64,000 nt of DNA, taken from assembly GCF_009937955.1 (NCBI RefSeq), contig NZ_AP018439.1, positions 4,650,001 through 4,714,000 of the forward strand. Direction: 5' to 3'. This document shows, piece by piece, positions 1-64,000 of this stretch; the stretch's first letter is position 1, and each line of letters begins with the position of its first letter. The notes beneath the pieces were generated by a model. That model was not told where the DNA came from and did no database searches. It saw only the letters and a program-made list of their open reading frames with translations. Made by a program: the position numbers and the translations under genes. Source of the stretch: Undibacterium sp. KW1 (GTDB lineage Bacteria; Pseudomonadota; Gammaproteobacteria; Burkholderiales; Burkholderiaceae_D).

Positions 1-830
1 GATAATTTACGTCCTGAGCCGGGGTCGTACACAGTGGCCACTTCACGCACAGTGCCAGGTTTTCCATTCAATTCTGCCTGCACGCAATAACAATGATCAA
101 AACCGCCTGCCATCAAAATCTGCTGGTCTGGCCATGTCAGCCTTGGGCCTATGGGTGCGGGCTGGCGAAAGTCAAAGGCACTACCAGCGACGGAAGCCAA
201 TTCGCTGGAGATACCCGCTGCATCTATCTTCAGGTAATGCGATGCATCAATAAACAAAAGCTGGTCTTTGATATCAGAAGTGCCCGCATTCAGGTTGAAG
301 TAGGGATGCGAAGTCAGATTGATCGCTGTTGGCGCGTCAGACCTGGCTTCATACTCTATGCTCAGGCTGCCCTCATCATCCAGGCGATAGACGACCTGCA
401 CTTCAAGATTGCCGGGGAAACCAGCATCGCCATCAGCCGAAGTCAGCAACATGCGTATGCCATCTGTCTCTTCCATGACATCCCAGCGGGCGGTATGAAA
501 GCCGCTATTACTGCCATGCAGATGATGATCGCCATCATTGCAGTCAACTGAAAAATTGCTGCCATCGATGGAAAAATGTCCACCTGCAATGCGGTTTGCC
601 CAGCGACCTATGATGGCACCAAAATAATAGGGGTTTTGCTGATAGCTGTGGGCATCTGCATACGCCAGCAAGACATCACCTATGCGGCCATATCGGTCAG
701 GCGTCAGCCATGAAACCAGCGATGCACCCCGGTCGCTGATACTCAACTGCATATCATGCGCATTGCGCAGGGTATAAATATTTTCATCTGCTGTTTTGAC
801 AGTGCAGGAAACTAGCTTTTTATTCGTCAT
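1..830 (-). CDS. galM: Aldose 1-epimerase (galactose mutarotase), 3' end cut by window edge
   Basis: Interconverts the alpha and beta anomers of free aldoses in the cytoplasm, so that transported or hydrolysed sugars reach the anomer used by the next enzyme. About 276 codons are visible of a family length near 350; the C-terminus lies outside the window. Reading from ATG at 830 (start MTNKKLVSC) gives the family landmarks FGAIIGRWANRI and, further on, HPYFNL, which carries a catalytic-region histidine. The start lies inside the last codons of xylR (11-base overlap), so the two are probably translationally coupled. In this setting it would supply the right xylose anomer to the dehydrogenase or to XylF. 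Substrate preference is inferred from context only. Confidence 0.9.
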   Translation of the reverse strand, partial: MTNKKLVSCTVKTADENIYTLRNAHDMQLSISDRGASLVSWLTPDRYGRIGDVLLAYADAHSYQQNPYYFGAIIGRWANRIAGGHFSIDGSNFSVDCNDGDHHLHGSNSGFHTARWDVMEETDGIRMLLTSADGDAGFPGNLEVQVVYRLDDEGSLSIEYEARSDAPTAINLTSHPYFNLNAGTSDIKDQLLFIDASHYLKIDAAGISSELASVAGSAFDFRQPAPIGPRLTWPDQQILMAGGFDHCYCVQAELNGKPGTVREVATVYDPGSGRKL

Positions 831-2061
831 CACTTTGCTCGGCAAGTTGAGTGTGTGGATGTGGCAGGCCTGCGGCATTCGCTTCTACCTGCGTCAGGCT
901 TTCTTGATATTTGCGCGGTGTACAACCCAGTTCCCGTTTAAAAACGGCATGCATATACTGTATGGTGGTAAAGCCGCAACTGACTGCAACGTCGGCAATA
1001 CTCGATTGCCCGCTAGCCAGCATGGCTTTTGCTGCCTCCAGCTTGAAATGCAAAATCTCGTCATGGACGCTGCGCCCCAGCTCTTGCCGGAAATAGGATT
1101 CCAGTGAAGAACGGGATATGCCGACATAGTCAGCCACCTGCTCGGTCTTGATACCCTGGCAGGCATATTGGCGGATGAAATGACGTGCCTGCATCACGTG
1201 CGGATGCTTGGGTGTTTCAAAGCGCGAAGAGGTCAGGACATTGATGCCAACCGGCGGCACCAGTATCCTGGTGCTGGCAATGCGGGCGCCGTTCAACATC
1301 TGATGCAAGAGATGGGCGGCAGTGCGCCCCATTTCCTCTGCCCCCTGCATGACAGAACTCAGTGGTATCCGGGTCAGCATGCGCGCCAGCGGATCATTGT
1401 CTATGCCTATCAGGGCGACTTGCTCTGGTACAGCGATACCCGCAATCAAACAGGCCTGCAATAATTGCCTGGCGCGTGCATCTGTTACCGCGATGATACC
1501 TACTGGCTTGGGCAAACCTTCCAGCCATTTGATCAATTGCTCGACCGCTTCATCCCAGGATGGCGCGCTGGTAATCTGGCCGCGATAAATTTCTCCCGTC
1601 AGGCGATCACGTTTCATCAGATCGCAGAAGGCATTTTCACGCTCCTGCGCCCAGCGATTTTCCGGTGCTTCTGGCAAACTGAACAAGGCAAAGCGCGGCA
1701 AGCCTGCCTCAATCAAATGATCATAGGCAAGCTTGATAAGTTTGAAATTGTCCGTCGCCACATAAGGAACACCCTGTGGATAATGATCCTGGTTTTCGTA
1801 GGAACCACCGACAGCCACCACTGGCACCCGGCTATGCGACAAGGCTTCACAAACGACAGGATCGTCAAAGTCGGCAATGATGCCATCGCCCTGCCAGCGT
1901 TCTATCCCATGCAGGCGGGCACGAAAATCTTCTTCCAGAAACAAATCCCAGGACACCCTGGTTGAACTCAGGTAAGAGGCAACCCCGGCAATGATTTCCC
2001 TGTCATAGATTTTGTTTGCATTGAACAATAAGGCTATCCTATGCGAGTTGGGCATCTTCAT
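820..2061 (-). CDS. xylR: Xylose-responsive AraC-family activator XylR
   Basis: D-xylose-sensing transcription activator of 413 aa, close in length to E. coli XylR (392 aa) and alike along its whole length. The N-terminal LacI-like, periplasmic-binding-protein fold (about residues 8-280) shows blocks such as RIALLFNANKIYDREI, WDLFLEEDFRAR, GIIADFDD and GIIAVTDARAR. The C-terminal AraC helix-turn-helix domain (about 290-395) includes VADYVGISRSSLESYFR. It lies downstream of the GH3 gene and overlaps galM. Three matching 36-bp sites upstream of xylX, the GH3 gene and the GH39 gene are its likely operators. Oddity: this regulator type normally controls the isomerase pathway, but here it sits with the oxidative pathway. 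Confidence 0.95.
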   Translation of the reverse strand: MKMPNSHRIALLFNANKIYDREIIAGVASYLSSTRVSWDLFLEEDFRARLHGIERWQGDGIIADFDDPVVCEALSHSRVPVVAVGGSYENQDHYPQGVPYVATDNFKLIKLAYDHLIEAGLPRFALFSLPEAPENRWAQERENAFCDLMKRDRLTGEIYRGQITSAPSWDEAVEQLIKWLEGLPKPVGIIAVTDARARQLLQACLIAGIAVPEQVALIGIDNDPLARMLTRIPLSSVMQGAEEMGRTAAHLLHQMLNGARIASTRILVPPVGINVLTSSRFETPKHPHVMQARHFIRQYACQGIKTEQVADYVGISRSSLESYFRQELGRSVHDEILHFKLEAAKAMLASGQSSIADVAVSCGFTTIQYMHAVFKRELGCTPRKYQESLTQVEANAAGLPHPHTQLAEQSDDE

Positions 2062-2222
2062 ATTCGGTCTTCTCCATGGGCGACGGCTTGCTTGCCATAC
2101 TTTTTGTATTGTACTGCCTTCCCTTTTCTTCTCTTTTTATTTCAAAGAATTTAAAGGAATGCCAGCACTGGCAAGGGCAACATCCAATCGACATAGATTC
2201 TTTTGACTACTCCTTTTAATAT
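2062..2222. promoter_or_regulatory. GH3-xylR intergenic region with palindrome
   Basis: This 161-base gap between the GH3 gene and xylR holds the palindrome TGCCAGCACTGGCA at 2160-2173. It could be a weak terminator for the GH3 gene (the run after it on the minus strand is only partly T-rich) or an operator for xylR. No copy of the 36-bp XylR-type site was seen here. Confidence 0.3.
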
Positions 2223-4643
2223 TCAGACCACCATCAATTTGACTGATTTAAGATCAACACTGCTGGAACCTGCATGTATGGTGAAGCTGCCAGGCTCCAC
2301 AACGCGTTTCATGTCCATGTTATAAAAAGACAAATCTGCTGGTTTGATATCAAAAGACAAAGTGCGTTTTTCGCCCGGATTCAAGCTGACGCGTTTGAAG
2401 GCTTTCAATTCCAGTACTGGCCTGGTGACAGAACTGAAATCATCGCGAATATAGATTTGCACGACTTCATCGCCCTTGACGGCACCGGTATTGCTGACAT
2501 CGACTTCGACTTTGGTGCTATCGCCAACACCCATCGTGGCCCTGGACAAGCGTGGTTCTGAAATACTGAACGAGGTATAGCTAAGGCCAAAACCGAATGG
2601 GTACAAGGGTTTGGTCGATGCATCCAGATAACCACGGCGTGCCGACGGTTTGTAGTTGTAATAAATCGGCAACTGACCGACATTGCGCGCAATCGACACC
2701 GGCAATTTGCCACCTGGGTTGACCCGGCCAAATAAAATGTCCGCCGCTGCAAAGCCGGTTTCCTGCCCCATGTACCAGCCTTCTACCAGCGCGTCTGCGC
2801 GTTCGGCCAGCAGGTTGACGGACAGCGGGCGACCATTCAGCAAGAAGACGACGGTCGGTTTGCCCAGATCAAAAATCGCTTTGGCCAGGTCATTTTGCTG
2901 GCCCATCAAATCCAGGCTGGCACGGTCACCCAGATGGTTATCGGCCCAGGCTTCACGGCTGGTTTGTTCATTGTCGCCCAATACCATGATGATGGTATCG
3001 GCAGATTTGGCCGCCTCTACCGCTTCGGCAATCAGCTTGGCATTCACTGCCGGTGGCGTGAATTTGACTTCATCATGTCCCCAGACATGACCGCCTTCGG
3101 TGATGCGCACACCTTCGGCATAACTGAGTTCAAAGCCCTGTGCCCGGCTTTCCGCCTGCAAGCCTTCGTAGATGGATACCACATGACGCGGGATGTCAGA
3201 ATACCCGCCTATAGGACAATCCTTGGCGTGTGTACCCAGCAACACGACTTTGCCGACCTTCTTGCCGTTCAGCGGCAGCAAGCCCTTGTCATTTTTAAGC
3301 AGGACCACGGAACGGGTGGCAGCTTCACGCGCCAGTGCCACTGCGTCTTGCGTAGCAGTCAGTTTGTCAGCAATGCTGGCATCGACATAGGGGTTTTCAA
3401 ACAGACCAGCCAGGAACTTAAGTTCCAATACCCGGCGCACGCAGCGATTGATTTCTTCTTCAGAAACACGTTTTTCCTTGACCAGTTCTGCCAAGGTGCG
3501 ATAAGCCAGGCCATCCGGTGTTTCTATATCGACACCAGCCTTGATGGCGCGCAGCGCTGCTTCTTTGGGATTGGGCACCAGCTTATGCCTGATCACCAGT
3601 TCATTGATGCCAAAGTAATCGGATACCAGCGCACCTTTAAAGCCCCATTCTTCACGCAAGACCTTGGTCAGCAACCAACGATTCGCATGCGAGGGAACGC
3701 CGCCGATTTCATTATAGGAAGGCATTACGGCACTGATATTGGTTTCACGCACCAGCTTTTCAAAGGGTGGGAAAAATTCTTCGCGCAAGGTACGCTCACT
3801 GACTTCTGCCGGGCCGATGTTGGTGCCGTTTTCTGGCTGGCCGTGGCCCGTCATATGCTTGAGCGTGGCAAATACCTTGTCTTTCGCCAGTTTCTTATCT
3901 TTGCTCATGGGGCCCATGAAGCCGATCACCGCAGCCTTGCCCATTTCGCCGCACAGGTGCGGGTCTTCGCCATAAGTTTCTTCTATGCGGCCCCAGCGCG
4001 GCTCACGTGCCACGTCGACCACAGGTGCCAGCGCAAAATTGGCACCGCGTGCACGCATCTCGCGTGCAGCCACGCTGAAGATTCTGGTCGCCATATCCGG
4101 GTCGAACGAAGACGCCAACCCTATCGCCTGCGGGAAGCAGGTGGCATCACGCGCGACATAGCCATGCAGGGCTTCTTCATGCATGAGCAACGGAATGCCC
4201 AGGCGCGTCTGTTCTACGGCCCATTTTTGCACGGCATTGACATAGGTGGCCGTTTGCAAGGCATTGCGGTTTGGCACCGAACCATCATCACCTGCGCCAG
4301 TAGCCTTGGCTATGCCCTGATGGTCGGACGGACGTGCCATCATCCCCAAACCATGAGGATAGACTGTGCCTGCCTTGGTGACGGAAAAATCGCCATTGGC
4401 TTCCTGTATCAGTTTTTTGTCTTGCCATACGCATTGCATCTGCATGATTTTCTCATCCAGGGTCATACGCCCCAGCAGATCTTCAACACGTGCTGCCAGC
4501 GGTGCAGCAGCATCTTTGTAAATGGGTTTAGATCCAGCTTTTGCGGTAGCCGCCCACCCCAGAGCTGGTGATAAAACTGCCCACCCGGCCAGACCGGTCA
4601 AGCCAGACATGGATGCCAGGAATTGCCTGCGTTGATTACTCAT
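2223..4643 (-). CDS. GH3 beta-xylosidase/beta-glucosidase, Tat-exported
   Basis: Exo-acting glycosidase of 806 aa, probably releasing xylose from xylo-oligosaccharides in the periplasm. The N-terminus MSNQRRQFLASMSGLTG carries a twin-arginine motif followed by a hydrophobic stretch. The GH3 N-terminal domain has KHMTGHGQ and the nucleophile motif VSDYFG (Asp near residue 342). The (alpha/beta) sandwich and a C-terminal fibronectin type III-like domain follow. A Met five codons upstream exists, but its ATG overlaps the GGAGAC ribosome-binding site, so the start at 4643 is preferred. Its own promoter with a XylR-type site lies at 4725-4785, and a terminator isolates it from xylFGH. Xylosidase rather than glucosidase activity is inferred from the neighbours. 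Confidence 0.85.
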   Translation of the reverse strand: MSNQRRQFLASMSGLTGLAGWAVLSPALGWAATAKAGSKPIYKDAAAPLAARVEDLLGRMTLDEKIMQMQCVWQDKKLIQEANGDFSVTKAGTVYPHGLGMMARPSDHQGIAKATGAGDDGSVPNRNALQTATYVNAVQKWAVEQTRLGIPLLMHEEALHGYVARDATCFPQAIGLASSFDPDMATRIFSVAAREMRARGANFALAPVVDVAREPRWGRIEETYGEDPHLCGEMGKAAVIGFMGPMSKDKKLAKDKVFATLKHMTGHGQPENGTNIGPAEVSERTLREEFFPPFEKLVRETNISAVMPSYNEIGGVPSHANRWLLTKVLREEWGFKGALVSDYFGINELVIRHKLVPNPKEAALRAIKAGVDIETPDGLAYRTLAELVKEKRVSEEEINRCVRRVLELKFLAGLFENPYVDASIADKLTATQDAVALAREAATRSVVLLKNDKGLLPLNGKKVGKVVLLGTHAKDCPIGGYSDIPRHVVSIYEGLQAESRAQGFELSYAEGVRITEGGHVWGHDEVKFTPPAVNAKLIAEAVEAAKSADTIIMVLGDNEQTSREAWADNHLGDRASLDLMGQQNDLAKAIFDLGKPTVVFLLNGRPLSVNLLAERADALVEGWYMGQETGFAAADILFGRVNPGGKLPVSIARNVGQLPIYYNYKPSARRGYLDASTKPLYPFGFGLSYTSFSISEPRLSRATMGVGDSTKVEVDVSNTGAVKGDEVVQIYIRDDFSSVTRPVLELKAFKRVSLNPGEKRTLSFDIKPADLSFYNMDMKRVVEPGSFTIHAGSSSVDLKSVKLMVV

Positions 4644-4724
4644 TGAATCTGTCTCCATCTATTTTTTATTTTTAAACCGTCAGGTCATGACACAGGCCAG
4701 CTATTGCCTGATGACTGCCATCCC

Positions 4725-4785
4725 ATCTTGCATGCAAAACCAGGCAGACACAATTATGAAACTCACCAAGCCGCGTCATGATTAC
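4725..4785 (-). promoter_or_regulatory. Putative XylR-activated promoter of the GH3 gene
   Basis: On the minus strand: -35 TTGTGT (4748-4753), 17-base spacer, -10 CAAGAT (4725-4730). A 36-bp operator-like site at 4750-4785 abuts and overlaps the -35 box. Plus-strand parts of the site are ACAATTATGAAACTCACCAA, then a variable centre CCGCG, then TCATGATTAC. The copy at 13747-13782 is identical at 31 of 36 positions, with all the differences in the 5-base centre. An activator site overlapping -35 fits AraC-family class II activation. That XylR is the binding protein is inferred. Confidence 0.75.
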
Positions 4786-4800
4786 AAATGAGATGCGCGC

Positions 4801-4833
4801 AAATAAAAAAAGGCGATCCCTATGAAATCGCCT
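4801..4833 (-). terminator. Rho-independent terminator of xylFGH
   Basis: Stem AGGCGAT (4811-4817) pairs with ATCGCCT (4827-4833) around a 9-base loop. On the minus strand it is followed by a run of seven T, then ATTT. It lies 46 bases beyond the xylH stop and separates the transporter from the GH3 promoter. Confidence 0.85.
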
Positions 4834-4878
4834 GTCAAGGCAAGGAAATCCTTGCCAGTTCTGGAGCGAACTATTCAA

Positions 4879-6021
4879 TCATCTTTTTGCAGAGCGTGTA
4901 CTGACATCCACCCATACTGCCAATGTCAGGATGCAGCCTTTGACTATCATCTGCCAGTAGGTATCCACATCCAGCATGGACATGCCATTGTCCAGACTGG
5001 CCATGACCAGCGCCCCAATCAGGGCACCATATACTGTGCCAGAGCCGCCACGCATGGAGGTGCCGCCAATAAAGCAGGCAGCAATCGCATCCAGCTCGCC
5101 CGAAGTACCGGCAGAAGGTGAGCCAGCCGCCAGCCGTGCGGTATTGATGAGGCCAGCCAGCGCGCACATCAAACCCATGATGCCGAATATCCACAGCTTG
5201 ATGGCATTCACATTGATGCCCGAGAGGCGGGTGGCTTCCATATTGCTGCCCACTGCATAAATCCTGCGGCCAAATACGGTTTGCGTAGTCATGTAGCTGA
5301 AGATGCCCAGCAAGACCAGCAGCAACAGCACAGGCAAGGGGATGCCTTCGTAGCTGTTAAAGGTGATGACAAAGGCCAGCAGCACCGCCGCAATCGCAGC
5401 AAGCTTGATACCATCACGCCACAGCGGTGCGACTTCCAGTCCATGCTGCGCACGCTTGTTACGCTGCTGCCAGGTCAAAAATACAGCCAGCGCGAAAAGA
5501 GCTATTCCCAGCAAGATACCGGTGGTCGCCGACAGGTAACCCTGGCCCAGATACACCATGTCAGCAGACACTGGCGCTACCGTGGTGCCACCTGTCACAC
5601 CCAGCACGATACCGCGATAAGCCAGCATGCCACCCAGGCCAACAATAAAGGATGGTATCTTCATGTAGGCAGTCAGGTAGCCATTGAACAGTCCTATCAG
5701 CAAACCGAAAATCAACACCACCATGAGATTTAATGGCAAAGGTAAATGATGGGTCACATCCAGTACCGCTGCCACACCACCCAGCAAACCCAGCAAGGAA
5801 CCGACAGACAAATCAATCTCGCCAGCGATAATCACCAGCGCCATGCCACAGGCGACGATGCCGGTAATCGACATTTGCCGCATCAGGTTGGACAGATTGC
5901 GCGGTGTAATGAAACCACCTTCGGTTTTCCAGCTGAAGAAAGCCCAGATCAATGCAATGGCAATCAGCAGGGCCAGCATTTTGTATTGTGTGAACAGCTG
6001 TTTGATATTCAGGTTTTTCAT
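4879..6021 (-). CDS. xylH: D-xylose ABC transporter permease XylH
   Basis: Inner-membrane permease (380 aa) of the high-affinity xylose importer, BPD_transp_2 family. Many hydrophobic segments are visible, among them MLALLIAIALIWAFFSW near the N-terminus. The family signature GEIDLSVGSLLGLLGG is near residue 68 and the EAA-like stretch GAPSAGTSGELDAIAACFIGG-type region is near residue 290. It is the last gene of xylF-xylG-xylH, 42 bases after xylG, and is followed by a clear terminator. It works with XylF and XylG. Confidence 0.95.
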   Translation of the reverse strand: MKNLNIKQLFTQYKMLALLIAIALIWAFFSWKTEGGFITPRNLSNLMRQMSITGIVACGMALVIIAGEIDLSVGSLLGLLGGVAAVLDVTHHLPLPLNLMVVLIFGLLIGLFNGYLTAYMKIPSFIVGLGGMLAYRGIVLGVTGGTTVAPVSADMVYLGQGYLSATTGILLGIALFALAVFLTWQQRNKRAQHGLEVAPLWRDGIKLAAIAAVLLAFVITFNSYEGIPLPVLLLLVLLGIFSYMTTQTVFGRRIYAVGSNMEATRLSGINVNAIKLWIFGIMGLMCALAGLINTARLAAGSPSAGTSGELDAIAACFIGGTSMRGGSGTVYGALIGALVMASLDNGMSMLDVDTYWQMIVKGCILTLAVWVDVSTRSAKR

Positions 6022-6063
6022 TTTAATTTTTACCGATAGCGATGAATGGCATCAGATGGGTGA

Positions 6064-7641
6064 TCATGGCACAGGGCTTAATTGACTTGCCTGGTTTGAC
6101 TGGTTGGGCGCTAGTACATGGCTTTGATCCAGCGCCGCCGCCAGCAGGGTTTCCTGCTTCAAATCCTGATTGATGAAGTTGCCGCGCAGCTTGCCCTCGC
6201 CTATCACCAGCACGCGGTCAGAAATACCCAGCACTTCGGCCAGTTCAGACGACACCATGATGATGGACATACCCTGCTTTACCAGTTCAAACATGAGTTT
6301 GTAGATTTCATATTTGGCACCGACATCGACACCGCGTGTCGGCTCATCGAGTATCAAAATCTTGGGTTTGGTCAGCAACATTTTCGACAGCACCGCTTTT
6401 TGCTGGTTACCGCCGGACAGGCTGGTAATAGGCAAAAACGGGCTGGCGGTTTTCAGGGTCATGCTGGCGATTTCTGTACGTATGGTCTTCAGTTCGGCTT
6501 CTTTGTCTATGCGGCTCATGCGGGCAAATTCGTGCAAGACGCTCAGGCTCATGTTCTGGCCCACATCCAGGTCGGGGACGATGCCATGCTGCTTGCGGTC
6601 TTCCGGCACCATGGCCAGGCCAGCGCGTATGGATTTCAACGGGCTGCTGCTGTCAAGCTTGCTGCCATTCAGCCAGACTTCAGCTTCATATTCACCAGGA
6701 TAAGCACCAAACAGGGCCGACACCAGTTCAGTACGGCCAGCGCCAACCAGCCCGGCTATACCCAGAATCTCCCCCTGGCGCAGAGTGAATGAAATGTCAT
6801 CGACACGCTTGCGCTGCGGGTTTTCTGTGTCATAGCAGGTCACATTGCGCGCTTCAAACACCACTTCACCGATGGTATGATCTTGTCTTGGATAAAGCTG
6901 GCTCATTTCACGCCCCACCATCTGGGCGATGATGCGTTCTGCACTCATATCGGCCATGGGTGTCGTGGCAATGTGCTGACCATCGCGTATCACTACGATG
7001 GTGTCGCAAATGGCTTCGACTTCATCGAGCTTGTGCGAGATGTAAATGCAGGTCACGCCCTTGGCTTTCAAGGCGCGGATAATATCCAGCAAGACCGTGA
7101 TTTCTGATGTCGTCAGTGAAGATGAAGGTTCATCCAGTATCAACAGTTTGGCCTGCTTGTTGAGTGCCTTGGCTATCTCTATCAATTGCTGGTGGCCGCC
7201 ACCATAGTTCTTGACCGGCAGTACTACATTGACTTCAGGTATATTCAATTCACGCAATAATTCTTCGGCCCGCTTGTTCATGGCGGCATAGTCCATGCGG
7301 CCACCGGGCAGGGTGATTTCATTCCCCAAAAACAGGTTTTCGGTGACTGACAATTCTGGCACCAGCATCAATTCCTGATGGATGATGATGATGCCCGCCG
7401 ATTCAGTATCGCGGATGGACTGCGCCTTCAAGGGCTTGCCTTCCCACAGGATTTCACCATCCCAACTGCCATGCGGGTAGACACCAGACAGCACCTTCAT
7501 CAGGGTGGATTTGCCAGCGCCGTTTTCACCGCACAGGCCTATGCATTCGCCAGCCCTGACCTTGATGTCGATACCGTTTAAAGCCCTGACACCGCCAAAC
7601 TGTTTGACGATACCCTTCATTTCCAGCAAATATTCAGACAT
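6064..7641 (-). CDS. xylG: D-xylose ABC transporter ATP-binding protein XylG
   Basis: Duplicated ATPase (525 aa) that powers xylose import. The first cassette has Walker [10 protein letters not shown] (about residue 37), an atypical signature YGGGHQQ in place of LSGGQ, and Walker [10 protein letters not shown]. The second has the degenerate Walker [10 protein letters not shown] usual for sugar importers, LSGGNQQK and [14 protein letters not shown]. It aligns with E. coli XylG from its first residues ([10 protein letters not shown] against MPYLLEMKN), so the start is placed at 7641 with a GAGAAA ribosome-binding site, not at the longer possibility at 7680. It lies 85 bases after xylF. Confidence 0.95.
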
Positions 7642-7726
7642 GCTATTTTTCTCGGAAGAACCTGGAACAAGCCAACACAAACAACCAAACCTGGCCCATC
7701 AGGCTTGGTTTTAACTGCATGCTGTA

Positions 7727-8740
7727 TCAGTTGGCAGAAAGCTGTGCCTTGGTATAGAAACCCTCGTCAACCAGCAGGTTCACATTTGCCTTGGTGAGGG
7801 AAACAGGTTTCAAGAGTAAAGTACTGACTTTTTTAAAGCCATTGTCGTATTGGGAATTGTAGGCAGGCTTTTCATTGCGCACCAGTTGCACAGCCAGTTT
7901 GGCAGCTTCAGAAGCGATCAGTTTCAAAGGCTTGTAGACGGTCATGGCCTGGGTACCTGCCATCACGCGCTTGACGGCAGCCAGGTCGGCATCCTGCCCG
8001 GAGACTGGCACCTTGCCACTGAGTTTTTGCGAAGCCAGTGCCTGTATCGCACCGCCAGCAGTGCCATCGTTGGAAGCAACGATGGCATCAATCTTGTTGT
8101 TATTCGCAGTCAGGGCATTTTCAACGATGGACATGGCTTCAGCAGCGCTCCAGTCTTTCACCCATTGTTTGCCGATGACCTTGATATCGCCTTTGTCCAT
8201 CAAGGGCTGCAAGACCTTCATCTGCCCTTCACGCAAGATCTTGGCGTTATTGTCGGTAGGCGCACCACCCAGCAAATAATAGTTGCCTTTCGGTTTCAAT
8301 TGCACCAGGCCTTCGGCCTGCATTTCACCGACCTTGGCATTGTCGAAAGAAATGTAGGCATCAATATCTGCATTCAGGATCAGGCGGTCATAGGACACCA
8401 CCTTGATATTGGCTTTCTTGGCTTCGCGGATGGCGTTATTCAATACCGTGGCGTTGTAGGGTACGATCACTAGTACATCAACGCCACGCGAGATCAGGTT
8501 TTCTATCTGGGAAATCTGGCGCTGTTCACTGGCGTCGGCTGATTGCACAAACACCTTGGCACCGAGTTTTTCTGCTTCTGCACTAAAGAAATCCCTGTCT
8601 CTGACCCAGCGCTCTACCCGCAGGTCATCGATGGAAAAACCGATTTTTGGATTCTTGGCATCAGCGTGGGCACTGCCAGCCATACTGCCACCCAGGGCAA
8701 GCATGACACTGAGGATAGCGATTTTTACTTTGGCATTCAT
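7727..8740 (-). CDS. xylF: D-xylose-binding periplasmic protein XylF
   Basis: Periplasmic xylose receptor (337 aa) of the XylFGH importer. A Sec signal peptide (MNAKVKIAILSVMLALGGS, cleavage after about SAHA) precedes a type I binding-protein fold. Visible landmarks are KIGFSIDDLRVERWVRDRDFF, NLISRGVDVLVIVPYN, DAIVASNDGTAGGAIQAL and VSGQDAD, all typical of XylF. The ribosome-binding site GGAGAC is well placed before the ATG. It is the first gene of the transporter operon. The 133-base gap after xylD leaves room for its own promoter. Confidence 0.96.
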   Translation of the reverse strand: MNAKVKIAILSVMLALGGSMAGSAHADAKNPKIGFSIDDLRVERWVRDRDFFSAEAEKLGAKVFVQSADASEQRQISQIENLISRGVDVLVIVPYNATVLNNAIREAKKANIKVVSYDRLILNADIDAYISFDNAKVGEMQAEGLVQLKPKGNYYLLGGAPTDNNAKILREGQMKVLQPLMDKGDIKVIGKQWVKDWSAAEAMSIVENALTANNNKIDAIVASNDGTAGGAIQALASQKLSGKVPVSGQDADLAAVKRVMAGTQAMTVYKPLKLIASEAAKLAVQLVRNEKPAYNSQYDNGFKKVSTLLLKPVSLTKANVNLLVDEGFYTKAQLSAN

Positions 8741-8873
8741 TTTTTGTCTCCGTTTGGATTAAAGCATGGGTAATGGCATTGCCAATCCCATTTATTATTG
8801 CTTTATGTATTCGTTATTCTGGATACTTTGTTTCTTGTATTGTCACTTATTTAAGCATATTAATTTGAGCATC
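8741..8873. promoter_or_regulatory. xylD-xylF intergenic region with a small palindrome
   Basis: Contains the perfect palindrome TGGCATTGCCA at 8774-8784, 34 bases before the xylF start, in AT-rich DNA. It could be an operator in the leader. The 36-bp XylR-type site was not found here, so xylFGH is either read from the xylX promoter or controlled differently. Confidence 0.35.
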
Positions 8874-10658
8874 TTAGTGATTATGGCGGGGTAAAGTATT
8901 TCCTATGCCTATATACGGTACAGCCAATTCCATGCAGGCCCCGGTTTCCAGTTGCCCGACTGTAGAACGATAAATCTCTTGCCATGGCGTCTGGCTGGCA
9001 GGATATGCCGGCATGCCCTCAGCCTTGCGGCTTTCCAGTTCTTCTGGAGTGATCAACATATCGCAACGCCCGGTGTTCAGGTTGATACGTATGGTGTCGC
9101 CGGTACGGATATAGGCCAGGCCACCGCCGACCGCGCTTTCAGGCGATGCATTCAGGATGGATGGACTGTCCGACGTGCCGGACTGCCTGCCATCACCCAG
9201 AGTAGGAAGGTTCAATATGCCGCGCTTCAACAGCGCATCCGGCGGTTGCATGTTCACCACTTCAGCCGAACCGGGCCAACCCACCGGGCCAGCACCGCGT
9301 ATCACCAGGATGCTGTCTTCATCAATATTCAGCGATGGGTCATTGATACGTGCATGGTAATCACCAGAACCATCAAATACCACGGCCTTGCATTCAAAGA
9401 TGTTTTCCTCTCCGGACTTGCTCAGGTAACGGGCGCGGAATGCGGGTGAGATCACGCTGGTCTTCATGATGGCAAAGTCAAACAGATTACCCTTCAACAC
9501 CATGAAACCGGCTTGTTGTTTCAGCGGTGCGGCATATGGATAGATGACTTCGCGGTCATTCGTCTGCCTGCCGTCCAGGTTGTCGTGCATGGTCTTGCCG
9601 GTCACGGTAAGACGGTCAGCGCGCAGTTTTCCTGCTTGCAGCAGTTCCCACATGATGGCGGGTACACCGCCGGCGCGGTGAAAGCGCTCGCCCAGGAACT
9701 TGCCCGCCGGCTGCATGTTCAAGATCAGCGGGATGTCATGCCCATGCGCCATCCAGTCATCTGAATGCAACTCGACATGAGCATGTCTGGCCATGGCCAT
9801 GATATGTGGCTGAGCATTGGTGGAACCACCAATTGCGGCATTTACCACGATGGCATCGAGGAAGGCATCACGTGTCAAAATACTGGATGGACGGATATCC
9901 TGATACGCCATCTCGACAATGCGACGGCCTGTTTCATAGGCGATCTGGCCGCGTTCACGGTAAGGCGCGGGAATGGCCGAACAGCCAGTCAGCGACATGC
10001 CCAGGGCTTCAGCCAGGGCGTTCATGGTGGATGCCGTGCCCATGGTATTGCAGTGACCTGCCGACGGTGCTGATGCCGCAGCTATCTGCAAGAATTTTTC
10101 TTCATCGATATCGCCTGCCGCCAGTTGCCTGCGGCCCTTCCAGATGGCAGCACCAGAACCTACCAGTTCACCATCCATCCAGCCATCCAGCATGGGGCCA
10201 CCAGACAAGACAATCGCCGGGATATCCACCGTTGATGCAGCCATGATCTGGGCTGGCGTAGTCTTGTCACAACCCGTAGTTAACACCACGGCGTCGATAG
10301 GATAACCATGCAAAATCTCAACCAGGCCCATATACGCCAGGTTGCGGTCTATTGCTGCGGTTGGGCGGCGGCAGTTTTCAAAAATCGGGTGCAACGGGAA
10401 TTCCATCGCAATACCACCGGCATCCCGGATGCCATCGCGTACCCGCTTCGCCAGCTCCAGATGGATGCGGTTGCATGGGCTGATATCACTGCCGCTCTGT
10501 GCAATACCTATGATGGGGCGACCAGAACGCAGTTCGTCAGGGGTGATGCCATAGTTCATGAAGCGCTCCAGATACAGCGCTGTCATGTCGATATGATCGG
10601 GATTATCAAACCAGTCTTGCGAGCGGAAGCGGCGAGCCTTGTTATCGTCAAACATCAT
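8874..10658 (-). CDS. xylD: D-xylonate dehydratase (IlvD/Edd family)
   Basis: Dehydrates D-xylonate to 2-keto-3-deoxy-D-xylonate in the cytoplasm, step three of the oxidative xylose route. At 594 aa it matches Caulobacter XylD (591 aa) almost from end to end. The [2Fe-2S]-ligand cysteines are present: C62 (SPCNRIH), C130 (TTGCDKTTPA) and C203 (GHCNTMGTAS). Other blocks are IVLSGGPMLDG and GDGRQSGTSDSPSILN. The ATG at 10658 overlaps the xylC stop by 4 bases (ATGA), indicating coupling. It is the last gene of xylXBCD. L-arabinonate is a possible alternative substrate for this family; the neighbours favour xylonate. Confidence 0.93.
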   Translation of the reverse strand: MMFDDNKARRFRSQDWFDNPDHIDMTALYLERFMNYGITPDELRSGRPIIGIAQSGSDISPCNRIHLELAKRVRDGIRDAGGIAMEFPLHPIFENCRRPTAAIDRNLAYMGLVEILHGYPIDAVVLTTGCDKTTPAQIMAASTVDIPAIVLSGGPMLDGWMDGELVGSGAAIWKGRRQLAAGDIDEEKFLQIAAASAPSAGHCNTMGTASTMNALAEALGMSLTGCSAIPAPYRERGQIAYETGRRIVEMAYQDIRPSSILTRDAFLDAIVVNAAIGGSTNAQPHIMAMARHAHVELHSDDWMAHGHDIPLILNMQPAGKFLGERFHRAGGVPAIMWELLQAGKLRADRLTVTGKTMHDNLDGRQTNDREVIYPYAAPLKQQAGFMVLKGNLFDFAIMKTSVISPAFRARYLSKSGEENIFECKAVVFDGSGDYHARINDPSLNIDEDSILVIRGAGPVGWPGSAEVVNMQPPDALLKRGILNLPTLGDGRQSGTSDSPSILNASPESAVGGGLAYIRTGDTIRINLNTGRCDMLITPEELESRKAEGMPAYPASQTPWQEIYRSTVGQLETGACMELAVPYIGIGNTLPRHNH

Positions 10659-11536
10659 GATGCAGACTCACTGAACTGATATTGCGGCAGACCGGGCACG
10701 TCCACACGGAAAGAAAACAGACCGCCCGCCAATGGCTGCTGTTCACGTTTTTCTGCCGACATGCCTTTCCAGGCCGTGGTCACAAAGACGGTACGCAAAT
10801 CATAGCCACCAAAACATACCTTGGTGATATTCGAACAGGGGAAATTGATGACCTGGACGATTTCTCCAGCGGGGGAATATCGCTCCACACGATTGCCAGC
10901 AAAAATCGCCACCCACAGAAAACCTTCTGCATCGACCACCGTGCCATCCGGGTGGCCACCGGTGCTGATGTCGGCAAACACACGCTTGCCGGACAAGCTG
11001 CCATCAGGTGTCACATCAAAGGCATAAATCTTTTTGCGTAGGGTATCGGTGTGATAAAACACTTTGCCGTCAGGGCTCATGCAGGGGCCATTGGTGATAA
11101 CGTAATCATGATCCCTGGCCTGCAAATTGGCCAAAGTATTAAGGCGATACAGCGAACCGCTAGGCGCTTTTTCACCATCATCCATGGAACCAAACCACAG
11201 GCAACCCTGGCTATCAATATAGCCGTCATTAAGGCGATTGTCGGGTTGATCAGTTTCCACTTCCAGCATGCTGCTGAAGCTACCGGTGCTGCTGGAAAAG
11301 CGCACCAGCTTTCCCGGCAAGCCACAGATGAAATTGCCGCTTTCCCCCTTGATGGGCAGGATAAAGCCGATCTGGTCTGGCGCATGCCAGCTCTGGCGAG
11401 CCGAACCATCTTCTGCACAGCGATGGATTTTATGGCTTTTGATATCCACGAAGTAAAGCGCGCCCGCGTGCCATACCGGGCCTTCGCCCAGATGCGTAGC
11501 CACTTCCCAAATGCAGTGAGACTGATCCAATATCAT
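10655..11536 (-). CDS. xylC: Xylono-1,4-lactonase, SMP-30/gluconolactonase family
   Basis: Hydrolyses D-xylono-lactone to D-xylonate, step two of the pathway. The 293-aa beta-propeller has the SMP-30 landmarks LGEGPVWH (metal-ligand glutamate), NDGYIDSQGCLWFGSM and HPDGTVVDAEGFLWVA. A Met four codons upstream (11548) is open. The ATG at 11536 makes a 4-base ATGA overlap with the xylB stop, like the other junctions of this operon, and is preferred. Identification as a xylonolactonase rests on family plus position between xylB and xylD. Confidence 0.9.
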   Translation of the reverse strand: MILDQSHCIWEVATHLGEGPVWHAGALYFVDIKSHKIHRCAEDGSARQSWHAPDQIGFILPIKGESGNFICGLPGKLVRFSSSTGSFSSMLEVETDQPDNRLNDGYIDSQGCLWFGSMDDGEKAPSGSLYRLNTLANLQARDHDYVITNGPCMSPDGKVFYHTDTLRKKIYAFDVTPDGSLSGKRVFADISTGGHPDGTVVDAEGFLWVAIFAGNRVERYSPAGEIVQVINFPCSNITKVCFGGYDLRTVFVTTAWKGMSAEKREQQPLAGGLFSFRVDVPGLPQYQFSESAS

Positions 11537-12387
11537 GCGCCGTACCATCCTGCGTCCACAAAATAATCACGTCCCGAACAACGCGCGGCGTTGTCAGAGG
11601 CCAAAAACAAAGTCAGGGCAGCGACGTCTTCGGTTTCCACCCTTTCGTGCAGGCATTGGGCGGCCAGTATCTGCGCTTCTTCTTCCGGCGTGTGCCACAG
11701 TGCCATCTGGCGTGGGGTACGTACTGAACCGGGGATGATGCAGTTGACACGTATGCCGTCTGGCCCCAGATCACGGGCCAGGCCACGGGTCAGGCCTTCT
11801 ATCGCTGCCTTGGCTGTCATATACAGGCTGAGCTTGCTCAGGGCAAGATGCCAGGAGATGGAACCAAAGTTAAGGATAACACCACCGCCCATGGCTTTCA
11901 TACCTGGTGCCACGGCCTGGGCACAAAAAAACTGGTGACGCAAATTCACGGCAAAACTGTCGTCCCAATAAGTGGGCGTCACATTCTTCACATCATGTCT
12001 GTCGTCATTGGCGGCATTATTGATCAAAATCTCGACAGCACCATATTCACTTTCTATATGGGCCAATACTTTGGCCAGCGCATCCAGGTCGGTCAGGTCA
12101 CAATGCATGAATCTTGGCGGTCTGGCAGACTGATGGAGACTTTTTTCCAGCGCCTGCGAAGCCTGGTCGGCGATATCCAGGAAAAAAACCTGCGCGCCCT
12201 GCTTGCAAAAGGCATCTACGATGGCAGCGCCTATGCCGGTACCGCCACCGGTTACTACTACTCTCTTCCCGGCCAGATTCGGGTAACTTGCATAAATCAT
12301 TGGTTTTCTTTCTTGGTCCGCATAGAGACCAGGGTTCCCTGCCTCTGACGACGCCTTGCTTATGCTATTACTTGCGCTATTACTCAT
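11533..12387 (-). CDS. xylB: NAD(P)-dependent D-xylose 1-dehydrogenase (SDR)
   Basis: Oxidises D-xylose to D-xylonolactone, the entry step. It is a classical short-chain dehydrogenase with the cofactor motif TGGGTGIG, the NNAANDDRHD region, catalytic SISWHLALSKLSLYMTAKA (Ser, Tyr, Lys) and C-terminal DAGWYG. It is closely similar to Caulobacter XylB (248 aa). The reading from 12387 gives 284 aa with a 29-residue low-complexity N-terminal extension. That start shares an ATGA overlap with the xylX stop. The alternative start MIYASYPNLAGKRVVV at 12300 gives the usual family length but a weaker ribosome-binding site. Which start is used is undecided. Confidence 0.92.
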   Translation of the reverse strand: MSNSASNSISKASSEAGNPGLYADQERKPMIYASYPNLAGKRVVVTGGGTGIGAAIVDAFCKQGAQVFFLDIADQASQALEKSLHQSARPPRFMHCDLTDLDALAKVLAHIESEYGAVEILINNAANDDRHDVKNVTPTYWDDSFAVNLRHQFFCAQAVAPGMKAMGGGVILNFGSISWHLALSKLSLYMTAKAAIEGLTRGLARDLGPDGIRVNCIIPGSVRTPRQMALWHTPEEEAQILAAQCLHERVETEDVAALTLFLASDNAARCSGRDYFVDAGWYGA

Positions 12388-13604
12388 ACTTGTGCAGCAC
12401 CTGAGGCAGCGTGCTCACTCATTCCATAAGCCAGGCCACGCGCGGCCAGGTTGCGGTACAGGGCACTGACTCCAAAATCCCAGCGAGCGATCGCATTACT
12501 ATACTTGACATGGTTCATCAAAGCGCCCAGTGCCGGACAGCCGATTGTGACCCGGTCACCTATATGGTGGGTAAAGCCACTGCCTGCCGCATCCCTGTCC
12601 TCGATGGGTGAAAACATGGTGCCCAAGAACAGCATGAAACCGTCAGGGTACTGGTGGGTATTGCCACAAACCTGGTTAACCAAGTCCAGCGGGTCACGGC
12701 TGATTTCACGCATCATGCTGATACCATCGAGTCTGAAATCGTCATCCAGACCTTCTATCAGCAATCTGACTTCGGCCTGGCGTATGGTATCGAGCGTGAA
12801 TGTGTCATCAAACAGGCGGATGAAAGGGCCTATCGCACATGAGCCGTTATTGTCTTTTGCCTTGCCCAGCAACAAGGCACTGCGCCCTTCTATGTCACGC
12901 AGGTTGACATCATTGCCCAGAGTGGCCCCCACTATTTGAGCGCGGCTGTTGACGGCCAGCACGATTTCTGGCTCGGGGTTATTCCAGCTGGAGTCAGGAT
13001 GTATGCCTACATCAGCACCAAAACCGACTGCCGACATGGCTTGAGACTTGGTAAATACTTCGGCATCGGGGCCTATGCCAACTTCCATATATTGCGACCA
13101 GGCACCACGGCTGATCAGATCCTGCTTCAATTTTTCAGCTGTGTCAGAACCCGGACGTATGCGCGACAAATCCGAACCTATACTGGCTTGCATGGCGGCA
13201 CGCAGGCTGTCCGCCGCCGAGGCGTCACCACCAGCCTGTTCTTCGATAACGCGCTCCAGCAAGCTGACCGCAAAGGTGACGCCACAGGCCTTGATCGCCT
13301 GCAGATCACAGGGAGCAAGCAAATAGGGAGCTTCACTGCCAGCATTTCGGTTGAGGGAGTGCTCAATCAGAGCCTGTACGTCCCCCATGGACTCGCCACC
13401 TGCGTTCAGCGCGAAAGCCAGTGGATTTTCTTTTTCCAGCAAATCAGTCACGGTTTGCACCTGTGCCGTAATGTCAAACACTTGCCCCTGCCGCACGACG
13501 ACCACACATGGCCCGTTGATCTTGCCAGCACGCCATACGCGCCCCAGCAGCACCGCTTGTTGAAACTGATCCGGCAAATAGGATATGGCGGATGTATTAT
13601 TCAT
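12384..13604 (-). CDS. xylX: 2-keto-3-deoxy-D-xylonate dehydratase, FAH family
   Basis: Converts 2-keto-3-deoxy-D-xylonate to alpha-ketoglutarate semialdehyde, the step that commits to the Weimberg rather than the Dahms (aldolase) route. The 406-aa protein resembles Caulobacter XylX throughout. Metal-site blocks are EVGIGPDAEVFTK, WNNPEPEIVLAV, GNDVNLRDIEGRSALLLGKAKDNN split over about residues 220-250, and QYPDGFMLFLGTMFSP. The ATG at 13604 has GGGAGA at a good distance, so the longer reading to 13637 is dropped. It is the first gene of xylXBCD and has its own XylR-type promoter. Confidence 0.93.
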   Translation of the reverse strand: MNNTSAISYLPDQFQQAVLLGRVWRAGKINGPCVVVVRQGQVFDITAQVQTVTDLLEKENPLAFALNAGGESMGDVQALIEHSLNRNAGSEAPYLLAPCDLQAIKACGVTFAVSLLERVIEEQAGGDASAADSLRAAMQASIGSDLSRIRPGSDTAEKLKQDLISRGAWSQYMEVGIGPDAEVFTKSQAMSAVGFGADVGIHPDSSWNNPEPEIVLAVNSRAQIVGATLGNDVNLRDIEGRSALLLGKAKDNNGSCAIGPFIRLFDDTFTLDTIRQAEVRLLIEGLDDDFRLDGISMMREISRDPLDLVNQVCGNTHQYPDGFMLFLGTMFSPIEDRDAAGSGFTHHIGDRVTIGCPALGALMNHVKYSNAIARWDFGVSALYRNLAARGLAYGMSEHAASGAAQV

Positions 13605-13721
13605 GATCTTCTCCCGTATAGCGATTTTTTTGTTCACCTGACTCTTCGCTTCAGAGTTTCCTGTCGTTAATGCCCGACAGGCAGCAGGTGTCCCGAACTA
13701 ATTCAGGTATCTTGCCTAGGT

Positions 13722-13782
13722 ATACTCGCTGGTATCAGGCCTATCCACAATTATGAAACTCACCAAGATGAATCATGATTAC
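13722..13782 (-). promoter_or_regulatory. Putative XylR-activated promoter of xylXBCD
   Basis: Minus strand: -35 TTGTGG (13745-13750), 17 bases, weak -10 GAGTAT (13722-13727). A 36-bp site occupies 13747-13782; its plus-strand parts are ACAATTATGAAACTCACCAA, centre GATGAA, then TCATGATTAC. It has the same geometry as the sites at 4750-4785 and 16623-16658. The gap to the xylX start is 118 bases, leaving a long leader. Confidence 0.75.
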
Positions 13783-13817
13783 GTTCAAGACAGGCGCTGA
13801 CAGCTGCGAGTGCGGGC

Positions 13818-14903
13818 TTATTTCCCTGTCAAAGCCTCAAGTACGCCATCAAAAGCAGGTTTGCTGGTGTAATCATCATTGAACAACAGCGGCCACTCTG
13901 TGCGTTTGTGGAACTTGCTGAGCCAGGTCTCGCCATCAACCACGCCCCAGAAGGTGATGCCGCCGCGCAGTGCTGGTGGCACTTCTTCCAGATAAGCAGC
14001 GACGATAGCCTTGTAACGCGCTTTTTGGATAGCCGCAGCGGCAGGGGTCAAAGACTTGAGATCATTGCGCTGATTCATCGCTACATCCAGCTCGGAAATG
14101 CGTACTTTCAAGCCGCGCTTTACCACAGCCTTGAAAGATTTCCTGATCTGTGCAATGGCAGGATAGTCACTGTTCACATGCATTTGAAAACCTATGCCAT
14201 GGACAGGTATATGCCGCACCTGGAAGTCATCGATCATGCCCAGCATGAAATCCAGCTTGGATTGCACGGCCTCGGTATTGAAATCGTTGTAATACAGGTC
14301 TGCTGCAGGGTCGGCAGCATGCGCTGCGACAAAGGCTTTTTCTATATACGATTTACCCATTTTTTGATAGAACAGCGACTTCCTGTAGCCTGCGGGGACG
14401 TTTTCGTCTATGACCTCATTGGCGACATCCCAGCTGGCAACCCGCCCGGCAAAATGCTTGCATATCTGCGTCACATGATGGGCCAGCATGGCATCCCAGT
14501 CGCCAGCATAGTTTTTCATCCATGCTGGCACCTGATAGTCTGGATGCCATACCAGGGCATGGCCATGCAAGATCATGTCGTGCTCCTTGGCGTAATTGGC
14601 GAGGGCATCTGCATCATCATAGCTGAACTGGTTTTCTGCTGGATGCAGGTAACGCATCTTCATGATGTTGGCGGCAACCAGGCTATTAAATTGCTGGTTG
14701 ATCAGTGCCTGCTGATCGGTTTTCTTGAAAAGGCTGCGCTTCTCGTCACCAGCGCTGACTGCCACCCCGATGGGAAAGGCCGCCAGATTTTTCAATGCAA
14801 CGGTAGCAGGGGCTTTATCATTGCTCTCAGCAGCACCGGCAGTCTCAATAAGTACGACGGCCAGGCTGGTAAGCAATAAACCGCAGAATGTCTTTTTATG
14901 CAT
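13818..14903 (-). CDS. GH10 endo-1,4-beta-xylanase, secreted
   Basis: Cleaves internal beta-1,4 bonds of xylan by a retaining mechanism. The 361-aa protein starts with a Sec signal peptide (MHKKTFCGLLLTSLAVVLIE, cleavage near TAGAAES). A single GH10 barrel follows with HGHALVWH, the acid/base Glu163 in WDVANEV and the nucleophile Glu271 in ISELDVAM. No binding module is attached. It lies 85 bases after the GH39 gene and probably shares its transcript. It is expected to act in the periplasm or outside, giving short xylo-oligosaccharides to the GH39 and GH3 enzymes. Confidence 0.96.
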   Translation of the reverse strand: MHKKTFCGLLLTSLAVVLIETAGAAESNDKAPATVALKNLAAFPIGVAVSAGDEKRSLFKKTDQQALINQQFNSLVAANIMKMRYLHPAENQFSYDDADALANYAKEHDMILHGHALVWHPDYQVPAWMKNYAGDWDAMLAHHVTQICKHFAGRVASWDVANEVIDENVPAGYRKSLFYQKMGKSYIEKAFVAAHAADPAADLYYNDFNTEAVQSKLDFMLGMIDDFQVRHIPVHGIGFQMHVNSDYPAIAQIRKSFKAVVKRGLKVRISELDVAMNQRNDLKSLTPAAAAIQKARYKAIVAAYLEEVPPALRGGITFWGVVDGETWLSKFHKRTEWPLLFNDDYTSKPAFDGVLEALTGK

Positions 14904-14988
14904 ATTTTTTCAAGAAGATTAAGAAATCTGGCTTGCCACAATCACAGCAATCCTCATGCTGCCTGGCATCTATTGTGAGCATTTTTTA

Positions 14989-16569
14989 TCAACGCTGTGC
15001 CGCTGTCAGCTTAAGCAGTATCACATCGTTTTCACGCATGGTGACTTTGATATAAGCCTTGCCTGAGCGGCTGACCTGGAATTTGCGTAACTCAGCTTTA
15101 TCCTGTGTCAGGCTTTGCAGCGTCTGCAATTGCTCTGCGCTGAGTGACTTCGGCGAACTCATTTCCAGATAGGCGGTGTGCGCATCATTGGCCAGGTAAC
15201 CAGTCCGATAAATTTGTGCCGTGTATTTACCCGGCTTCAGGCCAGTCAGTTGCAACTCCAGCGGGGCAGTCTCAACAGACGGCAATACCTTGGTGTAAAA
15301 CGCACGATTGCTCTTGTCCTGCACAGGCTGGCGATAATCCCAGGCCAGCACTTGCAGTGTCTTGCCGCTGCGGCTTACATAGCTCTGTGCGTCTTGTTTA
15401 CCTTGTATGGAGAGTATTTCATCGCCCAACTGGTGCAGGTATTTATAGGCAAAAAATGCTGGCTTGCGTAGACCCTGAGGATTGAGCAAGCCAAAGCCAC
15501 CTTCAAATGGTGCTGTTGGTGGCCCCGGCTCTTCAAACAGATCAGTGTAAGTCCAGTAACTCATGCCTTGCAATTGCCCTTCACTGGATTTCAGTTTGGT
15601 GAGGATATAGGCGGCGCTGATATAAGAATCATGCACAGGGTCACGCGGCGCATAGCTGCTACTCCATTCAGTAAAAAACAGTGGCAATTCAGGTTGGGCG
15701 GAAGCCTTGATCTGGGCTCTTACCTTGTGTACATCAGCCACGATGGCATGCGGTGAAGTGGAGAGTTTGGTATCACTGACACCATGTTCGTCAATGAAAC
15801 CGCCATCCACACCATAGGTATGGGTAGTAATGAAATCCACCGGGGCACCCGTTTTTTGCGTGAATGCCAAAAACTCCGACACCCAGGCAGCACCAGCAGT
15901 AGCTGGCCCACCCACCCTGAGTTGCGGGTCTATCGCCTTGATGGCACGGGCAGTTCTTTCATATAAATCGAAATAGGCGGCCTGATCTGCGCCTTCCCAG
16001 AAGATGGCAAGATTAGGCTCATTCCAGACTTCAAAATACCAGCTCCGGACTTCTTCTTTCCCATAACGCGCCTCCAGGTGGCGCGCAAAGGCATCCACCA
16101 GGGCGGTCCACTTTACCGGGTCGGGGTGTGAGATATTTCCCTTCCAGTAAAAGATGGTTTTCTCAGAACTTCTCATTGCATGCGGCGTGAAGCCCAGTTC
16201 CACAAAGGGTTTGATGCCCATGCGCAACAAGCGATCGTACAGTATATCTATCTTGCTCCAGTCATACACCGGTTTGCCGTCGTGCTCAGTGTAGGTTTGC
16301 AAGATATCATGGAAAATGCCATGAAAGCGCAAATAACGAAAACCCAGTTCATCCTTGATGATCTGCAACTGGGCAAGACTGTCTTCCCTGATCAGGGTAC
16401 CGGGATAATCTGAACCTATGGATAAATCAGCAAAGTGATCACGCGGCACGCCGGGAGCATTGACATCAATGCTGATACGACGTGGCGCGGCGGCATGTGA
16501 GACGTTGAACAGGCTGAGCAGGCTGAAAAAGAACGGCATTGCCAGGACGAACGACAGTGGTTTGAACAT
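14989..16569 (-). CDS. GH39 beta-xylosidase, secreted
   Basis: Removes xylose from the non-reducing end of xylo-oligosaccharides. The 526-aa protein has a signal peptide (MFKPLSFVLAMPFFFSLLSL, cleavage near SHAA). A GH39 barrel follows with acid/base Glu184 in FEVWNEPNL and nucleophile Glu301 in FFTEWSSSY. A C-terminal beta domain completes it. The open frame extends to a TTG at 16626, but that codon lies in the -35 box of the mapped promoter, while the ATG at 16569 has AAAGG in front. It forms a pair with the GH10 gene. Confidence 0.92.
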   Translation of the reverse strand: MFKPLSFVLAMPFFFSLLSLFNVSHAAAPRRISIDVNAPGVPRDHFADLSIGSDYPGTLIREDSLAQLQIIKDELGFRYLRFHGIFHDILQTYTEHDGKPVYDWSKIDILYDRLLRMGIKPFVELGFTPHAMRSSEKTIFYWKGNISHPDPVKWTALVDAFARHLEARYGKEEVRSWYFEVWNEPNLAIFWEGADQAAYFDLYERTARAIKAIDPQLRVGGPATAGAAWVSEFLAFTQKTGAPVDFITTHTYGVDGGFIDEHGVSDTKLSTSPHAIVADVHKVRAQIKASAQPELPLFFTEWSSSYAPRDPVHDSYISAAYILTKLKSSEGQLQGMSYWTYTDLFEEPGPPTAPFEGGFGLLNPQGLRKPAFFAYKYLHQLGDEILSIQGKQDAQSYVSRSGKTLQVLAWDYRQPVQDKSNRAFYTKVLPSVETAPLELQLTGLKPGKYTAQIYRTGYLANDAHTAYLEMSSPKSLSAEQLQTLQSLTQDKAELRKFQVSRSGKAYIKVTMRENDVILLKLTAAQR

Positions 16570-16597
16570 GAAGGCAGCCTTTGGAATGTGAGCTTGC

Positions 16598-16658
16598 ATT
16601 CTGCGGCCAGCTGCCAGCCTGTGCAATTATGAAAATCGCTAGCCAGCAGAACGATAAC
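16598..16658 (-). promoter_or_regulatory. Putative XylR-activated promoter of the GH39-GH10 genes
   Basis: Minus strand: -35 TTGCAC (16621-16626), exactly 17 bases, -10 CAGAAT (16598-16603). The operator-like site at 16623-16658 keeps CAATTATGAAA and GATAAC in register and matches the 4750 site at about 24 of 36 positions. The expected start of transcription, near 16590, gives a leader of about 20 bases to the ATG at 16569. Confidence 0.65.
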
Positions 16659-16719
16659 TGCCAGCTGGCGCGAAGAGCTGGCCAAAGCAGCCCTTCGCTT
16701 ACTGCTTATGCAAATACCA

Positions 16720-19572
16720 TCAGAATGAATACTCGGCCTTGACCGTGTATGCACGACCTATGGGTTTGGCGATATTTTGCGCAAACACGACGCGTGAACT
16801 CAGCCTCTGATTCGACAAAGGTGGATCAACATTCAACAGGTTATTGATACCCAGGCTCAACCTGAACTTATCCGAATAGCGATAGTTGGCACTCAGGTTA
16901 TAAATGATATAGGAATCGATCACGTTGTAATACGGCTGCCCAAATTTTTGCGTAGGCAGGGCATTGGTGTCCTCATAACTGGCAGTATAAGATTGCGACA
17001 ACTGGGTGGCGAACTTGCCCATATTCCAGGACAAGCGCAAATTATGACGCCAGCGGAATATATAAGTATTCGCCGAAGTCGAACCTGTAGCCAATGCCCC
17101 CGGCCTGCCTACACTATCCACCCACGCACCGCCCACGTCGTTTTGCCCCTCGTACTTGTTGACGTAGGTGCCGTCCATGCTGACACCAAATTTACCCCAG
17201 CTAGTTGTCGGCAACAGGTAGCGGAAGTTGGTGTCAATACCGCGCGTATGCACACCGCCCATATTCAGGCGGGTGACGACGATATAGTTCAGCGTGCCAT
17301 CCGGGTTCCTAACAAACAGATTGGAATACTTGTTCACATCGGAAAAAATTGTTTCTTCGGTGATCTGGGCGATGGTTCCCTTCATGCGTATGTCCCAGAT
17401 ATCGAAAGAGAGCATCATGTTCCTGACTGGTTCCAGCACGATACCCGCAGTCAGGGTACGTGATTTTTCCGGTTGCAGATCAGGATTGGCACCTGTCAAT
17501 ATCGTCAATTGGGTATTACAGACGCGGGCAGGATCAAGATTCAATCCTGCATACTTGGGGTCACTGGTCAGTGTGCCTGTATTTGGCTGCGATGGCGTCG
17601 TACTAGGGCAAAGCAAGGGATCATCCCAGCGATTGGTAGATGGCGTCTTCGTGCGTGGCGTGCCATACAGTTCTGGCAGGGTTGGTGCGCGGAAACCGGT
17701 GCTGGCAGTGCCGCGCAACATGATGGCCTTATGTGGTTCCCAGCGCACACTGGCCTTGGGGTTCACGGTAGATCCAAAATCACTGAAATGATCAGCACGG
17801 GCAGCAAAGGTCAGATCCAGCCCTTTGCTCAGTGGTGCATCGATCTCCACATACAGACCAGCAATGGTGCGCGCACCACTGGGGTTGGCACCCGGTGTGC
17901 CGGAGGTCTTGTAGACGATATCGTTGCTAAGGGCACTGGTCGAATCGGTATACGTTTCCCTATGCAGGTCACCACCCACTGCAATAGAGAGTGAACCGCC
18001 AGGCAATTCTTTCAATACGCGTGACAGATTGAAATCAGGGCCAAAGTATTTCACGCTCGCAGTACGATAATTGGTATCGTCAACCTTGATGCTGTTGAGA
18101 TAAGCCTGTCCTGTCGCGTCCTGCGCACCGAATGGATTGAGGATACCATTTGCCACGCCATCGTACAGTTTAGGTGTGCTGACAAAGCCACTCTTCCAGC
18201 TGACACGCCGCTTGCTCATCGCGGCATTGAAGCCGACACGGTAATCCCAGCCCATGAACTCACCCTCGTCGGCGACGACAAGGCGGTTGGTATTCTGGCG
18301 GTCATCCGTGCCTGCCGGGCCAAGTTCATCCAGGCTCCAGGTCAGGGCCAGGTCTTGCCCGGTGACCCCGGCAACTGCTGGCACGCCACCGCTACCACCT
18401 GGGTACCATTTGCTGTTCTTGCTGATGAACAGCGGCTTGCGCACACCGGGATTGAGCTTGTCGTAATCAGTCTGCGCACCAAAAACCTGCGGTGGATTCA
18501 ACGCATCAATATAGGATTCACTAGCAAGCACTTCAACCGTCATCAGTTTATTGTCACCATGACGCAAAGCCCCTTTGCTAAACAGCGTGGTTTGCTTGTT
18601 CTCAGGCAGCAGTTGCGGATAAAGACCGGGGTCGAGAATACAGGTCTTGATGCCGGAACCTGATACCTTGGTCGAGGGCAGGCTGTACTGCGCGCCATAA
18701 TTGCTGGTGCAGCCAGTTGCCCAATACGGATTGCCCGTAGTCGTAGTGGCCTTGCTGTTAGTGTACACCGTAAAGTTAGCCGGTGACGACGATGAGCCTG
18801 AAGTATTGGTAGAAAACACGCTGCCGCCAAGCTGGGCAATGGCATCCGGGTTCGAGAGCTCTGGCCTGTCTTTCTGCATCAGGGAGGAGCGGGACTGTAT
18901 GTCAAATGCCGCATACACATTCCAGCCATCTTTATTCAGATCACCCTTACCACCAGCAATGGAAAAACGGCGCTGGTCACCACCACCAGAACGCTGCGGG
19001 GCGACGACGCTGGCTGCCAGCCTGATCTCATTGAGAGTGCGCCTGGTGATGAAATTGACTACACCGGCGATTGCGTCAGTACCATAAATCGACGATGCGC
19101 CGTCACGCAAGACTTCCACCCTTTCGATGGCGCTCATGGGGACAACATCGACGTTAATCGAGCTGTCGCCGATAGCCTCATTTGGCAAGCGACGTCCATT
19201 CAGCAATACCAGGGTGCGGTTGGTGTTCAGGCCACGCATATTGATCATGGTGCCACCGCCACCGCCACCGACCGGTTCATTGGTAGCACCCATGACCAGC
19301 GAAGTGGCTACCTCGGACATGGTCGTCAGCCCCTGTGCTTCCAGTTCTTCTGCCTTGTAGGTAGTCAGCGGCAAGGCATTTTCTGTGGCCAGCCGTTTAA
19401 TCGACGAACCGGTAATTTCTATCTTGGTGACCGGAGTTTGAGGAGCTTGAGGGGCCTGATTTTGCCTTGCCATCGCCTGGTTCTGGTTGATCAAAGTCAG
19501 CACGGCCAGCGTCACTGCGCTGATCTTGATGCTGGCATGCTGGGGAAGTCTGGTGCGCCTGATTTTTTCCAT
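16720..19572 (-). CDS. TonB-dependent outer-membrane receptor
   Basis: Outer-membrane importer of 950 aa for oligosaccharides, energised by TonB. Visible parts are a signal sequence (ISAVTLAVLTLINQNQAMA), a plug domain (about residues 60-190) with MRGLNTNRTLVLLNGRRLP and VEVLRDGASSIYGTDAIAGV, a 22-strand-type barrel with RAPTLPELYG, and a terminal aromatic residue (YSF). A glycine run (GGGGGG) sits in the plug. The ribosome-binding site is GGAGAC. It follows the pectinesterase by 55 bases, so it may carry pectin fragments. Xylo-oligosaccharides are the alternative, since the xylanases lie downstream. Confidence 0.9.
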   Translation of the reverse strand: MEKIRRTRLPQHASIKISAVTLAVLTLINQNQAMARQNQAPQAPQTPVTKIEITGSSIKRLATENALPLTTYKAEELEAQGLTTMSEVATSLVMGATNEPVGGGGGGTMINMRGLNTNRTLVLLNGRRLPNEAIGDSSINVDVVPMSAIERVEVLRDGASSIYGTDAIAGVVNFITRRTLNEIRLAASVVAPQRSGGGDQRRFSIAGGKGDLNKDGWNVYAAFDIQSRSSLMQKDRPELSNPDAIAQLGGSVFSTNTSGSSSSPANFTVYTNSKATTTTGNPYWATGCTSNYGAQYSLPSTKVSGSGIKTCILDPGLYPQLLPENKQTTLFSKGALRHGDNKLMTVEVLASESYIDALNPPQVFGAQTDYDKLNPGVRKPLFISKNSKWYPGGSGGVPAVAGVTGQDLALTWSLDELGPAGTDDRQNTNRLVVADEGEFMGWDYRVGFNAAMSKRRVSWKSGFVSTPKLYDGVANGILNPFGAQDATGQAYLNSIKVDDTNYRTASVKYFGPDFNLSRVLKELPGGSLSIAVGGDLHRETYTDSTSALSNDIVYKTSGTPGANPSGARTIAGLYVEIDAPLSKGLDLTFAARADHFSDFGSTVNPKASVRWEPHKAIMLRGTASTGFRAPTLPELYGTPRTKTPSTNRWDDPLLCPSTTPSQPNTGTLTSDPKYAGLNLDPARVCNTQLTILTGANPDLQPEKSRTLTAGIVLEPVRNMMLSFDIWDIRMKGTIAQITEETIFSDVNKYSNLFVRNPDGTLNYIVVTRLNMGGVHTRGIDTNFRYLLPTTSWGKFGVSMDGTYVNKYEGQNDVGGAWVDSVGRPGALATGSTSANTYIFRWRHNLRLSWNMGKFATQLSQSYTASYEDTNALPTQKFGQPYYNVIDSYIIYNLSANYRYSDKFRLSLGINNLLNVDPPLSNQRLSSRVVFAQNIAKPIGRAYTVKAEYSF

Positions 19573-19627
19573 CTTTTGTCTCCATCTGTAGTTTTATTGA
19601 GTTTTATAGCTTTATAGTTTTATGGCC

Positions 19628-22003
19628 TTACCTGCTATCCGGTGGCGAAGGATTCCAGCCTTTGCCGTTGTCGAAACTGGCGAAAATCTGGCGGCGACTG
19701 GCAAAGCGCCCCGCCACCTGCTTTTCGGTTAATGTGTGACCTGGCAAGCGCTGCGATACATCGAGAGGCTTGCCGTTGATATCCATGCTGCCGTACTCAC
19801 CCCAGCCAGCACCTGGCTGGGCCTGCGCCGACTCTGGCTTTGGCAACAGCCAGCCCACAGGGGCGATATGCGTGTCCATCCTGCAGTGGATGAAACTGAC
19901 CTTGTCCCAAGTGCTGGGCGGCCCCTGCCGGGCCAGATAAGCCGTGCCGGGCAAGACATCGTTTTGGCCTGGACCAGGCCCATGGGTCAGGCGACTGTTG
20001 AGAAAAACAAATCCAGCTTCATCGGCAGCGACCGTGCGGGCCTGCACGATGTAGCCGCCACCCTTGCCCGGATTGGCACTGTCACCGACTGAACGGATTT
20101 CACTTTCTTCGAATAAGGCGGCCCTGTTGCCACCCCAGATAAAATCCACATTGCCTGCAATCAGCGAGCGATAAAACCAGGAATAGCCCTTCACCTGTAT
20201 GGTGTCCTGCTCACTGAAGAAACTGGCATTGTGTGCCAGCAGACGGCCACGGTCACTATTGAATACCAGGGTTTCTGCCTGCGCCCCCTTGCTCCTGGCA
20301 CGCACCGCTGTATTGACTAGCGTGAGCGTGTCCAGCGTCAGCATGTCGGCATCTTCAATCAACAACACTGAACGCCCGCCAGTAACGGATGGCGTGTACG
20401 GCCCCTGACTGATACCCGTGCCTGGGTTATTACTGTCGTCGTTGTAAGCCTGAAGAATGACACCATCACGGCTTTCGCCACGCAGGGTAAGATTGTCCTT
20501 GCCCTTCAAATAAAGTAACTGATCGTAGCGGCCATTGGCGATATGTATGGTCACTGCTTCTGCACGCGACATGGTGCGCATGACGTGATTCAAGGCACCC
20601 TGCACAGTACGGAAATCTGCCGGGCCATCATCATCGACAGTCAGACTGTTGCCAGAGGGCGCCGCCCTGCGCGTGCTGAATGTCCATCCTGCCGCTCGGC
20701 CCAGCCCGGTAAATGCCTGCCCATCAAGACTGGCATTGGTGAAGACACCTGCATCCACTGCAACGTAATATTCCGTGCCATATGCCAGACGCGCATTGTG
20801 CGGTTTGATCGTCACGGTCTTGCCATCTATGCTGATGGGCTTGTAACGCAGCACACGTTTGAATTCTTGCCCGGCGTAGCCGATCTCATCAATGTCATCA
20901 CCAAGACGGATGACATCAACCAAGGCATTATCGGAGGCCCGGAAAATGCGCACAGAGCCACCCTGCCCCAGGCTGGGTACCTGATCAAACACGATGTGCA
21001 AAGGCGTGTCTGGCGGCACATCTTCAGCATTTGCAGCCGGGCTGACTTTGCCTTGCAGTGCATAGCTTTGTGCAGATGTTGCGAAAGCCGGGGTGACACT
21101 GACAGCGAGATAGCCAGCCACATTGGCATCTGCCTGGCTGCTTACCGTAATGGGCGCTGTGCCGGGGTGCGGCGCCGTGAGTATGATTTCGCCATCCCTG
21201 ACTACCACACTGGCAATGCCCGGCGCACTTGATAACGCAGTGATTGGTATGGCAAGCTTGTCATTGTCTGCAGATATGCGCGCCGCATAATGCAGCGGCG
21301 CATCACCCGCCTGCAAGCTGACCCTGTCGTTCATGCGCGCCAGGCCAAGGCGTAGTGGTTTGTTTCCAGCGGCACCGCTACGGACATCGTCAAACTCAAA
21401 GCCCTGGCCTTTCGCCAGCAAGCCTATGCGTCTTTCGAATGACGAAGCATCTGTAGCTGTGCTCAACATTTCGCCGTTCAGGTATAGCGTCAGCAAGTCA
21501 CCGGCCACGTCCAGCCTGAGTGTGTAAAAACTACCCTCCGGCCCCGGCTCTTTTGCTGACTGCTTCAATCTGCTCAGCTTGCCATTCTGCATTTTCACCA
21601 ACTCTATGAACAGCTTTTGCTTGTCACGCTGAATAACGAGGCTGGCAGCCAGCCAATTGTTTTCGTCCTGGTAGTGCGCCAATAGATAAGCCTGGCCATC
21701 TGCAGCATTTGTACTGGCGACGGGGCGCATGCGTTCCTCGACAAAGTAATCTGCACCTGGTATTGCCTCTGGTGCAGATGCCAACAGCGGCCCACCCTGC
21801 CCGCTTAGTAGCAGCACGTGATTACCCGATCCATCCTGGCGGCGCACATTCGCATCAGATATGCCGGCTTCTTTGCTTGCCCAGTGCGTCGCGCCATTCT
21901 CGAAATCGTCGCACCAGCTTGCGCCACCAGGGCAGGTTCCTGCTTGTGCATGCAATGCATACACGGTCGCCAGCACAGCCAGGAATAAATGACTAGTTTT
22001 CAT
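19628..22003 (-). CDS. Multidomain secreted pectinesterase (CE8)
   Basis: Demethylates pectin to galacturonan for the polygalacturonase next to it. In 791 aa a signal peptide (MKTSHLFLAVLATVYALHAQA) is followed by a concanavalin/LamG-like region (about 25-210), an Ig-like stretch (220-310), an SbsA-type Ig-like domain (about 320-440, DTPLHIVFDQVP) and a CE8 right-handed helix (about 450-780). Catalytic signatures are QDTIQVKG and GNVDFIWG (the two aspartates). The start at 22003 is chosen because the signal peptide begins there; the frame is open to 22036. Single-domain pectinesterases are about half this length. Confidence 0.9.
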   Translation of the reverse strand: MKTSHLFLAVLATVYALHAQAGTCPGGASWCDDFENGATHWASKEAGISDANVRRQDGSGNHVLLLSGQGGPLLASAPEAIPGADYFVEERMRPVASTNAADGQAYLLAHYQDENNWLAASLVIQRDKQKLFIELVKMQNGKLSRLKQSAKEPGPEGSFYTLRLDVAGDLLTLYLNGEMLSTATDASSFERRIGLLAKGQGFEFDDVRSGAAGNKPLRLGLARMNDRVSLQAGDAPLHYAARISADNDKLAIPITALSSAPGIASVVVRDGEIILTAPHPGTAPITVSSQADANVAGYLAVSVTPAFATSAQSYALQGKVSPAANAEDVPPDTPLHIVFDQVPSLGQGGSVRIFRASDNALVDVIRLGDDIDEIGYAGQEFKRVLRYKPISIDGKTVTIKPHNARLAYGTEYYVAVDAGVFTNASLDGQAFTGLGRAAGWTFSTRRAAPSGNSLTVDDDGPADFRTVQGALNHVMRTMSRAEAVTIHIANGRYDQLLYLKGKDNLTLRGESRDGVILQAYNDDSNNPGTGISQGPYTPSVTGGRSVLLIEDADMLTLDTLTLVNTAVRARSKGAQAETLVFNSDRGRLLAHNASFFSEQDTIQVKGYSWFYRSLIAGNVDFIWGGNRAALFEESEIRSVGDSANPGKGGGYIVQARTVAADEAGFVFLNSRLTHGPGPGQNDVLPGTAYLARQGPPSTWDKVSFIHCRMDTHIAPVGWLLPKPESAQAQPGAGWGEYGSMDINGKPLDVSQRLPGHTLTEKQVAGRFASRRQIFASFDNGKGWNPSPPDSR

Positions 22004-22070
22004 AGATATGTGTGAGGAATTTATTTGGGCAAGCATCTGCTGGCGCGCGCCAGCAGATGCCTGTCATTCG

Positions 22071-23384
22071 CTATTCTGGAAACGGCACGAAGCGTTCCTG
22101 GCAATTAAGCGTCTTTGCATCAGCCGCGTTAAGCTGACCCGTCAGCCTGGCAAATTCCAGCTTGACTACTGGTTTGCCGTCAACGACAACATCTTGCAGT
22201 GCGAGTTGCAGCGGGCGCTGTTCGTCATATCCCTGCAAGATCACTTGCCCAGGTGTCAGGCTGTGCACGCTTTCCATACGGATATCGGTATAGGAAGGAA
22301 TTAACTGACCCGACGGACCTGGCTCATATTTTGTATCGATATACAGCGGCCAGCGATTATCACGCAGGCAGACATCGCGATAGACAACACCAGAAACCAC
22401 GCCGCCGCGCCTGTCATTACTCTTGATGCGCAGGCCCGAGGTAGTGCCATCCATGACCAGGTCTTCAACCAGCACATTACGCACCCCGCCATTGGTTTCA
22501 CTGCCTATCGACATGCCATGGCCGCTATAGAAATGATTATGCAGGATAGAGATATTTTCACTCCGCCCGTTATTGCCAGCCTTGATGGCGACGTTGTCGT
22601 CACCGGTGCGTATGTAACTATGCGCAATCGTCACATTGCGCGATGCTCCCGGATCTATACCATCGGTATTGCGCGCATCATGTGGCGTATCGATACGTAT
22701 TCCCCAGGCAGTAAAGCCATCAACACGGTTCATCGCCACGTGGAAATTCGGCGAATTGCGCAAGGTGATACGGTGCATCGTAAAGTCTTGCACCTTATCC
22801 AGCTGTATAAGGCGCGGCACATTCTGGCGCTGTTTTTCTTTCTGCGCCCGGCGTGCGATCTGCCACCAGGTTTCGCTCTTGCCCTCTATGATCTGGCCAC
22901 CCTGGCCATCAATAATACCCTCACCCATGATGCCAGTACCCGACACTCCTTCGACTGTGATAAAGGGTTGGCAGCCCTTGCCAGTGGCATCGTTAGTGCC
23001 ACAGGTTTTTGCACCACGGTCATACAACAAGGGATTGGTGCTGGCATACAGAGTCACGCCTGCATCCACCACCAGCGTGACACCGCTACGCAACTTCAGG
23101 GGGCCAGAAGTAAATGCCTTGCTGCCAGCACCGGCAGCCAGTTGCACGGCCTTGCCTGGCGCACAGCTATCCAGTGCAGCCTGTATGCGCGGCGCATCAT
23201 TTTGATTTGCTGTCGATGTTTCTGCCAGCAGAGTGGCGCAGGTAGCTGGCATGACCGGCTCGCGAACCGTGCGCGTGTCTTGCGCCTGTGCTGTAGTAGA
23301 CAATACAGAAATGGCCGCAACCCCGGCCAACGCCTGCAAACGCAAGGGATGCCCATGTGCTTGGGCGAAATTGAATAAGTACAT
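22071..23384 (-). CDS. GH28 polygalacturonase, secreted
   Basis: Hydrolyses alpha-1,4-galacturonan. The 437-aa protein has a signal peptide ending near STTAQAQ and the GH28 motif set: NTDGIDPGASRNV, GDDNVAIKAG (paired catalytic aspartates), SGHGMSIGSE (His) and RIKSND. The start MYLFNFAQ at 23384 is preceded by GGAGAC at 7 bases, so the longer reading to 23450 is rejected. It is the first gene of a polygalacturonase-pectinesterase-receptor set with gaps of 67 and 55 bases. An IS4-type element sits 200 bases upstream and may have cut it from an older promoter or regulator. Confidence 0.93.
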   Translation of the reverse strand: MYLFNFAQAHGHPLRLQALAGVAAISVLSTTAQAQDTRTVREPVMPATCATLLAETSTANQNDAPRIQAALDSCAPGKAVQLAAGAGSKAFTSGPLKLRSGVTLVVDAGVTLYASTNPLLYDRGAKTCGTNDATGKGCQPFITVEGVSGTGIMGEGIIDGQGGQIIEGKSETWWQIARRAQKEKQRQNVPRLIQLDKVQDFTMHRITLRNSPNFHVAMNRVDGFTAWGIRIDTPHDARNTDGIDPGASRNVTIAHSYIRTGDDNVAIKAGNNGRSENISILHNHFYSGHGMSIGSETNGGVRNVLVEDLVMDGTTSGLRIKSNDRRGGVVSGVVYRDVCLRDNRWPLYIDTKYEPGPSGQLIPSYTDIRMESVHSLTPGQVILQGYDEQRPLQLALQDVVVDGKPVVKLEFARLTGQLNAADAKTLNCQERFVPFPE

Positions 23385-23584
23385 ATATCGTCTCCAGTTA
23401 TTATAAATGCGTATGTCTGTGAATCTGTGACATGACGCTAACCGGAGCACCTCGCGTACTCCACGCCGTTTAGACGAGGGCCATGAAAAATGATGGCCGA
23501 GGTCGCTCGGTTGTATCTGTTTTATTGCTTTGTGAACAGCCTATCTAATTTTCGAGTTCACCTGATTCATCTATGAAAAAGACT

Positions 23585-24910
23585 CACTAGTGTCCCAACG
23601 TTTCTCATAGTAGAGACATCTGTTTTGGTTGATTTTCGTCATTGAGATTTCCCGATGGCGGCGTAAGTAATTGATTTATTGGTGTTGTTTCAAACATGGT
23701 GAGACTCAGGATTTGTAGAATCTCGTAAAGACTGTGAGGCAAATGCAGACGTTTTTTGACGATAGCGATGAGTACATAAGTACAGACCGCGATCCATATT
23801 TGCGTCTTCACGGCATTCTCGCTGGTTCCCAGGAAGGTTTTGATACGCAAATGTTGCTTGATCCACTTGAAGAACAATTCGACCTGCCAACGCTGCTTGT
23901 AAAGCGCTGCGATCATCTCCGGTTTGAGAGTGAAATTGTTGGTCAAAAAAATGATGCGTTCCCCAGTGTCGTCCTTGACGACGACACGACGCAAAGTTGC
24001 CGGGTAGTCCTTGCTTGCGTAGAAGAGCGGGAGTACGCCCGTTTGATCGCAGATAACGCTGCTCGTCGCCCGATCGACTGGCTGCGAATACCGACGCTTG
24101 AACCTGGTATTGCTTTTTGCTCTCGTGACAAAGAAGGCGTCCGCCGCATGCAGCCTGTGCAATCGGGCGAAGTCCAGGTAGCCGCGATCCATCAGGTAAT
24201 ACGCTCCTGGCTCGATGAGCAGATCGTCGAGAATATTGACCTCGTGGGTCTTGCCGTCGGTGATATGAATGAAGCTGGGAATAGAGCCGCGCAGGTCCAG
24301 CAGTGTATGCAATTTGATGGCCGCCTTGGTGGACCGGAAAGGTGCCCACGGATACACCGATAAACACAGGTCGATGGTAGTGGCATCGAACGCATAGACC
24401 GTTGCATCGAGGTCCACGCCAAATGGTTCGCTGGCATACAACGGGCGCGCCATCGCAATCAGGTGCTGCGCCAGATCGGCGTAAATTTGCCAGGGGCGCG
24501 TTGCATTTGCATTGGCCAGCGTATTGCGGGAAATCGTCGCGCAGCGAAATCCCATGTGGTACAGCCGATGGGGCTGGGCGCGCAAATTGACTTCGATATC
24601 GCGCAACGATTCCCGATAGGTCAACTGCGCAAAGGCCATGGCGAAGAATTGATCCAGACAGGAAAAATCCTTGACCTTGTGATCGCCCCTGTGGGCTGCG
24701 ACGCATCATCGAAAAGTGGTCAGTGGCAAATACGTCATGACCTGCGAGAAAACGAGTTTGCCCTGATGCGTAGGAGCCTTTGGCGGATATCCGCAAAAAG
24801 CTCCAATTCTGCGCCTCGACGTTCAAATCGAGACCAGATAAAAACATCATTTTATGCAAACAAATCATTGACTTACAAACCCCTGATGTGAAAACGTTGG
24901 GACACTAGTG
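23585..24910. mobile_element. IS4-family insertion sequence, 1326 bp, with 9-bp target duplication
   Basis: Both ends are visible. The left end begins CACTAGTGTCCCAACGTTT (23585) and the right end finishes with its exact reverse complement (24910), giving 19-bp perfect inverted repeats. The direct repeat AAAAAGACT flanks it at 23576-23584 and 24911-24919. The single gene inside is an IS4-type transposase on the minus strand, carrying a nonsense mutation. The intact ends and target duplication show a fairly recent insertion. Confidence 0.95.
23605..24771 (-). pseudogene. IS4-family transposase with N-terminal nonsense mutation
   Basis: DDE transposase of the IS4 type, with the YREK signature (YKQRWQVELFFKWIK) and the catalytic blocks DATTIDLCLS and MDRGYLDFARL. 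Translating upstream of the internal Met at 24639 in the same frame gives the usual start region of these proteins (HQGKLVFSQVMTYLPLTTFR), then TGA at 24706-24708, then CVAAHRGDHKVKDFSC. The expected residue after FR is arginine, so this looks like a CGA-to-TGA change. The normal start position also reads ACG (24769-24771). Only a 344-aa product from 24639, lacking the N-terminal domain, could be made. Confidence 0.85.
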
Positions 24911-25147
24911 AAAAAGACTAACAGTTGAAAACGAAATACACCATCAGCAGATTTGCTGATGGGAAGAATCATTACTCGATTTGGTGATTTTCACAAATTT
25001 TTGTTGTTGTAGAGTTGCAGACTCGCACTGCTAACCAGTTATACACAGCTCAGTTATGCACAGATTTGTTAGCCACCAAATCCAAAAAATCCTGTCTCTC
25101 TTAAATTAAGGAATCTCTGATTATTGAGCTTTACATAATTGATGACA

Positions 25148-25908
25148 TCACCACAACTCCACCTGCTTCCAACATGCCATGATGATGGATGGACGGCGTT
25201 GTGCGCTTTTGAGTTTGTTGCGGGCAATTGTTTGCAATTCGGCGAGGTTGTTCGGGCAGAAGTTTGCCAACGCATGTCGCTTGAGCCAGGCCCAGAGATA
25301 TTCGACAGGATTGAGGTCCGGCGCATACGGGGGCAGGAATGCGATTTGAATGTACCCATTGGTGCTGTCGAGGTATTCGCGCACCAGTTTCGATTTGTGC
25401 GCCCTGAGCCCATCGCGGATGATCAACAGCGGCTGCTTCAAATGCGTTTTGAGCGCCTTGAGAAAATCGACAATTTGCTCCTTCTTGATGCTACCCTCGT
25501 GGAAGCGGAACAAGTAGTTCTTCCTGGTCACACCTGCAATCACGGACAAATGTTTCCAGTTGAAATGAAACTGAATAATCGGCGTTTTCCCTTTGAGTGC
25601 CCAAGTACGCACACGGGTAGGCCGTTCGCTGATTCCGGACTCGTCGATGAATACAATCAGTCGATTCTCTCTCGAGGCTTTTTTTTGAGCGCAGGCCAGG
25701 TCTTTTTCTTGAACTCCTGTACAGCATCTTCGTTACGTTCGATGGCGCGACGCTCCGGCTTTTGGTTACTGAATCCCAGTGCGCCAAGAATGCGCCAAAC
25801 GTGCACTTCACTGAACGACACTTCTAACTTTCTTTCAATAAGTAGACGCACGCGTTTAAGTGTCCACAACTCGGTGCCAAAACCATGTTCCGCCTGCCGG
25901 TGGCACAT
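25148..25908 (-). pseudogene. IS630-family transposase remnant, 5' truncated, split by a -1 frameshift at A8
   Basis: Two frames give one transposase: an upstream part (TELWTLKRVRLLIERKLEV to KKKPRERID) and a downstream part with RTWALKGK, RDGLRAHKSK and APDLNPVEYLW. On the minus strand a run of eight A (25679-25686) lies before the first stop. A -1 shift there reads on as ASRENRLIVFIDESG, joining the frames perfectly and restoring the first catalytic Asp. The DDE residues are then all present. The N-terminal helix-turn-helix region is missing: no homologous sequence continues above 25908. No reliable inverted repeat was found. Confidence 0.8.
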
Positions 25909-26163
25909 CCATTAGCCAGCGGACCGGAGTCACCGCTAGTGCGCGCGGTACTGCTGACCTGGGTACTCAGCTTAGTCGTGGGCTTTGCACTGCAGACGCG
26001 GGCTATTCGTTTACGTCATCGACAAGCAGCACGCAGTTAGTGGACTGTCGTAGTGGCATAGTAAGTGAGGGGCATGTGCGCTACGTTTCAGGGCAAGGCA
26101 CTTAGCCATGCACGTGCAGGCATGACGGGTGCTTGCTCATCACGCACATACAATACTGGGGCG

Positions 26164-26553
26164 CTAATCTTCTTCGCAGTCAAAGCAGCCAAGATATTTC
26201 AGGAAATAGTCGCTTGTACGGACAGTTTTTGGAGCATGAAACTGGTCAGTGTTGGCGATAATGAATACATTGATTTTATCAATACCCTCATCACCGCATA
26301 ATTTGACGACAGCATCCAGATACGATGCGCTGTAAGAATGACCGTCGATGAATTGCCGTGGCGATTGTGCGTCTCTCCAATCAAGATAGCTTATTTCAGT
26401 GAAGTCATAGTCAAAACTGAGCTCTCCTTGCTCCATGGCGAAGCTGTTCATGGGGTCTACACCCACCTCACGCTCACGGTTTTCTACAAAATAATTTGCA
26501 GGCGCGGCATCACTAGATTGTCCTACCCAGATGTGTGATTGATGCACAGGCAT
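26164..26553 (-). CDS. Small acidic protein, possible Imm22-like immunity protein
   Basis: Cytoplasmic, acidic, 129 aa, with no signal peptide or membrane segment. The N-terminus has HIWVGQSS, the centre has SFDYDFTEISYLDWRD, and the C-terminus has DKINVFIIANTDQF and the tail FDCEED. The pattern of short beta strands with conserved aromatic and acidic residues recalls Imm22-type immunity proteins. This is a weak recognition without a search. It lies in a row with a CPCC-type protein and other small orphan genes next to transposon scraps, and no toxin gene is adjacent. Confidence 0.5.
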   Translation of the reverse strand: MPVHQSHIWVGQSSDAAPANYFVENREREVGVDPMNSFAMEQGELSFDYDFTEISYLDWRDAQSPRQFIDGHSYSASYLDAVVKLCGDEGIDKINVFIIANTDQFHAPKTVRTSDYFLKYLGCFDCEED

Positions 26554-26607
26554 TTACTGGCTCCATTATGATAGGAACGATATATTCCCAGAAGATGACT
26601 TCTTAGA

Positions 26608-27264
26608 CTATGTATCGCTGTCCTTCAAGGCAGCATTGGTAAGATTACGCTGTTGCTCAACAAAGCAAGGCCTATATTTTTCCAATACATAGCGGTCCCG
26701 TCCATCCGAAAGGACATATCGTCGAACCGCTTGATTAACGGCACCAATGTCTTGGAAATTCTGTCGTGCCTCGTGTAAAGTCATGCGATTCGGCGAACTA
26801 AGCTGATCTAATTCACATGTACCGTCATCTTCCCAAAAGCACACACGACAAATTTCATACTCCCCATTCACGTCCAGGCTCCGGTACCCACAACAGGGAC
26901 AGGCCATCAATTTTTCGACAATACCTCTTATCACAACTTTCGATCCAAGCAGTGCAGTCTGCGTTTCCAGATACGAGTTGACCACGCCCAGATACGCATG
27001 ACGAAGAGCAATCTTTAGCAGGAAATCATATATTGCATTATCTGGATCGTCAGGTTCGTCACAACGAGCGATTTTCTCTTTCAAGAAGTCCGTAAGATCT
27101 GCATAACCAGAATCACCTGAGTCAATGGACCACCAGTCCAGCAACAGGGCTTCTCGCTCCTTGGTTGACAACCGGGCAAGGTCACGTAGCACTAATAAAT
27201 CAATTGCTTCATCTCTCGTCATAAAATCATCAAGAAAACTATGTATTCGGCCTCTTAAAATCAA
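26608..27264 (-). CDS. CPCC-type cysteine-rich protein
   Basis: The 218-aa protein has a helical, acidic N-terminal half (about 1-105). The C-terminal half contains MACPCCGYRSLDVNGEYEIC and, after RVC, FWEDDG. That is the CPCC cysteine-rich domain (two CxxC pairs, probably metal-binding) usually found as a small orphan protein or in polymorphic-toxin immunity clusters. The partner and function are unknown. It is transcribed with its small neighbours; the gap to the next gene is 26 bases. Confidence 0.7.
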   Translation of the reverse strand: MILRGRIHSFLDDFMTRDEAIDLLVLRDLARLSTKEREALLLDWWSIDSGDSGYADLTDFLKEKIARCDEPDDPDNAIYDFLLKIALRHAYLGVVNSYLETQTALLGSKVVIRGIVEKLMACPCCGYRSLDVNGEYEICRVCFWEDDGTCELDQLSSPNRMTLHEARQNFQDIGAVNQAVRRYVLSDGRDRYVLEKYRPCFVEQQRNLTNAALKDSDT

Positions 27265-27290
27265 GTCTCATCTACTGCATACAAATGCAT

Positions 27291-27686
27291 TCACTTCCAG
27301 AATTGCCACCATTTCTTCGCTACCGAACCAGGCGATTGATAGCTTGGCCGCAGTAGGTTTGCATGATCGCAGCAGTTCGTCATCTTCAAGCGCAAGAGTA
27401 TCTTTGGGTCTTTTCCACCGTATCGTAATGCATCAGCGCAACAGACTTCAATCGCACTGCATGCCTGTTCTATCTCTTCTGCAGACTGTGGCTGCTGCAA
27501 AAAATAGGTATCCAAATTTTCGTCAGTCAAGGGCGCCAGTAGGGTTGGCGCTTCGCCCTCGGGAACACCGCAAGACAAACACTGCCCATTCCAAGTACCG
27601 TCACCTCGTTGATCTCCCAGAGTATAGAAAGGGCCCGGAGCGTTTTTGGGGAAACGTTGTGGGTGCTTAAAATAATCACTATTCAT
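27291..27686 (-). CDS. Uncharacterised cysteine-rich protein with a CxxC pair
   Basis: The 131-aa soluble protein starts MNSDYFKHPQRFPKNAPGPF and has CLSCGVPEGEAP near residue 36, then CC in EVCCADAL and NCCDHANL. The cysteine spacing suggests metal or Fe-S binding, but no family is named with confidence. Similar short proteins accompany toxin-immunity or orphan CPCC genes, and here it lies 26 bases upstream of one. It ends with a tryptophan-rich tail (KKWWQFWK). Confidence 0.55.
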   Translation of the reverse strand: MNSDYFKHPQRFPKNAPGPFYTLGDQRGDGTWNGQCLSCGVPEGEAPTLLAPLTDENLDTYFLQQPQSAEEIEQACSAIEVCCADALRYGGKDPKILLRLKMTNCCDHANLLRPSYQSPGSVAKKWWQFWK

Positions 27687-27744
27687 CGTTATCGCCTATT
27701 GTATCTGGCCTGGAAAATCGCCTGGACAGGTCAATTTAACCTGA

Positions 27745-27870
27745 TCATGCGCATTTCGAACACAAAAACTTACGCGTTTCTTCGTAGCTGGAATGCAGTG
27801 CAGCCAATACCGTATCGGGTGATACGTGCTCCAGGCCAATATCAACTACCGCGATGAGATCAACGCCCAT
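27745..27870 (-). CDS. Short ORF (41 aa), possible gene remnant
   Basis: In the gap 27687-27925 a 41-codon frame reads MGVDLIAVVDIGLEHVSP and ends in CSKCA. The composition is protein-like, with no obvious ribosome-binding site. It may be the start or the scar of another small orphan gene. Nothing else was recognised in this gap. Confidence 0.2.
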   Translation of the reverse strand: MGVDLIAVVDIGLEHVSPDTVLAALHSSYEETRKFLCSKCA

Positions 27871-27925
27871 GCGCTCGTCCGTACTCAAGCATAGCTGTTA
27901 TGCAAATATTCACCTCAGTTCGTAC

Positions 27926-28456
27926 TTACGCAGAAAGTTTGCCAGCCACTGCATGCGCGAAAGCGTCAACATCGGCCTGCGGGCCGTCACCGAAGTTGAG
28001 ATGTGCATCGTCATCTGTCCATTCACAAAACACTGTCCTGGGCGTGCCATCCAGGTTGATGCCGCATTCTAGCGTGAAATAACGTATGCCTACGTCTTCT
28101 TGTGGCAACTCGTTTTCACCATTGACCATGAGCACTGCTGCAATATAATGCACTTCTGCTACGGCCCTGGGCTCAGGCATGCGGAGTATCACGGCGGGGT
28201 ATGGGCCCATGCGGCACGTCGTGACCACGACATCATCGACGCTCAGTTCTTTGGACGGATTTTTGACATATTTGGCGCAGACATCCCACATCCATGCCAG
28301 ATAGGGCTTTTGCTCTTCAGATGCCATGAGTGAGAAAAACTGCAGCGGATTATCAACGCATGCCTGACGAACGCCCTGATGGGCAAACACATAATGTTGC
28401 TCGCGTGGTTCGCTGAGCAAGTCTGTTGGTGACTCTTTCTTTTTCTTGAAGAACAT
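27926..28456 (-). CDS. Hypothetical soluble protein (176 aa)
   Basis: Starts MFFKKKKESPTDLLSE and has no signal or membrane segment. Blocks seen are QFFSLMASEEQKPYLAWMWD, VVVTTCRMGPYPAVILRMP and CEWTDDDAHLNFGDG. The last suggests an alpha+beta fold like suppressor-of-fused or immunity proteins, but no family can be named. The frame is open to 28549. That upstream part runs through an intergenic repeat at 28515-28536, so the start at 28456 is preferred even though its ribosome-binding site is weak. Confidence 0.5.
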   Translation of the reverse strand: MFFKKKKESPTDLLSEPREQHYVFAHQGVRQACVDNPLQFFSLMASEEQKPYLAWMWDVCAKYVKNPSKELSVDDVVVTTCRMGPYPAVILRMPEPRAVAEVHYIAAVLMVNGENELPQEDVGIRYFTLECGINLDGTPRTVFCEWTDDDAHLNFGDGPQADVDAFAHAVAGKLSA

Positions 28457-28514
28457 GGTGGCGTTTTTTAAAATGGATTTGGAAAAGTTGGTACTTGCAT
28501 GATGCGTCAAGAAT

Positions 28515-28536
28515 TGGCGCGTCAAGACGCACCCTA
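28515..28536. repeat. Palindromic intergenic repeat, TGCGTC type
   Basis: Contains GCGTCAAGACGCACCCTAC, a single copy of the repeat that occurs as inverted pairs at 46165-46245 and 57864-57940. Confidence 0.7.
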
Positions 28537-28552
28537 CAGGATACGGCATGTA

Positions 28553-29041
28553 CTACATATACAAAGTTTTGTGATGCAAATAATTGCGATAGACGATCTT
28601 GAATGTCTCGATATCGCGCTTGTCTGCCTGCACGAGAAAATCACGCACTTCGCATTCGTTGTCTTCGATTTTATAAACCCAGAAATCGAGTTTAACTTCT
28701 GGATGATCTTGCGAGACGATGGAGACACCCTTGCCACCGCCGAGGAAATTGGAGAATAAATAGACCAGGAATTTACCCTTGAGGATTTTCTTGTCTATCT
28801 TTAATTCATCGAGGACGCTGGCGGCTCTCTCTTCTGAGGGGGAGACATCCTGGCGGTGGTCTGCGTAGGTATTCAGGAACTGGCGCAGGTGTTTGACCTC
28901 TGCGGTTTTATAGGTCTGGCCGTATTTGGCAAGTTGCTCTTGATTGAGTACGAGTTCTTTGGGTGCATCTGTTTGTGCCTGGCTGACCAGGGGGAGCAGG
29001 AACAGGGATAGCAGGAGTGGTAACAGGTAGCGCAATTGCAT
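28553..29041 (-). CDS. Secreted hypothetical protein
   Basis: The 162-aa protein has a clear Sec signal peptide (MQLRYLLPLLLSLFLLPLVS, cleavage after SQA). The mature part is about 140 residues of mixed charge, with KTAEVKHLRQFLNTYADHRQ and the glycine stretch FLGGGKGV. It is probably periplasmic. No family was recognised and no functional partner is nearby. Confidence 0.6.
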   Translation of the reverse strand: MQLRYLLPLLLSLFLLPLVSQAQTDAPKELVLNQEQLAKYGQTYKTAEVKHLRQFLNTYADHRQDVSPSEERAASVLDELKIDKKILKGKFLVYLFSNFLGGGKGVSIVSQDHPEVKLDFWVYKIEDNECEVRDFLVQADKRDIETFKIVYRNYLHHKTLYM

Positions 29042-29127
29042 GAATGCCTTCTATGACGTTTTTGCCATTATAGTGCATGGCGGTCTACGTCAATGTACAT
29101 TGCCTCAGGTATGCCACAATCGCATGC

Positions 29128-29145
29128 GGCGCATTGCCATGCGCC
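29128..29145. repeat. Palindromic repeat, GCGCATTG type
   Basis: GGCGCATTGCCATGCGCC followed by CTAC, between two gene ends. One member of the dispersed family described at 32751, 37011, 37087 and 44768. Confidence 0.75.
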
Positions 29146-29217
29146 CTACCTCACGGCATTGATCTGGTGCGAGGTAATGTCATCAGGTGCAATCCATCTG
29201 AATTCATCCAAGGTGAA

Positions 29218-30117
29218 TCACACAGAATACGGCCTCAATACCTCTTCCAGAAATTCTACAAATACCCTGATCTTGGCGGCGCGGTGGTGCTTTTGCTGGA
29301 ACAGCACAGATACATCCGGGCCGGGCACTGCCCAGTCTGACAGCACGGGCACTAGCAAGCCTTCACGCAGGGGGCTGGCTAGTGAAATGGACATGTGCTG
29401 GATGATGCCTGCGCCTGCCTTGGCGCTTTCTATGAGGGATTCGACATGGTCCATCGCCAGTAATGGTGATGGCAGGTGTGAGAATTTCTCGTCGTCTTTT
29501 TGAAACTGCCACGCCCTTAGCTGGCGGGAGTTGGGGCGCAAGAAACCCAGGCAGTGGTATTGTGCAAGCTCTTGCGGATGCTGTGGCTGGCCATGTCTGT
29601 CAATGAAAGTCGAGGCTGCGCAACAGAGGTAGTTGGTCTTGCACAGGCTTTTGGCGATGAGGTTGGAACTGGGCAGATCACCTATGCGCACGGCCACATC
29701 GACGCCCTCTTCCACCATGTCGATATTGCGGTCGCCAACAGTGATCTTGAGGCTGATGTCAGGATAGGCAGCGATAAAGCGCTGCAGGGCCGGTGCAATG
29801 TAGAGGCGGCTGATAATGGCGGGCAGCTCTACGCGGATACTGCCAGCCGGTGCCTGGTTGGAATGCATGAGACTGGCCTCAAGCTCGTCCATATCACCGA
29901 GTAATTGCAAGGCCTGTTCATAACAATGCCGCCCTTCATCGGTCAGCGACATGCTGCGCGTGCTGCGGTTCAGCAGTTTGATGTTGAAGTGTTTTTCAAG
30001 TGCGGCGATCTGGTTGGTGACGGAAGAAGTGGACATGCCCAGCATGTCGGCAGCACGGCTGAAGCCACCGAACTCAACCACACGGCAAAACACTTTTAAT
30101 GCATCAAGTTTGTCCAA
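29218..30117 (-). CDS. LysR-family transcriptional regulator
   Basis: The 299-aa regulator has an N-terminal winged helix (DALKVFCRVVEFGGFSRAAD, MSTSSVTNQIAALEKHF) and a C-terminal effector domain from about residue 90. It is of the type that controls quinone or aromatic oxidoreductases. The best start is TTG at 30117, which gives DKLDALKVF at the normal distance and has GGGAG eight bases ahead. The ATG reading to 30204 adds 29 unlike residues. It is divergent from the oxidoreductase at 30379 across a 260-base region, its probable target. Confidence 0.88.
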   Translation of the reverse strand: MDKLDALKVFCRVVEFGGFSRAADMLGMSTSSVTNQIAALEKHFNIKLLNRSTRSMSLTDEGRHCYEQALQLLGDMDELEASLMHSNQAPAGSIRVELPAIISRLYIAPALQRFIAAYPDISLKITVGDRNIDMVEEGVDVAVRIGDLPSSNLIAKSLCKTNYLCCAASTFIDRHGQPQHPQELAQYHCLGFLRPNSRQLRAWQFQKDDEKFSHLPSPLLAMDHVESLIESAKAGAGIIQHMSISLASPLREGLLVPVLSDWAVPGPDVSVLFQQKHHRAAKIRVFVEFLEEVLRPYSV

Positions 30118-30378
30118 TTTGCATACTCCCGTGTTTTCTCCCCAGCGTAATGTCTGCATTCTAGCACCGCCATCAGCCGGCCTTGCGCGCTGGAGCATGC
30201 GCATTATGCAGTTTTTCAGAAAACTGCATTGCGGCCAGGCCCGTTTATCTGGCTTGAGTGCGGGGATAGACTGTTTTCACTGGAGACGCGGGGCCAGGCA
30301 AGACAAAGCAAGGTAAACGGCGTCGTCGTCCAGATTGTCAACAGACTACTTTAATTCTACATTTCAGGAGAAAACATC

Positions 30379-31377
30379 ATGGCAAACAACAATATGCAGG
30401 CACTGGTACTGGAAAAATTTGGCTCACCTTTAGTCATGCGCGAAATAGCCCGACCTCAGCCTGGCGCAGGCGAAGTGCTGGTGCGCATCCATGCCAGCGG
30501 CGTTAACCCGCTGGATCTCAAAATCCGCGCTGGCAAGGCCGCCCACGCAAAACCTGTCTTGCCCGCCATTTTGGGCATAGACATGGCAGGAGTAGTAGAA
30601 GCTGTTGGTGCAGGCGTCAGCGGCTTTACACCTGGCGATGCAGTGTACGGCATGACGGGTGGCATAGCGGGCGTGCCAGGTTCATTGGCACAGTATGCGG
30701 CGGTGGATGCGCGCTTGCTGGCACATCAGGCGGGAAACTTTAGCATGCGTGAAGCGGCTGCCCTGCCCCTGATTTTTATCACTGCATGGGAAGGTCTGGT
30801 AGATCGCGCCAAGGTGCAGCCAGGGCAAAAAGTTTTGATACACGGTGGTGCCGGTGGAGTTGGTCACATGGCCGTGCAACTGGCCAGGGCACTGGATGCT
30901 GAAGTCTATGCAACAGGCAGCGCCGTGCAAAAAGACATTATAGAAAGCTATGGTGCAACGGCGATTGATTACCAGGCCTGCAGCGTGGCCGACTATGTGC
31001 AGCAATATACCGGCGGCGCAGGTTTTGATGTGGTGTATGACACCGTTGGCGGCGCTACCCTGGATGCCTCGTTCGCAGCCGTGCGCACTTACGGCGGCCA
31101 TGTCGTCAGTTGTCTGGGCTGGGGCACGCATGCGCTGGCACCGCTGTCTTTCAGGGCCGCGACTTATTCTGGCGTATTCACGCTGCTACCGCTGATCACT
31201 GGCCAGCAGCGCCTTCACCATGGCGACATCCTGCGTGAAGCCGCCAGACTGGCTGATGCTGGTAAACTTAAAGTGAGGCTGGATGAACGTGTATTTGATT
31301 TGTACACCGCGATGGAGGCACAGCAATTGCTCGAAGATGGGCAGGCGCAGGGCAAGGTGGTGATTGATATTGCCTGA
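30379..31377 (+). CDS. Zinc-independent quinone oxidoreductase / MDR alcohol dehydrogenase
   Basis: NADPH-dependent reductase of the medium-chain superfamily (332 aa). The GroES-like N-terminal domain has GEVLVRIHASGVNPLDLKIR. The nucleotide-binding domain has IHGGAGGVGHMAVQLA, typical of quinone reductases. No structural zinc cysteine cluster is seen. The ribosome-binding site is AGGAGA. It is divergent from a LysR regulator. Likely role: reduction of quinones or alpha,beta-unsaturated carbonyls in stress; the substrate is unknown. Confidence 0.88.
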   Translation: MANNNMQALVLEKFGSPLVMREIARPQPGAGEVLVRIHASGVNPLDLKIRAGKAAHAKPVLPAILGIDMAGVVEAVGAGVSGFTPGDAVYGMTGGIAGVPGSLAQYAAVDARLLAHQAGNFSMREAAALPLIFITAWEGLVDRAKVQPGQKVLIHGGAGGVGHMAVQLARALDAEVYATGSAVQKDIIESYGATAIDYQACSVADYVQQYTGGAGFDVVYDTVGGATLDASFAAVRTYGGHVVSCLGWGTHALAPLSFRAATYSGVFTLLPLITGQQRLHHGDILREAARLADAGKLKVRLDERVFDLYTAMEAQQLLEDGQAQGKVVIDIA

Positions 31378-31400
31378 TGCCGGGTGCTGCAAAACTGCCC

Positions 31401-31429
31401 ACTGCCAGATTCATTCAGCTGGCAGTTTT
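31401..31429 (+). terminator. Probable terminator between convergent genes
   Basis: Stem ACTGCCAG (31401-31408) with CTGGCAGT (31419-31426), then TTT. It overlaps the last codons of the convergent membrane gene. The T run is short, so strength is uncertain. Confidence 0.45.
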
Positions 31430-32179
31430 GGCCTTGGAAGTAACCGCGTTCTTGCGGAAATAGGCACTCCCCATCCAGCCCATTGCCAGAAGCCAGAATC
31501 CAACCGAACCTGCATACGAAAAATACCAAGATAAGAACAGGGCAATAACCAGCATGGCCGATGCCGCAGCACAATTGGCATTGACGGTGCGGTTAGAGGG
31601 GAAGCAGAACCACATTGCCCAGCCTGTCATGATGATGAGGAAAGGGCCTGAGGCGGCGAGGTCCAGCAGCCCACGCACATTGCTGATAAAAAGCTCAGGT
31701 GCGCCCAGGCGCACCCATAGCCAGGGCGTGCCAAGGAAAGTGATAGCCGCCACTGAATAAATCAGGCCCCAGTTTCTACCGGAGCTCACTTTTACCGCAG
31801 GCTCATCTCCGGCACTGCCAGACTGTTTGAACGTCTCGCCTCTTAAAGTCTGCAAGAGCAATAAGCCGGCAAACATGATGAGAAAGCCGGGTGTCTGTTT
31901 AAACATGGCGTAAAGATTGAGCAGAAAACCTATGGTCAAGAATGAAGCTCCGGCACCGATGATGACTTTTTCTGTCCTGTATTTTGGTATGGTAAGTAAA
32001 ACGGTCCAGCCAAGTATGGTCAGCAGATAGACAGAAGAGTACTGAAAATTCTGCAATCCACGAAAGCCATACATAAAATAATCTGTCTGAAAAAAATAGA
32101 ACCAGGCAGACGGTAGCCAGACGAGTAGTGTCACTGTCCAGACTATAAAAAGGACTTGCTTTTGTTTTGAAGTCATCAT
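31415..32179 (-). CDS. Membrane protein, paralogue 1 (254 aa)
   Basis: Polytopic membrane protein with about seven hydrophobic segments. The first half (1-125) matches the neighbours at 32181 and 34679: WLPSAWFYFFQTDYFMYGFR, then a GLQNF continuation, PKYRTEK and a third helix. The second half (about 145-245) adds four more helices, among them IMTGWAMWFCFPSNR. The start lies one base beyond the stop of the preceding paralogue, so the two are coupled. No family name can be given. It seems to be a fusion of the small three-helix module with a further membrane domain. Confidence 0.6.
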   Translation of the reverse strand: MMTSKQKQVLFIVWTVTLLVWLPSAWFYFFQTDYFMYGFRGLQNFQYSSVYLLTILGWTVLLTIPKYRTEKVIIGAGASFLTIGFLLNLYAMFKQTPGFLIMFAGLLLLQTLRGETFKQSGSAGDEPAVKVSSGRNWGLIYSVAAITFLGTPWLWVRLGAPELFISNVRGLLDLAASGPFLIIMTGWAMWFCFPSNRTVNANCAAASAMLVIALFLSWYFSYAGSVGFWLLAMGWMGSAYFRKNAVTSKAKTAS

Positions 32180-32180
32180 C

Positions 32181-32558
32181 TCAGGCTTCTAGTTTTCCGT
32201 CGTCAGTCACAGACTCGTCCCTCACCATGCCTAACAGGATCATCCCTGAAAACAGGATGACGAAACCGCCTGTATGGTGAAAAACTTCATAATAAATGAG
32301 CACAAAGCCCAGGCTCATGAGAGAACTGCCTGCGCCGATGATGTTTTTTCGCGTCCTGGTTTTGGGTATTGAGAGAAGCGTGGCCCAGCAAAAAATAATC
32401 AACAGGAAAGGGGCTGACAACTTGAAATTTTGCAGCCCACGAAAATTCCCCAGGAAGTAATCAGTCTGAAAAAAATAGAACCAGATCGGTGGCAACCAGA
32501 CGAAGATGGTCAGGCACCAGACTGTGAGGAGAATTGATCTGGTTTTGTTTTGCAGCAT
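32181..32558 (-). CDS. Membrane protein, paralogue 2 (125 aa)
   Basis: Small protein with about four hydrophobic stretches. It shares VWLPPIWFYFFQTDYFLGNF, GLQNF, the PKTRTRKNIIGAG loop and HHTGGF with paralogues 1 and 3. It ends in a short charged tail. First gene of a two-gene unit with paralogue 1. Function unknown. Confidence 0.6.
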   Translation of the reverse strand: MLQNKTRSILLTVWCLTIFVWLPPIWFYFFQTDYFLGNFRGLQNFKLSAPFLLIIFCWATLLSIPKTRTRKNIIGAGSSLMSLGFVLIYYEVFHHTGGFVILFSGMILLGMVRDESVTDDGKLEA

Positions 32559-32750
32559 GGGAACCTTTATTCATTAATGCTGGCAATCGCGCCTGCTTGT
32601 CATTTTACCATTTTAAAAATGAATCAAACAGCCCGCAATGCACTGTGATGCCGTGGGATTTAACGCTGCATAAGTACAGGCAAAGGCCGGTGCGACATGC
32701 CACATCTGCGGTGTGCGCATACTCTCTTTGCTCGTAATTTCCGTGACGTA

Positions 32751-32770
32751 GGGCGCATTGCAATGCGCCC
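32751..32770. repeat. Perfect 20-bp palindromic repeat
   Basis: GGGCGCATTGCAATGCGCCC preceded by GACGTA and followed by CACTTTACGGC. It lies between the end of sulP and paralogue 2 and belongs to the dispersed repeat family. Confidence 0.85.
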
Positions 32771-32804
32771 CACTTTACGGCTGCGTCTGTTGCGTCAGGC
32801 ATCT

Positions 32805-34433
32805 TTACTCCTTTTCCACATACGCTTCCCGCGCCATGGTGACGACGTCATCGACGCTGAGTTCACTGAAGCTGCCTGTGTGCAGATGAGGGATAGCGGC
32901 TCTCTCCAGCACGACGCGGGCGCTGGATTTGAGGCGGGCGAACATCAGGTGTTTTTTCTGCAGATACAAGGCGGCGCAAAAGTCGGTGATGGCTTCTATG
33001 CTGGTGCTGTCGAGGTCAGGTGATTCTTCCAGGCTCATGACGATGACCTTTGCATCACTGGCGACGGCATATTGCCTGGCCAGTGCCATGGCGCGCTCGG
33101 CATTGCCAAAGAATAGCGCCATCTCTGGGCGCAGGATGAGTACGCCGGGGATGATCTTGGCTCCAGGATAATTGACGAGGCTGACAAAGTCATGGCCGCC
33201 GTTCAGGCGGCCAAGCACGCTGACATTGGCCTCAGCCAGCCTGCGCAACAGCATCAGCAGGCTAAAGCCGATGGCCACCAGCAAGCCATCGAGCACGCCG
33301 AGCAAGAGCACGGCAACGACGGCAGCCAAGGCAACAAACCTGTCGCGGTGCAGTTTGAAGTAGGCATAGAACACAGAGGGCCGCAAGGAATGGCTAACTG
33401 CGTGAATGACGATGGCCGCCAGCACAGGCACTGGGGTCAGGGCAATGACGGGCAAGAGGGTGAGGACGATGAGCAGCAATACAGCGGCTGCCGCCCAGCC
33501 AGCAAGCTTGCTGCGGCCACCATAACTTTCATTGGCTGCCGTGGCAGAAAACCCTGCTCCTACAGGCAAACCATGGAACAGGCCAGAGAACAGGTTGGCA
33601 ACGCCCAGGGCCAGCAAGTCACGGTTGGGGCTGACACTGTCACCGTGGCGCAGGGCAAAATTGCGGATGGAACTGTAGGATTCGGCATACAGTATCAGCA
33701 GCATGGCGATACCGAGCTCGCCTATGCGCAGCCACTGCACATAGGTCATGGTGGGCAGGCTGGGTACCTGCAACTGCAGATCAATGGCACCCACCACCTG
33801 CACGCCGAGTTGCGCGAGGTCCAGCGCCTGCCCTGCGGCAATGCCAAGTGCCAGCACCACCAGGCCAGCTGGCATATAGACAATACGTGCCAGACCATAT
33901 AAAAGCAGCAGGGCCAGCATGGCAAGGCCGAGTGAAGGCCAGTTCCACTGTGCAAATTGGGAGAGCAAGTGATAAATAAAGCGCGGCATGTCAGTGCTGT
34001 GCACCTGCACGCCAACGATGTGGGCAAACTGTTTGATGACGATGACAAGCGCCAGGCCAAAGGCAAAGCCGCGCAACACAGGCCGGGCAATGAAGTCAGA
34101 AATGCTGCCCAGCCTGGCCGCACTCGCCAGCATGAAAAATGCCCCTGTCATGATGACCAGCCCGGTCGCCACCAGCATGCGCAAACCCGCGTCGCCATTG
34201 GCCATGGCCGCCGACGCCGAGGCCAGCACCGCCGCCGATGATGAAGTGGCCGCGACGATGGCAAAACGGCTGCTGCCTATCAACCCATAACAAAGCAAGC
34301 CGGCAAACACGGCAACGATGCCTGCCTGTGGCGGCAGGTTGGCGATGCTGGAATAGGCAACGGCTTCTGGCAGCAGCAGGCCAGCCAGCGACAAACCGGC
34401 GATAATGTCAGACCAGGCCCAGGTTTTGTTCAT
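32805..34433 (-). CDS. SulP-family anion transporter with STAS domain
   Basis: Inner-membrane transporter (542 aa) for sulfate, bicarbonate or related anions. The N-terminal motif SDIIAGLSLAGLLLPEAVAY and about twelve hydrophobic segments (10-400) include LFHGLPVGAGFSATAANESY. A cytoplasmic STAS domain (about 420-535) has VIVMSLEESPDLDSTSIEA. Length is usual for the family. The ion carried cannot be told from the sequence. No sulfur or carbonic anhydrase genes are next to it; it is flanked on both sides by the paralogous small membrane proteins. Confidence 0.9.
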   Translation of the reverse strand: MNKTWAWSDIIAGLSLAGLLLPEAVAYSSIANLPPQAGIVAVFAGLLCYGLIGSSRFAIVAATSSSAAVLASASAAMANGDAGLRMLVATGLVIMTGAFFMLASAARLGSISDFIARPVLRGFAFGLALVIVIKQFAHIVGVQVHSTDMPRFIYHLLSQFAQWNWPSLGLAMLALLLLYGLARIVYMPAGLVVLALGIAAGQALDLAQLGVQVVGAIDLQLQVPSLPTMTYVQWLRIGELGIAMLLILYAESYSSIRNFALRHGDSVSPNRDLLALGVANLFSGLFHGLPVGAGFSATAANESYGGRSKLAGWAAAAVLLLIVLTLLPVIALTPVPVLAAIVIHAVSHSLRPSVFYAYFKLHRDRFVALAAVVAVLLLGVLDGLLVAIGFSLLMLLRRLAEANVSVLGRLNGGHDFVSLVNYPGAKIIPGVLILRPEMALFFGNAERAMALARQYAVASDAKVIVMSLEESPDLDSTSIEAITDFCAALYLQKKHLMFARLKSSARVVLERAAIPHLHTGSFSELSVDDVVTMAREAYVEKE

Positions 34434-34678
34434 GCGTTTTTTTGTATGTGTTTGGGTGAGTGCGGTTGGTAATTACGAGCGCATATTGAATAAATGATTT
34501 ATCTTTTATTGCAGTCATTGAGCGCTCAGTATACGCCGCATGGATATGGATGGGGAAATTGTCAGGCTGTGGCCGATACTTTAAGAAGATGAGGCATGAC
34601 ACATCTCAAAGTCACGCCACAGAGCGCGTCGTGCGCGCCGTACTCACCGCATGTAAACCCGCGTCACCATCGTATGGT

Positions 34679-35122
34679 TCAGGCCCGACGTTTTTGCCCC
34701 TTGCCAGGGGCAGGCTCAGTGGCACCATCTATATCCATGGCCCTGCTGGCTGCAAGTTCATAGGCTTTCTGATCTATGGTCTGCCTGTAGGTATTCAACA
34801 AGGCCCCTCCAATCACCATCACGAACAGGCCGCCAGTATGCTGGAACATCTCATAGTATTGCATTAACAAGCCCATCGTAAAAAGTGAGCCGCCTGCACT
34901 GAGAACAATGCCCCAGGTTCTGGTCTTTGGCAGCGTAAGCAACACCGCATAGGCCAGTATGATCAATAAAATAGGTGCAGAAACTGCAAAATTTTGCAGG
35001 CCGCGCATATTTTTGAAAAAGAAATCTGTCTGGAAAAAATATTGCCAGACTGGCGGCAGCCACATCACCATAGTCAGGTACCAGATGGCGATTAGCGTTT
35101 CTTTGGCTTTGGGTATCTGCAT
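34679..35122 (-). CDS. Membrane protein, paralogue 3 (147 aa)
   Basis: Same module as the genes at 32181 and 31415: VMWLPPVWQYFFQTDFFFKN, RGLQNFAVSAP, PKTRTWG and FQHTGG. About four hydrophobic segments are followed by a charged tail ending KGQKRRA. The start MQIPKAKETL at 35122 gives the same 13-residue lead to the shared tryptophan as paralogue 2. The longer frame to 35185 overlaps the upstream gene. Function unknown. Confidence 0.6.
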   Translation of the reverse strand: MQIPKAKETLIAIWYLTMVMWLPPVWQYFFQTDFFFKNMRGLQNFAVSAPILLIILAYAVLLTLPKTRTWGIVLSAGGSLFTMGLLMQYYEMFQHTGGLFVMVIGGALLNTYRQTIDQKAYELAASRAMDIDGATEPAPGKGQKRRA

Positions 35123-35165
35123 TGCAGGATTCTTTAATTTCAATTGATGGCGTGCATGACCAAAG

Positions 35166-35381
35166 CTACTGACTACGCTCAGCATCCTCCGGTTCTATCC
35201 CAACCAGCTTCAAAGCCAGCACGGCAAGGCCAAGTACGATGCCCACAATGATATCCGCTATCTTGCCCGAATAAGGCAGCAGGAAGATGCTGTAAAAGAT
35301 GCAGGCCAGGATGATGGTAATACAAACACCCACAATCATCGTCCTGATGATTGCTGCATTGCCTGCGGGAGGTTTGCCCAT
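35166..35381 (-). CDS. Small membrane protein (71 aa)
   Basis: Two hydrophobic segments (about residues 13-35 and 42-60: IVGVCITIILACIFYSIFLL; IADIIVGIVLGLAVLALKLV) and an acidic tail. It lies immediately upstream of paralogue 3 on the same strand, probably cotranscribed. No family recognised. Confidence 0.5.
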   Translation of the reverse strand: MGKPPAGNAAIIRTMIVGVCITIILACIFYSIFLLPYSGKIADIIVGIVLGLAVLALKLVGIEPEDAERSQ

Positions 35382-35838
35382 GTCAATCGCGCCTTGTTAA
35401 GAGCTGAATCTAAGAGCTGAATTAGAGCTGAATTATGCTGCGTGCCTGCATTCCATATTTTACTTTGTATTGGCAAAAAGTATTTTGTACTTCGCAATTT
35501 ATATTTCCTATCAGCAATAAGTCTGCGCAATGCAAAGGCTATAGGCACATGGAGGTATGGCGTCCGGCTTTTACTATCATTTTCAGTCACAGACAACAGA
35601 TTGTGTCTGCACTTGCAGGTAAAAACAGCATGGATCAGTCATGTAAAAACTGGCACCAATTGCAACATAACGTTACAAAGCAAAATATCTGCACCGAAAA
35701 TCGGCTAACTTCGGCTTTTTTATTTTCCAAAATCAACAAAATTTCCATGTGGAAATTATTCGTATTTGTTAATTTCTCCTAACTCCTGACAAAGTGATGA
35801 CAAATCGACGACAAAATTAAGTTTGCTAATATATTCCC
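35382..35838. other. AT-rich intergenic region between divergent genes
   Basis: This 457-base gap lies between the 71-aa membrane gene (minus) and the DUF535 gene (plus). It is clearly more AT-rich than its surroundings in the last 200 bases and ends TTGCTAATATATTCCC just before the ATG at 35839. It probably carries both promoters. No convincing gene or operator was found. Confidence 0.4.
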
Positions 35839-36867
35839 ATGTCTGATACATTGAGTTACATTAATATGCAGTGCGAAACAAATGGTGCGATTGTGAATAT
35901 ATTGAACTGGCGTGAACTATGGACTGCAGGCAGGGTACTGGAGGCTATTGATACAAAGAAGTTGCATGAGTCAGGCAGTTTGATGGCCAGCCTGCGCTGG
36001 GCCTTGCATGTGCGCCTGGCGGATGACAACACCAGCTTCAAGAGCAAATTCCTGTTCCTGTTGCGCAGCAGCTTGCGCCCTCAGGTGAGCTTGCGCTGGT
36101 TCCATTTCCTGCACCAGACCTATTTGCAAAAGGCCACGCCTGGCGATATCGCCTTGCTGGACGCCATACACCGCCCTTTCTTTGACCGCCAGATTTGCTG
36201 CGTGTCGCGCCTGCGCTTGTTGCGCAACCATTTCCATTTGTCCGCCCAGTTGTTTGGCAAACGCCGCGCCCAGGACATGCTGGCGGGCAGTGACTTTACC
36301 CTGGCCACACTGGTGGGCAAGGATGAGCAGCATTACCGTATCAGCCTGTTCCGCAGTTGCGCCTTTAAACGTGAAGGTGGCCTGAGCCTGGGCCTGTTTC
36401 AGGGTAGCCAACTGCTGCAATGCATCAGCTTCTCTTTTGACCGCAAGGATCAGCATCTGATGATCAGGGTGGGCGGCCTGCAGTCATGCAAGCACAATGC
36501 GCGCGAGACCATGCGCGCCTGTACCAAGAGCCTGTTTGGCATACAGCCCCGCCTCTTGCTGATCGAAGCCTTGCGCAGCCTGGCACGTGAACTGCACTGT
36601 GCAGGCATAGAATGCATCGCCAAGAAAAACCATATTTACCAATCCTGGCGTTACCGCTTCAGCAAAACCATCAAGGCAGAATACGACAGCCTGTGGCAGG
36701 CAGCAGGTGCCTGCGCGCAAGCCAATGGCAATTACCTGCTGCCGCTGGCGAGTGAAGATGTGCCACTGTCTGAGCGCCCATCCAACAAGCGCAGCGAATA
36801 CCGCGCACGCGATGGCCTGACCACGAGCATGCGCGAGGGGATCAGGCGCAGCCTCGTGAGTGCCTGA
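35839..36867 (+). CDS. DUF535/VirK-YbjX family protein
   Basis: A 342-aa cytoplasmic protein of the VirK/YbjX family. Family landmarks are the FLHQTYL region, FDRQICCVSRLRLLRNHF, GLFQGSQLLQCISFSFD and, near the end, SNKRSEYRARDGL. Homologues are linked to membrane stress and virulence in enteric bacteria, but the molecular role is not known. The upstream DNA is AT-rich and probably holds its promoter. It is alone in its direction, followed by repeats. Confidence 0.8.
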   Translation: MSDTLSYINMQCETNGAIVNILNWRELWTAGRVLEAIDTKKLHESGSLMASLRWALHVRLADDNTSFKSKFLFLLRSSLRPQVSLRWFHFLHQTYLQKATPGDIALLDAIHRPFFDRQICCVSRLRLLRNHFHLSAQLFGKRRAQDMLAGSDFTLATLVGKDEQHYRISLFRSCAFKREGGLSLGLFQGSQLLQCISFSFDRKDQHLMIRVGGLQSCKHNARETMRACTKSLFGIQPRLLLIEALRSLARELHCAGIECIAKKNHIYQSWRYRFSKTIKAEYDSLWQAAGACAQANGNYLLPLASEDVPLSERPSNKRSEYRARDGLTTSMREGIRRSLVSA

Positions 36868-37230
36868 ACCTGGCTTGTACGCGGCAAGTACGTCTTGCTC
36901 TTTCAAGCGCACGCCCATATCTCGCAGGAGCGGCTTCAGCCGCGAATGACTTTTACCGCTATCTGTTCACGGCTAAGGCCGCTCCTACGGTTGCAATCGC
37001 CGTGACGTAGGGCGCATTGTAATGCGCCGCATGAAATCTTCACTTCTCAAAGCAAATCACCTTTGCCGTGCGCAGCGTACACATGCGGCGCAATATATTG
37101 CGCCCTGCATCACGGCCAGGTTCAAGGGACGATAGTTTGCAGCAATCAGATGCGGGGTACACTACCCAGCATCAGGTGCTCTCCTCCACCACCATCCGAA
37201 ACACGCCACCAGCACAAATTGGAGATATTG
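36868..37230. repeat. Repeat-filled intergenic region (BIME plus two palindromes)
   Basis: No gene is visible. It holds an inverted REP pair, GCAGGAGCGGCTTCAGCCGC (36924-36943) against CACGGCTAAGGCCGCTCCTA (36968-36987). Two palindromes of the GCGCATTG family follow at 37011-37028 (GGCGCATTGTAATGCGCC) and 37087-37104 (GGCGCAATATATTGCGCC). The GGAG at 37221-37224 is the ribosome-binding site of the arr remnant. Confidence 0.8.
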
Positions 37231-37600
37231 ATGAGCAATGCATCAATGGCGAATTCTGGCCCCATCAGCAGCGACAGCGACACAGTCGATCTGCGTGCGC
37301 AGACGCTTTACCACGGTACCAGGGCTGACCTGCAGTTGGGCGATCTCATCGCACCGGGTTACCGTTCGAACTATGGCAAGCGCAAGAAGGCGACTTAGGT
37401 GTATCTGAGCGCGACCCTGGATGCAGCCACCTGGGGTGCAGAGCTGGCAGCCGGCGACGGCCCCGGCCGGATTTATATTGTGGAAGCAATGGGCGAGATC
37501 TTCGATGACCCGAATCTGACGGACAAGAAGCTCCCTGGCAATCCGACAAAATCATTCCGCAGCCGCGAAGCATTGAAAGTCGTTGGCGAGGTCATGGACC
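37231..37600 (+). pseudogene. arr: Rifampin ADP-ribosyltransferase (Arr), broken
   Basis: Arr enzymes inactivate rifamycins by ADP-ribosylation. From ATG 37231 (GGAG ten bases ahead) the frame reads TLYHGTRADLQLGDLIAPGY, then SNYGKRKKAT, then TAG at 37396-37398. The same frame then continues as VYLSATLDAATWGAELAAG, GRIYIVEAMG, DDPNLTDKKLPGNPTKSFRS and VVGEVM. These are the Arr family blocks in order. One in-frame nonsense codon interrupts them, and the last residues after VVGEVM are unlike the family. The first fragment is 55 aa, so the gene is very probably inactive. Confidence 0.85.
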
Positions 37601-37622
37601 GGCAAGCAAAGAAAAAGCTTCT

Positions 37623-37894
37623 ATGGACAAGCGTTTCAAACCACTGTCTCCAGCAGAAGAATTACAGGCGCGGCGAACATTGGCGGCAGAGCTGGCGGCA
37701 GAACCGGCCATGCCTGGTCTGGCTGTCATCAGGAAAATACATATGAGTCTGCGCCTGACCATTGCTGAATATGCGCGGCTTTGCGGGGTGTCGGCCCGGA
37801 ATTTGCAAGACATAGAGCGTGAAGTATCCAGCCCAGCCTGAGTAAGGCAGACAAGCTGCTGCGTCCCACCGGGATGAGCGTGGGCGCAGTATAA
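37623..37894 (+). pseudogene. Small XRE-type helix-turn-helix protein, frameshifted
   Basis: Starts MDKRFKPLSPAEELQARRTL and has the HTH core SLRLTIAEYARLCGVSARNL then QDIERE. The first frame stops at 37839-37841. In another frame the usual end of these proteins follows (PSLSKADKLLRPTGMSVGAV, stop 37892-37894). The change of frame falls near 37826-37835. Homologues often pair with HipA-like kinases; none is present. It overlaps the decayed tail of arr. Confidence 0.65.
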
Positions 37895-38023
37895 AAACCG
37901 CTGCTGCACCAATAAACCACATTCTTGCACTGTCATGCTGTAATTATCACAAAAAAATCGGGTAAACTTAGCCAGACCAATCCCAGCCCGCTTTACGCTG
38001 CCCACAACCGGAGAACATGCTTG

Positions 38024-41000
38024 ATGACAGCCCAGCAGCATCCCATGCCTGCCGCCAGGGTATTGCTCCCGGCCTGCCTGTGGTTCTTTGTGCTGGCGGT
38101 GGCGGGCATGTCGCTTACGCGGGGCGACAACCAGGTGTCAATATTGTGGTTTGCCAATGCACTGGCAGTGGCTTATATGCACGGCCAGGGGCGCACCCGG
38201 CAATTGCAGATACTGGTGCTGACCATGGTGGCGAGCCTGGCAGCCAATCTGCTGACGGGCAATAATCTGGCAGTAGCTACCCTGTTCACCCTTGCCAATG
38301 CGGTAGAGGTGGTGCTGGTCAGCTACACCATACGGCATGCGGGTCTGGCCCAGGGTTTTGAGCATTCCAGCAGCGATATGTTGAAGCTGATCTTGCTGGG
38401 CTTTTTATTACCCTGCGCCTGCAGTGCCACGCTGGCGGCAGCGCTGGCAGCCTGGGTTGGCCTGGGTGACTTTGAACTGATCTTCACTGGCTGGTATGTG
38501 TCGGCCTCACTGGGCCTGATCCTGATTTACCCGCTGGTACGCAGGATGCGGCTGGAAGCAGCACCCACCTGGGCCACGCGCATCAACTGGGAACGCTTCG
38601 CCCGTTATGCCTTGCCTATCCTGGTGCTGGTGGTGATCACGCTGCTGTACCTGCCGCTGCCCTTCCTGTACATCCTGGTGGCACTGACCTTCGCTACCCA
38701 CAGGCTCAATTTTGATGAAGCACATCTGCTGACGGTGCTGGCCATCACCTGCCTGGGGCTGATGCTGAGCCTGGGCCATGTGCTGCCGCTGGGTGGGGTG
38801 GCGCGCTGGCAGTTACTGTTTGTCTATCTGCCCATCCTGATTACCTCGGTGCCGCCGATGCTGATGGCAGCAGCGCGCAATGAGAACCTGATCAAAGATG
38901 CCGAGAGACAGCGGTTTTCTGAAGAGCTGCAAAAGAGCCAGCAATCGCTGCAATCCACCATCGACCACATGCCTGCGATGATAGGCTATTGGGACCAGCA
39001 ATTGCATAACCGTTTTGCCAATGCTGCCTATGAAAAATGGTTCAGGCTCAAGCCTGATCAGATACGCGGCATGCATATCCGCGATGTGGTAGGGCCGGAA
39101 ATATATGAACAAAACTCTGCACACATGCAAGCTGCGCTGGCTGGGGAAGCGCGTATTTTTGAGCGCTCTGTCGTTGATGCCGAGGGCAAACTGCACAATG
39201 CCCTGACCCATTACACCCCACACATAGTCAAAGGCAGTGTGCAGGGGTTTTATGTTTTTGCATCCGATATCACACCATTAAAAGAAGCACAACTTCAAGA
39301 AAACCGCGCCTTGGCCAAATTTGCCAGCGTTGTCGAAGCAGCCAGTGAATTTGCCATTATCACCACCGATTTGGTGGGTACGATCACTCTCTTTAGCAAG
39401 GGTGCAGAGCGTATGTTGGGCTATGGTGCAGATGAGCTGGTGAATCTGCACACCCCTGCCATACTTCATTTACAGGAAGAAGTCAGCGCCATCGGTGAGC
39501 AACTCACCGCAGAACTGGGCTACCCCGTAGAAGGTTTTGAGGTCTTTGTCGCCAAGGCCAGACGTGGCTTGCCACAAAGCCAGCAGTGGACCTATATCAG
39601 CAAGCAGGGCCAGCATATTCCGGTAAACCTGGTGATCAACAGCATCCATGACGAGCATCAGCAAACCATAGGCTTTTTGGGTATTGCCACCGACATCAGC
39701 CGCCAGAAACAACTGGAGACCTCGATGATCAGCGCGCGCGACCAGGCTGAAATGGCCAGCCGCACCAAATCAGAATTCCTGGCCAATATGAGCCATGAAA
39801 TCCGCACGCCGATGAATGCGGTGCTGGGCATGAGTTACCTGCTGGGCAAGACAGACCTGAGTTCTACCCAGCGCCATTATCTGCAGATGATACGTTCGTC
39901 CGGCCAGTCACTGCTAGGCATACTGAATGACATACTCGATATCTCGAAGATAGAAGCAGGCCGCATAGAATTATCACCTACCCGCTTTTATCTCAAGGAC
40001 GTGCTGAGTGCACTGGCCAATATGATGTCGGTCAATGTTGGTGAAAAGCAGCTGGAATTATCGATGGGCATAGACACTGACGTGCCCAAGGAACTGATAG
40101 GCGACGCCCTACGCCTGCAACAGGTGCTCATCAACATCATCGGCAATGCCATCAAGTTTACGGCCAATGGTGAAGTCTCATTGCTGGTGCAACAGGCTGA
40201 GCCGGTTCCGGGCAGTGAGCAGGATACAGACAATTTGCTGATACAGTTCATCATCCGTGACACTGGCATAGGCATGTCGGCAGAGCAGATCAGCCGCCTG
40301 TTCAATGCCTTTGAGCAGGCCGATGCCTCGACTTCACGCCGCTTTGGCGGCACTGGTCTGGGCCTGGCAATCTCGAAGCGCTTTGTCGATCTGATGGGTG
40401 GCGATATCCGCGTCAACAGCCAGGAAGGTACGGGCACAGAATTCATCGTCAGCGTGCCCATGCAGACTGCGCCGCCCCTCGAAGACCATCAGGCAGAAAA
40501 CGCCAGCACTGCCTCGGGCAGTAACCAGGCCAGGAAAATCCTGGTCGTTGATGACAATGCCACCAGCCGCAGCTATATCGCCAAGACCATAGAAGCCTGG
40601 GGCTGGCATGCCGACACTGCCAGCACCGGCGAGCAGGCCCTGCAAAAAGTGCGCGAACACCTGGCCGGCCAACCTGCGGCAGAAGATGAATACTGCGCCA
40701 TCCTGATAGACTGGCACATGCCGGGCCAGGATGGCCTGAGTACCCTGGCCGCCATCAAGGACATGCAGACCAGCCAGCGCATCCCCCTGATTTTGATGAG
40801 CAGCGCCTATGACCGCAGCGCCCTGCAGATGGAAGACAAGCCAGGTGCGCCCGATGCCGTGCTGCTCAAACCAGTGACCGGCTCCAGCCTGTATGATGTA
40901 TTGCAAGAGACCAGCCTGCACCTGCACCATGGTGCCCCGGCGCTGTCTGCTACACTGGCTGCAGCAAACCCGCATAATGAACAAACCATGAACGATAGCA

Positions 41001-42157
41001 GCTCACCCGCCAGGACAGGCACAGGCAGCTTCAGCGGCAAACACATACTGCTGGTGGAAGACAATTATTTCAACCAGATCGTCGCCACCAAGATACTCGA
41101 ACAAACCGGGGCCAGCATCAAGGTCGCCAACAATGGCAGTGAAGCAGTCGAAATTTTCAAGATCGCAGAAGAGCAGTTTGACCTCGTCCTCATGGACGTG
41201 CAAATGCCCATCATGGATGGCTGGACAGCCACCGAAATCCTGCGCAAGGAACTGGCCCTGCCCATCCCCATCCTGGCCATGACTGCCGGTGTCATGACGG
41301 CAGAGCGCGAACATTGCCTGGCCGCTGGCATGAATGACGTCATCTCCAAACCCATAGACATAGACCAGATGCTGGGCGTACTGGCGCGCTACCTGTCGGC
41401 AGAACAGCCAGCACAGACTGGCGGCGCAAGGGCTGCACTGGCCCCGGTCAAGCCTGCCAGTACGGCAGAGACCAGCCCAGTGCCCGCGACAAGAGCAGAA
41501 TCAAGCCCAGAATCAAGCCCAGAGCCAAGGACGGCACCCATGCCCGGCCAGGCAACACCAACTGCCAGCGGCGTCTTTGATCCCGCCAAGATCATGGCGC
41601 TAGCCAAGGGCAACCCTGCCCTCGTCAAAACCCTGGCAGGCGTGATACAGAACATGATCAACCACGCCAGGCAGGATTTTGACCAGGCCGTCAGCCACTG
41701 GCGGCAAGGCGATGCGCAACAGGCCGCCCGTACCCTGCATACCATGCGCGGCAGCATAGGTACGCTCGGTGCCAGGGACTTTGCCGCCGCTGCACTGACA
41801 CTGGAAAACGCCATTAACCAGCAAAACCAACAAGACCAGCAACGCGTCCCCGACCTGATCAGCCATGCCGACCAGCAACTCAGCCTGACGATTTCCTGCG
41901 TGCAGTCATGGCTCAATGAGCAAATGACCGGCAAAACCGAAGCTGACGACGGTGCCAGCCCGATCAAGCCTGGCGACCTGCAGGAATTAAAAGACCTGCT
42001 CCAGACCCAGAACATGCGTGCCAGCGCCCGTTACCAGGAACTGCAAGCCGGCCTGCAACAACACCTGTCCGGCGAGCGCCGCCAGGCCATGCAGGCCGCC
42101 ATGCTGGACCTGGACTTTGTCACCGCCCTCAGACTGCTCGACGAGATAAAGGTGTAA
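38024..42157 (+). CDS. MASE1 hybrid sensor histidine kinase with two receivers and HPt
   Basis: Membrane-bound multistep phosphorelay kinase, 1377 aa. Order: MASE1 membrane sensor (about 10-285, eight hydrophobic segments), two PAS domains (about 310-420 and 430-560), HisKA with the phospho-accepting His near 590 (MSHEIRTPMNAV), HATPase (DTGIGM, GGTGLGLAISKR), receiver 1 (VVDDNATS; Asp near 894 in LIDWHMPGQDG), receiver 2 (LLVEDNYFNQ; Asp near 1057 in LMDVQMPIMDG), a Pro/Ala/Ser linker, and an HPt domain (LHTMRGSIGTLGA, His near 1239). The start at 38024 has GGAG upstream. It is followed by a REC-GGDEF protein, its likely partner. The input signal is unknown. Confidence 0.92.
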   Translation: MTAQQHPMPAARVLLPACLWFFVLAVAGMSLTRGDNQVSILWFANALAVAYMHGQGRTRQLQILVLTMVASLAANLLTGNNLAVATLFTLANAVEVVLVSYTIRHAGLAQGFEHSSSDMLKLILLGFLLPCACSATLAAALAAWVGLGDFELIFTGWYVSASLGLILIYPLVRRMRLEAAPTWATRINWERFARYALPILVLVVITLLYLPLPFLYILVALTFATHRLNFDEAHLLTVLAITCLGLMLSLGHVLPLGGVARWQLLFVYLPILITSVPPMLMAAARNENLIKDAERQRFSEELQKSQQSLQSTIDHMPAMIGYWDQQLHNRFANAAYEKWFRLKPDQIRGMHIRDVVGPEIYEQNSAHMQAALAGEARIFERSVVDAEGKLHNALTHYTPHIVKGSVQGFYVFASDITPLKEAQLQENRALAKFASVVEAASEFAIITTDLVGTITLFSKGAERMLGYGADELVNLHTPAILHLQEEVSAIGEQLTAELGYPVEGFEVFVAKARRGLPQSQQWTYISKQGQHIPVNLVINSIHDEHQQTIGFLGIATDISRQKQLETSMISARDQAEMASRTKSEFLANMSHEIRTPMNAVLGMSYLLGKTDLSSTQRHYLQMIRSSGQSLLGILNDILDISKIEAGRIELSPTRFYLKDVLSALANMMSVNVGEKQLELSMGIDTDVPKELIGDALRLQQVLINIIGNAIKFTANGEVSLLVQQAEPVPGSEQDTDNLLIQFIIRDTGIGMSAEQISRLFNAFEQADASTSRRFGGTGLGLAISKRFVDLMGGDIRVNSQEGTGTEFIVSVPMQTAPPLEDHQAENASTASGSNQARKILVVDDNATSRSYIAKTIEAWGWHADTASTGEQALQKVREHLAGQPAAEDEYCAILIDWHMPGQDGLSTLAAIKDMQTSQRIPLILMSSAYDRSALQMEDKPGAPDAVLLKPVTGSSLYDVLQETSLHLHHGAPALSATLAAANPHNEQTMNDSSSPARTGTGSFSGKHILLVEDNYFNQIVATKILEQTGASIKVANNGSEAVEIFKIAEEQFDLVLMDVQMPIMDGWTATEILRKELALPIPILAMTAGVMTAEREHCLAAGMNDVISKPIDIDQMLGVLARYLSAEQPAQTGGARAALAPVKPASTAETSPVPATRAESSPESSPEPRTAPMPGQATPTASGVFDPAKIMALAKGNPALVKTLAGVIQNMINHARQDFDQAVSHWRQGDAQQAARTLHTMRGSIGTLGARDFAAAALTLENAINQQNQQDQQRVPDLISHADQQLSLTISCVQSWLNEQMTGKTEADDGASPIKPGDLQELKDLLQTQNMRASARYQELQAGLQQHLSGERRQAMQAAMLDLDFVTALRLLDEIKV

Positions 42158-42254
42158 ATTTTGCAATGCGGCAAAATCCGTTTGCGTTCGCCAGCACAAA
42201 TGCTATGCTGACGAGATATTCAAGTAGCCACAAACGCCAGCAACACGTATAAAC

Positions 42255-43205
42255 ATGCCCCTCACAAAAACTCTGGACAACCTGACAGAAAAACTTGAGT
42301 TCACCGCTTACCGGCCACGCATACTCATCGTCGATGACGAGGTCATCAATATCCAGGCATTGCACCAGATTTTTGCCAGCGACCATGAAGTCTTCATGGC
42401 CACCAGCGGCCAGAGCGCCCTCGATTTTTGCAGGAAAACTCCGCCCGACCTGATCCTGCTCGACATCATGATGCCTGACATGGATGGTCTCGAAGTCTGC
42501 GCCCAGCTCAAGCATGAAGAACCAACCGCCGACATCCCGGTATTGTTTGTCACCGCCCAGAACGACGCCAGCGAAGAATCACGTGCCCTCATGGCCGGCG
42601 GCATGGATTTCATCAGCAAACCTGTCAACCCCGACGTCGTACGCGCCCGCGTGCACACCCATGTCACCCTCAAGCTGCAACGCGACCTGCTCAAAAAACT
42701 GGTGTTCACCGACCCGCTGACAGGTCTTGCCAACCGTCGCAACTTTGACCAGGCCATCGCCAGGGAATGGCGGCATTGCCAGCGCAACGGCAAATCCCTG
42801 GCCGTGCTGATGATAGACATAGACAGCTTCAAGCAGTACATCGACACCTATGGTCACCAGCAGGGTGATACCTGCCTGGCAGCCGTGGCAGCCTGCCTGC
42901 AGGCAGGATTCCGACGCCCGCATGATATCGTCGCCCGCTACGGTGGCGAAGAATTCATCTGCCTCATGCCTGAATGCGAACTGCAGAGCGCCATCAGCAA
43001 GGCCTCAACCATGCTGCGCGCCATCGCCGACCAGGCCATCCCGCACAGTTCAACCAAGGTCGCAGACAGCGACACCATCACCCTCAGCATAGGCGTAGCC
43101 GCCATCGTGCCCGGCGACCAGCACAGCATCGATGAACTCATCGCCAAGGCCGACCAGAAACTGTATGAAGCCAAACAGGCGGGACGTAACCGGGTGGGGG
43201 CTTAG
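42255..43205 (+). CDS. Response-regulator diguanylate cyclase (REC-GGDEF)
   Basis: Makes cyclic di-GMP from GTP under phosphorylation control. The 316-aa protein has a receiver domain (about 18-135; RILIVDDEVINIQ, phospho-Asp in LILLDIMMPDMDG) and a GGDEF domain (about 150-315; DPLTGLANRRNFD, active-site YGGEEF). The active site is intact. An RxxD inhibitory site is not obvious just upstream. The gene follows the hybrid kinase by 97 bases in the same direction, so the kinase HPt domain may phosphorylate it, linking the sensed cue to biofilm or motility control. Confidence 0.92.
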   Translation: MPLTKTLDNLTEKLEFTAYRPRILIVDDEVINIQALHQIFASDHEVFMATSGQSALDFCRKTPPDLILLDIMMPDMDGLEVCAQLKHEEPTADIPVLFVTAQNDASEESRALMAGGMDFISKPVNPDVVRARVHTHVTLKLQRDLLKKLVFTDPLTGLANRRNFDQAIAREWRHCQRNGKSLAVLMIDIDSFKQYIDTYGHQQGDTCLAAVAACLQAGFRRPHDIVARYGGEEFICLMPECELQSAISKASTMLRAIADQAIPHSSTKVADSDTITLSIGVAAIVPGDQHSIDELIAKADQKLYEAKQAGRNRVGA

Positions 43206-43311
43206 GCTCACCATAGCAAATTCAAAGTCATCAACACGACCCAGGCCAGCCGATCTCAAAGATGCCTGCACTTCTGGCGAATATCGTCGCACCTTCCCTC
43301 ACTTTTATATC

Positions 43312-44652
43312 ATGCAATTCCTTCACCGCCTGCTCATCACCACCGCAAGCCTGCTCCTGCTACTTGCCTGCGACAAGAAAATCGACATCAGTGTTGAAAC
43401 ACCTGATATCAGTTCTATCGCAGGTATCAAGACGATGCCGGATATCAAACCGACCGTCGATGTGAGCCTGCCCGATGCTGATGCCAATCTGCCTGAGTTA
43501 TTTTCCAGGCTGGACAAGCAGTTCTCCAAAAACAATATCCAGCCATCAGCGCCCATTTCTGATCAGGAGATCACAGCCCTGGAGCTGCAACTGCCCTGCA
43601 AGCTGCCACCGATCTTGAGAGCGATGTATCGCTGGCACAATGGCATCCCGGATTTCACACCTCCGTATGAATTTCAAGCTTTGAACAAGGTCGTAGAAGA
43701 ATACAAATTCTTCAAACGCATTAACAAAGAGTACGGCGTGAAAGAGGGTGAAGGCTGGCCCGCTCACTTTTTGCCGATCTTGCAGTTTAACGGCAAAATG
43801 TATGTAGCCCTGGATTGCAAGGATCAGGGCCCCACGCCTCTGTTTTCTTATTTCATTGAAGACGGCACGCCGCAAGCCAAGTACCGTGGTCCTGCTCATC
43901 TGCTGCAAGTAACGCTGAGTTCTTATGAGTCAGGCGCATACAAACGTGAGTTTGAAAATATGGAAGTTGATACCCTTGCAGAAGCCAGGGCATTTCGCCA
44001 GCATGCCTTTGCAAGTGAACTGCAAACCATGGAAGACAACTGGGCGAAGACGAAAAAATTTCTGATGACGGCCAAAGGAGAGAATTTCAGAGCGATGGTC
44101 GGCTCCATGGACCCTGACGAACGCGCCATCCCTTTACTCATAGACAAGTTGCATGATGCAGGCCCAGAAGAAATCGTTTATATCTGCCTTGCATTTGGCA
44201 ATTTTAAGTCAGAAGCAACAAGACCCGCATTAAATGACTTACTCAAACACAAATCATCCCGAGCACGAGATTTTGCAGCCAGCGCCTTATCAAAACTGAG
44301 AGGTCCACAAAGCCAGGCTGAAACAGACACCCTGCTGAGCTTGCTGGAAGACAGTGACAAGCTGGTACAGCTCAGCGCTATCGAGGCATTGAAACATGCC
44401 AAATCCTATCGCGCCATCGATACACTGATTGATAAACTGCACCGCAGCAAGCCAGGAATGCAGGCCTATATCATTAGGACATTAGCCGACATAGGCGACA
44501 GACACGCCCTGCCTGCATTAAAAGAACTACAGGCCAGTTTCCCTGCGCAACTCGATAGCAAACGATACGCCCGCGCCCGTGGTGATGATCCCTCACCTGC
44601 GGATTTCAAATCAGACGTCGATGAGGCGATCAGGCGATTCGGGCAACAGTGA
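43312..44652 (+). CDS. SMI1/KNR4-domain lipoprotein with HEAT repeats
   Basis: The 446-aa protein begins MQFLHRLLITTASLLLLLAC, a lipoprotein signal with the lipobox cysteine near residue 20. An SMI1/KNR4 domain (about 80-215) follows (ITALELQLPCKLPPILRAMY, RWHNGIPD). The C-terminal part (about 270-440) shows HEAT-like repeats (ARDFAASALSKLRG, VQLSAIEALKHAKSYRAIDT). SMI1/KNR4 proteins often serve as immunity or binding proteins; a lipid-anchored one with HEAT repeats is unusual. The start at 43312 is chosen for the signal; the frame is open from 43132, overlapping the cyclase gene. Confidence 0.75.
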   Translation: MQFLHRLLITTASLLLLLACDKKIDISVETPDISSIAGIKTMPDIKPTVDVSLPDADANLPELFSRLDKQFSKNNIQPSAPISDQEITALELQLPCKLPPILRAMYRWHNGIPDFTPPYEFQALNKVVEEYKFFKRINKEYGVKEGEGWPAHFLPILQFNGKMYVALDCKDQGPTPLFSYFIEDGTPQAKYRGPAHLLQVTLSSYESGAYKREFENMEVDTLAEARAFRQHAFASELQTMEDNWAKTKKFLMTAKGENFRAMVGSMDPDERAIPLLIDKLHDAGPEEIVYICLAFGNFKSEATRPALNDLLKHKSSRARDFAASALSKLRGPQSQAETDTLLSLLEDSDKLVQLSAIEALKHAKSYRAIDTLIDKLHRSKPGMQAYIIRTLADIGDRHALPALKELQASFPAQLDSKRYARARGDDPSPADFKSDVDEAIRRFGQQ

Positions 44653-45005
44653 TATTATAGGCGAAGTCCTTGCCAGCCATGGTTCATTTGACAAAGCATG
44701 ATGAACTCAAGTACGCAAACCAGGTGATCCCTTAGCCCATGCAAGCCAGGCACCGGCTCCCACATCCGGCGCATTGCAATGCGCCTCACGTTACGGCTGC
44801 ATCACGGCGATGTTTGCCGCCAGGATATGCGCAAATCCTGACCTGCGGGGTGCGCCATGCGCACCGATATCACGACGAAAAAAACGCGCCATATCTCACC
44901 ATGGCGCGTTTTTTATTACTACTGAACTACTCTTAATTTACTACCTATTTTACTGCTCAAGCTACTACCTGATCTACTACCAAATTTACAGCTCGCGCCG
45001 CAAAC
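44653..45005. other. Intergenic region with repeats and a terminator
   Basis: Contains the perfect palindrome GGCGCATTGCAATGCGCC (44768-44785), a second-type repeat GGGGTGCGCCATGCGCACC (44847-44865), the terminator at 44877-44915, and a CTACT/TTACT-rich stretch (44915-44990). No gene is seen. Confidence 0.75.
44877..44915. terminator. Bidirectional Rho-independent terminator
   Basis: Stem AACGCGCCAT (44883-44892) with ATGGCGCGTT (44901-44910), an A run on one side and a T run on the other. It ends the Asr-like gene at 45006 (minus strand) and could also serve the SMI1 gene. Confidence 0.9.
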
Positions 45006-45467
45006 TTATTTCACTGCTGGAGTTGCTGTCTTGCCTGTACCTGCGGTTGCCACTTTGCCTGCATCAGTTTTCACTTCAGCCTTGATTTCTGTTTTTGCTT
45101 CAGCTTTTACGTCTGGTTTGACTTCTGTTTTCACTTCAGTCTTTGCCTTCGCATGTTTTTCATGCTTGACGTGCTTTTCATGTTTCTCTGCAGTTTTTTC
45201 TACTGCTGCAGTTTTAGTCTCAACCGCTGGCGTTACTGCTGTAGTGGTAGTGGTCACTGTGCTCGTTACTGCCTTGCCAGTTGGAGCAGGTGTCGTTACG
45301 GCTGGTGTAGCGGTCGTTGCGGCTGTCGCAGTCACTTCTGTTGTTACTGCTACAGGTGCTGCGCTTGTTTTTGCTGGCGTAGTTGCTACAGTAGTTGCAG
45401 GTGTCTGTGCAAATGCGCTACCCATCAAAACTGTGGAAGCGATCAGGGCGGTAATGAGTTTGTTCAT
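45006..45467 (-). CDS. Asr-like secreted low-complexity Thr/Ala/Lys protein, copy A1
   Basis: The 153-aa protein has a Sec signal peptide (MNKLITALIASTVLMGSAFA, cleavage before QTPA). A Thr/Ala/Val/Pro-rich stretch (about 22-90) precedes a Lys/His/Glu-rich stretch with EKHEKHVKHEKHAKAK and repeated KTEVK/KAEVK units. The mature part is highly charged and probably disordered. Composition and layout recall E. coli Asr, the acid-shock periplasmic protein; homology cannot be claimed without a search. The start at 45467 has AAGGA ahead; an 18-codon upstream extension is rejected. It is near-identical to the gene at 56725. Confidence 0.7.
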   Translation of the reverse strand: MNKLITALIASTVLMGSAFAQTPATTVATTPAKTSAAPVAVTTEVTATAATTATPAVTTPAPTGKAVTSTVTTTTTAVTPAVETKTAAVEKTAEKHEKHVKHEKHAKAKTEVKTEVKPDVKAEAKTEIKAEVKTDAGKVATAGTGKTATPAVK

Positions 45468-45520
45468 GGTGATAATCCTTAATATGTCTGTGAGCGATTT
45501 GTTTGTTTTTACTTGATTCA

Positions 45521-45540
45521 CCGGCAGCGCGTGCTGCCGG
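45521..45540. promoter_or_regulatory. Hairpin between Asr-like genes A2 and A1
   Basis: Perfect stem CCGGCAGC/GCTGCCGG with a 4-base loop and no T run. It is conserved in the second copy at about 57252-57271. It may be an RNA-processing or attenuation element that sets the ratio of the two gene products. Confidence 0.5.
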
Positions 45541-45578
45541 CAGGTGTTCCAAAATTACTGATTATTTCTGACTAAAAC

Positions 45579-45905
45579 TTATTTCGATGCTGCGCTGGCG
45601 GCGGCAGATGCGCCTGCTGCTTTTGCTTCTTTCTTGGTGTGCTTGGTATGTTTCGCTGCTTTTTCACCTGTGTGCATTGCTGGCTTGGCTTCAGGAGCAG
45701 ATGCTGCTGGTGCTGCTGCAGAAGCACTGGCTGATGCAGAAGCGGCTACTACTTTAGCTGCCGGAGCAGATTTCGCTACACTCGCTGCTGCTGCGGCTGT
45801 CGCTGGTTTGGAAGCAGCAGTGGCTGATGCAGAAGCTGGTGTCTGTGCAAAGGCGCTACCCATAACAACTGTGGAAGCGATGATGGCGGTGATCAGTTTG
45901 TTCAT
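45579..45905 (-). CDS. Asr-like secreted Ala/Ser/Lys-rich protein, copy A2
   Basis: A 108-aa protein with a signal peptide almost equal to that of A1 (MNKLITAIIASTVVMGSAFA). An Ala/Ser/Lys stretch (KPATAAAAASVAKSAPAAK, ASASASASAAAPA) and a short HTKHTKKEAKA motif follow. Ribosome-binding site GAGGGA. It lies 111 bases upstream of A1 with a hairpin between. It is probably periplasmic and disordered, with the role possibly acid or envelope stress by resemblance to Asr. Paralogue at 57310. Confidence 0.65.
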   Translation of the reverse strand: MNKLITAIIASTVVMGSAFAQTPASASATAASKPATAAAAASVAKSAPAAKVVAASASASASAAAPAASAPEAKPAMHTGEKAAKHTKHTKKEAKAAGASAAASAASK

Positions 45906-46126
45906 GATATTTCCCTCTTTATGTTTGGGTTGCTTGCTAAGTTTTGTACTTCGTTTTGCGTTTCGTTTTGCGTCTCGTAGTGTCGCTACGTAAGCCAAAA
46001 ACGCCGCCCGGCTACATTGCGTTGACGCAAAAAACCACAGAACATGGGGCTTAGTGTTGTTGTTCTAAACGGCATGTCACCTGTCAACCGAATGCCAGGC
46101 TCATGCGTTACGCGCGTAGGAACAAT

Positions 46127-46164
46127 AAAAAACGACGCCTGCTTGATGCATGGCGTCGTTTTTT
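46127..46164. terminator. Bidirectional terminator upstream of Asr-like A2
   Basis: Stem AACGACGCC (46131-46139) with GGCGTCGTT (46152-46160), flanked by an A run and a T run. It stops minus-strand transcripts from the regulator gene at 46407 before the Asr-like genes. It is conserved in the second copy. Confidence 0.85.
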
Positions 46165-46406
46165 GTAGGGTGCGTCTTGACGCACCATATCGTCAATCAT
46201 CAGGATGGATCAAAGTGAAAAACGGTGCGTCAAGACGCACCCTACTGGTTTGCTATCAACTGCCGGAGCGGCTTAACCTGATATGTGTATTCGACGTCCG
46301 GTAGGGTGCGCCATGCGCACCGGGTTTTGAATTGGATCATCGCAAAATATTGAGCATGAAAAGGTGCGCACCGCGCACCTTACGAGCCTGAAATCTTATC
46401 AGGCGC
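46165..46406. repeat. Two inverted pairs of palindromic repeats
   Basis: Pair one (TGCGTC type): GGTGCGTCTTGACGCACC at 46169-46186 and its inverse at 46224-46241. Pair two (TGCGCC type): GGTGCGCCATGCGCACC at 46305-46321 and an inverse variant with GGTGCGCACCGCGCACC at 46363-46379. Each copy has a GTAGG or CTTAC edge on the outer side. No gene is present. Confidence 0.85.
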
Positions 46407-46892
46407 TCACAAAAAATTCTTGACCTTGCGCACGCCGCGACGGCCCCAGCGGCGTGCTGTTCTTTGTGACTGGCTGACGCGGTCAAGCTGCACGCAGCGC
46501 AGGTGTGAGCTGATGCTTTGGTCTATGTTCCACAAGGCCTGGGTGATGAGTAAATCCATTTCCGTGGTGAATTTTCCTGTTACGGGCGCCGTGGTGCTGG
46601 CACGCGATGTATCTGTCATGCTGATGCGCCAGGCGTCTTCCAGCGTGATGCCACCCGCAGGTTTGGCGAGGTTCCAGTGCAGGCTGTTTTCTGCTGCAGA
46701 GATCAAGCCTTCATCCTGCAGGCGCAGGCAGATTTTACGGATGGCATATTTGCTCATGCCACAGTGTTTTGCCAGTTGATCCAGCCTTACCTCTGCCGGA
46801 GCTGCGGCGACAAAATGTTCGAGCACCCTGGCCAGTTTGCGGAACATGCCGTATTGGGATGCGGGTAAAAATTGTGCTGTGCTCAAACTCAT
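46407..46892 (-). CDS. Winged-helix DNA-binding protein
   Basis: The 161-aa protein has a helix-turn-helix near residues 30-75 (VRLDQLAKHCGMSKYAIRKI, CLRLQDEGLI) like short winged-helix regulators. The C-terminal part is basic (RRWGRRGVRKVKNFL) with no recognised domain. The start MSLSTAQFL at 46892 is preferred to 46973, whose extra residues are cysteine-rich and atypical. It lies 88 bases after the LivJ-like gene on the same strand. Target unknown. Confidence 0.6.
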   Translation of the reverse strand: MSLSTAQFLPASQYGMFRKLARVLEHFVAAAPAEVRLDQLAKHCGMSKYAIRKICLRLQDEGLISAAENSLHWNLAKPAGGITLEDAWRISMTDTSRASTTAPVTGKFTTEMDLLITQALWNIDQSISSHLRCVQLDRVSQSQRTARRWGRRGVRKVKNFL

Positions 46893-46980
46893 GGCTGGGT
46901 CTTTCTTTAATACTCTCTTTGATACTTTACATGCATGGCGCATACAGACAGCGCAGGCGCCATGCGTACTCACAAAACGA

Positions 46981-48132
46981 TTAATGTGTTACCGCGATCA
47001 GTTCGCGTTTGCCACCCTTATAGGTGTACAAAGTCAGGGTGCCGTCACGGATATCACCACGTGCATCAAATGCGATTTCACCTGTCACGCCCTTGTGGTT
47101 GATTTTGGCCAGTTCTGGCAGGTATTTGGCGGGTTCGGCTGAATTGGCTTTTTGCATGGCGGCCACCATGGTCATCACGCCATCGTAGGCATAAGGCGCA
47201 TTCAACACAACTTCGTGACCATATTTTTTGCTGAAATTGGCCTTGAACTTGACCAGGTCGGCCTTCTTGCCTTCTTCTACCCCACCCGCCTCAGCACAGA
47301 TCACATTGCCTTCACCGATGGCATCGCCTGCCAGCTGTGCCAGATCTGTCGAGCAGATACCGTCACCGCCCATGAACTTGACTTTCAGGCCCAGTTGCTT
47401 GATTTGCTTGAGCATGGGGCCACCTACTGCGTCCATGCCGCCAAAGAAAATCAAATCAGGATTGGTGGATTTGATAGTGGTCAGGATGGCGCTGAAATTG
47501 GTTGCCTTGTCGGTCGTATATTGGCGCGAGACGATCTTGGCAGAGGCGAGCTTGCCCGTCGCGCCTTTGACGAATTCATCTGCCACGCCTTGCCCATACG
47601 CAGTGCGGTCATCAATCACGGCGATATTTTTTGCCTTCAGCATTTGCACGGCATAGCGGCCCAACGTGCCACCGAGTTGCCCGTCATTGGCAACAACACG
47701 GAAAGCCGTCTTATAACCCTGCATCGTGTATTGGGGGTTGGTCGCCGAGGGTGAGATTTCCGGGATACCGGCATCGCTGTAAATTTTTGAAGAGGGGATG
47801 GTGGTACCAGAATTCATGTGGCCGATAACACCATTGACCTTGGCATCCACTAGTTTTTGCGCCACGGTAGTAGCCTGCTTTGGTTCCCCGGCATCATCTT
47901 CCGACAGCAATTCAAACTTGGCCTTCTTGCCGCCTATGGTCACACCCTTGGCATTGAGTTCATCCACCGCCATGCGTGCGCCCTCTTCGGTATCTTTGCC
48001 CATGTGTGCAGATGGCCCGGACAAGGGGCTGACATGGCCTATCCTTACCAGCAGGTCCTGAGCACTGGCATTACCTGCCAGCAGGATGCCTGCAGAAGAT
48101 GCGGCGGCGATGAGTTTGATGGTCGTGGACAT
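46981..48132 (-). CDS. Branched-chain amino-acid type ABC substrate-binding protein
   Basis: Periplasmic binding protein (383 aa), LivJ-like type I fold, with signal peptide MSTTIKLIAAASSAGILLAG (cleavage near NASA). Landmarks are IGHVSPLSGPSAHMGKD, GVIGHMNSGTTIPSSKIY and NAPYAYDGVMTMV. No permease or ATPase genes are adjacent, so it is an orphan that must use a transporter encoded elsewhere. A LysR gene lies upstream on the same strand. Confidence 0.92.
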   Translation of the reverse strand: MSTTIKLIAAASSAGILLAGNASAQDLLVRIGHVSPLSGPSAHMGKDTEEGARMAVDELNAKGVTIGGKKAKFELLSEDDAGEPKQATTVAQKLVDAKVNGVIGHMNSGTTIPSSKIYSDAGIPEISPSATNPQYTMQGYKTAFRVVANDGQLGGTLGRYAVQMLKAKNIAVIDDRTAYGQGVADEFVKGATGKLASAKIVSRQYTTDKATNFSAILTTIKSTNPDLIFFGGMDAVGGPMLKQIKQLGLKVKFMGGDGICSTDLAQLAGDAIGEGNVICAEAGGVEEGKKADLVKFKANFSKKYGHEVVLNAPYAYDGVMTMVAAMQKANSAEPAKYLPELAKINHKGVTGEIAFDARGDIRDGTLTLYTYKGGKRELIAVTH

Positions 48133-48365
48133 AAGTATTCCTCTGTATGGGTTTTAGGTATTTGTTTTCGGTTTCGCCTTTCGGTGATGAATGATTGTCT
48201 GGCGCACTTCAATGCACAAGGCAATTATTCTAAGGGTATGAATTAGCGAGGCTAATGCGTAAAGACAGGCCACGCCCAGTGCAGGAACGGTGGCCAAGAG
48301 GGAAAAGATGGATTAGCAGGGGTAATACTGCGCAACACGAAGAAGTGATGCAGCGAACCGGAAAA

Positions 48366-49358
48366 TCAGACCAACTGCGCAATACCTGACAAAAAAGCAT
48401 CGCGCCGTGTTTCAAATTCGCGACACTCTTCGGTCAGCCAGTCTTTGAAGATATTGACCGACTTTTTATTACCCACATGTTCATTGATGACTAAAAAATA
48501 AGCCGCACTGGCCTTGACGCAGATAGGCACGGTAGGTATCAACTGACCCTGAGCAAGTTCATCGAGTATCAATGAAGTACGCGCCATTGCCATGCCCTGC
48601 CCATAGGTAGCTGCATTGATGGCGAGGTGCGAGAGATTGTATTGATGGCCGTGGCGCACAAAGTCCTGCACCTCGTTGTCATTGCACTGGGTGGAGATAC
48701 GCATCCACTCGCCCCACTCGGCATAGGGTGGCGCATTTTCCCAGGGTGAATCATCATGCAGCAAAATGTGTTCAGTAAAATCCGATGCCTGCGCCAGCGC
48801 AGGGTAACGCGTAAGGTAATCGCTGTTGGCGACCGGCAGCAGGTATTCAGACATCAGCCTGCTGGCATGGTGGTTACTCTGGTCTGGCCCCTGGCCGTAC
48901 AGCACCAGGATGTCGATGGATTCTGCACTCATCTTCAGCGCACTCATGCCAAACAGCTCACCACGCAAGTGGATTTCTATCTCTGGATACAGCCGCCCAA
49001 AACCACTGAGCCTGGGCATGAGCCACATCATCGAGAATGAGGGAGATGAACGTATTGCCACGCTTTTGTTGTTCAGGCTCGGTTGTATCGCCTGCAATTG
49101 CAGTTCCAGTTCTTGCAGCAGGCGATTCACCACCCTGTGCAGCTCACTGCCCTCGCGCGTCAGCCGCAGGCTGCGCGTCATGCGCACGAACAGGCGCGCC
49201 CCTATCTGCTCTTCCAGCCCCTTGATCTGCTGGCTGACCGCCCCCTGGGTCACATGCAACTCCGCCGCCGCCCGCGTAAAACTGAGATTGCGCGCTGCGG
49301 CATCAAAGTATTTGAGTGCATGTAAAACCAGGGGAGTAACAAGCTTTTGGGTGCGCAT
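48366..49358 (-). CDS. LysR-family regulator, GcvA-like
   Basis: A 330-aa regulator with the GcvA/AmpR-type N-terminus (ALKYFDAAARNLSFTRAAAE, LHVTQGAVSQQIKGLEEQIG) and an effector domain from about residue 95. It lies 233 bases upstream of the LivJ-like gene on the same strand. The divergent region above it holds a 12-bp tandem repeat. Amino-acid control is suggested by type and neighbours only. Confidence 0.88.
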   Translation of the reverse strand: MRTQKLVTPLVLHALKYFDAAARNLSFTRAAAELHVTQGAVSQQIKGLEEQIGARLFVRMTRSLRLTREGSELHRVVNRLLQELELQLQAIQPSLNNKSVAIRSSPSFSMMWLMPRLSGFGRLYPEIEIHLRGELFGMSALKMSAESIDILVLYGQGPDQSNHHASRLMSEYLLPVANSDYLTRYPALAQASDFTEHILLHDDSPWENAPPYAEWGEWMRISTQCNDNEVQDFVRHGHQYNLSHLAINAATYGQGMAMARTSLILDELAQGQLIPTVPICVKASAAYFLVINEHVGNKKSVNIFKDWLTEECREFETRRDAFLSGIAQLV

Positions 49359-49459
49359 GGCATATTCTGAAAGTGATGTCTTGTCTGATTATAAGTTTGA
49401 AAGCCGGGTGGAGGATATAGGCTTAGGCTATATTGCAATAAACGAATCAAGCTACCATA

Positions 49460-49507
49460 GAATCTATTCACGAATCTATTCACGAATCTATTCACTTATC
49501 TATTCAC
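49460..49507. repeat. 12-bp tandem repeat, four units
   Basis: The unit GAATCTATTCAC occurs three times without a gap, followed by a fourth unit TTATCTATTCAC. A looser match lies near 49543. It sits between the LysR gene and the divergent membrane gene at 49637. Possible roles are regulator binding or a slippage-prone phase-variable spacer. Confidence 0.8.
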
Positions 49508-49636
49508 CCTGTCACATCTTCACTATGAAGACTGGCTGATTTTATCTATTCATCCTGAAGGCATATCCGACTCAAAACAGCCGTCCTGTTACAATGTAGC
49601 AAATATACAAGACATGCCAGACACCGCACATTCACC

Positions 49637-50224
49637 ATGAGCTACACCCTGTATTTTGACTTGACCCAAAAAGTATGGCCAGATTTCCTGACGCCTGTCC
49701 CGCTCATTCCCCTGAGTATCGGTGTAGTTGGCATCGCCCTGAATATCTCGCGCAAGCGGCGTGGCCTGCCTGCGTATAGCTGGAGTTCACGCCCGGATAA
49801 ACCAGCCCCTTTTCTACCCTATCTCTTTCTCGGTATTGGCCTGCTCACAAGCTGGGTGGCATTTCGGGACGGCTATCTTGCCTATACAGAGCTGCGCGCT
49901 GAATATGATGCAGGAAAATGCGAAATTATCGAAGGCAAGATTGAGAACCTGGTTTTGCATAAAAAGAAGGGGGACCCGCCAAGTTCATTTGATGTCTGGC
50001 CCAAACACTACCCCTATCGAAGGTGGCTTAATACCGCCGACTTTCATGTCAGCGGAAGTGACAATGACCCCATCAAGGAAGGCCTGCAAGTCAGGATCAC
50101 TGATTGCAGCGGTGCCATCGTCAAACTGGAAACCGAGAAAGATGTACCAACAGCCCAGGCAATCGTGGATATACCAAACGACCCGGTAACCAAACCAAGC
50201 GTCAGCGACAACAAAACCCAATAG
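49637..50224 (+). CDS. Membrane-anchored hypothetical protein
   Basis: The 195-aa protein has two hydrophobic segments (about 20-37 and 56-75: VPLIPLSIGVVGIALNI; FLPYLFLGIGLLTSWVAF) followed by a soluble domain of about 110 residues (CEIIEGKIENLVLHKKKGDP). The layout resembles DUF3592-like proteins, without certainty. It is alone in its direction after the tandem repeat region. Confidence 0.55.
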   Translation: MSYTLYFDLTQKVWPDFLTPVPLIPLSIGVVGIALNISRKRRGLPAYSWSSRPDKPAPFLPYLFLGIGLLTSWVAFRDGYLAYTELRAEYDAGKCEIIEGKIENLVLHKKKGDPPSSFDVWPKHYPYRRWLNTADFHVSGSDNDPIKEGLQVRITDCSGAIVKLETEKDVPTAQAIVDIPNDPVTKPSVSDNKTQ

Positions 50225-50318
50225 CCCCGCTAATAGGCCTGATTAGAAATTTTCGTTTGTTGAGCAAGGCTGCAAGCCCCCACAATCGCCGGCATCTTGA
50301 ACACGATGGGGAAATTTC

Positions 50319-51218
50319 ATGCAGGCCCACTCTATCCGAAAACTGACAGTCATGTTGTCGATGGCCGCTATCAGCATCAGCAACTCAGCAATGGCGGGCG
50401 AAACACTGGAACGTATCACCCGCAGTGGCAGGATAGTGCTGGCAACCAGGGAGGCGTCGATTCCTTTCTCATACAAAGACAATCATGGCAAACCCCTGGG
50501 TTATACCGTAGATATCTGCCTCAAGCTGGTCGATGCCATCAGGCTGCAACTGAAGCGGCCTGATTTGCGCATAGAATATATGCAGGTCACGCCGTCCAGC
50601 CGTTTCAAGGCCATCACTGATGGTCAGGCGGATCTGGAATGCGGGCCTACCACCAACACCACAGAGCGGCGTGCGCTGGTGGGTTTTACGATTGCGAATT
50701 TTATTGCCAGCGCAAAGATGCTGGTGAAAAAAGATTCTGGCATACGCAACTGGGCAGACTTGCGCAACAAGACTATCGTCACCACGGCGGCCACCACCAA
50801 TGCCAAATCGATTGCTGAACGCAATGACGTGGGTGCCTTGCGCATCACCCTGCTGGAAGCGAAGGATGACCTGGAATCTTTTCACCAGGTAGAAACCAGC
50901 AAGGCCGATGCCTTTGCGATGGATGATGTCTTGCTGTATGGCCTCAAGGCCATGTCCGCTCACCCGGCAGACTATCAGGTCGTCGCCAGCCCGCTAACGG
51001 TGGAGCCGTATGCCATCATGTTTTCCAAAAACGATATCGAACTCAAGAAGCTCATGGATGCAGAAATGGCCAGGATCATTTATAACGGCGACGTTGAAAA
51101 GCTGTACAAGAAATGGTTCAACAATCCCATCCCGCCATCTGGTGTGAACCTGGATATGCCGATGAATGCACTATTGCGAAATTCGTTTCAGTTTCCGTCT
51201 GATAAGGTGGCGGATTGA
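50319..51218 (+). CDS. Amino-acid ABC substrate-binding protein, GltI-like
   Basis: A 299-aa periplasmic binding protein of the family-3 (SBP_bac_3) type for glutamate/aspartate-like ligands. Signal peptide about 1-26 (cleavage near AMA). Ligand-binding blocks are SRFKAITDGQADLECGPTTN, TTERRALVGFT and NKTIVTTAATTNAKSI. No membrane or ATPase genes follow, so it is an orphan. Likely associated with the amino-acid genes downstream. Confidence 0.9.
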   Translation: MQAHSIRKLTVMLSMAAISISNSAMAGETLERITRSGRIVLATREASIPFSYKDNHGKPLGYTVDICLKLVDAIRLQLKRPDLRIEYMQVTPSSRFKAITDGQADLECGPTTNTTERRALVGFTIANFIASAKMLVKKDSGIRNWADLRNKTIVTTAATTNAKSIAERNDVGALRITLLEAKDDLESFHQVETSKADAFAMDDVLLYGLKAMSAHPADYQVVASPLTVEPYAIMFSKNDIELKKLMDAEMARIIYNGDVEKLYKKWFNNPIPPSGVNLDMPMNALLRNSFQFPSDKVAD

Positions 51219-51266
51219 TATGGTATCTGTGATTGAACATTGGTAACAAAATAATAACAAATTATC

Positions 51267-51287
51267 CCCTCCCCTTCAAGGGGAGGG
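51267..51287. repeat. Inverted repeat CCCTCCCCTT/AAGGGGAGGG
   Basis: Ten-base arms around one base. Nearly the same place marks the point where the Lrp gene loses its 5' end. It may be a terminator for the GltI-like gene or the edge of a small inserted repeat. Confidence 0.55.
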
Positions 51288-51297
51288 TTGAGAAAGG

Positions 51298-51681
51298 GTT
51301 AATCTCTCCACCGCCGCAGTAAACCGCCGCCTGAAGCGCCTCAGTGATGACAAGGTCATAGAACGCTACAGCGCGCAACTGCGCCCCGATGCAATGGGCT
51401 ACCCGCTGACTATCGTCGTCGAAGTGGAGGTGGAAAACGAACGCATGGATTTGCTCGACGCCATGAAAGCCGCCTTTCTCTCCTGCCCACAGGTGCAGCA
51501 ATGTTATTACGTTGCTGACGAATGTGATTTTGTCCTGATCTTCATCGTGCGCGACATGGCGCAATACACCGAGCTGACGCGCCAGCTTTTCTTTGAAAGC
51601 AATAATGTCAAACGGTTCAAAACTCTTGTGGCGATGAGCAGGGTGAAGACGGGGCTGGATGTGCCGATGGATGAAATCTGA
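51298..51681 (+). pseudogene. Lrp/AsnC-family regulator, 5' truncated
   Basis: From GTT 51298 the frame reads NLSTAAVNRRLKRLSDDKVI, the recognition helix of an Lrp/AsnC helix-turn-helix, and goes on through a complete ligand-binding domain (LTIVVEVEVE, CYYVADECDFVLIFIV, VKRFKTLVAMSRVKTGL). The first 30 or so residues of the HTH are missing: upstream lies a TGA and then the CCCTCC inverted repeat. A product from an internal start at 51394 would lack DNA binding. Confidence 0.8.
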
Positions 51682-51782
51682 TGTCTGTCACTTAAGCTTT
51701 AGATTAAATATCAAATCATGCATTAGAAAAACTAATGCCTGAACATAGAATTCATGGTTTGCGTTGAGAGTTTTGAACAGGG

Positions 51783-52583
51783 ATGATGGCAACATCAAAC
51801 CCATCAAAAACAATCAAAACAAAACCAATGACAAGCTCTCCACCGCCCCGCATAGGTATCACCCCCGACCGCAGCGCTGCCGCAAGCGATATTGAAGCCC
51901 TGTTCTTTGTGCGCCGCAATTATTGCGCGGCAATCAGTGACAATGGTGGCGTGCCGCTGGTGCTGCCCTATGACATGGATGCGGTAGAGACTTACCTCGA
52001 CCAGATCGATGGCTTGCTCATCACCGGCGGCATGTTCGATGTCAACCCTGCCCTGTACGGCATGCCCGCCCGCTATCCTGAAAAAATGGCACTCAAAGAA
52101 GACCGCACCGCCTTTGAACAAGCCATGCTGCGTGCTGCCATTGCACGTGACATGCCAGTGTTGGGCATCTGTGGCGGCATGCAATTGATTGCTGTTGAGA
52201 TGGGCGCAAAGCTGCACCAGCACATCCCTTCTGATATTACCACCGGCATAGAACACAAGCAGGCTGAAGATTGCGATCTGGCCAGCCATGCCATCTACAT
52301 CCATCAGGACAGCAAACTGCACGAGATTATGGGTGTCAGTCGCTGTGAGGTTAACAGCCTGCATCACCAGTCAGTCTTTGGCCCCACGGATCAAGTCAAG
52401 ATTGCCGCAATTGCCGACGATGGCGTGGTCGAAGCCATAGAAGTGCCGTCGCTGTCGTTTTGCATGGGCGTGCAATGGCACCCTGAATACCGGGTTAATG
52501 CCGGCGAAAAAAACCTGTTCACTGCCCTGCTTGCAGCGGCGAGAGAAAGTGCTGCACGTAAGCTGATTGCTATCACCGCCTGA
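51783..52583 (+). CDS. Gamma-glutamyl-GABA hydrolase-like class I amidotransferase (peptidase C26)
   Basis: A 266-aa PuuD-like hydrolase. The nucleophile Cys is in GICGGMQLIAV, with His and Glu in QWHPEYR. Also seen are GLLITGGMFDVNP and NSLHHQSV. It splits gamma-glutamyl amides, e.g. in polyamine breakdown. The first 20 residues are low-complexity, so a start at MTSSPPPRIG (51828) is possible. It precedes dadA and the cyclodeaminase gene, suggesting use of glutamyl-amines or D-amino acids; the true substrate is unknown. Confidence 0.88.
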   Translation: MMATSNPSKTIKTKPMTSSPPPRIGITPDRSAAASDIEALFFVRRNYCAAISDNGGVPLVLPYDMDAVETYLDQIDGLLITGGMFDVNPALYGMPARYPEKMALKEDRTAFEQAMLRAAIARDMPVLGICGGMQLIAVEMGAKLHQHIPSDITTGIEHKQAEDCDLASHAIYIHQDSKLHEIMGVSRCEVNSLHHQSVFGPTDQVKIAAIADDGVVEAIEVPSLSFCMGVQWHPEYRVNAGEKNLFTALLAAARESAARKLIAITA

Positions 52584-52619
52584 ATAATTTTCACTCACCA
52601 AGTATTCAATAAATCTATT

Positions 52620-53873
52620 ATGAAAGTTTGTATCATCGGCGCAGGTGTCATCGGCCTCACCACTGCGTATTCACTGGCAAGGCGTGGCCATGATGTCAGC
52701 ATTGTCGAGGCGCATGACGGTGCCGGAGAAGGTGCCAGCTTTGGCAATGGGGCGCAGCTCAGTTACTCTTATGTTGCGCCGTTGGCTGATCCTTCAGTAT
52801 GGGCCAGCATGCCTTCTTATCTGTTGAACCCCGATTCGCCTTTAAGCTGGCGCCCGGCCCTTGAACTGGCGCAGTGGAAATGGTTGTGCAGTTTTTTACT
52901 CGCCTGCAACCAGCGCAAATCGCGGCAGACCACGGCTGAACTTTTGCGCCTGGCATTCTATAGCCGTAACTGCCTGGCGAATCTGCAGGCGCAACTGGCC
53001 TTGAATTTTGATTTGCGCCAGGCAGGCAAGCTGGTCATGTATTCATCTGATGTTGCACTCAAGGCTGCGGCTGCGCAAGTCGCTTACCAGGCGCAACTGG
53101 GTTGTGAGCAGCAAGTTTTATCAACCCAGGCTTGTCTCGATATAGAACCTGCGCTGGCACATGCAGCCGCCCGTTGGGTGGGCGGCGTTTATACGCCATC
53201 TGAAGATGTTGGTGACTGTGCTCGCTTTTGCAGACAATTGTCGCAGGCATTGATACACAATTATCCTAAGGTGAAGTTTTTGTATGGCATCCAGGTCAAT
53301 GGCATGCTCGTGCAGGCATGCAAACTGCAGGCGCTGCAAACCAGCCGGGGCGATATCAGTGCAGATGCCTTTGTGCTGGCAAATGGTTCGCATGCCGCCA
53401 CCCTGGCTGCCAGGGCAGGCTTGCGCTTGCCCGTGTATCCGCTCAAGGGCTACAGCATCACGCTGGATGCGCCAGCGGCAGATGCCAGCCTGCCCAGCGT
53501 CAGCATCACCGACAGCGCCAGAAAAATCGTCTATGCCCGCATAGGTGATCGCCTGCGTGTGGCAGGCCGGGTAGAAATTGTCGGCCACGACATGCAGATC
53601 AATGCAGCCCGCGCGCGCAGCCTGCTCACAGAAACACAGGAACTCTTCCCTACGCTCAAGGCAGATACAAACGCCATACACCCCTGGGTAGGCATGCGCC
53701 CGGCAACGCCCACTGGCATCCCCATCATAGGCGCATCACCAGTCAGCAATCTTTATCTCAATACAGGCCATGGCGCACTTGGCTGGACCCTCGCTTGCGG
53801 CAGCGCTGAACTGCTGGCCCAGCAAATCGACGGCGAACAGAGTGCGATTGACGCCAGCCCCTATCACTATTAA
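52620..53873 (+). CDS. dadA: D-amino acid dehydrogenase, small-subunit type
   Basis: A 417-aa FAD enzyme of the DadA/DAO family, peripheral to the membrane, oxidising D-amino acids to keto acids. The Rossmann motif is at the very N-terminus (VCIIGAGVIGLTTAYSLARR). A DadA-type HPW-GMRP block is seen (HPWVGMRPATPTGIP) with NTGHGALGWTLACGSAEL at the end. A 36-base gap follows the C26 gene, and the next gene begins 9 bases later. Whether it acts on free D-amino acids or an opine-like imino acid is open. Confidence 0.9.
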   Translation: MKVCIIGAGVIGLTTAYSLARRGHDVSIVEAHDGAGEGASFGNGAQLSYSYVAPLADPSVWASMPSYLLNPDSPLSWRPALELAQWKWLCSFLLACNQRKSRQTTAELLRLAFYSRNCLANLQAQLALNFDLRQAGKLVMYSSDVALKAAAAQVAYQAQLGCEQQVLSTQACLDIEPALAHAAARWVGGVYTPSEDVGDCARFCRQLSQALIHNYPKVKFLYGIQVNGMLVQACKLQALQTSRGDISADAFVLANGSHAATLAARAGLRLPVYPLKGYSITLDAPAADASLPSVSITDSARKIVYARIGDRLRVAGRVEIVGHDMQINAARARSLLTETQELFPTLKADTNAIHPWVGMRPATPTGIPIIGASPVSNLYLNTGHGALGWTLACGSAELLAQQIDGEQSAIDASPYHY

Positions 53874-53882
53874 GGAAACCAC

Positions 53883-54788
53883 ATGCAAGTCATCACTAAT
53901 GAACAAGTCGCATCGCTGTTAACAGTCAAGGACGCCATCACCGTCATGCGTGAGGCCTTTGCGCATTACGCCACAGCAGGTGCCATGCAGGAGCGGGTAC
54001 GCATAGATAGCGGCAAAACCAAGCTCAGCGCCATGGGTGCCGTCATCCCCGGCCTGAATGCTGCCGGGGCCAAGATTTACTCCACCATCAATGGCAAGTT
54101 CACGTTCGTGATTGTGCTGTTCGCGGCTGACGATGGCCGCCTGCTGGCCGTGATGGAAGGCGACACCATGACAGAATTCCGCACCGCTGCCGTCACCGCT
54201 GTCGCTGCTGACAAACTGGCGCGGCAAGATGCCACCACCCTGGCCATCTTTGGCACCGGCATACAGGCGCGCGCCCACGTCCCCGCCCTGCTGGCAGTGC
54301 GCAACTTCAGCGAAGTGCTGGTGGTCGGCATAGAAGGACAGGATGCTTTTGCACAGCACATCGCCACGCAATACGGCATCCCCGCCCGCGCCACCACTGC
54401 TGCTGAAGCCGCCAGCCAGGCCGACGTCATCCTCACCGCTACACGATCAGCCTCGCCGCTGTTTGATGGCAATGATATCAAACCCGGTGCCTTTGTCGCC
54501 GCCATCGGTTCGAGCAAACCCGACACCCGCGAAGTCGATGACACCCTGATACGCCGCGCCAGCAAGATCGTCGTTGAATGGAAAAAACAGGCCGCCTATG
54601 AGGCCGGTGATTTGCTCCTGTGCGACAAGAACAGCTTTGCATGGGACGATGTGCTGGAGATGACCGATGTGGTGCAAGGCGCAGGCATACGCAGCAATGA
54701 ATCTGACATCATTCTCTACAAGGCAATAGGTGTAGGGGTGGAAGATGTGGCTCTGGCGGAGTTTGTTTATCGCAAGCTGGCTGGGTAA
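53883..54788 (+). CDS. Ornithine cyclodeaminase / mu-crystallin family protein
   Basis: A 301-aa NAD(P)-dependent enzyme. Family landmarks are MREAFAHYATAGAMQERV, GDTMTEFRTAAVTAVAA, the dinucleotide motif GTGIQARAH and TATRSASPLF. Members catalyse ornithine to proline, alanine dehydrogenation or reduction of cyclic imines (ketimine reductase). Ribosome-binding site AAGGAAA. Coupled tightly to dadA, it may reduce or recycle the imine produced by it. Exact substrate unknown. Confidence 0.88.
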   Translation: MQVITNEQVASLLTVKDAITVMREAFAHYATAGAMQERVRIDSGKTKLSAMGAVIPGLNAAGAKIYSTINGKFTFVIVLFAADDGRLLAVMEGDTMTEFRTAAVTAVAADKLARQDATTLAIFGTGIQARAHVPALLAVRNFSEVLVVGIEGQDAFAQHIATQYGIPARATTAAEAASQADVILTATRSASPLFDGNDIKPGAFVAAIGSSKPDTREVDDTLIRRASKIVVEWKKQAAYEAGDLLLCDKNSFAWDDVLEMTDVVQGAGIRSNESDIILYKAIGVGVEDVALAEFVYRKLAG

Positions 54789-55234
54789 GTTCCTGATAGG
54801 GTGCGCCGTGCGCACCATCGTTGATATTATTCAGCGATTTGGAAACACAAACGGTGCGCACGGCGCACCCTACAAGTTGGTAGTCGTTCCATCTCAACGG
54901 ACCTTGCTCACATGGATCCCAGCCTGCGCTGGGATGACATTACTAACATAGAGATTTGTCAAATTTCCCGGCCTTAATCCAGCCGGGCATTTAAAGTCGT
55001 CATTCCAGCTTCATTTCAACCCTACTCTCAAAGTCGTCATTCCAGCGCAGGCTGGAACCCAGTGGCGTTCGTCGCATTCGTCTAGCGCTGTTATAAGCAC
55101 GCAAGCCGCCCATCTGCAATTGATAAAGCAGGGCATATTGCAATACGCCGCATGAGCTGAGATAAAAAAAAGCAAATCGCAAACCCTGCCATACAGGCTA
55201 CAATTGCGCCAGCCCTGTTCCCATCTCACCTGCC
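54789..55234. repeat. Repeat-filled intergenic region
   Basis: No gene is visible. A TGCGCC-type inverted pair is at 54796-54816 and 54853-54873. A second family follows: CCCAGCCTGCGCTGGG near 54918-54933 and, inverted, GTCATTCCAGCGCAGGCTGG at 55036-55055, with a partial copy at 54996-55012. A degenerate GCGCATTG element is near 55132-55150. Confidence 0.8.
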
Positions 55235-55900
55235 ATGCTCAATCTTCTCTTCATTGTTTACATTTGCCTGTTCGTACACCTGTTCAGCATAGCTGCGGCA
55301 GGTCGGGTGGCTGGTGTCCGGGTGCTGGAAATATCCATAGGCGTGGGACCAGTGCTGTTCAGGTATAAAAAATTTATCCTGAAGCTCATCCCCATCAATG
55401 GCTATGTCAAATTTCTGGACAGCCAGGAACACTTCGTCAGCGACGCCGATCTACCCTTTGCATTTGACCAGTTAAGTCTGATGCGGAAAATACTGGTCAT
55501 CTTGCCTGGCTGCACCGTCCTGCTGTTACTGGCTGCGACACTGAACGGCGCAGACGCATGGCAAGATTTTTGCACATTTCCCACGCAATTTGTGACGGGT
55601 GCTTTGTCCCCTTTTGACACGGCACAGACCCTGCTGCACACAGCTAGCAAGCTGATACAGACCAGCAGTTTTCTGAGCCTGCTGGGTATCGCTGCTGCCA
55701 AACTGGCTGCTGGTAATTTACTGCCATTAGTGAGCACCAATGGCAGCCAACTCATTATTTTCGTCGCGCAGCGACTTGGCCTGGTCAAGCCTTATCCTGG
55801 TCCTATTCACAAGTTTGTCGCATTCGTCAGCATTGCATGCTGGATTTCTTGGCTCCTGGCGATAGTCAGTACCCCTGTCATAAAGGCATATGGCTTGTAG
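55235..55900 (+). CDS. M50 (RseP-like) membrane protease homologue lacking the HExxH site
   Basis: A 221-aa membrane protein with about four hydrophobic segments. The N-terminal region runs parallel to site-2 proteases: VHLFSIAAAGRVAGVRVLEI, then SIGVGPVLFRY and IPINGYVKF, as in RseP (HEFGH, SIGFG, IPLGGYVKM). The zinc site HExxH reads H15-L-F-S-I19, so the Glu and second His are gone. The C-terminal LDG motif is replaced by LLPLVSTNGSQ. No PDZ domain is present. It is thus probably a non-catalytic pseudoprotease. The role is unknown. Confidence 0.65.
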   Translation: MLNLLFIVYICLFVHLFSIAAAGRVAGVRVLEISIGVGPVLFRYKKFILKLIPINGYVKFLDSQEHFVSDADLPFAFDQLSLMRKILVILPGCTVLLLLAATLNGADAWQDFCTFPTQFVTGALSPFDTAQTLLHTASKLIQTSSFLSLLGIAAAKLAAGNLLPLVSTNGSQLIIFVAQRLGLVKPYPGPIHKFVAFVSIACWISWLLAIVSTPVIKAYGL

Positions 55901-55995
55901 CCTGCGCGAAATATGCCCCTCTAGATTGTGGTCTGTCGGGGCCTTATCCTCAATAGGATAAAATAAGCTCTCCCGACCAACAGCCAAGGACACCC

Positions 55996-56622
55996 ATGGA
56001 AAATTACGCTCCCCTTCTCGGCATCTGCGCCGCACTCACTGTCGGCGTGGTCAGCCCCGGCCCGAGTTTTGTGATGATAGCCCGCACCGCCATGGCATCA
56101 ACCCGCGCTGAAGGTGTCAGTGCTGCGATAGGCATGGGCATGGGTGGTACGCTGTTTGCGCTGGCGGCCTTGCTGGGCTTGCAGGGCATTTTGCTGGCTT
56201 TGCCTGTGCTGTTTATCGCACTCAAGGTATTGGGTGGTCTGTACCTGGCATACCTGGGCTTCAAAATCTGGCGCGGTGCGGCTGAACCTTTGCAGATTGC
56301 CGCTACTGAAGCATCGTGTGAACGCAATTTGCGTAAGTCGCTGTTGCTGGGTTTTACTACCCAGGTCAGCAATCCAAAAACATCGATCGTGTATGCCAGC
56401 GTGTTCGCCGCCTTCATGCCTGCCACGCAAAGCCTGGGCTTTGATGTCTTGCTGCTGTCTTGTGTCTTCATCATAGAAGCCAGCTGGTATGCGATAGTCG
56501 CCGTTGCCCTGTCCTCAGAAAAACCGCGCACGACTTACCTGCGCTACAAACAATGGCTGGACCGCGTTGCCGGTGGTGTCATGATGGCACTGGGGATCAA
56601 GCTGGTGGCATCAGCACGCTGA
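55996..56622 (+). CDS. LysE/RhtB-family amino-acid exporter
   Basis: A 208-aa inner-membrane exporter with about six hydrophobic segments and the family signature GVVSPGPSFVMIARTAMAST near the N-terminus, then GVSAAIGMGMGG and, mid-protein, NPKTSIVYASVF. It probably exports amino acids, and fits with the amino-acid genes upstream although a 446-base repeat region and the M50-like gene lie between. It is followed by a strong terminator. Confidence 0.92.
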   Translation: MENYAPLLGICAALTVGVVSPGPSFVMIARTAMASTRAEGVSAAIGMGMGGTLFALAALLGLQGILLALPVLFIALKVLGGLYLAYLGFKIWRGAAEPLQIAATEASCERNLRKSLLLGFTTQVSNPKTSIVYASVFAAFMPATQSLGFDVLLLSCVFIIEASWYAIVAVALSSEKPRTTYLRYKQWLDRVAGGVMMALGIKLVASAR

Positions 56623-56647
56623 TACCTCGCTCATCTGTTGCGCATAA

Positions 56648-56687
56648 CAAAAGACGCTTCATCGCGAATGATGAAGCGTCTTTTTTT
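56648..56687. terminator. Bidirectional terminator after the lysE-like gene
   Basis: Stem AGACGCTTCAT (56651-56661) with ATGAAGCGTCT (56670-56680), then seven T. It serves the LysE gene (plus) and the Asr-like gene at 56725 (minus). Confidence 0.9.
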
Positions 56688-56724
56688 CAGACCTGATATT
56701 GCCTGCTGCTAAAAACCTGGCAAC

Positions 56725-57198
56725 TTATTTTGTTGCTGGCGTTGCAGTCTTGCCTGTGCCTGCTGTGGCAACTTTAGCTGTGTCAGTTTTGACTTCGGCT
56801 TTTACTTCTGGCTTGACTTCAGTTTTGGCATCTGCCTTCACTTCAGTTTTTGCCTTGGCATGCTTTTCATGGGCGACATGCTTGGCATGCTTCTCATGTT
56901 TCTCTGCTGTTTTTTCCACTGCTGCAGTTTTGACTTCTGGCGTTGCTGGTGTAGCTGCCGGCGTAGTTGCAGGTGTAGTTACAGATGTAGCTGCGGCCGT
57001 GGTGTTTGTTGCCATTGCAGTCGTTACTGCCTTACCCGCTGGAGTTGCTGTGCTTGTTGTGACTGTGGCTGCTGGGGTTGCTGCCGTCACTGCTGGTGTT
57101 GCTTTTGCTGGCGTAGCAGTTGTCGCTGCAGGTGTCTGTGCAAATGCGCTACCCATCAAAACAGTAGAAGCGATCAGGGCGGTAATGAGTTTGTTCAT
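56725..57198 (-). CDS. Asr-like secreted low-complexity protein, copy B1
   Basis: A 157-aa paralogue of the protein at 45006, with the same signal peptide, Thr/Ala-rich first half and charged second half (EKHEKHAKHVAHEKHAKAK, KTEVKPEVKAEVKTDTAK). It differs from A1 mainly in the Thr/Val/Ala part, by substitutions and short indels, while the upstream leader and ribosome-binding site are the same. Role as for A1: a disordered periplasmic protein, possibly a stress buffer. Confidence 0.7.
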   Translation of the reverse strand: MNKLITALIASTVLMGSAFAQTPAATTATPAKATPAVTAATPAATVTTSTATPAGKAVTTAMATNTTAAATSVTTPATTPAATPATPEVKTAAVEKTAEKHEKHAKHVAHEKHAKAKTEVKADAKTEVKPEVKAEVKTDTAKVATAGTGKTATPATK

Positions 57199-57309
57199 GG
57201 TGATAATCCTTAATATGTCTGTGAGCGGTTTGTTTGTTTTAACTTGATTCACCGGCAGCTCGTGCTGCCGGCAGGTGTTCCAAAATTACTGATTATTTCT
57301 GACTAAAAC

Positions 57310-57624
57310 TTATTTCGATGCTGCGCTGGCGGCGGCAGATGCGCCTGCTGCTTTTGCTTCTTTCTTGGTGTGCTTGGCAGCTTTTTCACCTGTGTGCATT
57401 GCTGGCTTGGCTTCAGGAGCAGATGCTGCTGGTGCTGCTGCAGAAGCACTGGCTGATGCAGAAGCGGCTACTACTTTAGCTGCCGGAGCAGATTTCGCTA
57501 CACTCGCTGCTGCGGCTGTCGCTGGTTTGGAAGCAGCAGTAGCAGATGCAGAAGCTGGAGTTTGTGCAAAGGCGCTACCCATAACAACTGTGGAAGCGAT
57601 GATGGCGGTGATCAGTTTGTTCAT
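57310..57624 (-). CDS. Asr-like secreted Ala/Ser-rich protein, copy B2
   Basis: A 104-aa paralogue of the protein at 45579, shorter by one Ala codon and a KHT triplet (AAKHTKKEAKA in place of AAKHTKHTKKEAKA). Signal peptide and GAGGGA site are unchanged. The hairpin between B2 and B1 is kept (stem CCGGCAGC). It lies upstream of B1. Confidence 0.65.
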   Translation of the reverse strand: MNKLITAIIASTVVMGSAFAQTPASASATAASKPATAAAASVAKSAPAAKVVAASASASASAAAPAASAPEAKPAMHTGEKAAKHTKKEAKAAGASAAASAASK

Positions 57625-57943
57625 GATATTTCCCTCTTTATGTTTGGGTTGGCTTGCTTGATTTTTCATTTCGTAGTGTCGCTACGTAAGCCAAAAACGC
57701 CGCCCAGCTACATTGCGTTGACGTAAGAAACCACAGGGCATGGGGCTTAGTGTTGTTGCTCTAAATGGCAGGTAGCTTGTCAACCGATCACCAGGTTCAT
57801 GCGTTACGCGCGTAGGAACAATAAAAAACGACGCCTGCAAACTGCATGGCGTCGTTTTTTTATGGTGCGTCTTGACGCACCATATCGTCAATCATCAGGA
57901 TGGATAAAAGAGAAAAACGGTGCGTCAAGACGCCCGCTACTGG
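57625..57943. repeat. Upstream region of copy B with terminator and palindromes
   Basis: No gene. It holds the terminator stem AACGACGCC (57827-57835) with GGCGTCGTT (57848-57856) and T run, then GGTGCGTCTTGACGCACC (57864-57881) and the inverse near 57919-57940, where one arm is changed (GACGCCCGC). The promoter of B2 should lie between 57640 and 57820. Confidence 0.75.
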
Positions 57944-58402
57944 CTATTTTATAGCCTCAATTTTCTTCTTCATGAAGTCAAATAACTCTTCATTCAACTC
58001 AGTGATCTTGAGGAACAAAGGAATGTATTTCAGTGCGACAGTACATGCTTGCACGGGATCATCCTTGACATCTTTTGCGCCTAATTCATTTTGAACCATC
58101 ATCACGGAAAGTTGTTGCTCTTGAAGCTTCAGGCTGAGATATACGTATTGTCCGTTCTCCTGCATTTTCTTCAAGAATTCAGATTTCTGTACTTTTGTCC
58201 ATCCAAGCGCATCTGTCTTCACATTAAATGATTGCAGAGTCTCATCAAGCCTTGTTTTCTGTTGCGCTTTATTGGCAGAGATATCCGCTTTCATTTTCGC
58301 AGCCGTGATGCGTACAGCTTCTTCATTTTCACATTGCGCCAAGGCCATATTGCTAGACAAAAAAATGACCAATGCAAGTATGCAAATTTTATGTATTTTC
58401 AT
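57944..58402 (-). CDS. Secreted hypothetical protein, coiled-coil-like
   Basis: A 152-aa protein with a signal peptide (MKIHKICILALVIFLSSNMA, cleavage near LAQ). The mature part is helical and rich in Lys/Glu/Gln (AAKMKADISANKAQQKTRLD) with two cysteines (positions near 24 and 120) that could form a disulfide. No family recognised. It follows the 251-aa protein by 49 bases and may belong to the ABC operon. Confidence 0.55.
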   Translation of the reverse strand: MKIHKICILALVIFLSSNMALAQCENEEAVRITAAKMKADISANKAQQKTRLDETLQSFNVKTDALGWTKVQKSEFLKKMQENGQYVYLSLKLQEQQLSVMMVQNELGAKDVKDDPVQACTVALKYIPLFLKITELNEELFDFMKKKIEAIK

Positions 58403-58451
58403 GACAGTTTTTAAATGCAAATAAAAAAATGATGAAGTCAATGACTGACAT

Positions 58452-59207
58452 TTATTTTTTTTTATCAAAACGCGCCAATCTGAAAAATTCTGGTTTCCCG
58501 GTTATTTTTACATTTTCACCCAGGTCCAGCAAAATTTGCTGTGGCACGCGCCCTGGATGTACATCCAGATCACCAAAAGGCATTTGCACGTCGAGTTGAT
58601 TGATCTGCGCGCCTTCTTTCACAGAATAAGTGATAGCACAGCATTCTTTTTTTGGTGGTGATACACAGGCAGATACCAGCCTGAGCTGGTTGACTTTCAA
58701 ACTATCGACCTCTATATGAGAGTCGCAATCACGGACGAGCAATTCCAGCGAGGTATCAGGTGCTGTGAAACTGCCCGAGATTTCTGCATTTGAAGCACCG
58801 GTAAGCTCCAGCCTTCTTACACTCACCGGGAGACGGATTTCCAACTCCCCAGTCCTGTAATGCCTCATGTCCGATTTGCTCGAATTTAATCTGATGTGAA
58901 AGGCATCAGCAGCCGCTTGCATGCTGACAGCAATCTGCAAATTCGGGTTGCTGACTTTTGCCTGCGTCATGCCAGGCTCAAAGATGAGTTTGATCTTTCC
59001 TACACCTCGATGAATTGCAAGCTGAGTATCGATCACTACTCTGGTATGCTGGCCCAGGTCAGCATATTGTTCCTTGATGTGTATGTTCTCGGCCGCTGCC
59101 AGCCGCTCTTTGTTCAAATAGCCCAGCATGTAATTGCCTGCGAGGTACCAGACAAAGGTGAACGCAAATAAGCAGACGCCTGCTTTGGAAAAAAGACGCG
59201 ACATCAT
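58452..59207 (-). CDS. Membrane-anchored beta-repeat protein of an ABC operon
   Basis: A 251-aa protein with an N-terminal membrane anchor (AGVCLFAFTFVWYLAGNYML) and then a beta-rich region with adhesin-head (GIN/DUF2807)-like units such as LELTGASNAEISGSFTAPDT, followed by LELLVRDCDSHIEVDSL. Overlaps the permease stop by ATGA; start 59207 with GGGAGG. It probably faces the periplasm and may be the substrate-contacting or accessory part of the transporter. Function inferred from the operon only. Confidence 0.6.
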   Translation of the reverse strand: MMSRLFSKAGVCLFAFTFVWYLAGNYMLGYLNKERLAAAENIHIKEQYADLGQHTRVVIDTQLAIHRGVGKIKLIFEPGMTQAKVSNPNLQIAVSMQAAADAFHIRLNSSKSDMRHYRTGELEIRLPVSVRRLELTGASNAEISGSFTAPDTSLELLVRDCDSHIEVDSLKVNQLRLVSACVSPPKKECCAITYSVKEGAQINQLDVQMPFGDLDVHPGRVPQQILLDLGENVKITGKPEFFRLARFDKKK

Positions 59208-60013
59208 GCCACCTCCCTTTCCCTGATATGAAAATAAAGTGCAATCCACAAGAGAACAGGCACACCTGCCCACAAGCCGATGGAGAGTGCATATTCCATC
59301 GGCGTATAAATGTAATCTTCGGTGTAACGGTAATCCCTCATGAATATACCGGTTTGCGGAGCAATCCCCATCAGCAGCGTCAGTATGCCCAGGAAAAAAG
59401 TCGCCAGTACCGTGCGCAACACGGGCGAACGCCTGAAGTAAACCGCGCCACCAGCCACCAGCGCCTGTGCAAATGACAGCAGCAAAAAGGAAAATGCCTG
59501 GGTAAGGTGCGTTTCGTCAACGCCCTTGGCATTGCTGGTTGTCACAAAGGGAAAGAAAAATCGGAAATCCTTTTCGCAATGCTCGCAGACCGTCATGCTC
59601 GCCGTCACCGCCTTGGCCAGTTGCACCACGGGATAATGTATCGCCACATACAACAGGCTGTAAGCCAGTGGGTACAGGATACCTATCATCAGAAAAGCCA
59701 TGAGCCATTTTTCAAATACCGAGCCAGGGCGCATCAAGGCAATCAGACAGGCACCGGGATTTTGCAGGTACTTGAAATGCCGCCACGCAAAAATCAATGC
59801 TGAACCCCAGAGACCCGTCATATACCAGAATGCCTGCCCACCGTAAGTGAACTGATAATTACTGCGAAAGCCATCGAGAGAAACTGTCAACACCATCACT
59901 ACCAGGTCCAGCCCCACCAGCACACCCGCAAACCATACATATTCCCGCCAGCTCTCGGCCCAGTGGGCGCGCAGCAGGCGGCCAAAACGTTGTATGTCAA
60001 AAAAATCTGTCAT
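59204..60013 (-). CDS. ABC-2-type transporter permease
   Basis: A 269-aa integral membrane protein with about six hydrophobic segments (VLVGLDLVVMVLTVSL; IGILYPLAYSLLYVAIHYPV; LSIGLWAGVPVLLWIALYF). It starts with a 4-base ATGA overlap with the ATPase stop. The segment count and pairing fit ABC-2 exporters. Substrate unknown. Confidence 0.75.
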   Translation of the reverse strand: MTDFFDIQRFGRLLRAHWAESWREYVWFAGVLVGLDLVVMVLTVSLDGFRSNYQFTYGGQAFWYMTGLWGSALIFAWRHFKYLQNPGACLIALMRPGSVFEKWLMAFLMIGILYPLAYSLLYVAIHYPVVQLAKAVTASMTVCEHCEKDFRFFFPFVTTSNAKGVDETHLTQAFSFLLLSFAQALVAGGAVYFRRSPVLRTVLATFFLGILTLLMGIAPQTGIFMRDYRYTEDYIYTPMEYALSIGLWAGVPVLLWIALYFHIREREVA

Positions 60014-60897
60014 TGCTCTTCCTTGGCAGCTTGTAACTGAGGCTGGGATTGCGGCCGCAAATAATCTGCCACCGCATCCAGCACACCCTGTTTATTGATG
60101 CTCAGCGCCTTGTACAATAATTCGAGATTGACAGCGCCCGGTTCACCCGTGGTATTGCGCGCAATATATGCCCATTGCTGGCCATAAGCTTCCTGGTAAA
60201 TGCTGCCTGCGGTATCCGCCTGGTCGTCTGTGACGCCGAGTTGCAGCGCATGTTGCAGTGTCTGCATGCTGGCTGACAGTGCGAGTTTGCCACCATCAAC
60301 GAACAGCACATGATGCATCAGGCTCTCAAGATCATGTGCCTGATGGGTGCTGATGATCACGGTACGGTTCGCATGTTCCTTGCCACCAAGGATAATCTTG
60401 AATTGCGAGCGCCCGACAATGTCGAGGCCGTTGGTGGGCTCATCCATCAGCAGCAGAGGCGTGTGCGTTGCCAGGGCAAAGGCAATGACGGCCTTCTTTT
60501 TCTGGCCCAGGCTCATCGCGGCAAAGCCCTTGTCATGCGGGATTTCAAAGATATCGGCATACTGCGCAAAATCACTGCCTGAGAAACGCGGATAAAACGG
60601 CGCATGCGTCTTTTGCAGCACGGCCATGCTGATGTCCGGCAGGTGAAACTCTTCTGGCACGACATACACCTGCTCCAGAAAAGTCGGCAAGCGTGCCGCT
60701 GGCCTGTAGCCCAGCACCTCCACCTGCCCGCCATGCGGGAACAGCAAACCTGACAAAATCTTCAGCAGCGTCGATTTGCCACTGCCATTGCGGCCAAACA
60801 GGCCATACACTCCAGGCTTGTCCAGCGCCAGCGAAAAGTCGTCATAGACGCGCTTCTTGCCATACTCAAATTGTAGTTGCGTGACTTTGATCATCAA
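60010..60897 (-). CDS. ABC transporter ATP-binding protein
   Basis: A 295-aa ATPase with Walker A GRNGSGKST, a variant signature MSLGQKKKA for LSGGQ, Walker B LLLMDEPTNGLD and the H-loop IISTHQAHD. About 80 C-terminal residues beyond the ATPase core are unassigned. First gene of a tight operon with the permease (59204) and the beta-repeat protein (58452), all linked by 4-base overlaps. Typical of exporters or envelope-stress/bacteriocin-type transporters (BcrA-like). Confidence 0.9.
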   Translation of the reverse strand: MMIKVTQLQFEYGKKRVYDDFSLALDKPGVYGLFGRNGSGKSTLLKILSGLLFPHGGQVEVLGYRPAARLPTFLEQVYVVPEEFHLPDISMAVLQKTHAPFYPRFSGSDFAQYADIFEIPHDKGFAAMSLGQKKKAVIAFALATHTPLLLMDEPTNGLDIVGRSQFKIILGGKEHANRTVIISTHQAHDLESLMHHVLFVDGGKLALSASMQTLQHALQLGVTDDQADTAGSIYQEAYGQQWAYIARNTTGEPGAVNLELLYKALSINKQGVLDAVADYLRPQSQPQLQAAKEEQ

Positions 60898-61414
60898 TTT
60901 CCTTACAGTGCTTTTTGTATGTCATGTTACGTCATGGTGCATGTTGTGCATGAAGCTGGCCGCGAAAACAAAGGGATGAATATAAGCATCCATGCCGGCA
61001 ACAGTTTGCGTATCGAAGGCAGAAGTGTATTACTATTTTGAAAACAGTGGGAGATTTTGGTCGCAGTTGCGATCATCGAAGTTGAAAAGCTCGAGACGCA
61101 TGAAAGCGCCATCCCCAATGAAAACATTGATCTGAACCTGTGATGATCTCAGGCGGTGTTGTGAGGCGTATGCTGAATCAGGGATTTTCTATCATCTCAA
61201 GCCATGCAATATCTGCGCCACAGCGCTGCATCCTTACGTGAAGACCATCTCTCAAGATCCCGCCATTGCCTGCGGCCCGGTGAAAACCGGGTGAGGAATC
61301 AAAAGCTGAGTAATCATGATCTAACAAAACGATAGTTTAGGCTACCACGGAGCGCAAGAGAAAATGTCGATGCAATACGATACGATGCGGGCGTCATTTG
61401 CTGCGGCGAGTAAG
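60898..61414. other. 517-base gap without a recognised gene
   Basis: Lies between the ABC operon start and the DapF-like stop. Short frames exist in both directions (for instance 60927-61127, minus, 66 codons, cysteine/serine-rich) but none has a family match or ribosome-binding site that I trust. It should contain the ABC operon promoter at the left. A small hairpin CGGCCCGGTGAAAACCGGG lies near 61272-61291. Confidence 0.4.
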
Positions 61415-62263
61415 TCAGGCTGACTCCCGCGTTACAAGCACGCCACGGCATACCACCTGCACCGGCCCCGTCATCGTGACTTCAAAATCAGGCGAGATGG
61501 TAATCGCAATGTCGCCACCCCGCATGTGCACCGTCAGGTTCGCATCAACAAACCCCAGCCTGTGCGCCACGGAGGCGGCGGCGCAACTGCTGCTACCGGA
61601 TGCATGGGTGTAACCTGCGCCACGCTCCCAGATTTCGAGCTGTATATTCTGGCGATCAAGCACGCGCAGGAACTGCACATTACTGCGGTTAGGGAAGAGT
61701 GGATGATGTTCCAGCAAAGGGCCCAGTTCTCTCGCCAGGGATTCGGTAGGCTCTGTTCCCAGCGTATCTGTCAGCACCACGCAATGCGGGTTGCCTATCG
61801 TCGCGCAAGATACCTGCACGCTGCGTTGACCAACAGCGATTTCTTCCAGCAGGACTTCACGCACCGGCCCTGCCACGGGTATCTGTGCTGAATCGAAACT
61901 GACCTGCCCCATCGACACTTCCACTAACTGCTGCTCAGGAAAAACCCTGGCCCGCACGATGCCGCCCCTGGTCTTGACAGTGAACACCTGCGTGCCAACC
62001 AACCCCTGGTCGTACAGATACTGGCAAAAGATGCGCAAACCATTGCCACTCTTCTCGGCCTCGCTGCCATCTGGATTGATGATGCGCAAACCAAAGTCGG
62101 CATCATCAGGATAAGTAGGGCCAAACAACACGCCGTCGCTGCCTATGCCAGTACGAAAATCGCACAGACGCCTGATCTCGTCCGTGCCAATTTCCATGGC
62201 AGATGCATCAACAACCAGATAGGCATTGCCGAGTGCCTGGTATTTTGCAAAACTGATTTCCAT
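61415..62263 (-). CDS. DapF-fold protein with both catalytic cysteines replaced by serine
   Basis: A 282-aa protein, plainly of the diaminopimelate epimerase family (length 270-290) from MEISFAKYQALGNAYLVVDA to the end. The first active-site signature, normally N-x-D-G-S-x4-C-G-N-G-x-R, reads NPDGSEAEKSGNGLR (Ser72). The second, normally GAGET-x-ACG, reads GAGYTHASG (Ser222, and Tyr219 for Glu). A two-base racemase needs both cysteines, so DAP epimerisation is unlikely. It may be a dehydratase, isomerase or binding protein. Start chosen by alignment; the frame is open to 62317. Likely cotranscribed with the oxidoreductase upstream (102-base gap). Confidence 0.8.
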   Translation of the reverse strand: MEISFAKYQALGNAYLVVDASAMEIGTDEIRRLCDFRTGIGSDGVLFGPTYPDDADFGLRIINPDGSEAEKSGNGLRIFCQYLYDQGLVGTQVFTVKTRGGIVRARVFPEQQLVEVSMGQVSFDSAQIPVAGPVREVLLEEIAVGQRSVQVSCATIGNPHCVVLTDTLGTEPTESLARELGPLLEHHPLFPNRSNVQFLRVLDRQNIQLEIWERGAGYTHASGSSSCAAASVAHRLGFVDANLTVHMRGGDIAITISPDFEVTMTGPVQVVCRGVLVTRESA

Positions 62264-62365
62264 ACCGGTATCCACCGCTTGTGTCATTAATACAGGCAAC
62301 AAAGATACGGTAAACAATGCGCTTGTTCAAGCAGATTAGTGCAGGCGCAACTTTCGCCAAAGCCA

Positions 62366-63322
62366 TCACGCCATCGTAAACACCAGCCTCGGCATGTTGG
62401 CATCCTTGCCCCAGTTCTCTTCCACCGCAGACAAGGGTGCTGTCTCCACCGCGATCTCGAACCCGCCTGGCACGGCAGCATGCAAGACTTCGCCTATCGC
62501 TTTGAACAGGCGCTGGGACGGGATGCTGCCTATGCCGCTGCCCATGAGCACGATGGCGGATGAACGCAACACCGCACTTGGCAAATTGATGTCTTCTCCA
62601 CTGACCGAACCCACCTGCACAAAGCGCACGGGTACAGCTTCTTTGCCTGCCTTGGCGGCGGCGATGAGCAGCAATTCTGCACTCTGCCCCCACAGGTAAT
62701 CGACGACCACATCTACGCCCCCGGCAAACTGCTGTTTGAAGACTTCTTCCATGGCTTGTTTATCATCGCCCAGAGGGATTATCACGTCTGCACCTATGGC
62801 TTGCAGTGCCTCCAGCGCCAGTTTGTTGCGGCCCGTGGCAATCACCTTCTTTGCGCCCAGGTACTTTGCAATCTGCACTGCCAGGCGGCCTGCTGAGCCA
62901 GTTGCGCCGTTGATCAATACGGTTTCGCCCGCCACCAGTTTTGCCCTCTCCTGCATGGCGGCCCAGGCCGACATGCCAGGGTTGGCAAGGGCTGCCGCCT
63001 TGATATCATCAAGTGCATCTGGCAGGGCTATGCATTGCGCAGCCCTGACTACGGTCTTTTCAGCCATGCTGCCAAAGGGCGCTTGCGGCAGGGCAAAATA
63101 GACGTGGCTGCCATCTTCCAGACGCCCTACGCCATCAATGCCCACCACAAACGGCAGGCTGCCTGCAGAACTATAATGCCTGCCCGAGGCGCGGCTTTTG
63201 ACCACGGGGCTGAGCGCTGCTGCCGTCACCTTGACAATCACCTCGCCGTCACCTGCGACTGGCTCCTTGAAATCACCATAGACGGGTGGCTTGCCTGCTT
63301 CTACTACGATTGCTGCTTTCAT
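62366..63322 (-). CDS. NAD(P)-dependent oxidoreductase, MDR/quinone reductase type
   Basis: A 318-aa medium-chain reductase without zinc ligands. The N-terminal part has KPPVYGDFKEPVAGDGEVIV, and the cofactor motif INGATGSAGRLAVQIA is followed by KVIATGRNKLALEAL. Divergent from a MarR regulator across 102 bases, the usual layout for a stress- or quinone-induced reductase under MarR repression. Substrate unknown. Confidence 0.85.
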   Translation of the reverse strand: MKAAIVVEAGKPPVYGDFKEPVAGDGEVIVKVTAAALSPVVKSRASGRHYSSAGSLPFVVGIDGVGRLEDGSHVYFALPQAPFGSMAEKTVVRAAQCIALPDALDDIKAAALANPGMSAWAAMQERAKLVAGETVLINGATGSAGRLAVQIAKYLGAKKVIATGRNKLALEALQAIGADVIIPLGDDKQAMEEVFKQQFAGGVDVVVDYLWGQSAELLLIAAAKAGKEAVPVRFVQVGSVSGEDINLPSAVLRSSAIVLMGSGIGSIPSQRLFKAIGEVLHAAVPGGFEIAVETAPLSAVEENWGKDANMPRLVFTMA

Positions 63323-63424
63323 ATCTGCTATCCTTTGCTGAAATTATTCAGATTTGGCCAAAATGGATGCCCCGAATATCCGTGCATTATACACATATAT
63401 TGAAATGAGCAAGGACAAGGAAAA

Positions 63425-63877
63425 ATGAAGAAAGAAATTGGCGAACTGCGCGGTGCCCTGATGGATATCACCGGCGTGCTGAACCGCCCGCAGCCGGATG
63501 CCGCCCTCATTGCGGCGGCGGGCATCGATCTTGACCGCGCCCTCTTCCCCTTGCTGGTACGCATAGAACGCCTGGGGCCGATAGGCATAGTCGAGCTGGC
63601 CGAGCTGGTGGGCCGCGACCACAGCACTGTCAGCCGCCAGATCGCCAAGCTCGACAGCCTGGGTCTGGTCAGCCGCTGCCCCAGCCCGCAAGATGGCCGC
63701 GTCAAGGCCGCCGTCATCACCGAACAAGGCCGCGTCATGACAGATGCGCTCGATAGCGCGCGGCAAAAGATCATAGAAAAAATGCTGAGCGACTGGAAGA
63801 AAGAAGACGTGCGCGAACTGGCGCGCTTGCTACGGCATTTTGCGGATGATGCACTGGCCTGGGTGGGGGCTTTGTGA
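63425..63877 (+). CDS. MarR-family transcriptional regulator
   Basis: A 150-aa winged-helix repressor. The helix-turn-helix lies at about 48-90 (IVELAELVGRDHSTVSRQIA, KLDSLGLVSRCPSPQDGR wing). Ribosome-binding site AAGGA. It probably represses the divergent oxidoreductase; the AT-rich stretch TTATACACATATATTG at 63388-63403 is a candidate operator site. Confidence 0.9.
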   Translation: MKKEIGELRGALMDITGVLNRPQPDAALIAAAGIDLDRALFPLLVRIERLGPIGIVELAELVGRDHSTVSRQIAKLDSLGLVSRCPSPQDGRVKAAVITEQGRVMTDALDSARQKIIEKMLSDWKKEDVRELARLLRHFADDALAWVGAL

Positions 63878-63947
63878 AGTTGCGATGGCGTTGATCGGGT
63901 TTATGGATAAACACGAAATGTCATTGCCACTGCAGCTGATTAACCAG

Positions 63948-63968
63948 TAGGGTGCGCCGTGCGCACCG
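63948..63968. repeat. Palindromic intergenic repeat, TGCGCC type
   Basis: GGGTGCGCCGTGCGCACC with a GTA edge, a single copy after the MarR gene. Its partner, if any, lies beyond the window. Confidence 0.8.
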
Positions 63969-64000
63969 TTTGTATTTTCAAATCGCCGGATTTAAAAATT

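Follow-up and report, generated by a model that had tools for sequence, protein, structure and literature searches.

Three similar 36-bp sequences precede genes for xylan hydrolysis and xylose oxidation in the window, the 64,000-nucleotide stretch of Undibacterium sp. KW1 DNA analysed here, and they raise the question of which protein, if any, recognizes them. Very probably, they serve as operators for an E. coli-type XylR whose gene belongs to the same locus (820-2061), and XylR would activate the sigma-70 promoters of a xylan/xylose regulon; this reading is drawn from sequence comparison.

Genes of the Locus

The xylR gene (820..2061, minus strand, as are all features of the window described below) encodes a protein composed of a XylR periplasmic-binding domain and an AraC-type HTH, with PF22177, PF13377, PF12833, and PF00165 all scoring above cut-off in this one protein. 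It resembles the solved E. coli XylR (4fe4/4fe7) over its full length (4fe4 residues 5-389, E 4.4e-118) and is 48% identical to E. coli XylR. The gene lies behind site 1, within a GH3-xylR-galM unit that includes a GH3 enzyme (2223..4658; Pfam PF00933, PF01915, PF14310), and is located 4-7 kb from the xylose uptake genes xylF and xylG.

The second unit, xylXBCD-xylFGH, combines sugar oxidation with uptake. XylX (12384..13637; 9kkt 417 bits, 2q18 58 bits, PF01557 just under cut-off) is a putative FAH-type 2-keto-3-deoxy-pentonate dehydratase. It is accompanied by the D-xylose 1-dehydrogenase XylB (11533..12387; NF053674 above cut-off), the SMP-30/gluconolactonase-like lactonase XylC (10655..11548; PF08450), and the IlvD/Edd-family dehydratase XylD (8874..10658; NF009560, 5oyn 1047 bits), which is predicted to be a xylonate dehydratase. 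Thus, a xylB equivalog, an SGL lactonase, an IlvD/Edd dehydratase, and a FAH-type protein occur together, as in a Weimberg-type operon; a 2-oxoglutarate semialdehyde dehydrogenase, the enzyme of the final step, was not noticed among the operon's products. The transporter genes encode the xylose-binding protein XylF (7727..8740; TIGR02634 above cut-off), the xylose ABC transporter ATPase XylG (6064..7680; TIGR02633 above cut-off), and a XylH-like permease (4879..6021; PF02653, with NCBIfam permease models below their cut-offs). A terminator-like hairpin predicted by folding (4811..4833) follows xylH just ahead of operator 1; 3 of 200 shuffles fold equally well. The third unit encodes a GH39 enzyme (frame 14989..16626; PF01229) and a GH10 xylanase-family enzyme (13818..14903; PF00331). 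A separate LacI-family gene (L005:4514-5668) belongs to the same xylan locus and lies approx. 6.3 kb before the first base of the window. The host belongs to a type of bacterium that lives in soil or freshwater.

Putative Operator Sites in the Window and the Genome

The earlier note described three 36-mers that share CAATTATGAAA and a GAT[TA]AC end, and both features were found at 4750-4785, 13747-13782, and 16623-16658, the ends being GATTAC, GATTAC, and GATAAC, respectively. Operator 1 (4751..4785; minus strand, letters read on the + strand) precedes GH3-xylR-galM, operator 2 (13748..13782) lies upstream of xylXBCD-xylFGH, and operator 3 (16624..16658) precedes GH39-GH10, as judged from gene order. 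Sites 1 and 2 had been reported as identical at 31 of 36 bases; the count is 32, and the accompanying statement holds that the differences, four in number, all fall within the 5-base centre. Site 3 matches sites 1 and 2 at only 24/36 and 23/36 bases. With a scoring matrix built from 30 of 37 collected sites (7 Undibacterium sites excluded), the three operators score 49.9, 47.6, and, for the weaker operator 3, 30.2 bits, for which the chance expectations in the genome are 2e-11, 5e-10, and 2e-4, although independence is incomplete here, since resemblance to sites 1-3 is what originally led to the sites in the matrix.

When the 6.69-Mb genome was searched at up to 3 mismatches, only four matches were obtained, all clustered in a 17-kb region with the same strand orientation, and the reversed control gave none; random scatter of the motif over the genome, which had been named as evidence against a regulon, is therefore not seen at this threshold. 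As the search pattern was built from sites 1-3, only the fourth site is out of sample. It lies 300-334 bp before the window start, upstream of a GH115 gene. The set of genes originally proposed to be served (GH3, the xylX operon, and GH39-GH10) is supported, but the regulon had been drawn too small, and GH115, xylR, and galM are to be added.

A looser core pattern occurs at 24 places in the genome and at 2 in the reversed control. Four places have no mismatch, namely operators 1, 2, and 4 and a fifth site at 24965, and operator 3 is absent from the list. The other 20 have 2-3 mismatches, and none of the 16 that were rescored exceeds 15.4 bits; our guess is that the excess of such weak places over the control reflects codon bias. 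The fifth operator (24965..24999, minus strand, facing the + strand; 32.9 bits) is probably decayed: its -35 end is altered and no A..T hexamer follows 17 bp on. It is situated on a single-copy stretch flanked by two recurring, IS-like stretches. A BLAST search of the collected loci for the origin gene of the sliver around 24965 matched only the operator part, and otherwise gave only self-copies and one 14-base chance match.

Co-Occurrence of the Motif with XylR

The presence of the motif follows XylR, not the pathway genes. Among 294 genomes of the family, 70 have both the motif and XylR, 25 XylR only, 13 the motif only, and 186 neither; in other words, the motif is present in 70/95 genomes with XylR versus 13/199 without. 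Its occurrence in genomes lacking xylR, raised in advance as an argument against the proposal, is accordingly rare. The p-values for the 294 genomes and for the loci are only indicative, since the members are akin to each other. In 69 of the 70 genomes with both, the best match exceeds 26 bits, the exception (G163) having only a 17-bit, coding-like match. Of the 13 motif-only genomes, 12 have a single match of 3-22 bits each, and the remaining one (G159) carries two 41-bit sites; XylR was not detected in it, and its pieces of xylX and galM are diverged or broken. Among 72 genomes with a close XylX, the motif (up to 3 mismatches) is found in 56/60 with XylR and in 0/12 without it, which rules out that it tracks xylX instead.

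Of the 95 XylR genomes, 25 have no match to the motif when up to 3 mismatches are allowed, and stretches from 9 of these were read. Six of them have a 27-37-bit site near xylR, and two (G106 and G210) have 20-35-bit sites in the XylR stretch and none near xylX; no site was found in G125 (a 42% relative containing a stop). Near two XylR paralogues encoded in G222, no site reaches 8 bits. In the opposite direction, 80 named XylR loci were picked by protein alone, and in 77 of them, extending to Ralstonia and Pseudomonas, the best-scoring site reaches 10 bits or more, whereas reversed sequences score at most 5.6 bits. None of the sites in loci L176-L209 is a training sequence of the matrix. The earlier proposal of XylR as the binder is thus supported by the co-occurrence, by the XylX genomes without XylR, and by the named XylR loci.

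A different regulator, e.g., the LacI-family protein encoded before the window, might bind the motif instead. The gene for a relative of this protein (66-70% identical) directly precedes the xylX cluster in two genomes that lack XylR (L120 and L121), and so LacI could plausibly control these genes. However, neither of these two stretches contains any site of at least 18 bits, the motif (up to 3 mismatches) is missing from all 12 of the XylX genomes without XylR, and the operator of a LacI repressor generally differs from a 35-bp bipartite site placed over the -35 element; we therefore regard binding by the LacI-family protein as very unlikely. In five XylR-less xylX stretches searched for LacI-type palindromes, only L122 and L123 have one in common.

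Predicted Promoters and Proposed Mechanism of Activation

On the minus strand, all three sites end in TTG, and CAAGAT, GAGTAT, and CAGAAT follow at exactly 17 bases, just as the earlier note had it. The predicted promoters comprise -35 TTGTGT (4753-4748) and -10 CAAGAT (4730-4725) for operator 1 (promoter 4725..4753), TTGTGG (13750-13745) and GAGTAT (13727-13722) for operator 2 (13722..13750), and TTGCAC (16626-16621) and CAGAAT (16603-16598) for operator 3 (16598..16626), each with a 17-bp spacing. If the third is right, the GH39 start should be the ATG at 16569 (MFKPL...), as deduced from the reading frame. Among 40 non-redundant TTG-ending sites, 36 have an A2/T6 hexamer at exactly 17 bp (0-8 at other offsets), and in the non-redundant promoters of the named XylR loci an A..T hexamer occurs 16-18 bp on in 67/67 cases versus 14/67 at control offsets. 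The predicted -10 positions are supported by this conserved geometry in relatives. In sequence terms, the overlap of the site with the -35 element and the near-fixed spacing of the -10 correspond to a class II sigma-70 arrangement.

The same overlap and spacing would also be expected if the motif were a promoter or 5' leader element without a specific regulator, e.g., a strong sigma-70 variant. Yet the conserved bases mostly precede the -35, in a region that the predicted transcript would not include, and the presence of the motif tracks XylR, not pathway genes, which makes such an element even less probable than a LacI-type binder. Equally improbable is recent duplication of one promoter, rather than selection, as the source of the likeness within the genome, since sites 1, 2, and 4 are indeed mutually identical at 30-32/36 bases but their adjacent sequences differ and the same operator columns are conserved in distant genera.

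For XylR as the activator, we infer binding, activation, xylose as the ligand, the transcription starts, and the tandem half-sites. D-xylose would bind to the periplasmic-binding-protein domain, and the AraC-type domains of the XylR dimer would occupy two half-sites 22 bp apart, AYGAAATTCACCA and then AYGATTNT, the stronger of which would abut the -35 TTG of the sigma-70 promoter. The half-site offset of 22 is visible in 62 diverse sites, in which three low-information inverted pairs score higher, and among the 37 collected sites an inverted repeat scored best. The -10 elements are mostly C-initial (CANAAT type) and therefore presumably weak, so that XylR would recruit RNA polymerase in a class II manner. 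In this way, four promoters within 17 kb would be switched jointly: those of xylXBCD-xylFGH, GH3-xylR-galM, GH39-GH10, and, a short distance beyond the window edge, GH115. Because xylR itself is part of the GH3-xylR-galM unit, XylR would amplify its own synthesis.

Possible Pathway Exchange behind a Conserved Operator

Among the 80 named XylR loci, an isomerase is encoded in 28, XylX in 25, and both in none, within the stretches examined. It is about as likely as not that regulator and operator form a fixed chassis behind which the pathway is exchanged. In Pseudomonas, Paraburkholderia, and further genera, XylR and its operator would drive the isomerase route; in Undibacterium, Janthinobacterium, Duganella, and further genera, they would drive the oxidative route, to which xylan enzymes are added. 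A similar xylX cluster would be placed under a LacI-type regulator in some XylR-less genomes. Damaged operators, such as those at 24965 and in G159, might be records of loss from the regulon.

A xylose sensor that is widespread in Betaproteobacteria and Pseudomonas is given a concrete, testable candidate operator by the analysis, and in Undibacterium sp. KW1 the breakdown of xylan appears to share a single regulon with the oxidative use of xylose. This may also be a natural example of an operator and regulator that persist when the pathway behind them is replaced, and of a pathway that can come under a different regulator. Possible uses are the prediction of xylan loci and the construction of xylose-inducible promoters.

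Comparison with Known Systems

Among the matches listed in searches of the openly accessible literature, no paper describing this operator in Betaproteobacteria was noticed. In Caulobacter and Xanthomonas, oxidative xylose genes are controlled by LacI-type proteins, also called XylR, via short palindromic operators. The kind of target gene is the same as in Undibacterium, but these repressors belong to a class unrelated to the AraC-type XylR of the window. With up to 1 mismatch allowed, the window contains no Xanthomonas-type xyl-box, TGGTANCGNTANCA; the box occurs in 2/209 loci. A LacI-type XylR regulon is not indicated, as the xylR of the window is AraC-type and the LacI-type box is absent from the window at this mismatch limit.

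The E. coli XylR regulon (xylAB, xylFGH) is similar with respect to a full-length related regulator and xylFGH-type transporter genes. E. coli is reported to have two XylR sites per promoter, which at xylF are three bases apart (PMC7567609). The E. coli xylA-xylF region shows a weak likeness to the operator, with GAATGATGAAACT as the best partial match, and in four comparisons 6, 14, 37, and 35 of 200 shuffles do as well. In E. coli, XylR governs an isomerase and a kinase, whereas the Undibacterium XylR would govern xylan hydrolases along with an oxidative route for xylose.

The putative counterpart in Pseudomonas fluorescens SBW25 is XutR, reported to be a dimeric protein that binds more strongly in the presence of xylose and acts as an activator of the isomerase gene xutA (PMC8433446, citing Liu 2015). 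In two Pseudomonas loci (L196 and L197), the operator is located between the isomerase gene and the gene for a 71-72% identical XylR. The XutR system serves the isomerase route, in contrast to the oxidative route in Undibacterium.

Predicted operators of the XylR regulon

Operators 1, 2 and 3 (4750-4785, 13747-13782 and 16623-16658) lie where the earlier note placed them. As it claimed, the differences between operators 1 and 2 are confined to the 5-base centre, but the two are identical at 32 of 36 bases (four differences) and not at 31; operator 3 matches them at 24 and 23 of 36 bases, respectively. On the minus strand, each carries the described TTG hexamer, followed after 17 bp by CAAGAT (operator 1), GAGTAT (operator 2) or CAGAAT (operator 3). 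A pattern search of the whole genome (6,692,966 bases) adds a fourth operator at 4649667-4649701 of contig NZ_AP018439.1, 300-334 bp ahead of the start of the window (4650001-4714000 of the contig). The fourth operator is identical to operators 1 and 2 at 30 of 36 bases and has promoter-like elements (TTGCAC, 17 bp, CATTGT), and the GH115 frame begins 144 bp beyond it. Random scatter of the motif, which the earlier note proposed to look for, is not seen in this genome: at up to three mismatches, the pattern occurs at only four places, all on one strand of a single 17-kb stretch, and the reversed pattern at none, though operators 1-3 served to build the pattern and the fourth is thus the one out-of-sample match. 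A loose core pattern yields 24 places in the whole genome versus 2 for the reversed control, 20 of them weak (2-3 mismatches).

All genes behind these operators are on the minus strand, with names based on Pfam, NCBIfam and solved relatives. From gene order and spacing, the predicted operons are GH3-xylR-galM behind operator 1 (xylR, 820-2061), xylX-B-C-D-F-G-H behind operator 2, with a terminator-like hairpin at its end (4833-4811), GH39-GH10 behind operator 3, and GH115, an enolase-superfamily gene and a GDSL gene behind the fourth operator. As operator 1 also precedes xylR, which follows GH3, XylR probably increases its own abundance. One pectinesterase-like and one polygalacturonase-like gene, judged from translations, follow a TonB receptor and adjoin the xylan cluster (19628-23450); a matrix scan of this region reveals no XylR site scoring 10 bits or more.

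In the window, the best matrix scores belong to operator 1 (49.9 bits), operator 2 (47.6), a site at 24965-24999 (32.9) and operator 3 (30.2), and the next-best score is 6.8 bits with a matrix of other genera, comprising 30 of 37 sites that were originally found by likeness to operators 1-3. The 24965-24999 site faces right, its -35 end is altered, and no A..T hexamer follows 17 bp on. It is held in a sliver (24913-25120) that occurs once in the genome, flanked by two recurring stretches that look like insertion sequences, judged from adjacent frames. This strong but damaged operator is probably a relic whose gene, a former member of the regulon, has been lost.

Association of the motif with XylR

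In a family set of 294 genomes, 95 carry XylR (called at E ≤1e-60) and 83 the motif, allowing up to three mismatches; 70 genomes have both, 25 only XylR, 13 only the motif and 186 neither, p-values being indicative only as the genomes are related to one another. XylR-positive genomes hold 129 of the 143 motif matches, and the reversed pattern gives 8 (summed from the table by eye). The best match exceeds 26 bits in 69 of the 70 genomes with both; the exception, G163, has a 17-bit match that reads like a protein start. The earlier note also asked about genomes that lack XylR, and 13 of these 199 do contain the motif: 12 have single matches of 3-22 bits, but G159 has two intact-looking 41-bit sites (locus L107, G159:C4). 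In G159, XylR is not detected at E 1e-10, and xylX and galM appear only as pieces in the stretch read, which represents either regulon decay or poor assembly.

The motif might instead follow the pathway. Among the 72 family genomes with a close XylX (at least 540 bits), however, it is found in 56 of 60 with XylR and in none of 12 without; therefore, the motif tracks the regulator, not the pathway. Stretches were read from 9 of the 25 genomes with XylR only: in loci L081-L085 and L127, xylR has a site of 27-37 bits close by; G106 and G210 have 20-35-bit sites in the XylR stretch and none near xylX; and G125 (a 42% relative with a stop) has no site in the stretch read. In the genus of the window, XylR occurs in 2 of 26 sampled genomes, and the locus is thus accessory there. 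G222 carries six XylR-like genes; two of them are diverged (72% and 58% identical) and may differ in specificity, as no site in their stretches (L109 and L110) reaches 8 bits.

In named genomes, the best 80 of 545 confirmed XylR loci were used, many of the Oxalobacteraceae loci probably coming from genomes that also belong to the family set. In 77 of these 80, the top site scores 10 bits or more, with a maximum of 5.6 for reversed sequences; in the three that fall short (L178, L179 and L193), xylR lies less than 650 bp from a contig end. No training sequence is present among loci L176-L209. Among the loci listed, matches extend to Paraburkholderia, Caballeronia, Ralstonia, Silvimonas and Pseudomonas; among the matches listed, the closest XylR locus elsewhere is that of Undibacterium hunanense CY18W (94%).

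Predicted promoter geometry and putative half-sites

Among the 42 non-redundant sites scoring 26 bits or more, 40 have the TTG end. In 36 of these 40, a spacer of exactly 17 bp leads to a hexamer with A as its second and T as its sixth base, compared with 0-8 of 40 at the other offsets tested. The favoured -10 form, GCA-R-AAT, begins its hexamer with C, not T, as expected for an activator-dependent promoter. Among 67 non-redundant promoters from the best 80 of 545 named loci, the A..T hexamer stands at 17 bp in 46 and at 16, 17 or 18 bp in all 67, compared with 14 for three control offsets and 17 for offset 20 alone. The 17-bp spacing is found in 36 of 44 promoters of L130-L175 and in 10 of 23 of L176-L209, where 9 have 18 bp; therefore, exactly 17 bp is typical of Oxalobacteraceae, not universal.

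The consensus of 62 diverse sites is AYGAAATTCACCA in columns 6-18 and, 22 bp further, AYGATTNT in columns 28-35. These blocks would fit tandem AraC-type half-sites, the better one adjoining the -35 element. As to repeat orientation, an inverted repeat scores best in the 37-site set, and three low-information inverted pairs outscore the direct repeat in the 62-site set.

Possible exchange of pathway and regulator

A homologue of the window cluster's proteins lies downstream in 47 of 62 site contexts from related genomes, which are not independent: XylF (17), XylX (14), XylR (6), GH3 (4), GH115 (2), XylB (2), GH39 (1) and GalM (1), with identities of 34% for one GH3 and 40% for GalM. Ten proteins scanned from the remaining 15 contexts comprise two xylose isomerase-like proteins (that of L008 scores 496 bits against solved xylose isomerases), one GH31, two TonB receptors, two GDSL esterases, one tryptophan-halogenase-like protein, one alpha/beta hydrolase and one DUF4214 protein. 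Among the best 80 of 545 named loci, 28 have an isomerase, 25 XylX (22 with XylD), 5 XylD alone and 22 none; isomerase and XylX occur together in none of the 80 (flanks of 10 kb or less).

Five of the 12 loci with XylX and no XylR were read. In L120 and L121, a LacI gene 66-70% identical to the window organism's own (L005:4514-5668, near GH115) lies upstream of the xylX cluster, a possible regulator swap; two others have a different LacI, and in one no LacI was found. In the two XylR-less genomes of L122 and L123, a LacI gene runs divergently next to xylX; near it lies the near-perfect palindrome TTGAAACCGGTTTCAA (L122:11908 and L123:11881), perhaps the operator of that LacI.

Comparison with known systems

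The finding of the earlier note is right and stronger than it claimed, with small corrections in the identity count, the fourth operator, the relic and the 16-18 bp spacing outside Oxalobacteraceae. A literature search found no paper describing this predicted XylR operator. For E. coli XylR, Ni (2013) reportedly proposed a DNA-looping model. Published work describes two E. coli XylR sites each at xylA and xylF, with 3 bases between them at xylF (PMC7567609), and faster growth of Burkholderia sacchari on xylose with raised xylR expression (PMC5952831). In P. fluorescens SBW25, the dimeric regulator XutR binds better in the presence of xylose and switches on xutA, which encodes the isomerase (PMC8433446, citing Liu 2015). 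From its sequence features, the predicted XylR regulon is well defined, and its putative mechanism is of an already familiar class.
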